Origin: Asterias amurensis
Lineage: Eukaryota; Echinodermata; Asteroidea; Forcipulatida; Asteriidae
NCBI RefSeq assembly: GCF_032118995.1
Contig: NC_092649.1
Coordinates: 13,898,191-13,962,190, forward strand
Reading direction: 5' to 3'
DNA length: 64,000 nt
Shown here piece after piece: positions 1 through 64,000 of the stretch. The position numbers and the translations under genes were made by a program. The notes below the pieces were generated by a model that saw only the letters and a list, made by a program, of their open reading frames with translations, was not told where the DNA came from and did no database searches. The number at the start of each line of letters is the position of its first letter. Position 1 is the first letter of the stretch.

Positions 1-145
1 AAATCAAATTCGTGGAAAATTACTTCTGCCTCGAAAACTATGGCACTTCAGAGTGAGCCGTTTCTCACGATGTTTTATACCATCAACCTCTCCCCATTAC
101 TCGTCACCAAGTAAGGTTTTATGATAATAATTATTTTAAGTATAC
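1..145. mobile_element. Truncated TTAA-type MITE (half copy)
   Basis: The first 145 bases match the half of the common palindromic MITE seen complete at 26220-26536. They carry its internal blocks (the 'AAAATTACTTCT' block, the 'CTATCAACCTCTCCCC'-type block, and the alternating AT block), read in the opposite orientation. The terminal inverted repeat is not recognisable and the other half lies outside the window. No coding potential. Confidence 0.6.
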
Positions 146-2655
146 CTAGATTTTAGTATTCACGTTTAGTATACTATTTGTATTATACATTAATTTAGTG
201 TTCTTCAACCCTTATATTTTATCTGTTTTAAATGTATTTCTCATCGCATGGTTTTCATGTGTCTCTGTAGTTTTGTTTATTCATTTATTTATTTATCTAT
301 TTATTTATTTATTTATTTATTTATAATAATGTCCTGTCTTGAGCACTCCGCAGCTGCAGTTCTTTTTGAGATAATCTAAAGAACATGTTCACCATTGTTT
401 ATCAACATCATTATCATTTGCTCCTAGGCAAATTAAAAATCTGTTGATTAATTCAAGAATACTTTCTGTGCGACACGATTTTCAAACTGTTACATGAAAT
501 CGCAGTCACTGAAAATGAATCGAAAATACTCCATGTCACAAAAAATACGTGTGTCTGTATGAGAAACATATGTTTATTTTTGACAGGCCGTTAGTCTCTG
601 AAGCTGGGTGTGTTAAAAAATAGTCCGATTGCGCGCTCACATTCTGTCGACGTGCTCAGCTTGTACAACGTAGTGCGACCGGTCTCCTCCAAAGCTTCTA
701 ACTCGTGCTAACAAGGTAAGAACTTCTGTCACATTGTTTTTGAAAATATAATTGTGGGTTGAACAAAGACAAATTTACTAGAGCGGGACGTGGACCTGCG
801 ACAGGACGAACGTGTGCAGATTATTACCCACGTTCGTCCTGGAAAAAAACCCGCCACACACCGGGGTAGACCCATAGGGCAGCTAAACGAACGCACCCAA
901 TGTAATTGTCGTGTAGTCTGGGGACCACACCCAAGTTTACGGTACAACATATGAAACGGCTGCAGAGGGATCCCACTGCAGATGGAAAAAATGTAATGCA
1001 GGCACATTTTCACTATTTGAATTAAGAAAATTTATATGAATGGTGATCTTGTATTTATTTGTCGCCGCTTCAACCAAGATGAAGAACATGCTTCCTAACT
1101 GTTTTTGAATCAACATAATGTACATCACAAGTGATGTTTTACCTTTCACCGATTGAACAATATTATAAATAATATACAGACATCCTTACTTTATTTGACT
1201 CAATTATAATGGACATTCTAGTGCAGGGAATTTTAACCACTTCAACTAAAGAGAAGAGTAGAAATAAAATACAAGTATCCTCAGTGTCAATAAGAGTCAA
1301 TAATGAACAGCATTGGTAATAATATTTTTAAACATTATATTTTTAAATATTATTACAAATTTTGCTGATTGAACGTACCAAGACAAATTGAAAAATTAGC
1401 TTCATATTTAAATTATATTTTCCTTGAAAAGGATGTCTAGAATCTAGAGCTTAGCTGCTTAAGTTCGTACTCGGTCCAATTTATTTTCCCAAGCGCGATG
1501 AAATATTTATCTGCATGTATAATTAAACAACCTTAATAGTGCCGTCAAAATTCGTCATTTATCAAGAACCTTTAATGGAACTCAAATTGTCTCTTATTAC
1601 ACTATACTTGAATGCTACAAAAAGTGCAATACCCGCATGTGCATTCGGGTCAATACAGTGTCGTGTTTGGCAAAAAGAACAACTTAATCAGAATTGAATT
1701 ATAGCAAAGGTTCTTAATTTTTCTGTCTGCAAGTTCTTGTCCTGTGAACTGAGTGACAGTAGGACCTTGTAATGGTATGCCAGCGTCGACCAGTCATCGA
1801 GGATAAATGTATTCATTTTGGGCCACGACTTCTACACAAATTATTACTGGAGCAATTTAACTCTTCCTTGAGGCACTCTTTTAAGATTCTGTATAATGAA
1901 GTGTTCATAAAGGGTGCAAAACTTGTAATTTTTACGCATTCAAATTCATATTTTTACGGACTGTTAAACGCCAACTTCCGGTAATGTTATATTAGGTTTT
2001 CAGATTTCACAAAAATTGATAATGATTGTGACACTCGAAAACGTTAATTGGCGTTGGGCCGTTTTGTCTTAAATCTCAGAACGTAACAAGGTACCTTACA
2101 CATATTAATGTTGTGTGCATTACATGTTCTTACCAGAAACACAAAATACCAGTTGGTTAAATTTGTTCTCTATGGTTGTGAAATTTAAATTTCCTAATCT
2201 TTCAAAAGGGGAAGGAAAATGGTTTCCTCGATGAAGAACCCAAACATCTTTTATAGATAGACAGAACTGATTATTCTGCTATTAACACTGTACCAATGTT
2301 GAATCATCCCACAAAAATAAGGGCAAATTTAGCAAAATTCAAAATTGTAGTTTTTGTATCTGCTCGCCTTTTTGTACAAGCCGGAGTCAGTGTCCACAAT
2401 ATTTCGTTGTGTTGTTTTTAGTCAGCTTACACTTGTCATTGGAAATACATTGGAATAAACAAAGCGCAGATGTCTCTTTACTAAAATATTACTCTAGTCT
2501 TCACCTCAGTTCTATGCGTTAATATGCAAAAACAAGTTACTGGCTAAGCGTTCCTACTTATAGCAGGGTCTTTCTCGAAGGCTTCGAGGAAGTTCGAGAA
2601 TGAATCTGCTGAGGGTCGAAACGTCAGGCCATTAACATTTTTTTTTATTTGTACC
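146..2655. other. Gene-poor AT-rich stretch; possible 5' UTR exon near 590-715
   Basis: No protein-coding exon can be supported here. A (TTTA)n microsatellite lies at about 281-324. At 715/716 there is a strong donor-like junction (ACAAG followed by GTAAGA) after a GC-richer block at 590-715. This could be a non-coding first exon of the cysteine-rich peptide gene at 2910, whose start exon is preceded by an acceptor-like CAG at 2889-2891. This is inference only. A 13-bp inverted repeat (802-814 with 829-841) sits in an unidentified repeat-like block. The region 2600-2640 holds a motif (GGGTCGAAACGTCAGG) that I associate with dispersed repeats of marine invertebrates. Confidence 0.35.
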
Positions 2656-2656
2656 A

Positions 2657-2885
2657 GTCCATTTGGTTTGGTAAGCAGTTTGCAACAGCTAATAGTGTGT
2701 CATAAATATTGTTTTGTATACATTACAATATGATATTACTCTGTACCCATAATAATTTTCTATTCTCACATCTTGTCCATTTGGTTTGGTAAGCAGTTTG
2801 CAACAGCTAATAGTGTGTCATAAATATTGTTATTACAATATGATTTTACTCTATACCCATAATAATTCTCTATTCTCACATCTTA
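2657..2885. repeat. Two-copy direct tandem repeat, period 118 bp
   Basis: A block beginning GTCCATTTGGTTTGGTAAGC occurs at 2657 and again at 2775. The two copies are nearly identical apart from a short deletion in the second, which ends about 25 bp before the start codon of the cysteine-rich peptide gene. The duplication lies immediately upstream of the probable splice acceptor for that exon, so it may include intron or promoter sequence. Confidence 0.85.
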
Positions 2886-2909
2886 TGTCAGGTTCATCAG
2901 GAACTTAAC

Positions 2910-5244
2910 ATGATGCCCACATTACAAGTTTGCTTTGTGCTGGTGGTTTTGGCGGGAATATGTACCGTCTGCTCGTCGTCACCATTCGGCGAGGAAGCCA
3001 ACAGCAATGAACAACCCATGCCTTATGAGATGCTTCTTGCCCGTAGAGGGCTTATGGTCAGTATTATAGGCCCTATTCAAATCCATGGCTTCGGCTTTGG
3101 AGTTCTACCATCTGTCTATCTATCTATCTGTCTGTCTATCTTTCTACAATGTGTTTGGCCATTTCAATCCATTAAACTTGGTACATGTACATTGTTTGGT
3201 AGACTTGTGGACAAGTCGTCAATGGTCCCACGCGGTGAGGTGGCGGTGCTCTCGCGAGATCAACTGCTCTCGCGCGAACTGTTGGTTGCCCCGACTTCTA
3301 CTCCCCGTTAAATGGGACCGTAGTCGCGAGAGCAGTATAGGGGGCGAGAATACCGCGGGAATCGCGTGGGGAGTCGGAACGCTATCAACGCAACGACTTG
3401 TCCACACTAGTAAATTGGTCTTTCATAATCTCAAAGGTGACGACTTTTTTAAACAGTTTATTTTAAGTAGTTATTACAAGCTATGTATGTATAGCGTGAA
3501 TCATGGGAGCCCAGAGGAATTCAAACTCTGGTCTATTCATACAAGACACATCTTTAGGTTGTATCGTATGTTTTAATTAATATCATGCTCTATTAACCCT
3601 TCATTAGATTTGGATCACCTGTTTTTTAATTAGCAATTACTACGCTGGTGCTTTCAATTTGCAGTATTTAATTTGCATTTTTACCTTTCGGTAATGGTGT
3701 TGTTGCTGTTGGTGTTTTGGTTTTTTTAGCCGTTGTTTCTGTTTATTAATTATTGTTAATGCTGCGTGTTGTTGTAGTTGTTGTTATTGTTGTTTTCTGT
3801 GGGTTTTTGGTTGTTGTTTGTTGATGTTTTATTTTGGTTGCTTTTTTTTATTATTATTTTTTTATTAAACATTATATACAAGATCCAACTCAGATGCCAA
3901 CAAATATAAAACAGAAAGACCATTGAACCACTCTAGAAACTTGTAATTGTTATTCGGCTGTGTCAAATATCTTAGGAAAAACTCGACCTGTACAGTCGTA
4001 AGAAATTTTCTTAATTTTCGGCATCGAACTTGAATGTAGAGAACATCCGGAGTCTAAAGTTACTAATTAAGTATACATTATTGTAATTGCTTAACTTCGG
4101 TCATGCAAATAATGTCTAGCAAGTGAAGTATTTAGGTAACACGAATCGACTTGTAGCCTACATACCACAAATTGCAACAGATTTTTACTTCATATTATAC
4201 GGAACTCACCAAGTCTTCAGCACATATAAGGGTGGTGGATGGCACTGTGTTTCACCCACAGTTACCGACGGGGCGGGTGAAGGAGTAGGCTGAAACACAA
4301 CGAAGTAATGGCGCTCTGCTGTTAGACCCCGGCCTCGTCCAAGTAGACAGATAAGGAGATGTATTCTACACCATAACCCGCGTTACGCAACCATGAGCAG
4401 AAGTGTTCTATTCTCTACAAAATTCTTAAGAATCACAAATAAAAGAATTCCAAAAGTGGAGTTTTACACAATGTGTACATTCCAACGGGGCTTAGCGAAG
4501 TTGTACTAAAGAAAACAGACACGGGTTAGAGTAAAAACATCTAGGTTTGGAGGGCGTGACCCGTTTAATCCTGACCATACGGGTCACGCCCTCCAAACCA
4601 AGAATCCCGGAACGTGTTTTTAAAATGCGATTTTAAATGGGACTCTGCGTAATAGCTATGTATACTCTGTTAGCTCTGTACTTTCCCATATGACTCGGGT
4701 GGGATTCGATCACACGACCCTTGCAATTCTAGAGTAGTTTCATACCAACTAGACCACCGAGAATGACCGGTATACCTAGAATACAAAAGTTGATGCTGTT
4801 GGTATTGGTGTTGGTGTTGCTGCCACTTTCGCTGTCGTTGTCGATGTCGTTGACGCTGTCCATCTCACTGTCGCTGTCATTGTCGTTATCAATGTCGCTG
4901 TCTTGCCGTTGTTGTTGTTGTTGTTTTGTCGTTGTCGGTGTCGTTTTCTTGTCATTGTTGCTGTCCATGTCGTTATCGTTGACGCTGTCGTTGTCGCTGT
5001 CCATGTTACTGTCGTTATGTTGTCGTTGCATTGACATCATCACGGCCATCATCAACGAATCATTATTTCCTACTTTCATTTACAGTACGGTAAACAATGT
5101 CTAACCCAAGGAACCAGATGCTCGCCGGGCATCTCAACATGCTGCGGTTCCATGGGTTGCTATAGTTACCAAGGAGGAACCTGTGTAAACAAGAGCTGCA
5201 TTTGCCGAAACGGCATGTACAGCTTTGATTCCTTTTCCTGGTAG
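2910..5244 (+). CDS. Secreted cysteine-rich (knottin-like) prepropeptide, two exons
   Basis: Exons 2910-3056 and 5086-5244 join in phase 0 to give 101 residues. Exon 1 begins MMPTLQVCFVLVVLAG, a clear signal peptide, followed by an acidic/polar propeptide ending in LLARRG, so a dibasic cleavage site would release the mature part. The donor is ATG|GTCAGT and the acceptor is TTTACAG|TACGG. Exon 2 carries eight cysteines spaced C-X6-C-X6-CC-X4-C-X7-C-X4-C-X-C and ends ...FDSFSW then TAG. The first six fit the inhibitor-cystine-knot pattern, a fold shared by many secreted peptides (antimicrobial, signalling, defensive), so the function is not determined. The 2-kb intron holds a SINE, a hairpin and an imperfect GTCGYT repeat. 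The pairing of the two exons is inferred from matching phase, order and signal/mature logic, not from transcript data. Confidence 0.6.
4544..4599. repeat. Perfect 21-bp inverted repeat (hairpin)
   Basis: 4544-4564 and 4579-4599 are exact reverse complements separated by 14 bases; the arm begins GGTTTGGAGGGCGTGACCCG. It lies in the intron of the cysteine-rich peptide gene next to a SINE. It may be the tip of a small palindromic element; no gene is associated. Confidence 0.85.
4605..4770 (-). mobile_element. tRNA-derived SINE (minus strand)
   Basis: On the minus strand the sequence reads with an A-box-like TGGTCTAGTTGG near 4745-4756 and a B-box-like GTGTGATCGAATCCC near 4707-4721, the internal RNA polymerase III promoter of a tRNA. 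A related copy on the plus strand is near 18735-18835 and shares the tail motif GAGTATACAT. The tRNA head is not a functional tRNA: the acceptor stem is not formed. Confidence 0.65.
4795..5015. repeat. Imperfect GTCGYT/GTTGTT trinucleotide-hexanucleotide repeat
   Basis: A long degenerate tract of GTC GTT, GTC GCT and GTT GTT units lies 70 bases upstream of the second exon of the cysteine-rich peptide gene. Open frames across it give low-complexity leucine/serine or Asp/Asn/Ser strings, as expected from any triplet repeat. I read it as intronic simple sequence. Confidence 0.8.
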
Positions 5245-5891
5245 GAATCTGCAAGTACATCAATGGCGCCTTGGTAGGAATACTTCGTCAATACATCGTT
5301 TGGTCTAATGAGCTAGAGTGATAATGGGACTATGGGTTAGCCAATTATTTACTTAGATGAAAGGTTGCCTAATAGTTTATTAACGAAACTGTTTCATTCA
5401 GTGGATAAAACGGGTGCACAAGGTCCAACTAAGGTTTTTTTTTTCTTCTTCTTCAAATAGTACAGAACCTTTTACGGAGGTAAACAATGTAAGTTTCTAT
5501 TGCTTCACACTAAAACTGTTTAAACGCCATTGTGTTTGATGCATAACTTTCTAATACAAAGTTCGTCAACATCGTAAAACATCAAACTATGATGTTGAAG
5601 AACTTCGTATTGGAAAGGTGGGCACCAAACACAATGGCTATTTAAATCGTTTTAACAAAGTTAATGTAATAATAATAATACTAATAATTTAATGTCGTCA
5701 CATTCCAGATAGTATGGGGCATATACAAATATACAGGAAATATACGGAAGTCTGGACCCATATGTTGTATAATAAAATCGAATGACGTTATTTTTCAAAA
5801 TTCTCATAGAGAGTGTTAAATAAAATTGTGTAAACGGCCAGGCTCAGAGTTGGCTCAGTGTTAAGCTTTCGGGCCAACCAAGTAGCTTTAA

Positions 5892-6248
5892 AGGGAAGGT
5901 ACACGTTTGGTTATTACTCAAGACAATTACCTTAAAACTGACTTGGTAACTAGCATTGGAGAGCTGTTGATAGTATAAAACATTGTGGAAAACGACTCCC
6001 TCTGAAGTAACGTAGTTTTTGAAAAAGAGGTAGTTTCTCAATATAAAAATAAAATACTTCTAGAAGTCTTTTATTCCTATCTGAAAGCACACAAATTCGT
6101 CCAAGGCGGTTTTTTCTTTCATCATTTTCTCCAAACTCCGATGACCGGTTGAGCTCAAACTTTCACATGTTTGTTATTTTATGCATATGTTGAGATACAC
6201 CAAGTGAGAACACTGGTCTTTTACAATTACCAACAGTGTACCTTCCCT
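5892..6248. mobile_element. TTAA-type MITE, GGGAAGGTACAC subfamily
   Basis: Starts after TTAA (5888-5891) with AGGGAAGGTACACGTTTGGT and ends in the inverted version near 6248, giving long terminal inverted repeats. The centre is palindromic around a TAGAAGTCTTTTATT block. It shares the internal core (GATGACCGGTTGAGCTC and TTTGTTATTTTATGCATATG) with the other MITE subfamilies here. Non-coding. TTAA flanks suggest a piggyBac- or Kolobok-type transposase source, which I cannot tell apart from the MITE alone. Confidence 0.8.
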
Positions 6249-6799
6249 TCAAGAGGGTTACGTAGTTTCGAGTAGTTCATTGGGATAAAAATAGCGACAA
6301 ACTTATTTGTCAGTTTTTAATCTGGTACTGGTACGATATTGTGATCTTGAACACTAATAAAGATGCCATTCTGAGTAATTAGCAAGTACAGTATGAAACA
6401 TAGTCATTTGTAATTTGCAAATACTGTGAGCGTTTTTAGTGTATTGTAAAACTACGGCGCGGTGAAGGTTGCTAATTCAACGCTGGTTGACTATAAGACT
6501 GGTTTTACCTGTCTTGTTTTCAAACACAAAAAATACCCCTTAAATTTGATAAAATGTTTACTCGAACAAAATCTTTACATAATTTTACTCTGCCGAAAAC
6601 AGTACTTGTATCATCCCAAAACAGCGTTTTGGGCGGAGTATTTTGCGGTTTTGTTTTTGAGTAAAGTCCTATTTTTATATTCACGCCTATAAAATATTCC
6701 ATCGTTTAGAACAATGTGTGTTGCTGCGGGCTGACGGAGAAGCTTTCTTAAAAATCAAAACAGTTTCTTATGAAACATCTTTCTTTCTTTTTTCTTTTT

Positions 6800-7180
6800 G
6801 GCAGTGGACGCTATTGGTAATTACTCAAAATAATTATTAGCATAAAACCTTTCTTGGTAACGAGTAATGGGGAGAGGTTGGTATAGTGTAAAACGTTGTG
6901 ATAAACGGCTTCCTCTGAAGTAACGTAGTTTCCGAGAAAGAAGTAATTTCCCCTGGAATTTGATTTCAAGACCTCGGATTTAGATTTTGAGGTCTCGAAA
7001 TCAACCATCTGAAAGCATACAATTTTATCGTGTGACTAGGAGTTTTTTTTTCTTCATTATTTCGCAACTTCGACGGCCAATTGAGTTCAAATTTCACAGG
7101 TTTGTCATTTGATGCATAATGTTGAGATACACCAAGTGAGAAGACTGGTCTTGAACAATTACCGATAGTGTCCAGTGTCT
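6800..7180. mobile_element. TTAA-type MITE, GGCAGTGGACAC subfamily
   Basis: Begins GGCAGTGGACGCTATTGGTA and ends with its inverted counterpart followed by TTAA (7181-7184). Same subfamily as 26220-26536 and 32111-32470. The centre is a palindrome of the GATTTCGAGACCTC type. Short open frames inside it are chance products. Confidence 0.8.
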
Positions 7181-7184
7181 TTAA

Positions 7185-8071
7185 AGCTTTTCTCCGTTTT
7201 CCCACTTCGATTTCTTGAGATGGAAGCTCTGTATTTCGTTTCCTAATCTCTCTTGGTACATTAATAGTAAATGTATTAATAGCTCTGAAGAGAATGGATG
7301 TTAAATATTGCGTCAGTGAAGCATTTAATTGGACTCGTTAATGGTTCTAGATACGAAATTGTCTGCTACTTGTGAAGCTAACAACGAGGTTGTCGTGCAC
7401 TTGTGAAGCTGAGTACGAGGTTGTCGGGTACTTGTCGGGTGCTTCCGTTTTGGGGAAAAAGTAAACCAACAAAGGTGCTTATGACATTCATGCAAAACTA
7501 GGTTCATTGATCTTGATGGATCTGTACAGTATAAAGCTTCGGAGATCGGGAGGTCATTCTTGGTTTTTGTTTCAAACCATTTACTTACATCTCCATGATT
7601 TTCACCATTTTGTTATTTTATTTGCTGTCGATATTTTTTTCCCACGAAGTAAGAGTTTCAGAGTGTTAAAACTTTCTCTGCGACGAGTACCTGTACTATC
7701 AAAGTGGTACTCGAGAAGTACTGGAGCGCGAGTGCTAAAGTATTACTAAGTAAGTTTCGGTACTCGTCAAAGTAAATCAAGAGATTAGCGACGTCTACCA
7801 TTTCCCGGGGTTCAGTGAAAGAAATCAAATAAGAAGTTTAAGACAAAAGAAAGAAGGTTTTTATGGCATAATCTTACTGTCAGCATTTTATTTCCAAAGC
7901 AAAATAAGCTAATAACAATTTTTTTTAATATACGTGTAGGATTTCATCCTACAATAAATGAGGCAGTACACAATCATTAATATTTTCATTGCTGATCTCC
8001 TCAATTCATTAATAAGTAGATCTATTAAAGACGCTCGCTCGTCAAACGAGCAAACGAAAAATTCGTGCCAC
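7185..8071. other. No gene seen
   Basis: AT-rich sequence with short tandem similarity (GAGGTTGTCG units near 7385-7435) and repeated GTACTCG-type words near 7685-7770. No exon with plausible splice sites or recognisable protein similarity. Confidence 0.5.
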
Positions 8072-8075
8072 TATA

Positions 8076-8557
8076 CAATTGTTGCACGCTGTGACGGGAT
8101 CCATGGCGTTTTGTACACCCGAGGGGGAAAATGGCACCCGAGGCGATGCCGAGGGTGCCATTTGCCACCGAGGGTGTACACAACCCATGGACCCCAGTCA
8201 CAGCATGCAACAATTGTTTTGTTATACCTTGGTAACATTATTATTACTCTTCTCGAAGTTCTGTTGTCATCTTCAAACATTATTAAGACGGAGCAATGCA
8301 TAGTTCGAACGGTTCAAACAAGAAACAATTCTTCACCTGTTGATCGAACCCGCGTTTATTTCGCACAGCGCTTGAAATCGACCAACGACGGGAACGATCA
8401 AGGTGATGTACACCGGGTGTACATCACTTTTCATGTTACCCGGCGCGCTGTGCATTACGCGGTATCATTAGCCATCATGATACATGCGTATTTGTTGCAC
8501 GGCACGTGATAGGTTCTCGACCAATCAAACTTCATAATTTGCACAGTGGTATAACAA
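8076..8557. mobile_element. Non-autonomous hairpin-ended element, Crypton-like architecture
   Basis: A 141-nt near-palindrome (8076-8216; arms CAATTGTTGC...GCAACAATTG) follows TATA at 8072-8075. It is followed by TT and the sequence TTGTTATACC (8219-8228). The exact inverse GGTATAACAA stands at 8548-8557 and would be the right tip, followed by GATA. This order (TATA, hairpin, TT, inner inverted repeat, body, matching repeat at the right tip) is the same as in the 2308-bp recombinase element at 42920-45227. A subterminal palindrome is at about 8403-8423. There is no transposase, so it would depend on a recombinase in trans. The left boundary is inferred by analogy; no empty site is available here. 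Confidence 0.6.
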
Positions 8558-9851
8558 GATAGGTTGAACCCTTATCCACCAGCAGGCCGGGCCTGCCCTG
8601 TTCTTGAAGAAGCATGTGCGATAGCTGAGTCTAAAAATAGCACGGCGCGCGCGTTATTTGAAACGCTCATTATATATGCAGCAACTTGTGCTGTTTAAAG
8701 TAGCTAGATAAATAATGAGTAGACGTGTGTAGTGCATGCTGCAGTGACATAAACAGATACATAATCCAAACTCAGTTTTGAGTTCAAGTCCAATAGTGAA
8801 CACTTCCGAGATAAATTAATGCAGTTTTGCTAAAACCATACTGTAAACATTAAACTTCTTCATTTTTTTGACTGTTGCAAAATTAGATACTAGTGTATTG
8901 ATGGTAAACTTAGGGCGCGGAGAAATCGGCACAGAGCGGCAAGAATTTGCTTAGTTTAACAACTAAACTACAATATTTATGTTATTGACTTATGTCTTTC
9001 AAGTTCATTCATGAAGTAAACTACATGCAGCATAAGAATTAATTTTGACATACTCTGAATTTAAGATTAATAATTGAACGTTACAGAATTGGTAAGAAAC
9101 ACAAATCGTGAAGATCACAGATTTACATAAAACTTACACAGTATGATGATGATGGTAGAAATAAATAATCTAATTTCGCGCGATACTCAGGGAGCGTTTT
9201 ATTCATTTTTGTTTTGGCATCGATGCAATGCAAAATTTGTAATTGGTTTTTCACTATTCTCTCGTGACCCAGATGGCTGATCGACCCCAAGCTTCTACAG
9301 GTTTGTCAGTTTATATGGTGGATCCATAGCTCTTTGGGTGGATTTAACATAAAGTGCTTACACTGCCACCTCACGTCCCATCTTTCTAATCATGTTGATA
9401 AACAAACCGCGCTGGTTGGCATGGACGGCATGAGTGCAGAATAAAACTTGCGATCGTGTTAACATAACATTTCAACAAAATTCAACATTTTCTGCAAACT
9501 TTCAGTAAGATAAAATATCTCCCATGATTGCTTGCATTGTTTAAAAAAAAAAAACCCAGCCTAAACGATGTTGAATATTTTTTGTATTATTGTTACAAAG
9601 TGTGGTTTTGTTTTACTTTTACATTTGATAGCTTTCTATAGTTTTATAACATCGGTTGGCAAAAAACTGTGACGTTGCAATAAGCCTTTTTGAAAAAATG
9701 GTGAGCACTGTGGCAATGCACTGTTTGGTTTGAGTGAATATGATTAGATTGACCCAAATCTAATAGTGTTATAGCCTTCTGTGTCCGGCCACCATACCTC
9801 CAAATGGCTTATTTGAAGGTCTGTAAACCCGCAAAGCAAAGTTTTAACTCC
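8558..9851. other. 3' flank of ITIH-1 with a decayed MITE
   Basis: No coding exon. From about 9072 the sequence matches part of the AGGAACGTTACTGAATTGG MITE subfamily (complete at 38160-38523), with the shared words CACAGATTTACATAAAACTTACAC and CATCGATGCAATGCAAAATTTGTAAT split by small changes. The 3' UTR and polyadenylation site of ITIH-1 (minus strand) should lie here; a minus-strand AATAAA occurs near 9198-9203, but I cannot tell whether it is used. Confidence 0.45.
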
Positions 9852-12800
9852 CTACTTATTAACCACGTAGTCGGTTAAGTTGCCATCAACCAGTCCGTAC
9901 GCGTCGTTATCTACGTACCAACACGTCCAGACTATGTCCGTCAAGAGATTTCTCCTCTCCGATTGGATAGCTTCGATAAGTTTGTTGTTTGCCTTGATGT
10001 AACCTTTGACCTGGAAGTCTTCATCTACAGTTACGGAGTCCATATCCAGACGTAGCTCTCTGCGTTCAAATTGGCCTGTCAAGATAAAATCATCAGTACA
10101 GTAAGTAACTTAAGTTGACATTAATGTTAAAGGAGTATAGTAGGCATAGGTTTTGTTTTAATGTGCTTGTCCCTTTTTCCGTGTGTGTGGGGTGGGAAGG
10201 GCCGGGTGGGAAGGAGAGGGAGGGAGGCTCTCCCTCGAAGGTAAAGCCGCAACATTTTAAACGGGAGCTACAATGTCAAATTCAGGTTTTGTGATCCACT
10301 TATTTGCCAATAGATAGAGTCCTAATGAAAAGGGGAGAAATTACTCAATAAATTAGTCTTTAATCTCACAATAAAATGGTGTGAAATGACATCACATTTC
10401 AAATAATACAGCTATGTCCTTTTTTGTACAGAGCATTTTTAATTCCTTCTTGAGTTTTGCCAATACTAAACCAAAATGTCTTTGAATTTGACCTTTTCAC
10501 TGATGTACAGACATGTGTCCGATGACGTTAGTTAAGTTTTTAAGGAGTGTCAAATAATATTATTTCTTACACCATTTTAATGTCAAGTTTACGTCTTGTA
10601 ATTTTCCCTACTTTCATGAGGACTCTATTGGAAATGTAGAGCAAAAACATTCAGTTTGACCTTTGAACCCCTCTTTGGCAGATATTGTTATTTTTCAATG
10701 ATTTGTAGGCTTACCGATGATACCATGTACTTGGTGCGAAAATCCTCCCCCATCTTCAATGTACAGGCCAAAGTAATCCACTTTGAGCGCGTGGTGGCGC
10801 GCTACATCGTGACGGTACACAACAAGCGTGATGCCTTTTCCCAAACGGACGGTCAGATACTTTTGGTCTCTTGCGCTAATGTGTACACCCTCGTCCAGAC
10901 TCGCGTCCCAGTCTGCCTCCCACTTCATCGACAGAGTCGACCCGATGGTAACAATATCTGCATTGATGAGGATTTGATGGCCGGCTAGAGACATCGACAG
11001 ACTGTCGAATATTGTTGGTGTCGGCATTGTCGACAGGTCATAATCGCGATAGGGGCTTGCTAAGTGACCATTGACATCAATTCCTGAGAAAGATCAATTA
11101 AATTATTTTACAAAATAGAAAAGAAATAATTACAAAAAATCGCAATAGAGCTATATGGGGTGGACTATGTAAATACCTCAATCATGATCGACAAGCTTCG
11201 CACTATGATGTGTTACGCAGTCGATGCATGTTATTCATTGTAAATATAATAATAGTAGGAACCCGAAAAGCGTAGAAGATGCGAAGCGTCCCAAACGTCC
11301 TATAGTTATAAATATAGGACTCCTATATTTTATCAAATGACTCGTATACTGGATTTTAGAGTTTCGTAACAGTATACATGGCAAAATAAAGTATGACAAC
11401 GCATGTTCAACCAATCAAACAGCAACACTTATGTGCGGCACATTACTATTGATCTGCCTTTGCACGAATAATAGTGAGAAGAACAGCAAGATCTAACCAG
11501 CCTTGTCCACCTTGCTCAGATTGCAATTATCCTTTCAAATGAAATTGATATTAAAGTTCACCTCTTTTTTACGGCATAATTCGAAAGTCATTACCTGACT
11601 AAACCACTTTACATACTCATGATAAAATATTACACTCACCTAATATTGGATCGTGGACCAGACTAATGACGTCACCAGGGGTGCCCATTATGTCGAAGCA
11701 GACGGTAAGGTTGTCACGTGTGTCGTGCACCATGAAATGAGGGTCGCTGTCCACACTCAAGTGTGCTGTCACAGGTGCTACCGGTGCCACAGGTGCAAAA
11801 GGTGGTGGAGGTACTACTTGTCCGTTATGCATTGTGTGATAACACAAACAAATACTGTGAATTTATGTACAAATCACTATCGAACACACCCCCCCCCCCA
11901 AAAAAAAAAAAAGAAAAAAAAAAAAAAAAAAACATATTCATTTAGTCTCAGTATGCCCAACCAAGTACCCCCCGCTCGGAAAGTTGCTTAAAAAAACATC
12001 GCACACTCAAACACGCAAGTGGCAATTCAAATTAATACTAATGACGTTGACATACTGATTTCATGTTATACTTTTATGTATTTCAAAACAACCAAAACGG
12101 ATGCCATCCTTAACAAAACATGACATGGACCACACTTATCAACAGAGGGCGCTATAACATCTCACACTGTAGGTTTTACAAGAGGATTTTGATTTCAAAG
12201 TAATTTAGAGGTTAAGCTTAACACTTACATAACATGGGCGAACCTTGCCTTCCTTTCGATGAAACCGGTGGTGGGATGACGTAACCTATTTAGAAAAACG
12301 CATTAATGTTCGTTTTGAGTTGTTATTGGCGTCCATACTAAAGACATTGGACATCTTTGGGTAATTACCAAGAACACCCAGCAGGGTGGATATGTGCGTA
12401 TTACAGGTCTTATTATTATTATTATTTATTAATATTCTTAATGGTGTATCTCAACAAAATAATTCCAAGCATATGAAATCTTTAAAAGTTTGGAATGTAT
12501 TTTGTCATCGAAGTTACAACCTTTGAAAATCAATTATTTACATGTTATGGATGTATCTATTATTATTATGATTGAAACAATCGATTTGTTCAAAAAATCA
12601 TTGACACTTTGCCTTTGATGATTGCCATGGCACGAAACTTACTCGACGTTTCATGAGCCGATGCAGGTGGCAGAATCTCGACATCATCTGCGGTGACCTC
12701 TTCCGGTTTCACCACCACCAGTGACGTCAGTGGAGTCACAAAGTGATACTTGAGAGAAAGATCTAGCGCCCTCTTTGTCAGTGAGGCCTTTTCAGCGCTC

Positions 12801-15800
12801 CCGTCGGCCGCAATGCGCTTGCTCAGTAGTTCCTTGATGGTGAGGAAGGCCCATAGTCTCTGAGCGAAGTCGTCCACGGCGTGCGGGCTCAAGACTGATT
12901 CGCTCTCCTTCTATATTAAATTTCAATATGAGAACGAGGTTGTCTTTAAGGCAAGTTTTCATGACACCACAAACAAGAGTTTTGACTTCTAGCTGACACA
13001 GTTTGTAAACAGCTAACCAAACAATACCAAGGAGTGTGTTTGTTTAGTAGTTAAAGCAGTACCAGCATAATTTTAAATGATGAAAAAAAAAACTTGAATG
13101 AGTCTTGTAACATAATAACATAATGTAATCATAACAAATGATCATCTATAGAAGTTTTTCAGAATACAGTGTAGTATACGAACCTTGATGTCAGTATCAA
13201 GTTGAAGTTGAATCTGCTCACCCTCCGTATCCGCCGTCACTACGCATGTCAAAACATTAGGCAGATCATCACCGACAGCCAACTTGCCTGCCACCACCAA
13301 CTCGGTCCCGGAGAAGTATGAAGGGAACATGGTCTGGGAGATGCTGTTAATCTCAACTAGGTTGTCCCCGTACTTTACCTCAATATTCGACAACAGTGGG
13401 GTGGCTACCTCGTTGTAGAAGCCCACCAGCTGCAGCCCAGCGTCGGCTTCAACGTAGATCGTCCTGGCGAGTCCGCTGTTCTGCAGGGACAACTGCTCCA
13501 AGAACTCGTAGTTCAAGTTGTGCCCAAAACCCAGGCAGAAGAGAGAATACCTCCCGTTCAACCTCTCGCGGATGCTAGTCTTGATGGCTTCGAAGTTCGT
13601 GATGCCGGCAGAGGGCGAACCGTCGGTCAGCATGATGATGAGAGAGAACACACCTGTGGTTGATATCTCGTTGTTTTCAGCGTCTTCTAATAAGGTGATA
13701 GAGTCCATTACTCCCCCGTGAAGATTAGTACCTGTGGTTAATTTAGGGTAAAACACTTAATTTTGAACCAACAAGAACAAACAATAATCCGTTATAATTA
13801 TTGTAACGCTTTTGAACGCTAGGTGACAGCAGACTTACCATCCGCAGGCCAATTGCTAAAAATTTGTTGTAGTTCTGAGCACCACGCGTGCTTTGATTCT
13901 TTGAAATGGAAAAACACCAACCAGTTTACCCGGAAATGATAAAACACAAGAAACCAACATTTTCGAGTTAGGCTGTTTTGTAATGGAAGGGCCGTGCACC
14001 CGTCGGCTCATCTGAGGGTTAAGAGACAACATGGGTACCAACCTCCCCAGGCACGTACACCGTTGACTGCGATTGCTGCGTCTTCAATATTTGATTTATT
14101 TGCAGGCACTAAGTGCTCTTTCCAAGATCTTGTTGTCGATTCGAAGAACACAATCCCAAAGTTGTCTTGCTCCCGTAAGTCCGGTAAAATGGTTGCCATG
14201 GCTTCCTTCATTTGTTTTTCTTTGAATCCACTCATGGAACCACTCGTGTCGAGGACAAACACGACGTTCTTGCGCATGGGCAAAAAGCCATCCGGGGAAA
14301 AGTGATGCACGAAATAGCCGTTGACAATCTGCAGATTCAAAAAATGTCACAGGTGATTAAAAGGCACTTGACACTTTTGGTATTATGTCAAAGACCAGTA
14401 TGCTCACTTGGTGTATCCCATCATATGCAAAAAAATAACATCTGTGAAAATTTAGACTCAATTGGTCATCGAAGTTGCAGGAGAACAATGAAAAAACCAA
14501 CTTGTTATTACACAAATTTGTGCACTTTAAAGCCATTATACACTTTCGGAACAGAAAAAATAATAAAAAGTTCACAGATTTACAAATAACTAACAGGGTT
14601 TACAGAAGGTAATGGTGAAAGACTTCCATTGAAATATTATTCCATGAAATGCTTTACTTTTTGAGAAAACGTTAAAACAATTATCAATTCTCGACATCGA
14701 GAATTAACGGATTTATAGTAAACACATGTCATGACACGGTGAAACGTGCGGAAACAAGGGTGGGTTTTCCCGTTATTTTCTCCCGACTCCGATGACTGAT
14801 TGAGCCTAAATTTTCACAGGTTTGTTATTTTATATATTAGTTGTGATACACGAAGTGAGGGCCTTGGACAACACTGTTTACCGAGGGTGTCCACTGGCTT
14901 TAAGATGCCTAAAACTGGCTCCAGGGTACCCTTGTCCAAGGCTCTTATACGCAAGCACCGGTCCGCTATGAATTAGGGTGCGTTGGACGAAAACGAACTG
15001 CATTGATACATGTACTGGCAAGGTACTAGGGATTTGATTTTATACAGTACTTGGAACCGTGGGGTCGGATTTCCAACCTCGTACGAAGAAGCCTAAAACG
15101 AAGCCGCTTCATTGTATGAGCTTGAAAAACCTAAAGAAAAAAAATGGGTTTGACGAAGTCTTTCAGTTTAAAGGCTTTTTTATATCAATGTGATACACAC
15201 CTCGATTTTCCCAGCGTTTTGTCCGTGGATGACGTCATACCGCACAATGAATTTACCCATTATGCCATCGGGGGAAACGAGCTTTTGCTCCTCCCTGTCC
15301 GGATGAAACTGCACGTGGACACGGTCACGGTAAAGTTGTTTCATCTCTGCCCAATGAGGGCGCACTACCTCCCTGTGGTTGCCAGTCGATGAGGATCTCT
15401 CCTCCAAAAAGAAATCCAACTTACTTTCGTCGAGGCCCTGAGGTTCGTTGATGTGTACGTCTACAGTGAGATGCTCAACTGGCTGCAATGTGGTGGAGGG
15501 AAAACAAACAATGATATACAACCAATGGGTCGCTACAGTTTTCTCAAAGTAATGAAAATGAGAAGTACAAACTCATCAAAAGTAATGTACACCAGTTTCA
15601 GACAGGCGCCCCCCCCCCCCCCCCAGCCAAATAGATTAGGAGCGACTCTTTAGTTCCTCAAGTTTGATAAATCGTTACAAAGGTTAGTAAGTGTGAACAC
15701 ACATTGAACTTCCGCGGTTCGAGCCTAGCGAGGTCTATAATTTCAACATTAACCCTTTCTTACCTGACCGGGAGAGATGAAGATAGGGTTCTCAAAGTAA

Positions 15801-18800
15801 CCGTTTTTACGTTTAAGGAGCTCTTCGTAGGTCAGATTAAACGACAGCGTGCCTCCACCTTCAACGTTGATTGATATGGTGAAGTCATTCTTCTTCTCCG
15901 ATCTGTAAAACACCAGAGGGCGGTATGCGTGAAAATTAGTTTTTTTCTCAAGGCGGATAAATAAAGATGATTTCAAAGTTAATGTACAACAACCATTATA
16001 CAATATTGAAGCTTAGTGTAAAAAACAGACTGCTCTCAATTGGTGACTATGGCCACGTCCAGGGCCCAATTTCATAGAGCTGCTAAGCACAAAACATTTG
16101 CTCAGCAATAAATTTCTTTCTTGATAAAAAAAGGATTGTCCAGGGCCCAACTTCATAGAACTGCTAAGCACAACAATTTGCTTAGCATGAGATTTCTTTC
16201 TTGATAAAAAAAGGATTATCTCCCAAATTTCCATTTGGTGCATATTGCTTGTTATTCAGCTGTTGTTTGCTTATTCTAAAAATAACGTGTAAAATTTGGT
16301 TGGTAATCTTATTTTTATCAAGGATGAAATTTCATGCTAAGCAAATGTATGTGCTTAGCAGCTCTATAGGGCACATGTTTGACAAAAAGGCTCTTACTCA
16401 CGTTTGTTTGACTTGGCCCGCAGTCTGGCCGCGCTTTTTCGCATCGTCGTACGCTTTCTGCGCCTTTTCTTTCTCGTCAACCGTAGAGTAATACACGTTG
16501 CCATCCACCTCACTACGCGGAAAGAAAACAAACTGTTGAAAACCAAGTGTAACCTATTGACCTCGAAGATTCGGTCATTGATTACGTAGCCATAAGGTCA
16601 GTTTATCAAGTTCAGCAAAATTATTTCTTATATACGTTCGACTTCTGAGATCCAAGTTGATTAATTGGGTTTTAAACTTACGTAAGTCAAACAAGTACAA
16701 CGATTGTCTGTTATGTTGTAGAGCAAATAAACACTTTGAGGCATTTCCTTTAACTCTCCCTGGTTTATACACAACTTGATCTAAATACCAGTTCAAAGTT
16801 ATTGCAACTGTTTCATGTGGATTGTTCTTGTTATCATTAAAGTGACTGCGGGAAATTTGTGTAGGAATACAACAAAAGTTGAACTCACATTAAAAATCCC
16901 GATATGAAAGCCTCGTCAGGCAGCTCGCTGTAGAAGTTGACCTCTTGACTCTGATTGGCCGGGTTGACCACGTGACTCGTGACCACGGTCTTGGCGAATC
17001 GAGCCGTGACTGATGACGTCACATGGAGACGGTGTATACGTAAGGGAATAATTGGTTGCTTGGTAGTGACTGGTACCTGTGTCGTGTATACAAAGTTATT
17101 ATCTTCTTATGAAGACAAAAAAATCACTAACTGTGTTTTTTTTTATGATAGCTGACAAATATCATTGAAGGGGACGTATACTTTTGTTTTTTGGAATCTT
17201 ACCGTTCGATTGTTGTTTTAAAGACACTGGACACTATTGGTAATTGTCAAAGACCAGTCTTCTCACTTGGTGTATCTCAATATTTTATGCATAAAATGAC
17301 AAACCTGTGGAAATTTTAGCTCAATTGGTAGTCAAAGTTGCGAAATAATAATGGAAGAAAAAACACCCTTGTCACACGAACTTGTGAGCTTTCAGAAGCT
17401 TGGTTTCGATCGAGACCTAAAAATCTAATTGTGATGTCTCGAAATCAAATCAGCGAAAATCGGGAGCGATCATGTCCATGAAGGAAAAATGATCCGTAAC
17501 TGGAACACGTTTTTTAAGATTAAAGTGTAGGGGGGGGGTAACAATAAGTGATATATTTTAAAGCCATTGGACCCTTTCGGTACAGGAAAAAAAGAAAAAA
17601 AGTTCACAGATTTACAAATAATTTACAGGGTTTACAGAAGGCAATGGTGAAAGACTTCTCATGAAATATTAGTCCATGAAATGCTTTACTTTTTGAGAAA
17701 ACGGTAAAACAATATAAATTCTCGTTAGCGAGAATTACGGATTCATTTTAAACACATGGCATGACACGGCGAAACGCGCGGAAACAAGAGTAGGTTTTTC
17801 CGTTATTTTCTCCCGACTCCTATGACCGATTGAGCCTAAATTTTCACAGGTTTGTTGTTTTATATAATAAGTTGTGATACACGAAGTGTGGGACTTGGAC
17901 AATACTGTTTACCGAAAGTGTATTATGGCTTTAAATGGGAAATGTTTATAATTATGCTTATACTTTTGAAGGCTGCTGTAGACTTATTAAAGGTTTTTAT
18001 AGCCAATAAAATTAAGAGTGATATACCAAACGTGTATACATCTCCTTTAAAATGACATTCAAACATCCACCAACAACGCAAAATCCACCCGATGGCTTTT
18101 CAAGTATAAAAGATACATCCTTTGGAACTATTTATTTTTCACGATGAAGACTGTTAGCACAACAGCTGGTTTCTTAAATTGTTTTAATTTTTCTTTTTTT
18201 CGGACACTACTTTAAGCAATTCAGTTGACTTATGTGAATGATGGTTGTAGGGAAAATCAAATCTAACCGTGTCTATATCCGTAAATACATTGTGGGTGTT
18301 TTGGGTCGATACATAACCACCTCCACTTCCAGTAGTCCCAGCTCCACTTCCACTTGTACTTCCACTTCCAGACCCGCTTCCACTTCCACTACCTGCAGCT
18401 CGTTCATCACGCTACAATGTAATAATAAAAAGTTTATTGTTTATAACAATTCTCTCTTTGTTTAGCTACAACATGTTGTTTCTGAGACCAGATCAGGACA
18501 CATTTTTGGGGTGTACATCAAATTGCCACTGTGGTAGTGTTTTTCAATGGGAATTGTTGTGTTGTATCATCAAAAGGGAATCAAAACAAATCAGGAATCT
18601 TATGAGGCAGGCAATTCTATACTATAGGCCTATAAACAAAAATATTGCGATCGGGACAATTTCGCTCTTTCTACACCCACCACGGGCTGTTTCTGAGACC
18701 AGATCGAAACGGTCAGTTTGGGACATTGATATGACACTGCTCTAGAATTGCAAAGTTCGTGGGTTCGAATATCCCACCCGAGTATAATGCCTGTGATTTT

Positions 18801-20323
18801 TCATAGAACTCGTGTAAAGAACTGAGTATACATTGCTAACACACACACACCCAAAAAAGGAATGTTCTTTATATTATTCCTGATGTAAATTTAACATCTA
18901 TTAAATTGGGAGAACGCTGTTCACTCGCGGTGGTAGCACACCGAGTTTAGAAAGCTAGCTCCCCCCCCCCCCCCCGCATGAGATATCCAACCGTCTCAAC
19001 TACGATACTTCTAGCAACTCCAATCCAAATACTTTGCTGTTTGACAACATTTTGTGACTATTAATGCTCCATTCAAAAGTCGCAGAAATGACGTCATTTT
19101 TTAACTAAACACAGTTTTATCTTTCTCGCTATGCGTGTGTGTTGTCTCTTGTAGACTGGGTACCTTAGGTCCATACCTTTTAAGGAGCGAATATCTTTTG
19201 TCAGAAAATAACTACAAACACTTCGACTTTCAAAACGACCACATGCTAACTTTAACGAAACATACATTAGTCCAACTGGCTCAATGCCAAAGACCCAACT
19301 ATTGCTCTCTTATTGGCCTTCAAGGTCAATGCTTCTTCACCGAAATCAACGCCATGATAATGCATTGCGTTGGGAGTTAATACCGCTCTGCACGTAAGTC
19401 TCGTAAGTTCCCAAGTTCAGTGCGCTAGAAACAAAGTCTTGGTGCAAGACCGTTTCTCGCAGGGCAGTTCGTTGGCTAAGTCCGGGTGAGTGTATAAGGC
19501 GGTACGGGCGCTGTTGGTGACTGTTGGCCGCGCTGTGCGTGAGGAAAACGAGAAAGTCTTGCACCAAAGATCTGTCACAAATATAATGGCAATTGCCATT
19601 ATGTACATGTTTATATGATAATCATAAGCACATTATTATGGTCAAAGTGAAAAATTGTTGAACCTCACGTTGCAGTCTTTGTTTTGTAAACTACTCGTTT
19701 TCGCACTCGAAGATCAAAGTATTTGGTATTCGGCTGCTTGACTTGGTACTCAGTTATTATAATACCTGGACACTATAATACTCGAACTGCCCAGGTACTA
19801 GTACCATAGTACTACATGTACTAGGCCATCCTGGTGTTCAGCGGTACCTGTTTCCTCGCCGAAAGTACTCGACTGCGATACTGATTTGGGACTGTGACAA
19901 TATGCGATACGTGTGCGCATTTGTGGCTTTGGAGTCACGATGTTCTTTGGTTTTGTTTCGTCCAAATCTTAACACTCAAGAACTAGGCCTATTGTGTTTG
20001 TGAGAAAATGTCTCGCGTATAATTTATAAGGAAATGGACAAGACTCCGGCCAGTACAAAGTGTAGAATCTTATAAAGATTTTTAGTTGGGTACATACACA
20101 ATCAAACTAAAACAACTTTGAAGTTTTTAAGTGAGTACTTAGAAACTTCCCCTTAGTTAAGAAACTATACCTTTAAGTTTGTTTCAAAATTGATCAAATC
20201 ATCCGACTCCAGCTCTTCGTCCAGTATGGCGAGGTGATACGGCGCCGAATCAGCCGGGTTGGAAAGACATGAAAGCAAAGCGGCTATCAAAACACACGCG
20301 ACACCCAGGCAGTGGCGAAACAT
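9852..20323 (-). CDS. ITIH-1: inter-alpha-trypsin inhibitor heavy chain-like, 13 exons, 980 aa
   Basis: Coding exons in order: 20323-20171, 18411-18268, 17076-16889, 16512-16402, 15902-15764, 15482-15201, 14328-14043, 13731-13184, 12910-12643, 12285-12229, 11813-11640, 11083-10715, 10075-9852; all junctions are GT-AG and the phases sum to 981 codons. The start is [18 protein letters not shown], a signal peptide (an in-frame ATG 21 bases upstream is less likely). Exon 2 starts RDER, a minimal furin-type site, then is Gly/Ser-rich. The VIT domain spans about residues 108-245. The VWA domain starts near 359 with a complete MIDAS (DTSGS 366-370, T436, LTDG with D471). [12 protein letters not shown] matches the conserved heavy-chain segment. 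The C-terminal domain begins with DPHF at about 749-752, the vertebrate cleavage and chondroitin-sulfate attachment motif, and ends CWYVDN...DYVVNK. Vertebrate heavy chains are about 900-950 aa. Likely a secreted hyaluronan/matrix-associated protein; ligand unknown. The acceptor of exon 11 could be three bases earlier. Confidence 0.92.
14361..14898. mobile_element. Half MITE followed by a complete TTAA MITE (AGCCATT subfamily), intron of ITIH-1
   Basis: 14361-14526 is half of a GGCACTTGACAC-type copy after TTAA. At 14527-14530 another TTAA opens a complete element, AGCCATTATACACTTTCGG to GGTGTCCACTGGCT (14531-14898), closed by TTAA at 14899-14902. A second complete member of this subfamily is at 17562-17930. 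Both lie in ITIH-1 introns and do not touch exons. Confidence 0.75.
16069..16375. mobile_element. Palindromic MITE, GGGCCCAATTTCATAGAGCTG family
   Basis: The arm GGGCCCAATTTCATAGAG followed by CTGCTAAGCAC is present twice in direct order (16069 and 16139). It is met by its inverse GTGCTTAGCAGCTCTATAGG near 16350-16370. The duplicated left arm suggests a nested or slipped copy. It ends 27 bases from exon 4 of ITIH-1. Confidence 0.7.
17222..17456. mobile_element. Half TTAA-type MITE in an ITIH-1 intron
   Basis: After TTAA (17218-17221), AGACACTGGACACTATTGGT and the internal core of the family follow to a GAGACC-palindrome centre, where the copy stops. The second half is missing. Confidence 0.7.
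17562..17930. mobile_element. Complete TTAA-type MITE, AGCCATT subfamily, in an ITIH-1 intron
   Basis: Flanked by TTAA at 17558-17561 and 17931-17934. The ends AGCCATTGGACCCTTTCGGT and its near inverse are preserved. The internal core TTTTCACAGGTTTGTTG is shared with the other subfamilies. Confidence 0.8.
18735..18900 (+). mobile_element. tRNA-derived SINE fragment
   Basis: Contains a B-box-like GTGGGTTCGAATATCCC and the following CACCCGAGT and GAGTATACAT words, the same family as the minus-strand copy at 4605-4770. A short (CA)n run follows. It lies in intron 1 of ITIH-1. Confidence 0.55.
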
Positions 20324-20392
20324 GATAGCTGTAGATAATATCATCAAATGATTACAGTATGCTTAAACTGAGAAGTGGTAATTGTACACAAC

Positions 20393-20400
20393 CTTTATAC
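20393..20400 (-). promoter_or_regulatory. TATA box of ITIH-1
   Basis: On the minus strand GTATAAAG lies 70-77 bases upstream of the ATG at 20323, leaving room for a start site near 20365 and a 40-base leader. No other strong TATA element is close. The distance fits, but no transcript end is visible. Confidence 0.5.
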
Positions 20401-23400
20401 TTGCTATACATTTCAAGCCAACAACTGTTTTGTAAACCTTCGGACTATCCGAAAGACCAATTCGAGATTGATAACAAATGAAACATATGTTGATTAAATC
20501 TATCGTAAAGAGAGGAGTTTGTTGTTTACAACCTAACACCGTGTGTAAATATTTGATTAGACTAATATGGGCTGTCCATGTAAATAGAAACATACATTGA
20601 GACCTATTGTGTTTAGGTATGTATGGGCCTATCTAGGACTGTTGCCTTTCGGTGGAGCCAATTAATTTTTCAGAAACGGCTGCAGTAATAACAGCGAGTA
20701 AATAAATCCAATATCAGAGTTCATTGGGTTAACATATATAAGAATACAAGAAGAAACGCAACTACAATAGCAAACTTTGCTGAGTGGCCTACAAATTCAT
20801 ATCCTTTGAGGGAAATTCTATCTACGCCATCACGAGGCTTCCGTTAGAACACGTGATCCTTGGTAGGTCATCAGTTTAAAGGGAAACGGGCTAATTACAC
20901 AGGCCTAATATCCTATGAAATATCCTATGAAATGTGTTTCATGACAAATAAAAAAAAAATAATATTTACATGAAGTTATGTCAAAAACCTAAACATTGAG
21001 GTCGTAAAATCTTATAATAATCTTGTATACATACCTATAATAAACGATCAGGAAAACTTTTACTTTTACAAGGATTTTACTGCACGGTTTTTTTCTTCCT
21101 GCAGAAACACGCTTATACAACAAACAGCGTAGACTGACTCAAGATTGAAGACGCTTAAATTATACAATTTTAATGTACAATTTCAATGGACGAACTTTCT
21201 CTTTTATACAAAATTTATGAAACAAGTTCTCGAGCCAAACCGGATTAAGGAATCTCTCGTGGACTTTAATACGGAAGTAAATCCGGCACTGACGTCACTA
21301 AAGATTTCGACGAAATGGTATACTACGTGATGAACATGGTCATGTTGGTCATAATGGGCAGAACCCCCACACCCCCCCCCCCCCCTCAAGTCACACTTTT
21401 CACTTCAAGTGACAACTTTTAAATCCACATAAACTTTTCATTCGTTCTAGTAATTCTACCAATGATACCGATTACACCATTGTCTGTGGGGAGGGGGGCA
21501 TTAATCACGTGTCCTACCCAAACCAGCCCTCCATCCACGTTGACCCACTAGTCAACGCTCGACAACCATTCGTATAATCCGACCTTGGTCGGCACAAATT
21601 CAATTTCTATTTCACGGGATTTGAGGATCTCGCCAGAATTGGAAGTGAATAATATTGTTCTCTCATCAGGGGGCTACTTTTGACAGATACCGGCGGATGA
21701 CCAATCAACTATTTTCTCGGGATTTGCAGTTCCGGTTTACTATTTTCACAGAGGTATGCACACATTGAAGGGGGGGGGGGGTAAGTATCCGATGTACAGT
21801 GACAAGACTCACATACAAGACTCATGCAAATAACACATAAGACCAATTAGTCAGTCTGGTGTTGTTGTTGTCTGTGTCCCTCTTTTTCTACCAAAATCCT
21901 GTTGATCTTTTGTGTCAATATGTCCTTGTATGTTGTGAGGTCTCCAAGTGTTAAGGAGCTCGCAAGCTTGCTTTCTCTATGGACTTCTTCATAATACGCG
22001 TTTATGACGTCATTTTCTAAGAAGCAACTATGTAACCGTGCATTCCCGTCCAATTCGGACTTTCTTTTCCTTTTTGAAATAATCTTTCAAAAGTGGAATG
22101 CGTGTCAAGACAGAAATTGGCAGTGTTACAGCACAAAACCCCTCGCTGCGGTCTACAAAAAAAACGCCTCCAAGACAAGTATAATGTTGACGTCATGCAA
22201 AGGTTTGCACATGAGTAGGATTTGGAACTCTGCACGGTTAAAATACGATAAAGTAAAATTTTGCGGTAACACGATGTAATGATAATCTCTAAAAGAAAAG
22301 AACCGTTGGTTTCGATCAATAGTCTGTGGTCGTCTTCTGGAGAAAGATTTGTCTGTTTGCTCTAAAGTGAAAAACACAGCCCCAAGGCAAAAGGTGTATC
22401 ATTTTTAAGAAGTAAAGGCATCAACACTAAAAAAACAAACACCGGTTTAAAAGGAAACCATGCTCCTTACAAGACCGTCCAATCAAAGACAGGAAACACA
22501 CTTAAAAGGAAGGTACACTTTTGGTAATTGTCAATTACCAGTGTTCTCACTTGGTGTATCTCAACATATGCATAAAATTACAAACCTGTGAAAATTTGAG
22601 CTCAATTGGTCATCGGAGTTGGGAGAAAATGATGAAAGAAAAAACACCCTTGTTGGACGAATTTGTGTGCTTTCAGATGGGAATAAAAGACTTCTAGCTA
22701 GAAGTCTTTTATTATTTTAGTGAGAAATTACCTCTATTTCAAAATCTATGCTACTTCAGTGGGATCCGTTTCTCACAATGTTATATACTATCAGCAGCTC
22801 TCCAATGCTTGTTACCGAGTCAGTTTTTAAGTTAATATTTGTTTTGAGTAATTACCAAACGTGTACCTTCCCAGAAGAATATACGTCCACAATCACAAAA
22901 ATATGGAAAAAGAGCTTAGCCACAGGATAATTATTGTTTTAAAGTTTCTTTAAAGTTCCAGTGAACTTTGGGATGGAGGCTCTTTAAAAAAAAGCACATA
23001 GTGGAAGAAAGTTATGATGACTGGTACGAAGGGTTTTTCAATTACCCTTTTGTATACGGATATAATGGGTCAAGCTACGGGGGTGGGGTGGGGGTAATAA
23101 TCATATGAGACAGGGAGTCTAGTACACACTGGGAGAGATTCGTCACCAACTCTTCCATCAGGGACAAGATTCTTGGCTCTGGGAAATATTGCATCATGTC
23201 CACACATACTGTAACCTCCATGCTGTAACCGAACAAACTCCGAAACCGATCGAAAGTTTCCACCGTTTTCTGGAGGGTGTTTTTTTTTTTTTTTTTTTTT
23301 TTTTTTGGGGGGGGGGGTTCAATCTGAAACTCATAAACACAGTATCCTTGAACAACGATTGTTTGAAATACCTCTTTTCTAAAACTGTTTACAAGAGACA

Positions 23401-23440
23401 CATTTCATTTGTGATAAACATCAACTGACACCAGTGGCGG
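20401..23440. other. Divergent intergenic region between ITIH-1 and ITIH-A
   Basis: No exon I can support. It holds a complete MITE at 22506-22873, poly(C) at about 21370-21386, poly(G) at 21770-21781, and a T-run directly followed by a G-run at 23280-23318. The minus-strand open stretch at 21847-22053 has no plausible acceptor. Regulatory sequence for the two divergent genes is expected here, but I see no conserved block outside 23440-24025. Confidence 0.5.
22506..22873. mobile_element. TTAA-type MITE, GGAAGGTACAC subfamily
   Basis: TTAA at 22502-22505, then AAGGAAGGTACACTTTTGGT; the inverse end ACGTGTACCTTCC is at about 22858-22873. The centre is a CTTCTAGCTAGAAG palindrome. Same subfamily as 5892-6248, in the opposite internal order. 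Confidence 0.75.
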
Positions 23441-24025
23441 GAGACCACGTCTTATGCAGGAGCGTAGGTCACTTATTCACCTATAGCAGCTGCTGTTAAA
23501 CCGATGTAGCAGGCGCAGAGGGTTACCAAGTGTATGGAATGGTATTTTTTCAAGGCACCTACAGCCAACACTGACCACGTTTGTGTATTAAATCAACACA
23601 GGGTCAATAAGAAGATCGTTTAGGATGCGAAGTGACTCGAGTAAAGTCTACGGGGAAGACGCTGACTGACACGGGGTGGCACAACAGAGTGGCACCGCGG
23701 ACGAATGGTCGCTTGATGCGGAAGTTTCTAGGAAAATCCGGTGATTGAGTGGGCTGTTGTTCAGTTTTTTTGTTTTTTTTTCTTCAGGCACAATCGAAAG
23801 ATCAAACACCTTGCCGTGACTTGGAAAAGAAAACGTGGTACGAGGAAGAGAGAAGGGTTATAAAAAGGAAACTATTTCTCTGGTTTAAGTCACTCTGGTC
23901 ATCTGGGGCACTCAGTGAAGGAGCAAAGAGACAGGGTCTAGTTTTGTGTCAAGATTATTATATCGATAGTACACATTGCTCAACGAATTCGTGCATCTAC
24001 TTCCTACCTCATCGGCATTAAAAAG
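23440..24025 (+). promoter_or_regulatory. ITIH-A promoter with TATA box and non-coding first exon
   Basis: TATAAAAAGG lies at 23859-23868. The predicted leader exon runs from about 23890 to 24025 and ends in a donor (AAAAG|GTAAGT). The intron would end at the acceptor TTTTTGCCAG before 25648, and the start codon follows at 25667. GGAAAATCC (23731-23739), a kappaB-like site for Rel proteins, is 128 bases upstream of the TATA box in a block kept in the unit B and C promoters. The whole region is alignable by eye to 40690-41279, clearly diverged overall but conserved around the kappaB-like site and TATA box. Binding is inferred from sequence only. Confidence 0.6.
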
Positions 24026-25647
24026 GTAAGTTATATTTATTGGATTGATCGTCTAATGGTGTTTGTATGCTTGTTATTTGTTGTCTTTTTCTTTTCTTTT
24101 CTTTTTTTGGCTAGGGCCATGTCACACAAGGCAATTTACAGGTCCAGAAATTATCAAAGAGATATGTTCATATGTTCATGCATTTGAAACGTTGTTTTAA
24201 AAGGGACTCGTGTGCTACTAAAATGTTCCTATGGAGCTATAAAAAGGAAAACCATGCACTGTAGTTGGTTGCCTCCGTGCAAAAATTCATGTGTAAGTTC
24301 GTATGGTGAATACTTTATTCGGAAGTTTTAAACATCATTGTTAAATTTTAGTCGTTAAAAAAGGCTTACCGGTCTTGAAAATCACACATTTTCTTCTGTC
24401 AAATGTTGTTCTTGAAATCGAGTCAGATCGAGAAAACGTTTGTTACAACCAACACTAACGAAAAATGTTTACATGCTGAAAATGTGCCTGTTTTTCACTA
24501 CCAATTACCAGTTGATCACACAAAACTTAAACACTCTGCTGCCTACGACTATTTTGGCACTTCTAAGCAAAATTTAGTGACAAATTTTGCTAAACCTCCA
24601 AACGGTTAACCAGTAAAGACAACAAAGACTACTCTTTGTTACTATACTAGTTCATTAATGGAGTTATGTTCAATGATCATCCATCACCTTAATATATCAA
24701 TTGTGTCTGCTTGTAAAAAAATATCAGCCCCTGATTTTGGATTTTAGATGATGAATTCTTAGAGGATCAATCATGTGAATGCAAACGAAATATTTATTCG
24801 TCATATGAGTATGACCACGCGCTCGATTTATGAATCAAACAACACCATGAAGAAATTAATTTGAAGTAATTAAATGATGTTGAATGTATGTTGGGAAAGA
24901 AACAGAGAACCCCAAATAGTAAACAATTGAGTCCAATATAATCACATTAACACGAGCAGTTGTCGTAATACAAGAAATGTGACAACTAACTAATATTTGT
25001 ATCCATAAAACCAGAGCAAGGAACTGCTCTTTGATTAAAGTGTCAGCATTTTATCAGATTTAAGTTCATGTTTTAGTGAATAATGTTTGTGCACGTTTAT
25101 ATGGGGATTTCTGCATTCTGTCTAAACAATGGGTTAAAGTTTACTTGACACTATAGACAATTTTCAGGATGTTTGTTTAGATGAACTTCCCATCAAATGA
25201 ACTCGGCAAACTTCCACAGGGTATAAACTCCAAGCTGGCAAAAAGCCAATCTCTCTCATAATTATTATACAAACATTGGCTATGGTATACGTATTATAAT
25301 TGTTATGAACCCACAATCTGGTAATTCCAAGTCACGCAGTTATTACCACTGGACCACGGTGTATGTATACAGGCATGCAACTTTTCAGCTCATCAGCTGT
25401 TTTCTTTTTGTTTTCTTTTCAAAACAGTGTCATAGAAAAACACTTTACAACAAAGTTAAGTGTGACGGGCCATTTCCTTTTTTTTGTGCAATTAGAAAGT
25501 TGCATATCTGTCTATATTCTACGAAGGTTGGAATAAAATTCTTACCAAAACCTGTCTCGAATTGCACTGATGCCCAACTTCAGTTATTCTTGTAAACCTG
25601 AGGATCCACAGCCAATAATTTCTGGCAACGGGATTTGTTTTTGCCAG
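24026..25647. other. First intron of ITIH-A (5' UTR intron)
   Basis: Contains a piece of the GGGCCATGTCACAC-type repeat near 24113 and a tRNA-like SINE head on the minus strand near 25305-25365 (box B region GTGGGTTC). No coding exon. The right part (about 25020-25640) is a diverged counterpart of 41690-42260 upstream of ITIH-B. Confidence 0.5.
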
Positions 25648-25666
25648 GTGCCGGTCAAGACGAAAC

Positions 25667-28600
25667 ATGGCGTCCATGCTGACGTTGTTAACGGCAGTGA
25701 TTGCCACCGGGCTGCTCTACAGTATCACCGGGTCCTCAGCAGCCCCTGCAGCCCTCGGCAGCCCGTCGTTCCTGGCGGTCATGAAGGAATTGGAGGAGTT
25801 TGTCCCGGTAAATACTTTCGAACTGTTAACCAAAACATAGAGGGACAAATGTTGAGTATGTTTGTTGAAAGAAGCTCATTCTGAACCGGAACGTGAGCCT
25901 ACTCCATGTGGAGCTTGTGTGTGTAAACAACTTGAATCTGTCGGGTGGAAAATGTGAATGTTAGGGGGCAAATTGCGTGAAGATTGTACGCTCTGGGCTA
26001 TAAAAAGCGGGTTTTTTTTTTCTTGTTTTTGGTTGGAAAGATATTGTTAAAGTAGAATATGATTCACATGAAAGGACTGTGTGTTTTTGTGTAATATCAT
26101 GACGGAACACGGTCTGCCAGTTAAAACTATAGTTAAGCATGACTGGTCACGTGGGGTGCTTTATTCAATATACCTCTGCACTGAAAAATAGCTCTTCTGT
26201 TGTTCCATGAGTGTCTTAAAGGCAGTGGACACTTTTGGTAAGTACTCAAAATAATTATTAGCGTAAAACCTTTCTTGGTGACGAGTAATGGGAAGAGGGT
26301 GATGGTATAAAACATTGTGAGAAATGGCTCCCTCTGAAGTGCCATAGTTTTCGAGAAAGAAGTAATTTTCCACTAATTTGATTTCGAGACCTCAAATTTA
26401 GAACTTTCATTATTATCTCGCAAGTTCGATGACCGATTGAGCTCAAATTTTCACAGGTTTGTTATTTTATGCATATGTTGAGACACACCAACTGTGAAGG
26501 CTAGTCTTTGACAATTACCAATAGTGTCCACTGCCTTTAATGCTTAGAGATTAAATCCACATCATATGTTCATTACTATAGTTTTAAATGTTTATAGTTT
26601 TAGGTGTATTTTTTTACGCAAAACATTTACATTTAAAGCTTGTCTCAGATAGTGTATAAACATTAAGTAAAAACGACTTCGGCTTTGGATTCGGCTTTGG
26701 ATTCGGCTCTGGCTAGCCTGGCCCAGCGGTCGTTTTGAAAATTGCGCTTGTTTTGCTTAGACATTCAGGCCTTTTTCAGGGCTCCCGACGCGAACATAGA
26801 GCTTGGAGCCGAATCCACAAGCCGAAGCCGTGGTTTCGAAAAGGGCATATATGGCAGATAAAAATTGCATTTTAACTCTTCAGCATTTTGTATTCTTTGA
26901 AATTGTTATAGCGTGAAAGAAGAGATACGAGGAGGCCTCCCAGTTTGATTCCTACGATGAGCCCAACCACACTGGGCACGGTGGGGACCACATTGGTTAC
27001 CAAGAGGCACACCACAATGGGTACCATGACGAGGCCAACACCCAAGGGGGACAAGGTGGGTCCTTTTTATACCTCTATGGTGAGACCTGTCCGTGATGAG
27101 GCACTTGGCAGTTTTGTATAATATTATTCAAAATAGTTGTTAGAAAAATAACTAACCGGCTGTATATAGCCGTTGATAGTATAATTAACATTTTGTGAGG
27201 AACGGCTCCCTCTGAAGTCACGTAGTTTTTTTTTTTAGAAAGAGGCAATTTGTCACTAAAATGCGGAAGTCTTTTATTTTTAACTATAGCAGTACGCTTA
27301 AATTTTTACAACGAGGTGTTCTTCTTTTGACGGTCATTTTCTTGAAACTTCGATAACCAATTGATCCCCCACTTTTCTCAGGCTTGTTAGAGTATTGTGT
27401 GGATATACATAGTGAGAATGCTGGTAATTGGCAACTACCAAACGTGTGTGACTTTAAAGAAGAGCCTTTTTAAAAAATAAATATTTAAAAAAAATTCGAA
27501 AGTTATTTCATTATGTGAAAACATAATTTTGATGTTCATATTGTAAGGCATATTGTAAGGCATACAAACTGATGACAATAACGTTTCTTAGATTGTGCAT
27601 TCATAATAAAAAGTGATTTATTCTTCATGCATCTACTTTTACATGGGATTAAAACACTCGAGTAGATTCCAAATCTTTAATACTCTGTCTTTAAGAAATA
27701 TTAGAGTAGATTTCGAATCTTTAGCCCACCAACAAAATATAATAAATTTGGCCAGACCAGTTGTTACCTAATTGAAACCTTAAGAAATGACTACAAACAA
27801 CTAAAACGAAACAACTAAAACGAACTGTTTAAAATTCGCCCTTTCCAAGAAAAGTGTTGACGTTGTATTTTCCGATCAGGTTGAAACTGCTGGCAAAGGC
27901 ATTGATGGTAAAAGCTCAACCGACACCGACACTGCTCTGAGATTGAGGGGTCTGCGCGTGACGTCAACCATAACAGCCCGCTTCGCCAAGACAGTTGTGA
28001 CATGTCACGTGACCAACCCAGCGAGTCAGGGTCAAGAGGTCAACTTTTACATCGAGCTCCCTAAAGAGGCGTTCATCTCGGGATTTCTGATGTGAGTTCA
28101 AGACACTAACTTCAGTACTTAAAGGGACATTCAAGAAGATGAAATGTATTATATAAAATGCGCATGTGTTTTTGTGTTTATTCAAAGAGATATTGGATAT
28201 AATATGGGCCAAATTATTAACAATCTTCCACTTTCCTCCAACAGTGAGACAGAGGGGAAAGTGTACCGTTCCAGGGTCGATGAGAAAGAGAAGGCGAAGG
28301 CGGCTTACGAGCAAGCCAAGCAACAGGGACAGACAACTGGACATGTGTCACAGACGTGAGTACAAATAGCGAATTATTTCCATTAAACTTACTACATTTC
28401 AGCTGTCTGCCACAGAGCTTGGTCATACACTTTATAGAAACACACACAATATTGTATACGCCTGCAATCACATGGACCTCTTCGTCCCTCTTGTGTTTAA
28501 ACTCTAACTTTGTTGCAAAGGCTCCCATTGGTTTTGACACGTTTTCCAACTGTGGACCTTTCCCGAACCGTGGACCCTATTGTCCTCTGTTGTTATAGGT

Positions 28601-31600
28601 CCCCGGTTTAAATGTGTATACCTCCTCACTTATTCTCAAATTATGCATCCCTGTGGAGACTATTTGGTTTCTTTCCATTGTGCCTGTACTGAAGATTTCC
28701 CCTCAGACTTTGTACACAAAATTTCTTGTAGAACATCCCGGTCTTTAGACGTTCCCTTTGGAGCACCTTTATCTTGTTTCCTTTTTTTATTTTATTTTGT
28801 CCTTTTTTCCAGAAGGTGCCGCATAGAGGGCATATACATAATGTATTACCTTTCATCTAGGGTAGGCACTAAACTATACCCGTCACTAATTGACTGAATT
28901 ATTATTTGGCTATTTTGGTACAGGTCGGAAAAGAAGAATGACTTTACGGTGTCCATCAACGTTGCCGCTGAGGGCGCCCTTTCATTCAATCTGACCTACG
29001 AGGAGCTGCTGAAGCGCCACAATGGCTATTTCGAAAACGCTATTTCGATTTCACCTCGCCAGGTAAGATCCCAAGATACCATACATTCCAAGGCCGACTG
29101 TACAGAAATGATTCTTAAACATCCTAGTAGCATTCTATGAACAACAACTTTCTGGTTTTTCCTTTCTTTACTTTCTTACCGTTCGTTACTTTCTCGAAGA
29201 CCGATTGAGCGCAAATTTTCACCGGTTTGTTATCTGATGCAAGTGTTGGGAAACACCGAGTGAGAATTCTGGTCTTCAATAACCGAAAGTAAACTAAGCC
29301 TTTAAACCTTTGTTGAGGACTTTAACTAGGATTTTTGTATTTCACCATCATGACACGTTGGAAAAATACAGTGATTGTACATTTAACAATGTAAGGTTTA
29401 GTTTGCAGTATGTAAAAATCAAAGAACAAAAAGGCAACGATCTTGTTTTGTGCCCAAGAAAGTCATATTAACGTACCTCTAACTTCATACTTTGCCGTGC
29501 TCCGCGGGATTGGAGGCTATCCCTGCACCAAGTTAGGGCCGTTCCCTGGGCTCCCATCAAGGCGAGCTAGGACCGAGTAGGCATAGTAGAGCTCGACGGT
29601 AATAATCTTGTTATTATTGGTTTCAGCTTGTAAAGCATCTCATTGTCAACGTTCACATCGAAGAACCTCAGGGCATCGACGAAGGTAAAATGGATTTCTT
29701 TTTGGAGCGGCCCAGCTCGACAGACTATGAGAAGGTTATAATGCGCCCTCAATGGGCAGAGATGAAACAACTTCAACGTGACCGTGTCCACGTGCAGTTT
29801 CACCCAACCACTGAGGAACAAGAGCTCCTTGCATCCGATGGCGTGCTGGGTAAATTTATAGTGAGATATGACGTCATCCATGGAGAAAATGCTGGCAAAA
29901 TTGAGGTTTGTTTCTGAAAATATTGAAATAAAAAATAATCAAAATCATAGTTATTATCTTTTTCAAATTTTGTTCCTTAGGTCAACTCAATCTGGGCTAA
30001 TCTGAAAGTTGCAGTTACGTTCAGCACAAACAACAACAACAGAACTTTAAAAAACTTGTAGAGTTAGGCCCTATCTAACAAAAATTAATATTAAACTTTA
30101 TGTAAAAGTTTGTTTTGTTTTACTGTGCTATTTTTAAACAGATTGTCAACGGCTATTTCGTGCACCACTTCTCCCCTGCTGGATTACGTCCAGTAAGAAA
30201 GAACGTGGTGTTCGTTTTGGACACCAGCGGATCCATGAGTGGTACCAAGATACGGCAAACGAAAGAAGCAATGGGGAAAATCTTGACGGAATTGCGCGAG
30301 CAAGACAACTTCGGATTGATAACGTTTGCGTCTCAGACCACAGTTTGGCGTGAGACCATGATGTCAGCGAATAAAGATAACATCGAGTTAGCCAAGGGAA
30401 GGATAAGTCAACTGAGAGCAAACGGAGGTTAGTCGATTTTTCTTTATCAGTCAAATACGTGGACTGTAACTGGCCCCTTTTCACACTGCATCACTTTTCT
30501 GCGTGGAACACAACCCTTTATGAGGCCCAGGGGGTTGTTTTACCCCCGCAGTTACCCGTGCGTACTTTCACACTGTACCAGCAAATGTCCCTCATCCAGG
30601 GGGGTTGCCCCTACTCCAGAGCAGCCGGGTAGAATGTTCTCCAGGGTATGCCCACTGGGAGGGGTTTAGTAGAGTGAAAGGCCTGGCCATTATTCGGCAG
30701 GGTTTCCCCGGGAAATATATTAGTGTGAACGGGCTTAGTAGAGATCACCTTACTGTGCAAAAAACATCCCAACGCTGCAGCATTAAGCTTAGTATTGTGG
30801 TGTAACATTTGGAATGACGTGGTAAGGGTGTACACAGAAAACTGAAAGTGTTCAAGCTTGGGATTGATTTTGCGCTTAATTTTACAGTTTAGGCTCAGTT
30901 ATATTCGTACACATTTATCAAAAGCAAGATTCCTTTAGGACAAAATAGTACTGGTCGTTCTTTGCACTTTGAAGAACGCTTAAGTTCTTTTTTTTAATCC
31001 ATAACCCTCTGCCTGTTTGTGTTATTGGTGAATAAGTACCTACCAACAAGTCAGGTTTGTAAATTCAATACCACAATAATAATGTGAAAATGCCAGACGT
31101 TTCATTGACTACAGTGTCGTCTGTCCAATATTAATTGGTATCAGACTAGTTTGTTGTTGTAAATTTGAATGTGAATTATTGTGTTGTTTATTCTATACAG
31201 GAACTGACTTACATGGAGGGATCGTAGCAGGTATTGATATGTTGGAAGACTTCAAACGTAACGAGCTCGGGTCTGACGGTGCGTTCCCACTCATCATCAT
31301 GTTGACTGACGGGCAGCCAACCTCCGGTCGAATCACAAACACTGACGGCATCGTTTCAGACATCAAATCGAGAATGGAAGGGAGATTTTCCCTGTTCTGC
31401 CTCGGTTTCGGCAACAATGTGGATTTCTCCTTCCTGGAAAAGCTCTCCCTTCAGAATCGCGGTCTCGCCAGGAAGATCTACGAGGATGCCGACGCAGGGC
31501 TGCAGCTGGTGGGGTTCTTCGACGAGGTAGCCACCCCTTTGTTGACTAATGTTGTCATCAAGTACGAGAACACCAACAACGCTATCCAGGTCAACAGCAT

Positions 31601-34600
31601 TTCCCAGAGCGAGTTCCCTGTGTACTTTGACGGCACTGAGTTGGTTGTGGCAGGCAAGTTAACTACTCTGCTCGATGAAACCGATGGTGAAGTTTCGCCA
31701 GAACCGGTGAGGATTATCTGCACAGTCCTTGCTACATCATGGGAAGATGAAATTATACTTGAAACCGAAACTGAAGTCAAGGTAGGTGTAATAAGTTTAC
31801 TCACAAAATTATAATACATCTCGCCTAACAATTATACACTGCTTGCTAAACCAGTGTCTTGATTCGGGTCATGGGATCAGATAAAATAAGTTTACATGGA
31901 TAAAAACAGGGGCTAGGCCGTATCTTATGTCCTAGTGGGGCTGACCCTTGTGTAGGTAAGTGTGACCCGGAAAATCAAAAAGTTACCCAGAACACTCCCG
32001 CATTTTTCTTGTTGTACATTGAAATCAATCTAGGCCTATTATTAAAATGGCCATTGATCACATCAGGTCACTGGACACTGTTTCGTCACATGTTTCTAGT
32101 TGATCTTTAAAGACAGTGGACACTATTGGTAATAGTCAAAGACTAGTCTTCACAGTTGGTGTATCTCAACATATGCATAAAATAACAAACCTGTGGAAAT
32201 TTGAGCTCAATCGGTCGTCGAAGTAATGAAAAAAACAACACCCTTGTCTCACAAAATTGTGTGCTTTCTGATAATTGATTTCGATACCTCAAATTCTAAA
32301 TCTGAGGTCTCGAACTAAAATTCGTGGAAAATTACTTCTTTCTCGAATACTACGTCACTTCAGAGGGAGCTGTTTCTCACAATGTTTTAAACTATCAACC
32401 TCTCCCCATTACTCGTAATCAAGAAAGGTTTTATGATGATAATTATTTTGACCGATAGTGTCCACCGCCTTCAAATGCATTTGTTTTTCATGGCATCTTA
32501 TTGCTGAGCGCCATGATAACTATAGTTGGAAAGGCGCAATAGAATTCCCGGTTGTAAATCAATTAATTTAGAATGAATAATTTTTCTCGCGCAGAATGAG
32601 ACGGAGGGTATGTTGAGTCCACGATCTGTTGACGACTTTGCGCAGAGATTGTGGGCATTCTTGACCATCAAGGAACTTCTACGCAAGCGCAGTGCAGCCG
32701 ACGGCGACGCCGAGAAGGCAAACCTGACGGAGAGGGCGCTTGAACTGTCCCTAAAGTATCACTTTGTGACGCCTCTGACGTCATTGGTGGTGGTGAAACC
32801 AGACGAAGAACCTGTGATTGATGGAGGTAAGTATCGAAGCGAGGCCATACGGGTACGGCTATTGGCTGTTGCTAAAGGTGTTGCTAAGTACGAACCACAC
32901 TTCAACTTATGATGACGCGGAGACCTAGCCGTAGCCGTGGCTGTAGCCGCTAATCCGAAAACGGCCTAAATTCCAGGAATGAATTACTTCTGGTTGTCTT
33001 AGATCGTTCTCAATGTTGGCACTGTTTGATATTAACCTTTTAAAATGATTTCTCATAATATATTTATTCTCAGTAATGATATACTATTTTATTTGTTGAT
33101 GGATTTTCTTAACGTTTTTGTTTCGGGTCAGGGCCAATTAGAATTCAGGACGAAAATTCACACCATCGATTAGCAAGCATACAACCAGTATCATTACGGG
33201 GGAGATATTTGATGCAACCCGGTGAGTTTATTTATTTTACAATGATAATAATAATAATAAAACGGACATTTATATTGCGCAGTTACCTATATAAATATAC
33301 TCTACTGCGCACTACAAGGAATTTTATTTATTTTATTTATTCTTCGCACAATACAATAACTCTTATAACAAGCAAAGACCGTCCAGTGAAAGGCAAAACT
33401 GGAAGCAAAACTGTCATCAAAAAAGATTGGCCATAAAAGTGTTAAAGTTCATATGTAAGTACTAAACATTACACAGAAATCTTTAACTGGAAGTAAAAGT
33501 TAAAGCAGACGATGCCAGGTAAAAGCAATACACGATTTGTGAATGCTATTAATGTTTGAAGTGAAATATTACTTAAAAAACGAACGACCATCACGTTTCA
33601 ATTTTAAATGGAAAAGATAATTGATAAACAGATGGAAAATGTTTCCTCAAGTTCCAAATTTCAACACAAAAAAAACATTTCTTGTTCGCAAGACGTCTTT
33701 GACTGATAAGCACGGTGAGAGACTTGTTAATTTGTTGATCTTGTTTTCATCATTGGTCTTCCTCAATTTGTTTGCATTAATAGGCCCAATCGGTCCGCCC
33801 TACAGAAACCAATATAATCACGGCCCAATTAGTGTGGGATTCACTGTTTCGACACCGCGACGCTACCGTACTGTGTTGCCTACGTTTAGACCACGGCGTA
33901 AGTAACTTGAATTTCTTCTTGATTTTATGAATAAAAGTTCCTTTGATACTGTTCCGTTCGTCATCTTCAAAACTCCTTTCTCGTTTTTTTATTGCTGTTT
34001 CATTATCATCTTATTGTTTACATCCTCTTTTAGTTCAATTGTAAGTTTGTTGCTTGTCTCTTTTGTTCTGAATCCTTTTGTTTTGTCTTTCTTACTTTCC
34101 CACCATTCGCTATCATTCGAGAGGTTTTTTTTTTGCTGTCATGTCTTTCGTTTTGTATTATTTTGTCAAGCATTTCAAAACAAGCCTTTATGGCTTCTTG
34201 TTGGTTTGTAAAATTGAACGATCTCTGCGACCTAATAAACTTGAATGTACTTTTTTTTACCAGGGAATAGTGAACTGTGAAATACTAACTCGGGAGAGAA
34301 GAGTTTAGGTTTTGTAATCCACCAGGGGCGCAACATTTCAAAGTGCTTTTCTACGTATATAAACATTTGTAAACTGACCGTGGCGTTTGTATCAGTGTTA
34401 TCTGCTTTTGAAACTCATTATAGAAAGAAGAAAATAAATGAAATTTAGACAGGGTATAATGTATTGGGTTTTTTTTCTTCACAGCTACACACAGTTTCTT
34501 CATGCCTTCAACGAAGACGCGTACAACGACTACAACGGTTCCAACTACGCATACAACGGTTCCAACAACGCATACAACGATCCCAACTACGCATACAACG

Positions 34601-36662
34601 ATTCCACTAACGTCTGCAACAACAACACGCACCACGCTCCAAGCTTCGACAAGAGGTGAGTATGATAATATGGTGTATAGGCTAGGTAGCAGCTAGCAGG
34701 ACATTCTGTGGTGCCCCCCCCCCCCCCCCCTCCACCCACCCCGGATATTCTGTCCTCCGTATTGGGTAGAAATGACAGCGCCCTCAATTATTTTACCGGA
34801 TTTGGTGACAATCACCGGGGACTTTTTCTAATAGACAGAAGACGACCAATAAACCGTCTTTGTCCAACCAAATTAAACAATATTATGTTCGTCTAAAGCA
34901 ATGACTCGTGTCAATACAAGGATTGTTTTCCTTCTTTAAAGCTATTTATTTACTGAAATTTGTAAACGAAACTGGGTAAATTGCAAAACTTTTGCCAACA
35001 GTAGCTTGGGTCCATCTCTCGAGAGTTTGCATAAAATACAATACAATACAAACATAGTTTACTTCTGAAGCAGTCGGGTAGAATGCAAGCAATGAGATGA
35101 ATGCATGCAGAAAAGGTATACATGAACCAGATGAAAGTAATCGGGACTGCGGTGTACAGAATTGGCTGATATATCGGTAACAGATAAAGGTTTAGAACAT
35201 AAACAATTTAACTCATCAAGCAGCACATCACGAACAACTTTATGGAGGTCATCCTGTGAGGCAAACAAATCAAGTTTATTATTACAAATATTACCTTTTT
35301 GAAAGGTGATCTCATTTCTCATGCAGTCCTCAAATTACAGAGAGTTCTTCTATGTCTCCCAATCTTTTCACCCGTTTTCTCCACACCATAGTGTACGAGA
35401 ATGCTAATTTCTTGGTGCGTGATGGACAGACCAACGTCACAATGTGCTTTGATGTCATCGCGGTGCCTGGAGATAATCTGATTCTGCTGATAGATCCTCT
35501 TAACGGTGAGTTAGTGTTATTCATTAGTGTACAAAATTGCATGTTTTCGTTCCACACAGTGTTTGCAACTTGGCCATCTTTACTTGAGATTCGTTGGAAT
35601 TTTAAATAAACGTATTTTCTTGTCAAGGTGTTGATAAGGATAAAATTGGCTGAGCAAAATATGTATACAGCTTTCGGTTGATGTTTCCTATTCTGGTAAA
35701 AGTCCTTAGCTTACTTGAATTCTTCTTCATGTTTCAGATTTGGAAATCAGGGCTCAAGTAGCAAGTGCGTTGAACAGTCACTCAGGGAATGGCCCCGCCC
35801 CGCTAATTATCGAACGACTCTTTGTGAATGTTGGCAGGCAACACATCGTTGTCTCCACAGAACAAATATCGTCTGCAGATGGCACATTCTCAGTCACTTG
35901 GGTTGGCAACCAGATTCATTTAGATGGCGGGTTGGTTCTATCGGTGTCTCAAGATGGTGCCCGTCTGACCCTCCAGCCAAGTGCAGACATCAGCCTCGTT
36001 GTGACAAAGCATGTAGGGCGCCACCAAGAGGATAAAGCCGATTATTTGGGATTCAGCACGGACAGTGGTGAAGGGTTTTCTGACTCTGTAGGAGGTTTGA
36101 TTGGTAAGTCAATGTTATCATATTACGGTGTCAAAGAAGAGAGCAGAACAGAATTTAGTACGAGTAAAACATACAATCATCAAAATTAGAGTAAAGTTAT
36201 GCAATTTTACTAAACTGTTCTTTTAACTGATAATTGGAATTTACACCAGCTGAAAATATAATCAACATTACTTTTTCTTAAATCAAAGCTGTATAAAGTG
36301 ATGCTTTTCATTCGATAGGCAAACTCGTGCGGTATTTCTGTCAACTTGGTCACCTATAATATGCAACATTCCTAAATGTATAACTTCAATGCTTTCAACA
36401 TCCATTGTTATACCATGTACATGTATGTGTATCAAGCTAAATCGTTTATAGTGGTGATTGAAGTTAAGTTCTTGCAAACTATCTTCCTAAATTAGGTTCA
36501 TTCGTTGGCAAAGAAATCACCCTCACCAAAGACAGTGGATATGTCAAAGGTGCCATCCGCATCGGCGGTGAGAAACGACAGGAGGTCACCCTAGAGGTCA
36601 TGCGGGACATCCGGGAAGACACAGCCAAGTCATGTTGGTATTCTGGCAGTAAATCGGCTTGA
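25667..36662 (+). CDS. ITIH-A: heavy chain-like with Thr-rich linker, 15 exons, 1065 aa
   Basis: Coding exons: 25667-25807, 26912-27055, 27880-28091, 28245-28355, 28924-29062, 29627-29905, 30142-30427, 31201-31781, 32595-32826, 33132-33221, 33784-33897, 34485-34655, 35341-35505, 35738-36103, 36496-36662. All introns are GT-AG and the sum is 1066 codons with the stop. Signal peptide [19 protein letters not shown]; exon 2 opens RERR, a good furin site (residues 48-51). VIT about 118-250; VWA from about 362 with a complete MIDAS (D369, S371, S373, T439, D474). Exons 10-12 (residues about 709-833) form a linker ending in a mucin-like Thr-rich stretch with TVPTTHT-type heptads. In the C-terminal domain the DPHF position reads NANF (854-857), and the protein stops at CWYSGSKSA, about a dozen residues short of ITIH-1. 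It is probably secreted, perhaps O-glycosylated, and not expected to use the vertebrate chondroitin-sulfate linkage. No clear AATAAA lies close to the stop; one is near 38092. Confidence 0.92.
26220..26536. mobile_element. Complete TTAA-type MITE; empty site of the recombinase element
   Basis: Flanked by perfect TTAA copies (26216-26219, 26537-26540), with AGGCAGTGGACAC at the left and GTGTCCACTGCCT at the right. Near 26306-26309 it contains the single TATA (GATGGTATAAAACATTG) that is split by the 2308-bp element in units B and C. It lies in intron 2 of the ITIH-A transcript (between the signal-peptide exon and the RERR exon). Confidence 0.85.
26674..26836. repeat. Imperfect palindromic repeat, CGACTTCGGCTTTGGATTCGG type
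   Basis: CGACTTCGGCTTTGGATTCGG at the left (with an internal duplication of CTTTGGATTCGG) is met by its inverse, AGCCGAATCCACAAGCCGAA, near 26808-26827. The same copy stands at about 45594-45757 in unit B. It ends about 75 bases before exon 2 of ITIH-A. Confidence 0.65.
27101..27453. mobile_element. Diverged TTAA-type MITE in an ITIH-A intron
   Basis: Carries the family core (ACGGCTCCCTCTGAAGTCACG and the TTGATCC...CAGGCTTGTTAG version of the shared block) and ends at ACGTGTGTGACT before TTAA (27454-27457). The left end is decayed. The same copy is at about 46020-46374 in unit B. Confidence 0.6.
30479..30735. mobile_element. Short element with TTCACACTG inverted ends, in an ITIH-A intron
   Basis: Starts TTTTCACACTGCATCAC and ends TAGTGTGAACGGG, an imperfect terminal inverted repeat. 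The GC-rich interior differs from the surrounding intron. A nearly identical copy at about 49377-49638 lies in ITIH-B, so it predates the unit duplication. Confidence 0.5.
32111..32470. mobile_element. TTAA-type MITE in an ITIH-A intron
   Basis: TTAA at 32107-32110, then AGACAGTGGACACTATTGGT; the inverse end AGTGTCCACCGCCT is at about 32457-32470. The GAGGTCTCGAA palindromic centre is preserved. The unit B copy is 51012-51371. Confidence 0.8.
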
Positions 36663-39600
36663 AAGAAAACGATAAAAGATTAAAGGTTTATAGGCCAGTG
36701 TAGGCTTGGTTAAAAAAAACATCAGCGTTTATATTCCATCGTTGAAATGTTGTTCTTCTGTGATATGTTTCCCTCTCAATTAACAGATCAACAGCTGATT
36801 TGTATTGTTGCAACCAAAGTTAAGGACCAAGTGTTTACAAGCCGAAAATGTTTATACGCCAAAAATATGAATGAATTTTTACTATTTTTCATGAGACTCC
36901 ACAGCGGATTAATAAGCCCGAACTTTCACAGATTTATCATTTCATTCAATGTGTTTGATCATAAAAAACATGAACACTGTGAATATTTTGTCAGCTTATA
37001 GAGGCTACTTTAAATACTCGCCTATAGACGATGTGACCTCTGACGTCACACGAAAACCACAACATGATTCGCGCGCATACCGCCCGGGCCAAATTTTCGT
37101 AGCCAGCTAGAAAGTGATTGCAATCTTACCGGCGAAACATGCGTATAAAGTGTGGGGGGTTTTCAACAGAGGGCGGTTTGAATGTTAACATAGGTCACAT
37201 TGCCTATAAAACACTTGTCTATAATGGATTATTAAAAAATAACTTAATAATGAATTATACAAAAATTTAAAGAGTACGAATTATGTGTTAGTCAATACAA
37301 ACAAAAGTGTCCTGTGCTGGTTGAATGATAACAATATACTGTGGTTGTTATCGTTTGCCATTGTAAATAGATGAATTTCTTTAACATTTTAGTCATAGAG
37401 AGATTGGTAATATTGGTACATCAGAAAGGAGAACAATAGTAAAAAGAACTGACATTATTCCAATCTCAATTATGAAGTGTTGTTTGAATGTCATATGTAT
37501 AAGGACTATACAGGTGTTTTTTTTAATGTAGTTGTCTGTAGAGACGTTTACGAAACTTATGAATTGTTATATACTAATTACGGTGAGGTATCATCATGCC
37601 TTTCAAATCCTTCAGTGGGACAAATCCTTCTACCAAGTATTGATCGTTGGGGAAAACACTGGTCCTTTCAGGGAAGGGTATAATATAAACTAAGAATATT
37701 TTTAATCAGGCAAAATAGCACAGAAATGTTGGTAAAGGGATGTTTACATACATGTAATTTTGTCCTCTTTTCATCACTTCAACACATCCAAAGAAACAAT
37801 GACCATTAATTGAGCTCATTCAGCCATGAATTCATTGACATGTTACATTGTCAAACAACACTTAGGAAACATATCATCCCACATCCCAGTCACTATGTAA
37901 AGAGATCCTTTTTGTAGCATTGTATAAATGATTACATTATTATAGACGTATGTTACTTTACAGTATTATGGTTAACGTAGTATGTTTTCGCAGTGAGTGC
38001 GCGCGGTTGTTTGTTTGTTATCAACTAATTTTGCCTGGCACTCATTGTTAATTAACGTATAGTGTTGTCTTTTGTGCGACAATGTTGTTAACAATAAAAT
38101 AGTCGGTGAGACGATATATTGATAGTGAAGAGTACACTCATTTTAAATGTAAAGTTTAAAGGAACGTTACTGAATTGGTAAGAAACACAAATCGTGAAGA
38201 TCACAGATTTACATAAAACTTACACGGTCTAATGATGATTGTAGAAAACATCCCTTGAAATATCTATGTCTGAAATTTAATATTTGATGAGAAACAAATA
38301 GTCTAATTTCACGTTTGGAGTTTATCGCGTTTTATTCATTTTTGTCTTGGCATCAATGCAATGCAAAATTTGTAATCGGTTTTTCACTATTCTCTCACGA
38401 CCCAGATGGCCGGTCGATCTCAAACTTCGACAGGTTTGTCAGTTTATGAATATGGTGGATTACATAAAGTGCTTACACTGCCAGCAACATTTTTGCAAGC
38501 AAAACCAATTCTGTAATGTTCCTTTAAGGTTTAGTATTGGATTAACCAAAACTGTTTTATTTTATTAAGTTGAAGAAGAAAAAACTTTATTCGAAGACCT
38601 ACTCGAGGGCTACAAGTTCATATTTGTTTTGTGTCAGTGGCCAATGTTTGAAAATGCAAGAGGGCGGGTTGCCGAAAATGGTTGGCATACAAGTTTGCTC
38701 CGAGTTTATGAGTTTGACCATAACTCCTGAACTTCTCCCTGCATCCGAATATCAAAGTTTAATGGCGGATTCGACACTCCTTCAACTGGAAATGACTAGT
38801 AAGGACGTTTCGAACGCTCATCAACAGCCACCCCAATGGAACTTGTGTACACAGAAATGTCAATGGGACAATCACAAGTTTAATTGAGGTCAATTCACCT
38901 AATAGTGCTTATTAATGTGAAATAGTTTTTATATACCATTGGAAAGCCCCTTTCGAGGGCTCCCTGCCCATACTCATTGCATTGCTGTTTCCATGGGCAA
39001 GGAATTGGGCTTTTATTTCCTCCACAAAACTAACGCACTTGGATTGCGCTGTACACAGCGTGTCACACATATGCCGGCGGAAAATGGTTTGAAAAAAAAA
39101 AAAAAAATCTCCTCAACAGCCTCCCCAATGGGGTCTTCGTAAACAGAGCTGTCAAAGAGAAAAACACAAAATATTTATTCAGGTAAAGTCCCCCTTCTCC
39201 GATTTAATGCTCAATCTGAACAAGAGTTATACCTCTCCATCACCAATGATTCCACTGTTAATTTCCACACAAAAATGGACTCTTTCAAACTACTGGTTCA
39301 AGGTTAACATTGTGTAATGTATTTTTTTTTTTTTTTTTTTTTTGCTGTTAATGTTATTGATTTTCAGCGTGTTTGTAATATGAGGAGTGGTCTTCAGTGT
39401 GAATAAATAATTTCCTCCGTGGAAAAAAAAAACCCAGATCATGTTTACCTTTCGGCAAGTACGTTTCCAATGCCTTTTTCTCGTACAATGTTTATTCAGT
39501 GAAGATTTCGTAGGCGGCGGGCCAGCGGACATGAAGTTTGCCTACAACCACCACAGCGCGTGGCATAACTAAAATGCCGACGGAAAATGGTTGCAAACAA

Positions 39601-40690
39601 CAATTTTGTGCCGAACTTTCCAATAACTCTGGAACTAAGCATGCTAGATAGCACAGCATACACCTGACTCTTCCTTGTAAATCCCGCGGCATCCGAATAT
39701 TAGTGTTTAAGTGGGTTTGAGCATCTATATTGGAAATGACAAGAAAGTGGAACGCTTCGAACGCTCCTCAACAACCTCCCCAACGAGATTTTTGTATACA
39801 GAGTTGTCAATAAGAAACACAAACTTTAGGTCAGGTCCCCCCCCCCCACAAAAAAAAAAAAAAAAAAAAAAAAAAAAACACGATGTGAGAGAGATTCGTC
39901 ACCAACTCCTCCATAATACAAACAGAGAGACTGGATCTGGACTTGGAAATACTGCATAATCTCTCTCATTTATTTCATTTTTAACAAACTTATTTCTGAC
40001 ACCAAGTTTTCAGTTTTGGGTATTAACCGTGTGGCTATAGAAAAACAGCATCCAGCAGGAGCAATGCGTGTTTTTTCTATCACTTTAAAGTCGCCTGGAA
40101 ATATAATTTTTAGAGTATATGCCTACGAACAATAAAACAATTTTTTTCAGTAATTGTTTGTCACGATTTATATGTTTAAAAAATATATAAAGTTGTTTGG
40201 GTGGTTAACTCCGCCTACCCCTTTTGTGACGTCAATCGAGGCAGACTTTGCCTGCAATGTGTATAGTAAACACATGTGCAAAGTACATGTACGTCCAAGT
40301 CGTGAGTTGGTACATTTCAAAAAGTGTTTTTCTGCATTCAGCAGCAATACACCTGGTCGGCATTGCCGGAAAAAAAAAGAAAAAAAAACCTCACGACTTG
40401 GTCCGTAAATGTACTTTGCAATTGGGTTTACTCTACGCATTACAGGCAAAGTCTGCCTCGATTGACGTCACGAACAGCGCCCTCTCGGGTCGGGGTCTAC
40501 TCTTAAATTTGTAAATAACATAAGAACTGATTTTGTTAAACCTTAGTTAACTGTTTATTCACATTCCACTCATCAAAACACATATATTAGTGACAAAAGC
40601 TTTATTTTGAAAAAATACCACTTCCAGGTGACTTTAAACAAGGGAGGAAAACCTGAGTCTTTGCATTGGTCTAATGCAGATGCCTGTTAA
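36663..40690. other. Spacer after ITIH-A: 3' UTR, MITE and three diverged direct repeats
   Basis: No gene. Expected 3' UTR sequence is followed by a complete MITE (38160-38523). Then come three related blocks starting near 38630, 39070 and 39570. They share a GGAAAATGGTT-type start, an ATAACTC...CATCCGAATAT middle and a CTTCGAA...CTCAACA...CCCCAA end. Palindromic MITE arms are at 40225-40265 and 40440-40490, and compound C/A homopolymer tracts are present (39838-39878). Confidence 0.6.
38160..38523. mobile_element. Complete TTAA-type MITE, AGGAACGTTACTG subfamily
   Basis: Flanked by TTAA on both sides (38156-38159, 38524-38527). The ends AGGAACGTTACTGAATTGGT and ACCAATTCTGTAATGTTCCT are inverted repeats. 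The interior word GACAGGTTTGTCAGTTTATG resembles the core of the other subfamilies. Unit B copy: 57036-57394. A decayed relative is near 9072. Confidence 0.85.
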
Positions 40691-41279
40691 CAGGAAAGGG
40701 GTGTGTAGGTCACTAATTTACCGAGCAGCTGCTGTTTAAACCGATGTACCAGGCGTTGAGGATTATCAAGTGTACGGAGTGGTCTTTTTTCAAGGCACCA
40801 ATAGTACACCGTGCACTGACCAAGCACGACAAGAAGAGTGTATCGGATGCTAAAAGCGACTTGAATTAAGTCTCTAGGGGGACTTTGACTCACTGACAAA
40901 TGGGTAGCACAACAGAGTGGCACCACCGAGGAACGGTCGCTTGATGGGGATGTTTCTAGGAAAATCCGATGATATAGTGAGTTGTTATTTTATTTGTTGG
41001 TTGTTATTTTTTTCTTCGTGAACAATCGAAATAACAGACACTTGTCGTAACTTGGAAAAGAAAACGCTGTATTGGGAAGATAGAAGGGGTTATAAAAAGG
41101 AAACTATATTTCTGTGGTAAGTCACTTTGGTCACCTGCGAGACACAGTGAAGGAGCTATAATATAAGGGTCTGGTTTCGCTGTCTGACAGTTCTGTATTA
41201 AGATTGTATTATCTAGTAATCTAGTACACCTGCTCAAATAATTCGTGCACCTACCTCCTATCTCATCGACATTGGCAAG
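40690..41279 (+). promoter_or_regulatory. ITIH-B promoter with TATA box and non-coding first exon
   Basis: TATAAAAAGG at 41091-41100, a kappaB-like GGAAAATCC at 40959-40967, and a leader exon ending at 41279 (GGCAAG|GTAAGT). The matching acceptor is TTGTCACCAG before 42261 and the start codon is at 42280. It corresponds to 23440-24025 upstream of ITIH-A, with many substitutions and small indels, so it is older than the recent unit duplication. Confidence 0.6.
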
Positions 41280-41343
41280 GTAAGTTGCAATGGATTGATA
41301 ATTGAACTGTGTTGTAATTGTATGCTGTTGTTTTCTTTGGTTA

Positions 41344-41634
41344 GGGCCATGTCAAACGAGGCAATTTACGGGCAACCAGGTCCAGGCAAAAAGAACATGG
41401 CACGCGGCGACGGCACCCAAGATGTCACACACGAAAAAAGACCAGCTGCTTCGCCGCTCGCACTGCCGTCGATTTCACAAAACTCTTCCTAACTAAAGAC
41501 TAATCTAGGGACTTTAGGACGAGTCCCAACCCTGCACTGTAGCATGCAAACCTTACTATTGATCCTAAGTTAAGACGGGTTACTCGTCCTAACTCGAGAT
41601 AAGACGAGTCCTAACTCTTTGTGAAATCGACCGC
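41344..41634. repeat. Repeat cluster: GGGCCATGTCAAACGAGG block and a GTCGATTTCACAAA MITE
   Basis: 41344-41460 resembles a dispersed block also seen truncated near 24113. It is followed by a small element with ends GTCGATTTCACAAA (about 41468) and TTTGTGAAATCGAC (about 41619-41633) and inner ACGAGTCC/GGACGAGT words. Unit B/C copy at about 59949-60239. No protein. Confidence 0.5.
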
Positions 41635-42279
41635 TGGTCTCTTTTCGTGCGTGATGCAGAAATGTTTTAACTGATTATCGTTTTGTCTATAAAACTGTTA
41701 GCATTTAATCGCAACTCGTTCATGTTTTAATGAATTATTGTTTGTGCACGTTTACATGGGGGATACTGCAACACTCGATTGAAAAAGAAATTGGGAATAT
41801 TATAAACACCAATCACAAACAACCAATCTTTCTAATTGCACAAAGCAAGAAAAATGCGGTTCATTAACTGGACAATATTATAATACTTATTCTTATCGTT
41901 GTTAAAAATGTTAGCTTAGGGATTCGAACCCAAAACCTTGTAATTGCAAGTCTTACTACAGGAATATAAACAGGCATGCAAGTTTTGAGCTGATCAGCTG
42001 ATTTCCTCTTTTTCTTTTCAAAATAGTGCAATGGGAAACTAAAAGACACTGTACAGAAGTGTGTTCGGTCAACTCTCTTTTTTGTTTGCAATTAGAAAAC
42101 TGCATGTCTGTGTATAGATACGAAGTGCGATAAGTCATATCAAAAGCTGTGCATACCTTGAGTAATTTCACTGATGTCCATCTCAAATATTTCTTGTAAA
42201 CCTGAGAATCCACAGCCATTGATTTCTGTCATCGGGAACCTTTGTTATTATTGTCACCAGTTGCCGGTCAAGACGAAAC

Positions 42280-45200
42280 ATGGCGTCCATGCTGGCGTTG
42301 TTTACGGGAGTGATTGCCACCGGGTTGCTCTACAGTATCACCGGGTCCTCAGCAGCCCCTGCAGCCCTCGGCAGCCCGTCGTTCCTGGCGGTCATGAAGG
42401 AATTGGAGGAGTTTGTCCCGGTAAATACTTTCGAACTGTTAACCAAAACATAGAGGGACAAATGTTGAGTATGTTTGTTGAAAGAAGCTCATTCTGAACC
42501 GGAACGTGAGCCTACTCCATGTGGAGCTTGTGTGTGTAAACAACTTGAATCTGTCGGGTGGAAAATGTGAATGTTAGGGGGCAAATTGCGTGCAGATTGT
42601 ACGCTCTGGGCTATAAAAAGCGGGGTTTTTTCTTGTTTTTGGTTGGAAAGATATTGTTAAAGTAGAATATGATTCACATGAAAGGACTGTGTGTTTTTGT
42701 GTAATATCATGACGGAACACGGTCTGCCAGTTAAAACTATAGTTAAGCATGACTGGTCACGTGGGGTGCTTTATTCAATATACCTCTGCACTGAAAAATA
42801 GCTCTTCTGTTGTTCCATGAGTGTCTTAAAGGCAGTGGACACTTTTGGTAAGTACTCATAATAATTATTAGCGTAAAACCTTTCTTGGTGACGAGTAATG
42901 GGAAGAGGGTGATGGTATACAAATATTGACTGCTTCGAGTGCTATGGTTAAAACTATGACTCCCGAGGTGATCCCCGGAGCGTTCTATTTTCCCGAGGCG
43001 AAGCCGAGGGAAAATAGAACGCTCCGGGGATCACCGAGGGAGTCATAGTTTTAACCATTGCACGAGTAAAAGCAGTCAATATTTGTTTTATAACACCCCA
43101 AACATTTTTTAAGTACAATTAAGTCACAGACCTGAATGCTACAATAAATCAAACCAACATACGATTTTTCTTAACTTCAACACTTTTGAACACGTTTTAT
43201 TTTTAACTTTAATTCTTGTCACATAAAATTATTTAATAACTGTTATTATTGTTGCACTTTTGAACATGTTTTATTTTTAACTTTATTTCTTGTCACATAA
43301 AATTATTTAATAACTGTTCTTATTGTTGCACTTTTGAACATGTTTTATTTTTAACTTTAATTCTCGTCACATAAAATTATTTAATAACTGTTCTTATTGT
43401 TGCACTTTTGAACATGTTTTATTTTTAACTTTAATTCTTAACACATACAACTATTTAATAACTGTTCTTATTGTTGCATAAAATTAAAATTAACAATACA
43501 TCCATGGAAGCGAAAAGAGCGGTTTGAGTCATTAATGTTCAGATTCTGTGTACTAGTAGTTGTACTAGTAGTAGCTTCAGTTGATGTTGTGCTGTTGGGT
43601 GAAGCTGTTGGCACATTCATGATGTCTTGCAGTACACCTGCGCTTAGTATGGATTCCTCCTGTGATGATGTTAGAAACTGAGACAGACGTTGTTGATGTG
43701 GTTGATGTGTTGGACTTTGTGTGATTGTTGATGGAGCGGAATGCGATGAAGAGGGCCTGGCTACAGACTCTTCCATGTTCATGGCTGCCGACAAAACAGA
43801 ACTCATCTTACGTTTTTTGCTTTCACTGGTTCGGCTATAATTCTTGATACTTGACTCTGAGTGGTGACCCGATACTGTCATTATGTCTCTGGCTTCAAAC
43901 CCGGCATTATCCAGAATGGTAACGCTTGTGGCACGGAAGCAATGGTTTGTGTACACTCGGCTGCATTTCGCTTCTATTGAAATAACTTTCAGTTTATTGC
44001 AAAGGGTGTTTTTGCCTACTGGAATATTGCAATACCATACCTCATCGGAGATGCCTGTTGAAGCATTGTCCCTCGGTCTCTGCCAAAGGAAATCACAGTT
44101 CGGGTGCAGTTTCTGCTTGTACAGTCTAAATGTCCGGACAGGGCAACGTGGGTTTCCTGGAATCTCATACATTACACCGGCCTGGCTTTTGTTATCATCG
44201 TTCTCCCTACTGTTTTTTGTCAGTTGATCCCGTTTCGTGATGAAGCTGAGCCCCTTGGAGTCTGTGTGCTCTTCAAAATCAGATTTTTTTAGGTCTCGAA
44301 TGTTCTCTCGACCACGGTTACAATGATACATCATGACATCGATAAATACTTTATTCTGCAAACCAGCTGGTGTGTTAATGTCTGTGCGTGGAGATGCATT
44401 AATTTTATCCATGTCCTCTGGGGTGATAGGGTTCTTGTGTTGCACGCAGCCTTTCCCAAGTTTTTTCAGATTAACGAGAGTCGCCTTAAACGACTGGTTT
44501 GACCTTTCAAATGCTTTATCAATCACAATATCCATTGAGTTGGTTTCACGGTCCTTGAAATGTCTCTGTATACCATATCTAATTGTTTGTAAGCTCTTCT
44601 TACAATAGATATCGCCATTTACTTGCCGCACCTCCATGTAAAACCTTCGTAGGAAAGTATCCAGTTCTGCTGGGTTCATCCTGTCCACCTCCGATAAAGT
44701 GGTGTTTTTAACGTTGCAGTACTCTGACAGAATGTTAACAGTGTACTTCAAACTTCTCTTTGTACTGGGCGAATCTGCCGATTCAATCATCTCTTTCAAC
44801 TCTTCCTCCGTAAGGAGAGCGAAGCGGGGGTTTTCCGCAGTCATCTTTAAAGAATTCACGGACGACACGAATGCAAATTTACACAAACCTTTACTGTGCT
44901 GCAACAAGTCATGTAATCTGAAATGGTTACAGACTATTTATCATCCTCATATTCGTAACGTTCGTCGTACCACTGATCTCTATATACGCGCGTTGCATGT
45001 ATATATATGTACAATGATTGGGTTCGTGTGGGTAAAGGGACGTCTGGGTGCTGCACGCCATGTGCTAGTCTGTCGGACTAGCGCACGGCGCCATGGGCTA
45101 GTCTGTCGGACTAGCGCATGGCAAACCGACGCACTATGACACGGCCGTCGTCTAGCAAAACTAAGACATGTCATGTGACGCGCTCTAAACCAATGAGCAG

Positions 45201-48200
45201 GCAGAATATTGGTAAGGGGTGTTATAATATAAAACATTGTGAGAAATGGCTCCCTCTGAAGTGCCATAGTTTTCGAGAAAGAAGTAATTTTCCACTAATT
45301 TGATTTCGAGACCTCAAATTTAGAACTTTCATTATTATCTCGCAAGTTCGATGACCGATTGAGCTCAAATTTTCACAGGTTTGTTATTTTATGCATATGT
45401 TGAGACACACCAACTGTGAAGGCTAGTCTTTGACAATTACCAATAGTGTCCACTGCCTTTAATGCTTAGAGATTAAATCCACATCATATGTTCATTACTA
45501 TAGTTTTAAATGTTTATAGTTTTAGGTGTATTTTTTTACGCAAAACATTTACATTTAAAGCTTGTCTCAGATAGTGTATAAACATTAAGTAAAAACGACT
45601 TCGGCTTTGGATTCGGCTTTGGATTCGGCTCTGGCTAGCCTGGCCCAGCGGTCGTTTTGAAAATTGCGCTTGTTTTGCTTAGACATTCAGGCCTTTTTCA
45701 GGGCTCCCGACGCGAACATAGAGCTTGGAGCCGAATCCACAAGCCGAAGCCGTGGTTTCGAAAAGGGCATATATGGCAGATAAAAATTGCATTTTAACTC
45801 CAGCATTTTGTATTCTTTGAAATTGTTATAGCGTGAAAGAAGAGATACGAGGAGGCCTCCCAGTTTGATTCCTACGATGAGCCCAACCACACTGGGCACG
45901 GTGGGGACCACATTGGGTACCAAGAGGCACACCACAATGGGTACCATGACGAGGCCAACACCCAAGGGGGACAAGGTGGGTCCTTTTTATACCTCTATGG
46001 TGAGACCTGTCCGTGATGAGGCACTTGGCAGTTTTGTATAATATTATTCAAAATAGTTGTTAGAAAAATAACTAACCGGCTGTATATAGCCGTTGATAGT
46101 ATAATTAACATTTTGTGAGGAACGGCTCCCTCTGAAGTCACGTAGTTTTTATTTTTTAGAAAGAGGCAATTTGTCACTAAAATGCGGAAGTCTTTTATTT
46201 TTAACTATAGCAGTACGCTTAAATTTTTACAACGAGGTGTTCTTCTTTTGACGGTCATTTTCTTGAAACTTCGATAACCAATTGATCCCCCACTTTTCTC
46301 AGGCTTGTTAGAGTATTGTGTGGATATACATAGTGAGAATGCTGGTAATTGGCAACTACCAAACGTGTGTGACTTTAAAGAAGAGCCTTTTTAAAAAATA
46401 AATATTTAAAAAAATTCGAAAGTTATTTCATTATGTGAAAACATAATTTTGATGTTCATATTGTAAGGCATATTGTAAGGCATACAAACTGATGACAATA
46501 ACGTTTCTTAGATTGTGCATTCATAATAAAAAGTGATTTATTCTTCATGCATCTATTTTTACATGGGATTAAAACACTCGAGTCGATTCCAAATCTTTAA
46601 TACTCTGTCTTTAAGAAATATTAGAGTAGATTTCGAATCTTTAGCCCACCAACAAAATATAATTAATTTGGCCAGACCAGTTGTTACCTAATTGAAACCT
46701 TAAGAAATGACTACAAACAACTAAAACGAAACAACTAAAACGAACTGTTTAAAATTCGCCCTTTCCAAGAAAAGTGTTGACGTTGTATTTTCCGATCAGG
46801 TTGAAACTGCTGGCAAAGGCATTGATGGTAAAAGCTCAACCGACACCGACACTGCTCTGAGATTGAGGGGTCTGCGCGTGACGTCAACCATAACAGCCCG
46901 CTTCGCCAAGACAGTTGTGACATGTCACGTGACCAACCCAGCGAGTCAGGGTCAAGAGGTCAACTTTTACATCGAGCTCCCTAAAGAGGCGTTCATCTCG
47001 GGATTTCTGATGTGAGTTCAAGACACTAACTTCAGTACTTAAAGGGACATTCAAGAAGATGAAATGTATTATATAAAATGTGCATGTGTTTTTGTGTTTA
47101 TTCAAAGAGATATTGGATATAATATGGGCCAAATTATTAACAATCTTCCACTTTCCTCCAACAGTGAGACAGAGGGGAAAGTGTACCGTTCCAGGGTCGA
47201 TGAGAAAGAGAAGGCGAAGGCGGCTTACGAGCAAGCCAAGCAACAGGGACAGACAACTGGACATGTGTCACAGACGTGAGTACAAATAGCGAATTATTTC
47301 CATTAAACTTACTACATTTCAGCTGTCTGCCACAGAGCTTGGTCATACACTTTATAGAAACACACACAATATTGTATACGCCTGCAATCACATGGACCTC
47401 TTCGTCCCTCTTGTGTTTAAACTCTAACTTTGTTGCAAAGGCTCCCATTGGTTTTGACACGTTTTCCAACTGTGGACCTTTCCCGAACCGTGGACCCTAT
47501 TGTCCTCTGTTGTTATAGGTCCCCGGTATAAATGTGTATACCTCCTCACTTATTCTCAAATTATGCATCCCTGTGGAGACATATTTGGTGCCTGTACTGA
47601 AGATTTCCCCTCAGACTTTGTACACAAAATTTCTTGTAGAACATCCCGGTCTTTAGACGTTCCCTTTGGAGCACCTTTATCTTGTTTCCTTTTTTTATTT
47701 TATTTTGTCCTTTTTTCCCAGAAGGCGCCGCATAGAGGGCATATACATATTGTATTACCTTTCATCTAGGGTAGGCACTAAATTGTACCCGTCACTAATT
47801 GTCTGAAATATTATTTGGCTAATTTGGTACAGGTCGGAAAAGAAGAATGACTTTACGGTGTCCATCAACGTTGCCGCTGAGGGCGCCCTTTCATTCAATC
47901 TGACCTACGAGGAGCTGCTGAAGCGTCACAATGGCTATTTCGAAAACGTCATTTCTATTTCACCTCGCCAGGTAAGATCCCAAGATACCATATATATTCC
48001 AAGGCCGACTGTGTATAGAAATTATTTTTCAACATCCTGGTAGCATTCTATGCACAAACACCTTCTTGCTGTCCCTTTCTTCTTGCAACTTTGTTGACTG
48101 ATTGGGCGCAAAGTTACACAGGTCTGTTATCTTATGCAGGCGTTGGGATACATCAAGCGAGAATACTGGTCTTTGACAATAACTGAAAGTAAAGTATGCA

Positions 48201-51200
48201 TTTAAACCTATGCGAATTGGCGACTTCAACTAGGCTACTTGTATTTCACCATCATGACACAGTTGTAATTATACAGTTACACTGTACATTCAATAATGTT
48301 AGGTTAAGTATGCAGTGTGTAAAAATCAAAGAACAAAAGGCAACACTCTTGTTTTGTGCTCATATTAACGTACCTCTAACTTCGTACTTTGCCGTGCTCC
48401 GCGGGATGGGAGGCTATCCTTGCACCAAGTTGGGGCCGTTCCCTGGGCTCCAAACAAGGCGAGCTAGGACCGAGTAGGCATCATCAAACTCCATGGTAAT
48501 AATCTTGTTATTATTGGTTTCAGCTTGTAAAGCATCTCATTGTCAACGTTTACATCGAAGAACCTCAGGGCATCGACGGCGGTAAAATGGATTTCTTTTT
48601 GGAGCGGCCCAGCTCGACGGACTATGAGAAGGTTGTAGTGCGCCCTCAATGGGCAGAGATGAAACAACTCCAACGTGACCGTGTCCACGTGCAGTTTCAC
48701 CCAACCACTGAGGAGCAAGAGCTGCTCGCATCTGATGGCGTGCTGGGTAAATTTATAGTGAGATATGACGTCATTCATGGAGAAAATGCTGGCAAAATTG
48801 AGGTTTGTTTCTGAAAATATTGAAATAAAAAATAATCAAATCATAGTTATTATCTTTGTGAAATTTTGTTCCTTAGGTCAACTCAACCTGTGCTAATCTG
48901 AAAGTCGCAGTTACGTTCAGCACAAACAACAACAACAACAAAAGAACTTAAATTATTTTGTAGAGTTAGGCCCTATCTAACAAAAGTTAATACTGAACTT
49001 TATGTAACAGTTTGTTTTGTTTTACTGTGCTATTTTTAAACAGATTGTCAACGGCTATTTCGTGCACCACTTCTCCCCTGCTGGATTACGACCAGTTAGT
49101 AAGAATGTGGTCTTCGTTCTCGACACCAGCGGATCAATGAGTGGTACCAAGATACGGCAAACGAAAGAAGCAATGGGGAAAATCCTGACGGAATTGCGCG
49201 AGCAAGACAACTTCGGATTGATAACGTTTGCGTCTCAGACCACAGTTTGGCGTGAGACCATGATGTCAGCGAATAAAGATAACATCGAGTTAGCCAAGGG
49301 AAGGATAAGTCAACTGAGAGCAAACGGAGGTTAGTCGATTTTTCTTTATCAGTCAAATACGTGGACTGTAACTGGCCCCTTTTCACACTGCATCACTTTT
49401 CTGCGTGGAACACAACCCTTTATGAGGCCCAGGGGGTTGTTTTACCCCCGCAGTTACCCGTGTGTACTTTCACACTGTACCAGCAAATGTCCCTCATCCA
49501 GGGGGGTTGCCCCTACTCCAGAGCAGCCGGGTAGAATGTTCTCCAGGGTATGCCCACTGGGAGGGGTTTAGTAGAGTGAAAGGCCTGGCCATTATTCGGC
49601 AGGGTTTCCCCGGGCAATATATTAGTGTGAACGGGCTTAGTAGAGATCACCTTACTGTGCAAAAAACATCCCAACGCTGCAGCATTAAGCTTTGTATTGT
49701 GGTGTAACATTTGGAATGACGTGGTAAGGGTGTACACAGAAAACTGAAAGTGTTCAAGCTTGGGATTGATTTTGCGCTTAATTTTACAGTTTAGGCTCAG
49801 TTTTATTCGTACACATTTATCAAAAGCAAGATTCCTTTAGTACAAAATAGTACTGGTCGTTCTTTATGCACTTTGAAGAACGCTTAAGTTCTTTTTTTTA
49901 ATCCATAACCCTCTGCCTGTTTGTGTTATTGGTGAATAAGTACCTACCAACAAGTCAGGTTTGTAAATTCAATACCACAATAATAATGTGAAAATGCCAG
50001 ACGTTTCATTGACTACAGTGTCGTCTGTCCAATATTAATTGGTATCAGACTAGTTTGTTGTAAATTTGAATGTGAATTATTGTGTTGTTTATTCTATACA
50101 GGAACTGACTTACATGGAGGGATCGTAACAGGTATTGATATGTTGGAAGACTTCAAACGTAACGAGCTCGGGTCTGACGGTGCGTTCCCACTCATCATCA
50201 TGTTGACTGACGGGCAGCCAACCTCCGGTCGAATCACAAACACTGACGGCATCGTTTCAGACATCAAATCGAGAATGGAAGGGAGATTTTCCCTGTTCTG
50301 CCTCGGTTTCGGCAACAATGTGGATTTCTCCTTCCTGGAAAAGCTCTCCCTTCAGAATCGCGGTCTCGCCAGGAAGATCTACGAGGATGCCGACGCAGGG
50401 CTGCAGCTGGTGGGGTTCTTCGACGAGGTAGCCACCCCTTTGTTGACTAATGTTGTCATCAAGTACGAGAACACCAACAACGCTATCCAGGTCAACAGCA
50501 TTTCCCAGAGCGAGTTCCCTGTGTACTTTGACGGCACTGAGTTGGTTGTGGCAGGCAAGTTAACTACTCTGCTCGATGAAACCGATGGTGAAGTTTCGCC
50601 AGAACCGGTGAGGATTATCTGCACAGTCCTTGCTACATCCTGGGAAGATGAAATTATACTTGAAACCGAAACTGAAGTCAAGGTAGGTGTAATAAGTTTA
50701 CTCACAAAATTATAATACATCTCGCCTAACAATTATACACTGCTTGCTAAACCAGTGTCTTGATTCGGGTCATGGGATCAGATAAAATAAGTTTACATGG
50801 ATATAAACAGGGGCTAGGCCGTATCTCATGTCCTAGTGGGGCTGACCCTTGTGTAGGTAAGTGTGACCCGGAAAATCAAAAAGTTACCCAGAACACTCCC
50901 GCATTTTTCTTGTTGTACATTGAAATCAATCTAGGCCTATTATTAAAATGGCCATTGATCACATCAGGTCACTGGACACTGTTTCGTCACATGTTTCTAG
51001 TTGATCTTTAAAGACAGTGGACACTATTGGTAATAGTCAAAGACTAGTCTTCACAGTTGGTGTATCTCAACATATGCATAAAAAAACAAACCTGTGGAAA
51101 TTTGAGCTCAATCGGTCGTCGAAGTAATGAAAAAAACAACACCCTTGTCTCACAAAATTGTGTGCTTTCTGATAATTGATTTCGATACCTCAAATTCTAA

Positions 51201-54200
51201 ATCTGAGGTCTCGAACTAAAATTCGTGGAAAATTACTTCTTTCTCGAATACTACGTCACTTCAGAGGGAGCTGTTTCTCACAATGTTTTAAACTATCAAC
51301 CTCTCCCCATTACTCGTAATCAAGAAAGGTTTTATGATGATAATTATTTTGACCGATAGTGTCCACCGCCTTCAAATGCATTTGTTTTTCATGGCATCTT
51401 ATTGCTGAGCGCCATGATAACTATAGTTGGAAAGGCGCAATAGAATTCCCGGTTGTAAATCAATTAATTTAGAATGAATAATTTTTCTCGCGCAGAATGA
51501 GACGGAGGGTATGTTGAGTCCACGATCTGTTGACGACTTTGCGCAGAGATTGTGGGCATTCTTGACCATCAAGGAACTTCTACGCAAGCGCAGTGCAGCC
51601 GACGGCGACGCCGAGAAGGCAAACCTGACGGAGAGGGCGCTTGAACTGTCCCTAAAGTATCACTTTGTGACGCCTCTGACGTCATTGGTGGTGGTGAAAC
51701 CAGACGAAGAACCTGTGATTGATGGAGGTAAGTATCGAAGCGAGGCCATACGGGTACGGCTATTGGCTGTTGCTAAAGGTGTTGCTAAGTACGAACCACA
51801 CTTCAACTTATGATGACGCGGAGACCTAGCCGTAGCCGTGGCTGTAGCCGCTAATCCGAAAACGGCCTAAATTCCAGGAATGAATTACTTCTGGTTGTCT
51901 TAGATCGTTCTCAATGTTGGCACTGTTTGATATTAACCTTTTAAAATGATTTCTCATAATATATTTATTCTCAGTAATGATATACTATTTTATTTGTTGA
52001 TGGATTTTCTTAACGTTTTTGTTTCGGGTCAGGGCCAATTAGAATTCAGGACGAAAATTCACACCATCGATTAGCAAGCATACAACCAGTATCATTACGG
52101 GGGAGATATTTGATGCAACCCGGCGAGTTTATTTATTTTACAATGATAATAATAATAATAAAACGGACATTTATATTGCGCAGTTACCTATATAAATATA
52201 CTCTACTGCGCACTACAAGGAATTTTATTTATTTTATTTATTCTTCGCACAATACAATAACTCTTATAACAAGCAAAGACCGTCCAGTGAAAGGCAAAAG
52301 TGGAAGCAAAACTGTCATCAAAAAAGATTGGCCATAAAAGTGTTAAAGTTCATATGTAAGTACTAAACATTACACAGAAATCTTTAACTGGAAGTAAAAG
52401 TTAAAGCAAACGATGCCAGGTAAAAGCAATACACGATTTGTGAATGCTATTAAAGTTTGAAGTGAAATATTACTTAAAAAACGAACGACCATCACGTTTC
52501 AATTTTAAATGGAAAAGAAAATTGATAAACAGATGGAAAATGTTTCCTCAAGTTCCAAATTTCAACACAAAAAAAAAAACATTTCTTGTTCGCAAGACGT
52601 CTTTGACTGATAAGCACGGTGAGAGACTTTTTTCATCATTGGTCTTCCTCAATTTGTTTGCATTATTAGGCCCAATCGGTCCGCCCTACAGAAACCAATA
52701 TAATCACGGCCCAATTAGTGTGGGATTCACTGTTTCGACACCGCGACGCTACCGTACTGTGTTGCCTACGTTTAGACCACTGCGTAAGTAACTTGAATTT
52801 CTTCTTGATTTTATGAATAAAAGTTCCTTTGATACTGTTCCGTTCGTCATCTTCAAAACTCCTTTCTCGTTTTTTTATTGCTGTTTCATTATCATCTTAT
52901 TGTTTACATCCTCTTTTAGTTCAATTGTAAGTTTGTTGCTTGTCTCTTTTGTTCTGAATCCTTTTGTTTTGTCTTTCTTACTTTCCCACCATTCGCTATC
53001 ATTCGAGAGGTTTTTTTTTTGCTGTCATGTCTTTCGTTTTGTATTATTTTGTCAAGCATTTCAAAACAAGCCTTTATGGCTTCTTGTTGGTTTGTAAAAT
53101 TGAACGATCTCTGCGACCTAATAAACTTGAATGTACTTTTTTTTACCAGGGAATAGTGAACTGTGAAATACTAACTCGGGAGAGAAGAGTTTAGGTTTTG
53201 TAATCCACCAGGGGCGCAACATTTCAAAGTGCTTTTCTACGTATATAAACATTTGTATACTGACCGTGGCGTTTGTATCAGTGTTATCTGCTTTTGAAAC
53301 TCATTATAGAAAGAAGAAAATAAATGAAATTTAGACAGGGTATAATGTATTGGGTTTTTTTTCTTCACAGCTACACACAGTTTCTTCATGCCTTCAACGA
53401 AGACGCGTACAACGACTACAACGGTTCCAACTACGCATACAACGGTTCCAACAACGCATACAACGATCCCAACTACGCATACAACGATTCCACTAACGTC
53501 TGCAACAACAACACGCACCACGCTCCAAGCTTCGACAAGAGGTGAGTATGATAATATGGTGTATAGGCTAGGTAGCAGCTAGCAGGACATTCTGTGGTGC
53601 CCCCCCCCCCTCCACCCACCCCGGATATTCTGTCCTCCGTATTGGGTAGAAATGACAGCGCCCTCAATTATTTTACCGGATTTGGTGACAATCATCGGGG
53701 ACTTTTTCTAATAGACAGAAGACGACCAATAAACCGTCTTTGTCCAACCAAATTAAACAATATTATGTTCGTCTAAAGCAATGACTCGTGTCAATACAAG
53801 GATTTTTTTCCTTCTTTAAAGCTATTTATTTACTGAAATTTGTAAACGAAACTGGGTAAATTGCAAAACTTTTGCCAACAGTAGCTTGGGTCCATCTCTC
53901 GAGAGTTTGCATAAAATACAATACAATACAAACATAGTTTACTTCTGAAGCAGTCGGGTAGAATGCAAGCAATGAGATGAATGCATGCAGAAAAGGTATA
54001 CATGAACCAGATGAAAGTAATCGGGACTGCGGTGTACAGAATTGGCTGATATATCGGTAACAGATAAAGGTTTAGAACATAAACAATTTAACTCATCAAG
54101 CAGCACATCACGAACAACTTTATGGAGGTCATCCTGTGAGGCAAACAAATCAAGTTTATTATTACAAATATTACCTTTTTGAAAGGTGATCTCATTTCTC

Positions 54201-55533
54201 ATGCAGTCCTCAAATTACAGAGAGTTCTTCTATGTCTCCCAATCTTTTCACCCGTTTTCTCCACACCATAGTGTACGAGAATGCTAATTTCTTGGTGCGT
54301 GATGGACAGACCAACGTCACAATGTGCTTTGATGTCATCGCGGTGCCTGGAGATAATCTGATTCTGCTGATAGATCCTCTTAACGGTGAGTTAGTGTTAT
54401 TCATTAGTGTACAAAATTGCATGTTTTCGTTCCACACAGTGTTTGCAACTTGGCCATCTTTACTTGAGATTCGTTGGAATTTTAAATAAATGTATTTTCT
54501 TGTCAAGGTGTTGATAAGGATAAAATTGGCTGAGCAAAATATGTATACAGCTTTCGGTTGATGTTTCCTATTCTGGTAAAAGTCCTTAGCTTACTTGAAT
54601 TCTTCTTCATGTTTCAGATTTGGAAATCAGGGCTCAAGTAGCAAGTGCGTTGAACAGTCACTCAGGGAATGGCCCCGCCCCGCTAATTATCGAACGACTC
54701 TTTGTGAATGTTGGCAGGCAACACATCGTTGTCTCCACAGAACAAATATCGTCTGCAGATGGCACATTCTCAGTCCCTTGGGTTGGCAACCAGATTCAGT
54801 TAGATGGCGGGTTGGTTCTATCGGTGTCTCAAGATGGTGCCCGTCTGACCCTCCAGCCAAGTGCAGACATCAGCCTCGTTGTGACAAAGCATGTAGGGCG
54901 CCACCAAGAGGATAAAGCCGATTATTTGGGATTCAGCACGGACAGTGGTGAAGGGTTTTCTGACTCTGTAGGAGGTTTGATTGGTAAGTCAATGTTATCA
55001 TATTACGGTGTCAAAGAAGAGAGCAGAACAGAATTTAGTACGAGTAAAACATACAATCATCAAAATTAGAGTAAAGTTATGCAATTTTACTAAACTGTTC
55101 TTTTAACTGATAATTGGAAATTACACCAGCTGAAAATATAATCAACATTACTTTTTCTTAAATCAAAGCTGTATAAAGTGATGCTTTTCATTCGATAGTG
55201 CGGTATTTCTGTCAACTTGGTCACCTATAATATGCAACATTCCTCAATGTATAACTTCAATGCTTTCAACATCCATTGTTATACCATGTACATGTATGTG
55301 TATCAAGCTAAATCGTTTATAGTGGTGATTGAAGTTAAGTTCTTGCAAACTATCTTCCTAAATTAGGTTCACTCGTTGGCAAAGAAATCCGCCTCACCAA
55401 AGACAGTGAATATGTCAGAGGTGCCATCCGCATCGGCGGTGAGAAACGACAGGAGGTCACCCTAGAGGTCATGCGGGACATCCGGGAAGACACAGCCAAG
55501 TCATGTTGGTATTCTGGCATCAAATCGGCTTGA
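42280..55533 (+). CDS. ITIH-B: near-identical paralogue of ITIH-A, 15 exons, 1065 aa
   Basis: Coding exons: 42280-42420, 45832-45975, 46800-47011, 47165-47275, 47833-47971, 48524-48802, 49044-49329, 50102-50682, 51496-51727, 52033-52122, 52670-52783, 53371-53541, 54221-54385, 54618-54983, 55367-55533. Exon lengths equal those of ITIH-A in all 15 cases and the frame is open, so selection has probably kept it. MIDAS, RERR site, Thr-rich heptads, NANF in place of DPHF and the short CWYSG...KSA end are all as in ITIH-A. Amino-acid differences are few and scattered, for example T for A in the VWA exon, and P for T and Q for H in exon 14. The donor after exon 10 is GC (52123-52124) instead of GT; GC-AG introns exist but are rarer. 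Intron 2 holds the Crypton-like element. Whether all exons are used cannot be judged without transcripts. Confidence 0.9.
42830..42919. mobile_element. MITE left part, split by the Crypton-like element (unit B)
   Basis: Left piece of the same MITE that is whole at 26220-26536. It begins after TTAA (42826-42829) and breaks at TATA (42916-42919). The right piece resumes at 45228 and ends at 45458 before TTAA (45459-45462). Together the pieces equal the unit A copy. Confidence 0.9.
42920..43085. repeat. 166-nt terminal hairpin of the transposon (unit B)
   Basis: Arms CAAATATTGACTGCTT... and ...AAGCAGTCAATATTTG pair almost throughout. There is one asymmetric bulge near 42936-42944 with its partner, and two symmetric GA/GA mismatches at 42965-42966 with 43036-43037 and 42995-42996 with 43006-43007. 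The loop is GCGAAGC (42998-43004). The complete equivalent in unit C is 61525-61690. Confidence 0.9.
43181..43478. repeat. Four 74-bp tandem repeats inside the transposon
   Basis: Repeat starts (CACTTTTGAACA) at 43181, 43255, 43329 and 43403. Copies are nearly identical, the last partly degenerate, reaching the recombinase stop codon at 43468. Equal copies in unit C from 61786. Possibly a recombinase binding array or simply slippage; neither is shown. Confidence 0.9.
43468..44844 (-). CDS. Tyrosine recombinase (Crypton/DUF3504 type), 458 aa, unit B
   Basis: Single uninterrupted frame from ATG (44842-44844, [16 protein letters not shown]) to TAA at 43468. In-frame sequence further upstream has no ATG. 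Residues about 1-125 resemble an N-terminal core-binding region; about 140-340 form the catalytic domain. Catalytic set visible: R179 in [11 protein letters not shown]204 in the FITKRD strand, H301-x-x-R304 in NHCFRATS, H327/H328 in SGHHSES, and nucleophile Y336 in KNYSR. This is the R-K-HxxR-H-Y set of active tyrosine recombinases, which nick DNA through a 3'-phosphotyrosine. The family includes the DUF3504 domain of vertebrate KIAA1958 and ZMYM proteins, domesticated from Cryptons. The tail after 350 is Ser/Thr/Gln-rich and probably disordered. It should cut and rejoin the ends of the element that carries it. The gene has no visible introns. Confidence 0.88.
   Translation of the reverse strand: MTAENPRFALLTEEELKEMIESADSPSTKRSLKYTVNILSEYCNVKNTTLSEVDRMNPAELDTFLRRFYMEVRQVNGDIYCKKSLQTIRYGIQRHFKDRETNSMDIVIDKAFERSNQSFKATLVNLKKLGKGCVQHKNPITPEDMDKINASPRTDINTPAGLQNKVFIDVMMYHCNRGRENIRDLKKSDFEEHTDSKGLSFITKRDQLTKNSRENDDNKSQAGVMYEIPGNPRCPVRTFRLYKQKLHPNCDFLWQRPRDNASTGISDEVWYCNIPVGKNTLCNKLKVISIEAKCSRVYTNHCFRATSVTILDNAGFEARDIMTVSGHHSESSIKNYSRTSESKKRKMSSVLSAAMNMEESVARPSSSHSAPSTITQSPTHQPHQQRLSQFLTSSQEESILSAGVLQDIMNVPTASPNSTTSTEATTSTTTSTQNLNINDSNRSFRFHGCIVNFNFMQQ
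45228..45458. mobile_element. MITE right part, split by the Crypton-like element (unit B)
   Basis: Continuation of the MITE interrupted at 42919, beginning with the duplicated TATA and running to GTGTCCACTGCCT before TTAA. Contains the shared core TTTTCACAGGTTTGTTATTT. Confidence 0.9.
51012..51371. mobile_element. TTAA-type MITE in an ITIH-B intron
   Basis: Unit B equivalent of 32111-32470, with TTAA at 51008-51011 and the same ends. Confidence 0.8.
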
Positions 55534-58500
55534 AAGAAAACGATAAAAGATTAAAGGTTTATAGGCCAGTGTAGGCTTGGTTAAAAAAAAACATCAGCGT
55601 TTATATTCCATCGTTGAAATGTTGTTCTTCTGTGATATGTTTTCTTCTCAATTAACAGATCAACAGCTGATTTGTATTGTTGCAACCAAAGTTAAGGACC
55701 AAGTGTTTACAAGCCGAAAATGTTTATACGCCAAAAATATGAATGAGTTTTTACTATTTTTCATGAGACTCCACAGCGGATTAATAAGCCCGAATTTTCA
55801 CAGATTTATCATTTCATTCAATGTGTTTGATCATAAAAAAACATGAACACTGTGAATATTTTGTCAGCTTATAGAGGCTACTTTAAATACTCGCCTATAG
55901 ACGATGTGACCTCTGACGTCACACGAAAACCACAACATGATTCGCGCGCATACCGCCCGGGCCAAATTTTCGTAGCCAGCTAGAAAGTGTTTGCAATCTT
56001 ACCGGCGAAACATGACGTATAAAGTGTGGGGGTTTTCAACAGAGGGCGGTTTGAATGTTAACATAGGTCACATTGCCTATAAAACACTTGTCTATAATTG
56101 ATTATTAAAAAATAACTTCATAATGAATTAAAAAAAAAAATTAAAGAGTACGAATTATGTGTTAGTCAATACAAACAAAAGTATCCTGTGCTGGTTGAAT
56201 GATAACAATATACTGTGGTTGTTATCGCTTGCCATTGTAAATAGATGAATTTCTTTAACATTTTTTTTAGTCATAGAGAGATTGGTAATATTGGTACATT
56301 AGAAAGGAGAACAATAGTAAAAAGAACTGACATTATTCCAATCTCAATTATGAAGTGTTGTTTGAATGTCATATGTATAAGGACTATACAGGTGTTTTTT
56401 TTAATGTAGTTGTCTGTAGAGACGTTTACGAAACTTATGAATTGTTATACTAATTACGGTGAGGAATCATCATGCCTTTCAAATCCTTCAGTGGGACAAA
56501 TCCTTCTACCAAGTATTGATCGTTGGGGAAAACACTGGTCCTTTCAGGGAAGGGTATAATATAAACTAAGAACATTTTTAATCAGGCAAAATAGCACAGA
56601 AATGTTGGTAAAGGGATGTTTACATACATGTAATTTTGTCCTCTTTACATCACTTCAACACATCCAAAGAAACAATGACCATTAATTGAGCTCATTCAGC
56701 CATGAATTCATTGACATGTTACATTGTCAAACAACACTTAGGAAACATATCATCCCACATCCCAGTCACTATGTAAAGAGATCCTTTTTGTAGCATTGTA
56801 TAAATGATTACATTATTATAGACGTATGTTACTTTACAGTATTATGGTTAACGTAGTATGTTTTCGCAGTGAGTGCGCGCGGTTGTTTGTTTGTTATCAA
56901 CTAATTTTGCCTGGCACTCATTGTTAATTAACGTATAGTGTTGTCTTTTGTGCGACAATGTTGTTAACAATAAAATAGTCGGTGAGACGATATATTGATA
57001 GTGAAGAGTACACTCATTTTAAATGTAAAGTTTAAAGGAACGTTACTGAAATGGTAAGAAACACAAATCGATCACAGATTTACATAAAACTTACACGGTC
57101 TAATGATGATTGTAGAAAACATCCCTTGAAATATCTGTGTCTGAAATTTAATATTTGATGAGAAACAAATAGTCTAATTTCACGTTTGGAGTTTATCGCG
57201 TTTTATTCATTTTTGTCTTGGCATCAATGCAATGCAAAATTTGTAATCGGTTTTTCACTATTCTCTCACGACCCAGATGGCCGGTCGATCTCAAACTTTT
57301 ACAGGTTTGTCAGTTTATGAATATGGTGGATTACATAAAGTGCTTACACTGCCAGCAACATTTTTGCAAGCAAAACCAATTCTGTAATGTTCCTTTAAGG
57401 TTTAATATTGGATTAACCAAAACTGTTTTATTTTATTAAGTTGAAGAAGAAAAAACTTTATTCGAAGACCTACTCGAGGGCTACAAGTTCATATTTGTTT
57501 TGTGTCAGTGGCCAATGTTTGAAAATGCAAGGGGCGGGTTGCCGAAAATGGTTGGCATACAAGTTTGCTCCGAGTTTATGAGTTTGACCATAACTCCTGA
57601 ACTTCTCCCTGCATCCGAATATCAAAGTTTAATGGCGGATTCGACACTCCTTCAACTGGAAATGACTAGTAAGGACGTTTCGAACGCTCATCAACAGCCA
57701 CCCCAATGGAACTTGTGTACACAGAAATGTCAATGGGACAATCACAAGTTTAATTGAGGTCAATTCACCTAATAGTGCTTATTAATGTGAAACAGTTTTT
57801 ATATACCATTGGAAAGCCCCTTTCGAGGGCTCCCTGCCCATACTCATTGCATTGCTGTTTCCATGGGCAAGGAATTGGGCTTTTATTTCCTCCACAAAAC
57901 TAACGCACTTGGATTGCGCTGTACACAGCGTGTCACACATATGCCGGCGGAAAATGGTTTGAAAAAAAAACTTGCGGTGAATTTGACAATAACTCCGGTA
58001 CTAAGTATGCTAGAGAAATACAGTTTACCTGACATTTCCTGGCATATCCCTGCGTCCAAATAACGAAGTTTTCTTCGGCTACGTCACTTCTTTAAACTGG
58101 AACGAACAAGTCAGTTAGGACGCTTCGAAATCTCCTCAACAGCCTCCCCAATGGGGTCTTCGTAAACAGAGCTGTCAAAGAGAAAAACACAAAATATTTA
58201 TTCAGGTAAATTCCCCCTTCTCCGATTTAATGCTCAATCTGAACAAGAGTTATACCTCTCCATCACCAATGATTCCACTGTTAATTTCCACACAAAAATG
58301 GACTCTTTCAAACTACTGGTTCAAGGTTAACATTGTGTAATGTATTTTTTTTTTATTTTTTTGCTGTTAATGTTATCGATTTTCAGCGTGTTTGTAATAT
58401 GAGGAGTGGTCTTCAGTGTGAATAAATAATTTCCTCCGTGGAAAAAAAAACCCAGATCATGTTTACCTTTCGGCAAGTACGTTTCCAATGCCTTTTTCTC

Positions 58501-59300
58501 GTACAATGTTTATTCAGTGAAGATTTCGTAGGCGGCGGGCCAGCGGACATGAAGTTTGCCTACAACCACCACAGCGCGTGGCATAACTAAAATGCCGACG
58601 GAAAATGGTTGCAAACAACAATTTTGTGCCGAACTTTCCAATAACTCTGGAACTAAGCATGCTAGATAGCACAGCATACACCTGACTCTTCCTTGTAAAT
58701 CCCGCGGCATCCGAATATTAGTGTTTAAGTGGGTTTGAGCATCTATATTGGAAATGACAAGAAAGTGGAACGCTTCGAACGCTCCTCAACAACCTCCCCA
58801 ACGAGATTTTTGTATACAGAGTTGTCAATAAGAAACACAAACTTTAGGTCAGTCCCCCCCCCCCCCCCCCACAAAAAAAAACAAAAAAAAACACGATGTC
58901 CAAGTCGTGAGTTGGTACATTTCAAAAAGTGTTTTTCTGCATTCAGCAGCAATACACCTGGTCGGCATTGCCGGAAAAAAAAGAAAAAAAAACCTCACGA
59001 CTTGGTCCGTAAATGTACTTTGCAATTGGGTTTACTCTACGCATTACAGGCAAAGTCTGCCTCGATTGACGTCACGAACAGCGCCCTCTCGGGTCGGGGT
59101 CTACTCTTAAATTTGTAAATAACATAAGAACTGATTTTGTTAAACCTTAGTTAACTGTTTAATCACATTCCACTCATCAAAACACATATATAAGTGACAA
59201 AAGCTTTATTTTGAAAAAATACCACTTCCAGGTGACTTTAAACAAGGGAGGAAAACCTGAGTCTTTGCATTGGTCTAATGCAGATGCCTGTTAACAGGAA
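55534..59300. other. Spacer after ITIH-B
   Basis: Equivalent of the spacer after ITIH-A. No gene. Contains the MITE at 57036-57394 and the three diverged direct repeats (GGAAAATGGTT starts near 57542, 57949, 58600). The middle repeat keeps a stretch at 57967-58128 that unit A has lost. The palindromic MITE present near 40225-40490 in unit A is reduced to its right half at 58897-59090. Confidence 0.6.
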
Positions 59301-59884
59301 AGGGGTGTGTAGGTCACTAATTTACCGAGCAGCTGCTGTTTAAACCGATGTACCAGGCGTTGAGGATTATCAAGTGTACGGAGTGGTCTTTTTTCAAGGC
59401 ACCAATAGTACACCGTGCACTGACCAAGCACGACAAGAAGAGTGTATCGGATGCTAAAAGCGACTTGAATTAAGTCTCTGGGGGAAGACTTTGACTCACT
59501 GACAAATGGGTAGCACAACAGAGTGGCACCACCGAGGAACGGTCGCTTGATGGGGATGTTTCTAGGAAAATCCGATGATATAGTGAGTTGTTATTTTATT
59601 TGTTGGTTGTTATTTTTTTCTTCGTGAACAATCGAAATAACAGACACTTGTCGTAACTTGGAAAAGAAAACGCTGTATTGGGAAGATAGAAGGGGTTATA
59701 AAAAGGAAACTATATTTCTGTGGTAAGTCACTTTGGTCACCTGCGAGACACAGTGAAGGAGCTATAATATAAGGGTCTGGTTTCGCTGTCTGACAGTTCT
59801 GTATTAAGATTGTATTATCTAGTAATCTAGTACACCTGCTCAAATAATTCGTGCACCTACCTCCTATCTCATCGACATTGGCAA
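59300..59884 (+). promoter_or_regulatory. ITIH-C promoter with TATA box and non-coding first exon
   Basis: Near-copy of 40690-41279: kappaB-like GGAAAATCC at 59565-59573, TATAAAAAGG at 59697-59706, leader exon ending at 59884 before GTAAGT, acceptor before 60866. Confidence 0.6.
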
Positions 59885-60884
59885 GGTAAGTTGCAATGGA
59901 TTGATAATTGAACTGTGTTGTAATTGTATGCTGTTGTTTTCTTTGGTTAGGGCCATGTCAAACGAGGCAATTTACGGGCAACCAGGTCCAGGCAAAAAGA
60001 ACATGGCACGCGGCGACGGCACCCAAGATGTCACACACGAAAAAAGACCAGCTGCTTCGCCGCTCGCACTGCCGTCGATTTCACAAAACTCTTCCTAACT
60101 TAAGACTAATCTAAGGACTTTAGGACGAGTCCCAACCCTGCACTGTAGCATGCAAACCTTACTATTGATCCTAAGTTAAGACGGGTTACTCGTCCTAACT
60201 CGAGATAAGACGAGTCCTAACTCTTTGTGAAATCGACCGCTGGTTCTTTTCGTGCGTGATGCAGAAATGTTTTAACTGATTATCGTTTTGTCTATAAAAC
60301 TGTTAGCATTTAATCGCAACTCGTTCATGTTTTAATGAATTATTGTTTGTGCACGTTTACATGGGGGATACTGCAACACTCGATTGAAAAAGAAATTGGG
60401 AATATTATAAACACCAATCACAAACAACCAATCTTTCTAATTGCACAAAGCAAGAAAAGTGCGGTTCATTAACTGGACAATATTATAATACTTATTCTTA
60501 TCGTTGTTAAAAATGTTAGCTTAGGGATTCGAACCCAAAACCTTGTAATTGCAAGTCTTACTACAGGAATATAAACAGGCATGCAAGTTTTGAGCTGATC
60601 AGCTGATTTCCTCTTTTTCTTTTCAAAATAGTGCAATGGGAAACTAAAAGACACTGTACAGAAGTGTGTTCGGTCAACTCTCTTTTTTGTTTGCAATTAG
60701 AAAACTGCATGTCTGTGTATAGATACGAAGTGCGATAAGTCATATCAAAAGCTGTGCATACCTTGAGTAATTTCACTGATGTCCATCTCAAATATTTCTT
60801 GTAAACCTGAGAATCCACAGCCATTGATTTCTGTCATCGGGAACCTTTGTTATTATTGTCACCAGTTGCCGGTCAAGACGAAAC

Positions 60885-61025
60885 ATGGCGTCCATGCTGG
60901 CGTTGTTTACGGGAGTGATTGCCACCGGGTTGCTCTACAGTATCACCGGGTCCTCAGCAGCCCCTGCAGCCCTCGGCAGCCCGTCGTTCCTGGCGGTCAT
61001 GAAGGAATTGGAGGAGTTTGTCCCG
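60885..61025 (+). CDS. ITIH-C, exon 1 only (gene continues beyond the window)
   Basis: The signal-peptide exon (47 codons, [19 protein letters not shown]...) is identical to that of ITIH-B and ends at a GTAAAT donor. By the 18,605-bp offset, exon 2 would start near 64437, outside the window. Intron 2 again holds the MITE and the recombinase transposon. Upstream it has the same promoter block, so it is likely a complete gene. Confidence 0.85.
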
Positions 61026-61434
61026 GTAAATACTTTCGAACTGTTAACCAAAACATAGAGGGACAAATGTTGAGTATGTTTGTTGAAAGAAGCTCATTCT
61101 GAACCGGAACGTGAGCCTACTCCATGTGGAGCTTGTGTGTGTAAACAACTTGAATCTGTCGGGTGGAAAATGTGAATGTTAGGGGGCAAATTGCGTGCAG
61201 ATTGTACGCTCTGGGCTATAAAAAGCGGGGTTTTTTCTTGTTTTTGGTTGGAAAGATATTGTTAAAGTAGAATATGATTCACATGAAAGGACTGTGTGTT
61301 TTTGTGTAATATCATGACGGAACACGGTCTGCCAGTTAAAACTATAGTTAAGCATGACTGGTCACGTGGGGTGCTTTATTCAATATACCTCTGCACTGAA
61401 AAATAGCTCTTCTGTTGTTCCATGAGTGTCTTAA

Positions 61435-61524
61435 AGGCAGTGGACACTTTTGGTAAGTACTCATAATAATTATTAGCGTAAAACCTTTCTTGGTGACGAG
61501 TAATGGGAAGAGGGTGATGGTATA
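61435..61524. mobile_element. MITE left part, split by the Crypton-like element (unit C)
   Basis: Same interruption at TATA (61521-61524) as in unit B. The right part runs from 63833 past the window end. Confidence 0.85.
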
Positions 61525-63832
61525 CAAATATTGACTGCTTCGAGTGCTATGGTTAAAACTATGACTCCCGAGGTGATCCCCGGAGCGTTCTATTTTCCCG
61601 AGGCGAAGCCGAGGGAAAATAGAACGCTCCGGGGATCACCGAGGGAGTCATAGTTTTAACCATTGCACGAGTAAAAGCAGTCAATATTTGTTTTATAACA
61701 CCCCAAACATTTTTTAAGTACAATTAAGTCACAGACCTGAATGCTACAATAAATCAAACCAACATACGATTTTTCTTAACTTCAACACTTTTGAACACGT
61801 TTTATTTTTAACTTTAATTCTTGTCACATAAAATTATTTAATAACTGTTATTATTGTTGCACTTTTGAACATGTTTTATTTTTAACTTTATTTCTTGTCA
61901 CATAAAATTATTTAATAACTGTTCTTATTGTTGCACTTTTGAACATGTTTTATTTTTAACTTTAATTCTCGTCACATAAAATTATTTAATAACTGTTCTT
62001 ATTGTTGCACTTTTGAACATGTTTTATTTTTAACTTTAATTCTTAACACATACAACTATTTAATAACTGTTCTTATTGTTGCATAAAATTAAAATTAACA
62101 ATACATCCATGGAAGCGAAAAGAGCGGTTTGAGTCATTAATGTTCAGATTCTGTGTACTAGTAGTTGTACTAGTAGTAGCTTCAGTTGATGTTGTGCTGT
62201 TGGGTGAAGCTGTTGGCACATTCATGATGTCTTGCAGTACACCTGCGCTTAGTATGGATTCCTCCTGTGATGATGTTAGAAACTGAGACAGACGTTGTTG
62301 ATGTGGTTGATGTGTTGGACTTTGTGTGATTGTTGATGGAGCGGAATGCGATGAAGAGGGCCTGGCTACAGACTCTTCCATGTTCATGGCTGCCGACAAA
62401 ACAGAACTCATCTTACGTTTTTTGCTTTCACTGGTTCGGCTATAATTCTTGATACTTGACTCTGAGTGGTGACCCGATACTGTCATTATGTCTCTGGCTT
62501 CAAACCCGGCATTATCCAGAATGGTAACGCTTGTGGCACGGAAGCAATGGTTTGTGTACACTCGGCTGCATTTCGCTTCTATTGAAATAACTTTCAGTTT
62601 ATTGCAAAGGGTGTTTTTGCCTACTGGAATATTGCAATACCATACCTCATCGGAGATGCCTGTTGAAGCATTGTCCCTCGGTCTCTGCCAAAGGAAATCA
62701 CAGTTCGGGTGCAGTTTCTGCTTGTACAGTCTAAATGTCCGGACAGGGCAACGTGGGTTTCCTGGAATCTCATACATTACACCGGCCTGGCTTTTGTTAT
62801 CATCGTTCTCCCTACTGTTTTTTGTCAGTTGATCCCGTTTCGTGATGAAGCTGAGCCCCTTGGAGTCTGTGTGCTCTTCAAAATCAGATTTTTTTAGGTC
62901 TCGAATGTTCTCTCGACCACGGTTACAATGATACATCATGACATCGATAAATACTTTATTCTGCAAACCAGCTGGTGTGTTAATGTCTGTGCGTGGAGAT
63001 GCATTAATTTTATCCATGTCCTCTGGGGTGATAGGGTTCTTGTGTTGCACGCAGCCTTTCCCAAGTTTTTTCAGATTAACGAGAGTCGCCTTAAACGACT
63101 GGTTTGACCTTTCAAATGCTTTATCAATCACAATATCCATTGAGTTGGTTTCACGGTCCTTGAAATGTCTCTGTATACCATATCTAATTGTTTGTAAGCT
63201 CTTCTTACAATAGATATCGCCATTTACTTGCCGCACCTCCATGTAAAACCTTCGTAGGAAAGTATCCAGTTCTGCTGGGTTCATCCTGTCCACCTCCGAT
63301 AAAGTGGTGTTTTTAACGTTGCAGTACTCTGACAGAATGTTAACAGTGTACTTCAAACTTCTCTTTGTACTGGGCGAATCTGCCGATTCAATCATCTCTT
63401 TCAACTCTTCCTCCGTAAGGAGAGCGAAGCGGGGGTTTTCCGCAGTCATCTTTAAAGAATTCACGGACGACACGAATGCAAATTTACACAAACCTTTACT
63501 GTGCTGCAACAAGTCATGTAATCTGAAATGGTTACAGACTATTTATCATCCTCATATTCGTAACGTTCGTCGTACCACTGATCTCTATATACGCGCGTTG
63601 CATGTATATATATGTACAATGATTGGGTTCGTGTGGGTAAAGGGACGTCTGGGTGCTGCACGCCATGTGCTAGTCTGTCGGACTAGCGCACGGCGCCATG
63701 GGCTAGTCTGTCGGACTAGCGCATGGCAAACCGACGCACTATGACACGGCCGTCGTCTAGCAAAACTAAGACATGTCATGTGACGCGCTCTAAACCAATG
63801 AGCAGGCAGAATATTGGTAAGGGGTGTTATAA
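61525..63832. mobile_element. Crypton-like tyrosine-recombinase DNA transposon (unit C copy)
   Basis: Same 2308-bp length, same insertion point and same TATA flanks (61521-61524, 63833-63836) as in unit B. It was therefore copied with the unit rather than inserted independently. Hairpin at 61525-61690, right tip GGGGTGTTATAA at 63821-63832. Confidence 0.85.
62073..63449 (-). CDS. Tyrosine recombinase (Crypton/DUF3504 type), 458 aa, unit C
   Basis: Predicted protein identical to the unit B recombinase: same start (ATG 63447-63449), stop (TAA at 62073) and catalytic set (R179, K204, H301-R304, H327/H328, Y336). Identity of two copies of a transposon gene in tandem units indicates a very recent duplication, sequence homogenisation, or an assembly duplicate. 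Confidence 0.87.
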   Translation of the reverse strand: MTAENPRFALLTEEELKEMIESADSPSTKRSLKYTVNILSEYCNVKNTTLSEVDRMNPAELDTFLRRFYMEVRQVNGDIYCKKSLQTIRYGIQRHFKDRETNSMDIVIDKAFERSNQSFKATLVNLKKLGKGCVQHKNPITPEDMDKINASPRTDINTPAGLQNKVFIDVMMYHCNRGRENIRDLKKSDFEEHTDSKGLSFITKRDQLTKNSRENDDNKSQAGVMYEIPGNPRCPVRTFRLYKQKLHPNCDFLWQRPRDNASTGISDEVWYCNIPVGKNTLCNKLKVISIEAKCSRVYTNHCFRATSVTILDNAGFEARDIMTVSGHHSESSIKNYSRTSESKKRKMSSVLSAAMNMEESVARPSSSHSAPSTITQSPTHQPHQQRLSQFLTSSQEESILSAGVLQDIMNVPTASPNSTTSTEATTSTTTSTQNLNINDSNRSFRFHGCIVNFNFMQQ

Positions 63833-64000
63833 TATAAAACATTGTGAGAAATGGCTCCCTCTGAAGTGCCATAGTTTTCGAGAAAGAAGTAATTTTCCAC
63901 TAATTTGATTTCGAGACCTCAAATTTAGAACTTTCATTATTATCTCGCAAGTTCGATGACCGATTGAGCTCAAATTTTCACAGGTTTGTTATTTTATGCA

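Follow-up and report, generated by a model that had tools for sequence, protein, structure and literature searches.

A 2,308-bp tyrosine-recombinase element (E1) carries at its left end a 166-nt hairpin that stands between the flanking TATA and a 12-nt half-site matching the element's right tip, and a second, 482-bp element (E2) in the same window (the whole analysed stretch of 64,000 nucleotides of Asterias amurensis DNA) has its parts in the same order. The hairpin is most likely an integral end structure, and is probably part of how the two elements move. Our fuller reading, for and against which we find the case about evenly balanced, takes E1 for a Crypton-like DNA transposon of animals, E2 for its short non-autonomous relative, and the left hairpin for an insert that splits a single recombinase core site, which extrusion or folding of the hairpin would assemble as 12-6-12, with a presumed circle and presumed catalysis on the folded form. 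The features on which this reading is built are collected in Table 1.

Table 1. Positions in the window of the features of E1, E2 and the E1 target site.
Feature	Position	Strand	Remarks
Empty target site, tandem unit A	26301..26316	+	GATGG-TATA-AAACATT, single TATA
Left TATA of E1, target/core 4-mer	42916..42919	+	single TATA in empty site A
E1 left-terminal hairpin, 166 nt	42920..43085	+	GCGAAGC loop, four CCGAGG on + strand
TT, second part of putative 6-nt core (TATA + TT)	43086..43087	+	from the sequence
E1 inner half-site TTATAACACCCC	43088..43099	+	exact inverse of right tip, 2 nt past hairpin
Four 74-bp tandem repeats	43181..43476		AT-rich, 3' of recombinase gene
Tyrosine recombinase ORF, 458 aa from ATG	43468..44844	-	open frame, Pfam matches, motifs
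Two 33-bp tandem repeats	45056..45121		subterminal right end; each an imperfect palindrome by eye
E1 right-tip half-site GGGGTGTTATAA	45216..45227	+	from 12-mer search
Right TATA copy	45228..45231	+	from empty-site comparison with unit A
E1 copy, tandem unit C	61525..63832		identical to B copy, same insertion event
TATA left of E2	8072..8075	+	
E2 left-terminal hairpin, 141 nt	8076..8216	+	GCGATGC loop, four CCGAGG on + strand
TT after E2 hairpin	8217..8218	+	
E2 inner half-site TTGTTATACC	8219..8228	+	
25-nt palindrome	8403..8427		subterminal right end of E2; 12-nt arms, 1-nt centre
E2 right tip GTGGTATAACAA	8546..8557	+	10/12 match inner half-site inversely; then GATA 8558-8561

E1 is inserted at a TATA within a MITE, and its sites in tandem units B and C read GATGG-TATA-element-TATA-AAACATT. 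Comparison of these filled sites with the empty site in unit A sets the limits of the element at 42920-45227 (B) and 61525-63832 (C), and so bears out the preliminary description, which had taken its ends from the same empty site. The B and C elements show no differences over 2,308 bp and lie within a 5,105-bp stretch of 99.8% identity, so they represent one insertion that was later duplicated; the empty-site comparison concerns E1 only, with one independent insertion. We aligned eight MITE copies picked from BLAST matches, other partial MITE matches being left aside; the insertion point is covered by seven of the eight (unit A included, and two of the seven being tandem-unit copies of each other), and hairpin and element are absent from all seven. 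Thus the hairpin came in together with E1, which answers the earlier concern that it might have belonged to the target before insertion. A likeness between the E1 target flank and the element's tip was dropped as within chance, since 45 of 736 TATA sites are equally similar.

The left end of E1 consists of TATA, the hairpin, TT and TTATAACACCCC, the last being the exact inverse of the right tip GGGGTGTTATAA. The preliminary description had placed such an inverse just inside a 166-nt left-end hairpin and had noted that, if the element circularises and the hairpin folds, two 12-bp inverted repeats would flank a short core; the features it names are all present, and the core with the hairpin looped out can now be given as 6 nt (TATA+TT). 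When up to one mismatch is allowed the tip 12-mer occurs four times in the window (0.36 expected), each time exactly and within the B and C copies, and when the 200 nt that follow the hairpin were shuffled 20,000 times its inverse never fell within the first 30 nt. The hairpin together with the inner half-site (42920-43099) folds at -81.2 kcal/mol (z = -21.6), and none of 200 shuffles is as stable. In the unfolded sequence about 170 bp lie between the E1 half-sites, and looping out of the hairpin leaves only the 6-nt core between them. An arrangement of 12 bp, 6 nt and 12 bp is the usual size of a tyrosine-recombinase core.

E2 (8076-8557) is too short for a recombinase gene, and keeps the order of E1: TATA, hairpin, TT, half-site and, at the right, a matching inverse half-site. 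Because the search that found it asked for pairing hairpins and an exact inverse half-site, its pairing is in part built in; among shuffles, an exact GGTATAACAA turned up in the next 500 bp 3 times in 5,000, and in the next 3 kb 15 times in 3,000. The outer two positions of the E2 tip are unpaired, its right 4-mer is GATA as against TATA at the left, and the window holds no empty site for it.

The resemblance of the two elements extends beyond this layout. With the tips anchored and one 1-nt gap allowed, their last 60 bp are identical at 36 positions (mean 19.3, sd 2.9), a level reached by none of 9,838 sampled window segments and none of 2,000 shuffles. When the terminal 12 are left out 28 of 48 positions still agree, and the E2 tip, which was found through its half-site, is thereby backed by sequence that played no part in finding it; E2 is one of 3 among 118,530 positions outside E1 to reach 28, and the E1 subterminal 48 nt are matched at least as well by 4576-4623 (+, 29) and 12365-12412 (-, 28). 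Unanchored local comparison of the right ends is weak (54/2,000 shuffles), and unrelated stretches scored higher. Between E1 and E2, 3 of the 12 tip and inner half-site positions differ yet pair, 7 are the same and 2 are unpaired in E2; at the base of the stem, 4 of 14 differ yet pair, 9 are the same and 1 is broken. A scan of both window strands for TATA, a 10-nt arm, its inverse and TT, by a rule derived from E1 and E2 themselves, gave seven places. Folds are strong only at E1-B, E1-C and E2, with -0.43 to -0.49 kcal per nt; the other four have -0.08 to -0.23.

The hairpins also share a motif. Twelve of the 15 plus-strand CCGAGG words in the window are the four in each of the E1-B, E1-C and E2 hairpins, which contain none of the window's eight CCTCGG. 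Each of the five 2x2 internal loops of the minimum-energy structures (three in E1, two in E2) is a GA/GA flanked by C and G; in the E1 centroid fold the outermost GA/GA loop stays unclosed. Tandem G-A pairs are specially stable. Since the hairpins remain somewhat similar outside the motifs (a score reached by 3/1,000 shuffles), common descent accounts for part of their likeness; the inner arms alone show no significant likeness (194/1,000). Taken together, the common layout, the similar right ends, the shared CCGAGG, and half-sites and stem bases that differ yet pair are our grounds for regarding the hairpin as integral to the end.

If the elements move as we suppose, E1 would be cut out as a circle, which would join right tip, TATA, hairpin, TT and inner half-site. 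The hairpin would be extruded from the circle as a cruciform, or one strand would fold, and this would bring the half-sites into the 12-6-12 arrangement; the recombinase, acting presumably on the folded form, would swap strands at TATA with a target TATA, and the exchange would leave TATA at both junctions. More tentatively, as a possibility that we hesitate to call probable, these elements may belong to an animal Crypton lineage whose recombinase recognises a junction assembled only once a terminal hairpin with conserved same-strand CCGAGG (tandem G-A) motifs has folded, an animal counterpart of attC-type folded-strand recombination. The proposal in the preliminary description that the ends form a folded site stands in so far as the hairpin arrived with the element and hairpin-split, paired half-sites recur in E2; fold energies lend it no strand preference (-80.9/-79.2 for E1, -62.2/-62.1 for E2).

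That lack of preference would suit a movement of unfolded double-stranded DNA, with the inner half-site and CCGAGG as accessory binding sites (the CCGAGG words might act as direct repeats recognised in duplex form) and the hairpin as a mere spacer or architectural feature. In the accessible text, Cryptons are suggested to transpose through a DNA circle on the model of bacterial elements, and this too would fit. We nevertheless think such unfolded movement unlikely, if far from negligible, because it leaves unexplained both why two elements without significant similarity between their inner arms should each have a long near-perfect palindrome and why the half-sites reach a spacing of 6 nt only with the hairpin left out. 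The position of the hairpin 3' of the recombinase gene, which runs on the minus strand, might instead point to another step outside the recombination site, such as forming the 3' end of the recombinase transcript or silencing it, serving as a structure for replication or priming, or protecting the end; this is improbable, as it does not account for a hairpin and half-site fixed at the tip, E2 keeps the hairpin though too short to encode a recombinase, and no Rfam family reaches threshold in 42800-45300. Finally, it is very improbable that an unrelated palindromic repeat landed between the TATA and inner half-site of an ordinary Crypton with an otherwise classical 12-TATATT-12 circle junction: without the hairpin the core would indeed be a textbook one (12-bp arms, 6-bp spacer), E1 is a single independent insertion, and a second TATA (43089-43092), 3 nt right of its hairpin, is readable as a target duplication of hairpin plus TTT, but E2, whose right tip also matches and whose right end is similar, has a hairpin at the same place (between TATA and TT plus half-site), and the duplication reading fails to repeat there, since the next TATA (8223-8226) is 6 nt from the hairpin rather than 3.

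The reading of E1 as a Crypton-like element with a split core site agrees with its enzyme. The recombinase matches Pfam DUF3504 (4.5e-8) and a QRICH1 domain above cut-off and Phage_integrase slightly below it (5.4e-6), and has R, K, HxxR and H(x8)Y at residues 178, 203, 300 and 325, which we take to be the catalytic residues predicted for a tyrosine recombinase. A PDB sequence search gave two matches (E 0.17 and 0.18, protease) that we did not accept as real, and a single-sequence structure model was too poor for use (pLDDT 33). Cryptons are expected to have a tyrosine recombinase with catalytic R, K, HxxR, H and Y, which E1 has as judged by motifs, and no reverse transcriptase or DDE transposase; E1 has neither as judged by ORF size, the next longest stop-to-stop frame being 165 aa on the other strand.

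Further likenesses to Cryptons, as these are described in the accessible text of PMC3212892, are the relation of the recombinase to DUF3504, a short direct repeat at both ends as in fungal members (4-6 bp expected; TATA in E1, TATA/GATA in E2), short non-autonomous relatives and a proposed circular intermediate. That text reports animal Cryptons (CryptonA; Kojima and Jurka 2011, PMC3212892) as without terminal repeats, and for this reason end recognition has been hard to see; the preliminary description had likewise taken classical Cryptons to be described without such terminal structure. The published absence of terminal repeats, which covers 50 copies belonging to an insect family and its derivative, weighs against our reading. 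Vertebrate Eulor5/6 are also assigned to Crypton (PMC5753468). E1 differs from them, as so described, in its 12-bp matched half-sites, one terminal and one subterminal behind a long hairpin. We met no description of a hairpin-split end for animal Cryptons among the open-licence papers covered.

With integron attC/IntI, as presented in the accessible portion of PMC3053210, E1 shares a tyrosine recombinase and a foldable palindromic site; attC has conserved non-paired stem positions on one strand, for which a possible parallel here is same-strand CCGAGG/GA motifs with no energy preference between strands. Unlike integrons, E1 is an animal transposon that lies in a MITE and has its own recombinase, and it lacks gene cassettes and an attI platform; IntI recombines one folded strand of attC, recognition of a folded strand is putative for E1, and the XerC/XerA-type matches of its enzyme are weak, far below cut-off. 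Helitron2 (PMC3627910, in the part available) also has asymmetric inverted repeats and terminal hairpins, but Helitrons use a Rep/helicase protein and E1 a tyrosine recombinase with flanking TATA. The DIRS/Ngaro/PAT retrotransposons have a tyrosine recombinase and internal repeats that couple with terminal ones (PMC4157794, as far as its accessible text goes), and from these the 2.3-kb E1 differs in having no reverse-transcriptase-sized ORF beside the recombinase.

If one half-site lies concealed behind a hairpin, this would account for the description of animal Cryptons as lacking terminal repeats. The layout gives an exact candidate core site, 12-TATATT-12 with the hairpin set within it, and also a rule by which the ends of further animal Cryptons, and of short elements derived from them, can be looked for; should the recombinase act on the folded form, animal transposons would join the systems in which tyrosine recombinases recombine folded DNA.

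Pattern scans of viral-contig and genome-contig collections found no relatives. In viral contigs the two-motif hairpin pattern had no matches, the left-junction pattern occurred in three stretches and the hairpin-arm pattern in two, and the printed flanks of these five held no similar element by eye; the recombinase pattern (17 stretches) and its C-terminal part (25) yielded none confirmed as a relative. The E1/E2 consensus junction was absent from viral contigs and had nine matches in genome contigs, none of the nine with a hairpin arm upstream. The loop word CCGAGGCGAAGCCGAGG had 32 matches in 31 viral-contig stretches, and these lack a long palindrome, since at most 27 of 80 flanking positions pair. 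The hairpin loops of the two elements, GCGAAGC in E1 and GCGATGC in E2, are one base apart, and the former is presumably one of the extraordinarily stable DNA hairpins. Extraordinarily stable hairpins are discussed in passages of PMC10527192 that do not themselves contain the string GCGAAGC; the string does occur in papers on DNA hairpins.

E1, a tyrosine-recombinase element of 2,308 bp, sits at TATA in a MITE of tandem units B and C, and since these two copies show no difference over their whole length, they record a single insertion. The MITE of unit A is empty and has one TATA where the filled site has two. Seven MITE copies besides that of unit A were aligned (other partial MITE BLAST matches were left out); six of them cover the insertion point, and all six lack both element and hairpin. 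Pre-existing target DNA is thus excluded as the source of the hairpin of E1, and the preliminary description was right to assign the hairpin to the element. The target MITE is repetitive and its inverted ends resemble TTAAAGGCAGTGGACAC; some copies have GTTTAAAAC or GTGTAAAAC in place of GTATAAAAC at the insertion point.

Coordinates of the elements, their parts and their surroundings
Feature	Position	Strand	Remark
Empty MITE, unit A	about 26191-26558
MITE around E1	42826-42919, 45228-45462
E1, unit B	42920-45227
E1, unit C	61525-63832
E1 hairpin	42920-43085
E1 74-bp tandem repeats	43181-43476		four, 3' of recombinase gene
E1 33-bp repeats	45056-45121		two
E2	8076-8557
E2 hairpin, from inverted-repeat search	8070-8222
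E2 right tip, GGTATAACAA	8548-8557
E2 palindrome	8403-8427		25 nt
Match to E1's 48 nt before right tip	4576-4623	+	29/48
Match to E1's 48 nt before right tip	12365-12412	-	28/48
Units A/B, aligned	26306-39100 / 45228-57970		97.7% identity over aligned stretches
Units B/C, aligned	40293-45395 / 58898-64000		99.8% identity over aligned stretches

From the outside in, the left end of E1 consists of TATA, hairpin, TT and TTATAACACCCC, followed by an AT-rich stretch with the 74-bp repeats, the minus-strand recombinase and a right region with the 33-bp repeats; the right end is GGGGTGTTATAA and then TATA. Positions 42920-43099 fold with z = -21.6. The recombinase matches the DUF3504 and QRICH1 domains, with a Phage_integrase match slightly under cut-off, and its sequence has the motifs expected of an active tyrosine recombinase. 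Once the hairpin is removed, the half-sites (the inner 12-mer behind the hairpin and its inverse at the right tip) are separated by 6 nt (TATATT); arms of 11-13 bp and spacers of 6-8 bp are typical of such recombinases according to PMC3212892. There Kojima and Jurka state that terminal repeats were not found in animal Cryptons, whereas E1 has matched half-sites, one behind a hairpin; according to a curation guide, nothing but a short direct repeat distinguishes Cryptons (PMC8969392). The accessible text of open-licence literature on Cryptons, their ends, and hairpins with eukaryotic tyrosine recombinases (Repbase entries and supplements lie outside this scope) yielded no Crypton described with a hairpin end or a split half-site, and we file E1 as a Crypton-like element with an apparently new end structure.

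A search for strong inverted repeats gave a further hairpin, that of E2: TATA directly precedes it, TT and TTGTTATACC come next, and the inverse of TTGTTATACC lies 320 bp beyond; at 482 bp, E2 is too short to hold the recombinase. Shuffling placed such a tip within 500 bp in 3 of 5,000 trials and within 3 kb in 15 of 3,000. With the tips aligned, the last 60 bp of E1 and E2 agree at 36 positions, as did 0 of 9,838 sampled window segments and 0 of 2,000 shuffles; without the tip the agreement is 28/48, a level that 3 of the 118,530 positions outside E1 attain, one of them E2 (1 of 18,270 in a coarser sampling, E2 not excluded). The feature combination in a both-strand scan of the window, by a rule taken from E1 and E2 themselves, also supports kinship. 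Against it, GATA stands in place of TATA on the right, the two outermost positions of the tip are unmatched, the window holds no empty site for E2, two other places in the window (see table) agree with the subterminal stretch of E1 at least as well as E2 does, and the unanchored right-end comparison is weak (54/2,000 shuffles). Judged by tip placement, last-60-bp similarity and scan features, E2 is a relative of E1. Those two places may be either chance matches or further decayed ends. Small palindromes lie in the right subterminal region of both elements (in E1, the 33-bp repeats), and are possibly promoter or accessory binding sites.

In the expected E1 circle junction, when folded, the inner half-site pairs with the right tip and TATA/TT adjoin the hairpin stem; that of E2, modelled with an extra TA, folds likewise across ten matching positions. 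We favour the reading that hairpin extrusion or folding assembles the recombination site, and give this statement as a whole an even chance of being correct. Either a duplex 12-6-12 site would have a cruciform extruded in its core, or the site would be entirely single-stranded and attC-like. The competing readings are that the site is flat duplex DNA and the repeats are accessory, that the hairpin has some other role, and that it is nested there by chance; chance nesting is unlikely because of E2.

Three of the ten inner positions of the half-sites vary between E1 and E2 with pairing kept, as do 4 of the 14 pairs at the stem base, where 1 is broken; these counts arise partly by construction, because pairing was how E2 was found, and the right-end similarity does not. 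Likeness between the inner hairpin arms is not significant, since 194 of 1,000 shuffles reach its score; when the stem ends are counted in, 3 of 1,000 do. Yet the CCGAGG word occurs four times in each hairpin, always on one and the same strand, and the hairpins of the two E1 copies and of E2 together hold 12 of the 15 plus-strand CCGAGG words of the window and none of its 8 CCTCGG. On the folded plus strand these words set GA against GA, which is the arrangement in all five 2x2 internal loops of the minimum-energy folds (3 in E1, 2 in E2); the outermost is unclosed in the E1 centroid fold. Such same-strand conserved mismatches could be used by a structure-reading protein, in the way that IntI uses the extrahelical bases of integron attC sites (PMC3053210). 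The energy model, however, gave no strand preference for either hairpin. The CCGAGGCGAAGCCGAGG word is also found in 31 viral-contig stretches (viral_contigs; L015 and L020 among them), and that of L015 has the same GA mismatches enclosed by short arms that are complementary, GCCCAT...ATGGGC, as if this hairpin motif recurred independently in microbial DNA.

The DNA of the window is animal. Of the six ORFs scanned, five have matches to domains of the von Willebrand A or inter-alpha-trypsin-inhibitor heavy-chain C-terminus kind, one of these five slightly below cut-off. Three of the five are on the minus strand at 10.7-14.3 kb; the other two belong to unit A, and the ORFs of unit A occur again in unit B. 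The tandem units contain pieces of an inter-alpha-trypsin-inhibitor heavy-chain-like gene, with a minus-strand relative near 10.7-14.3 kb.
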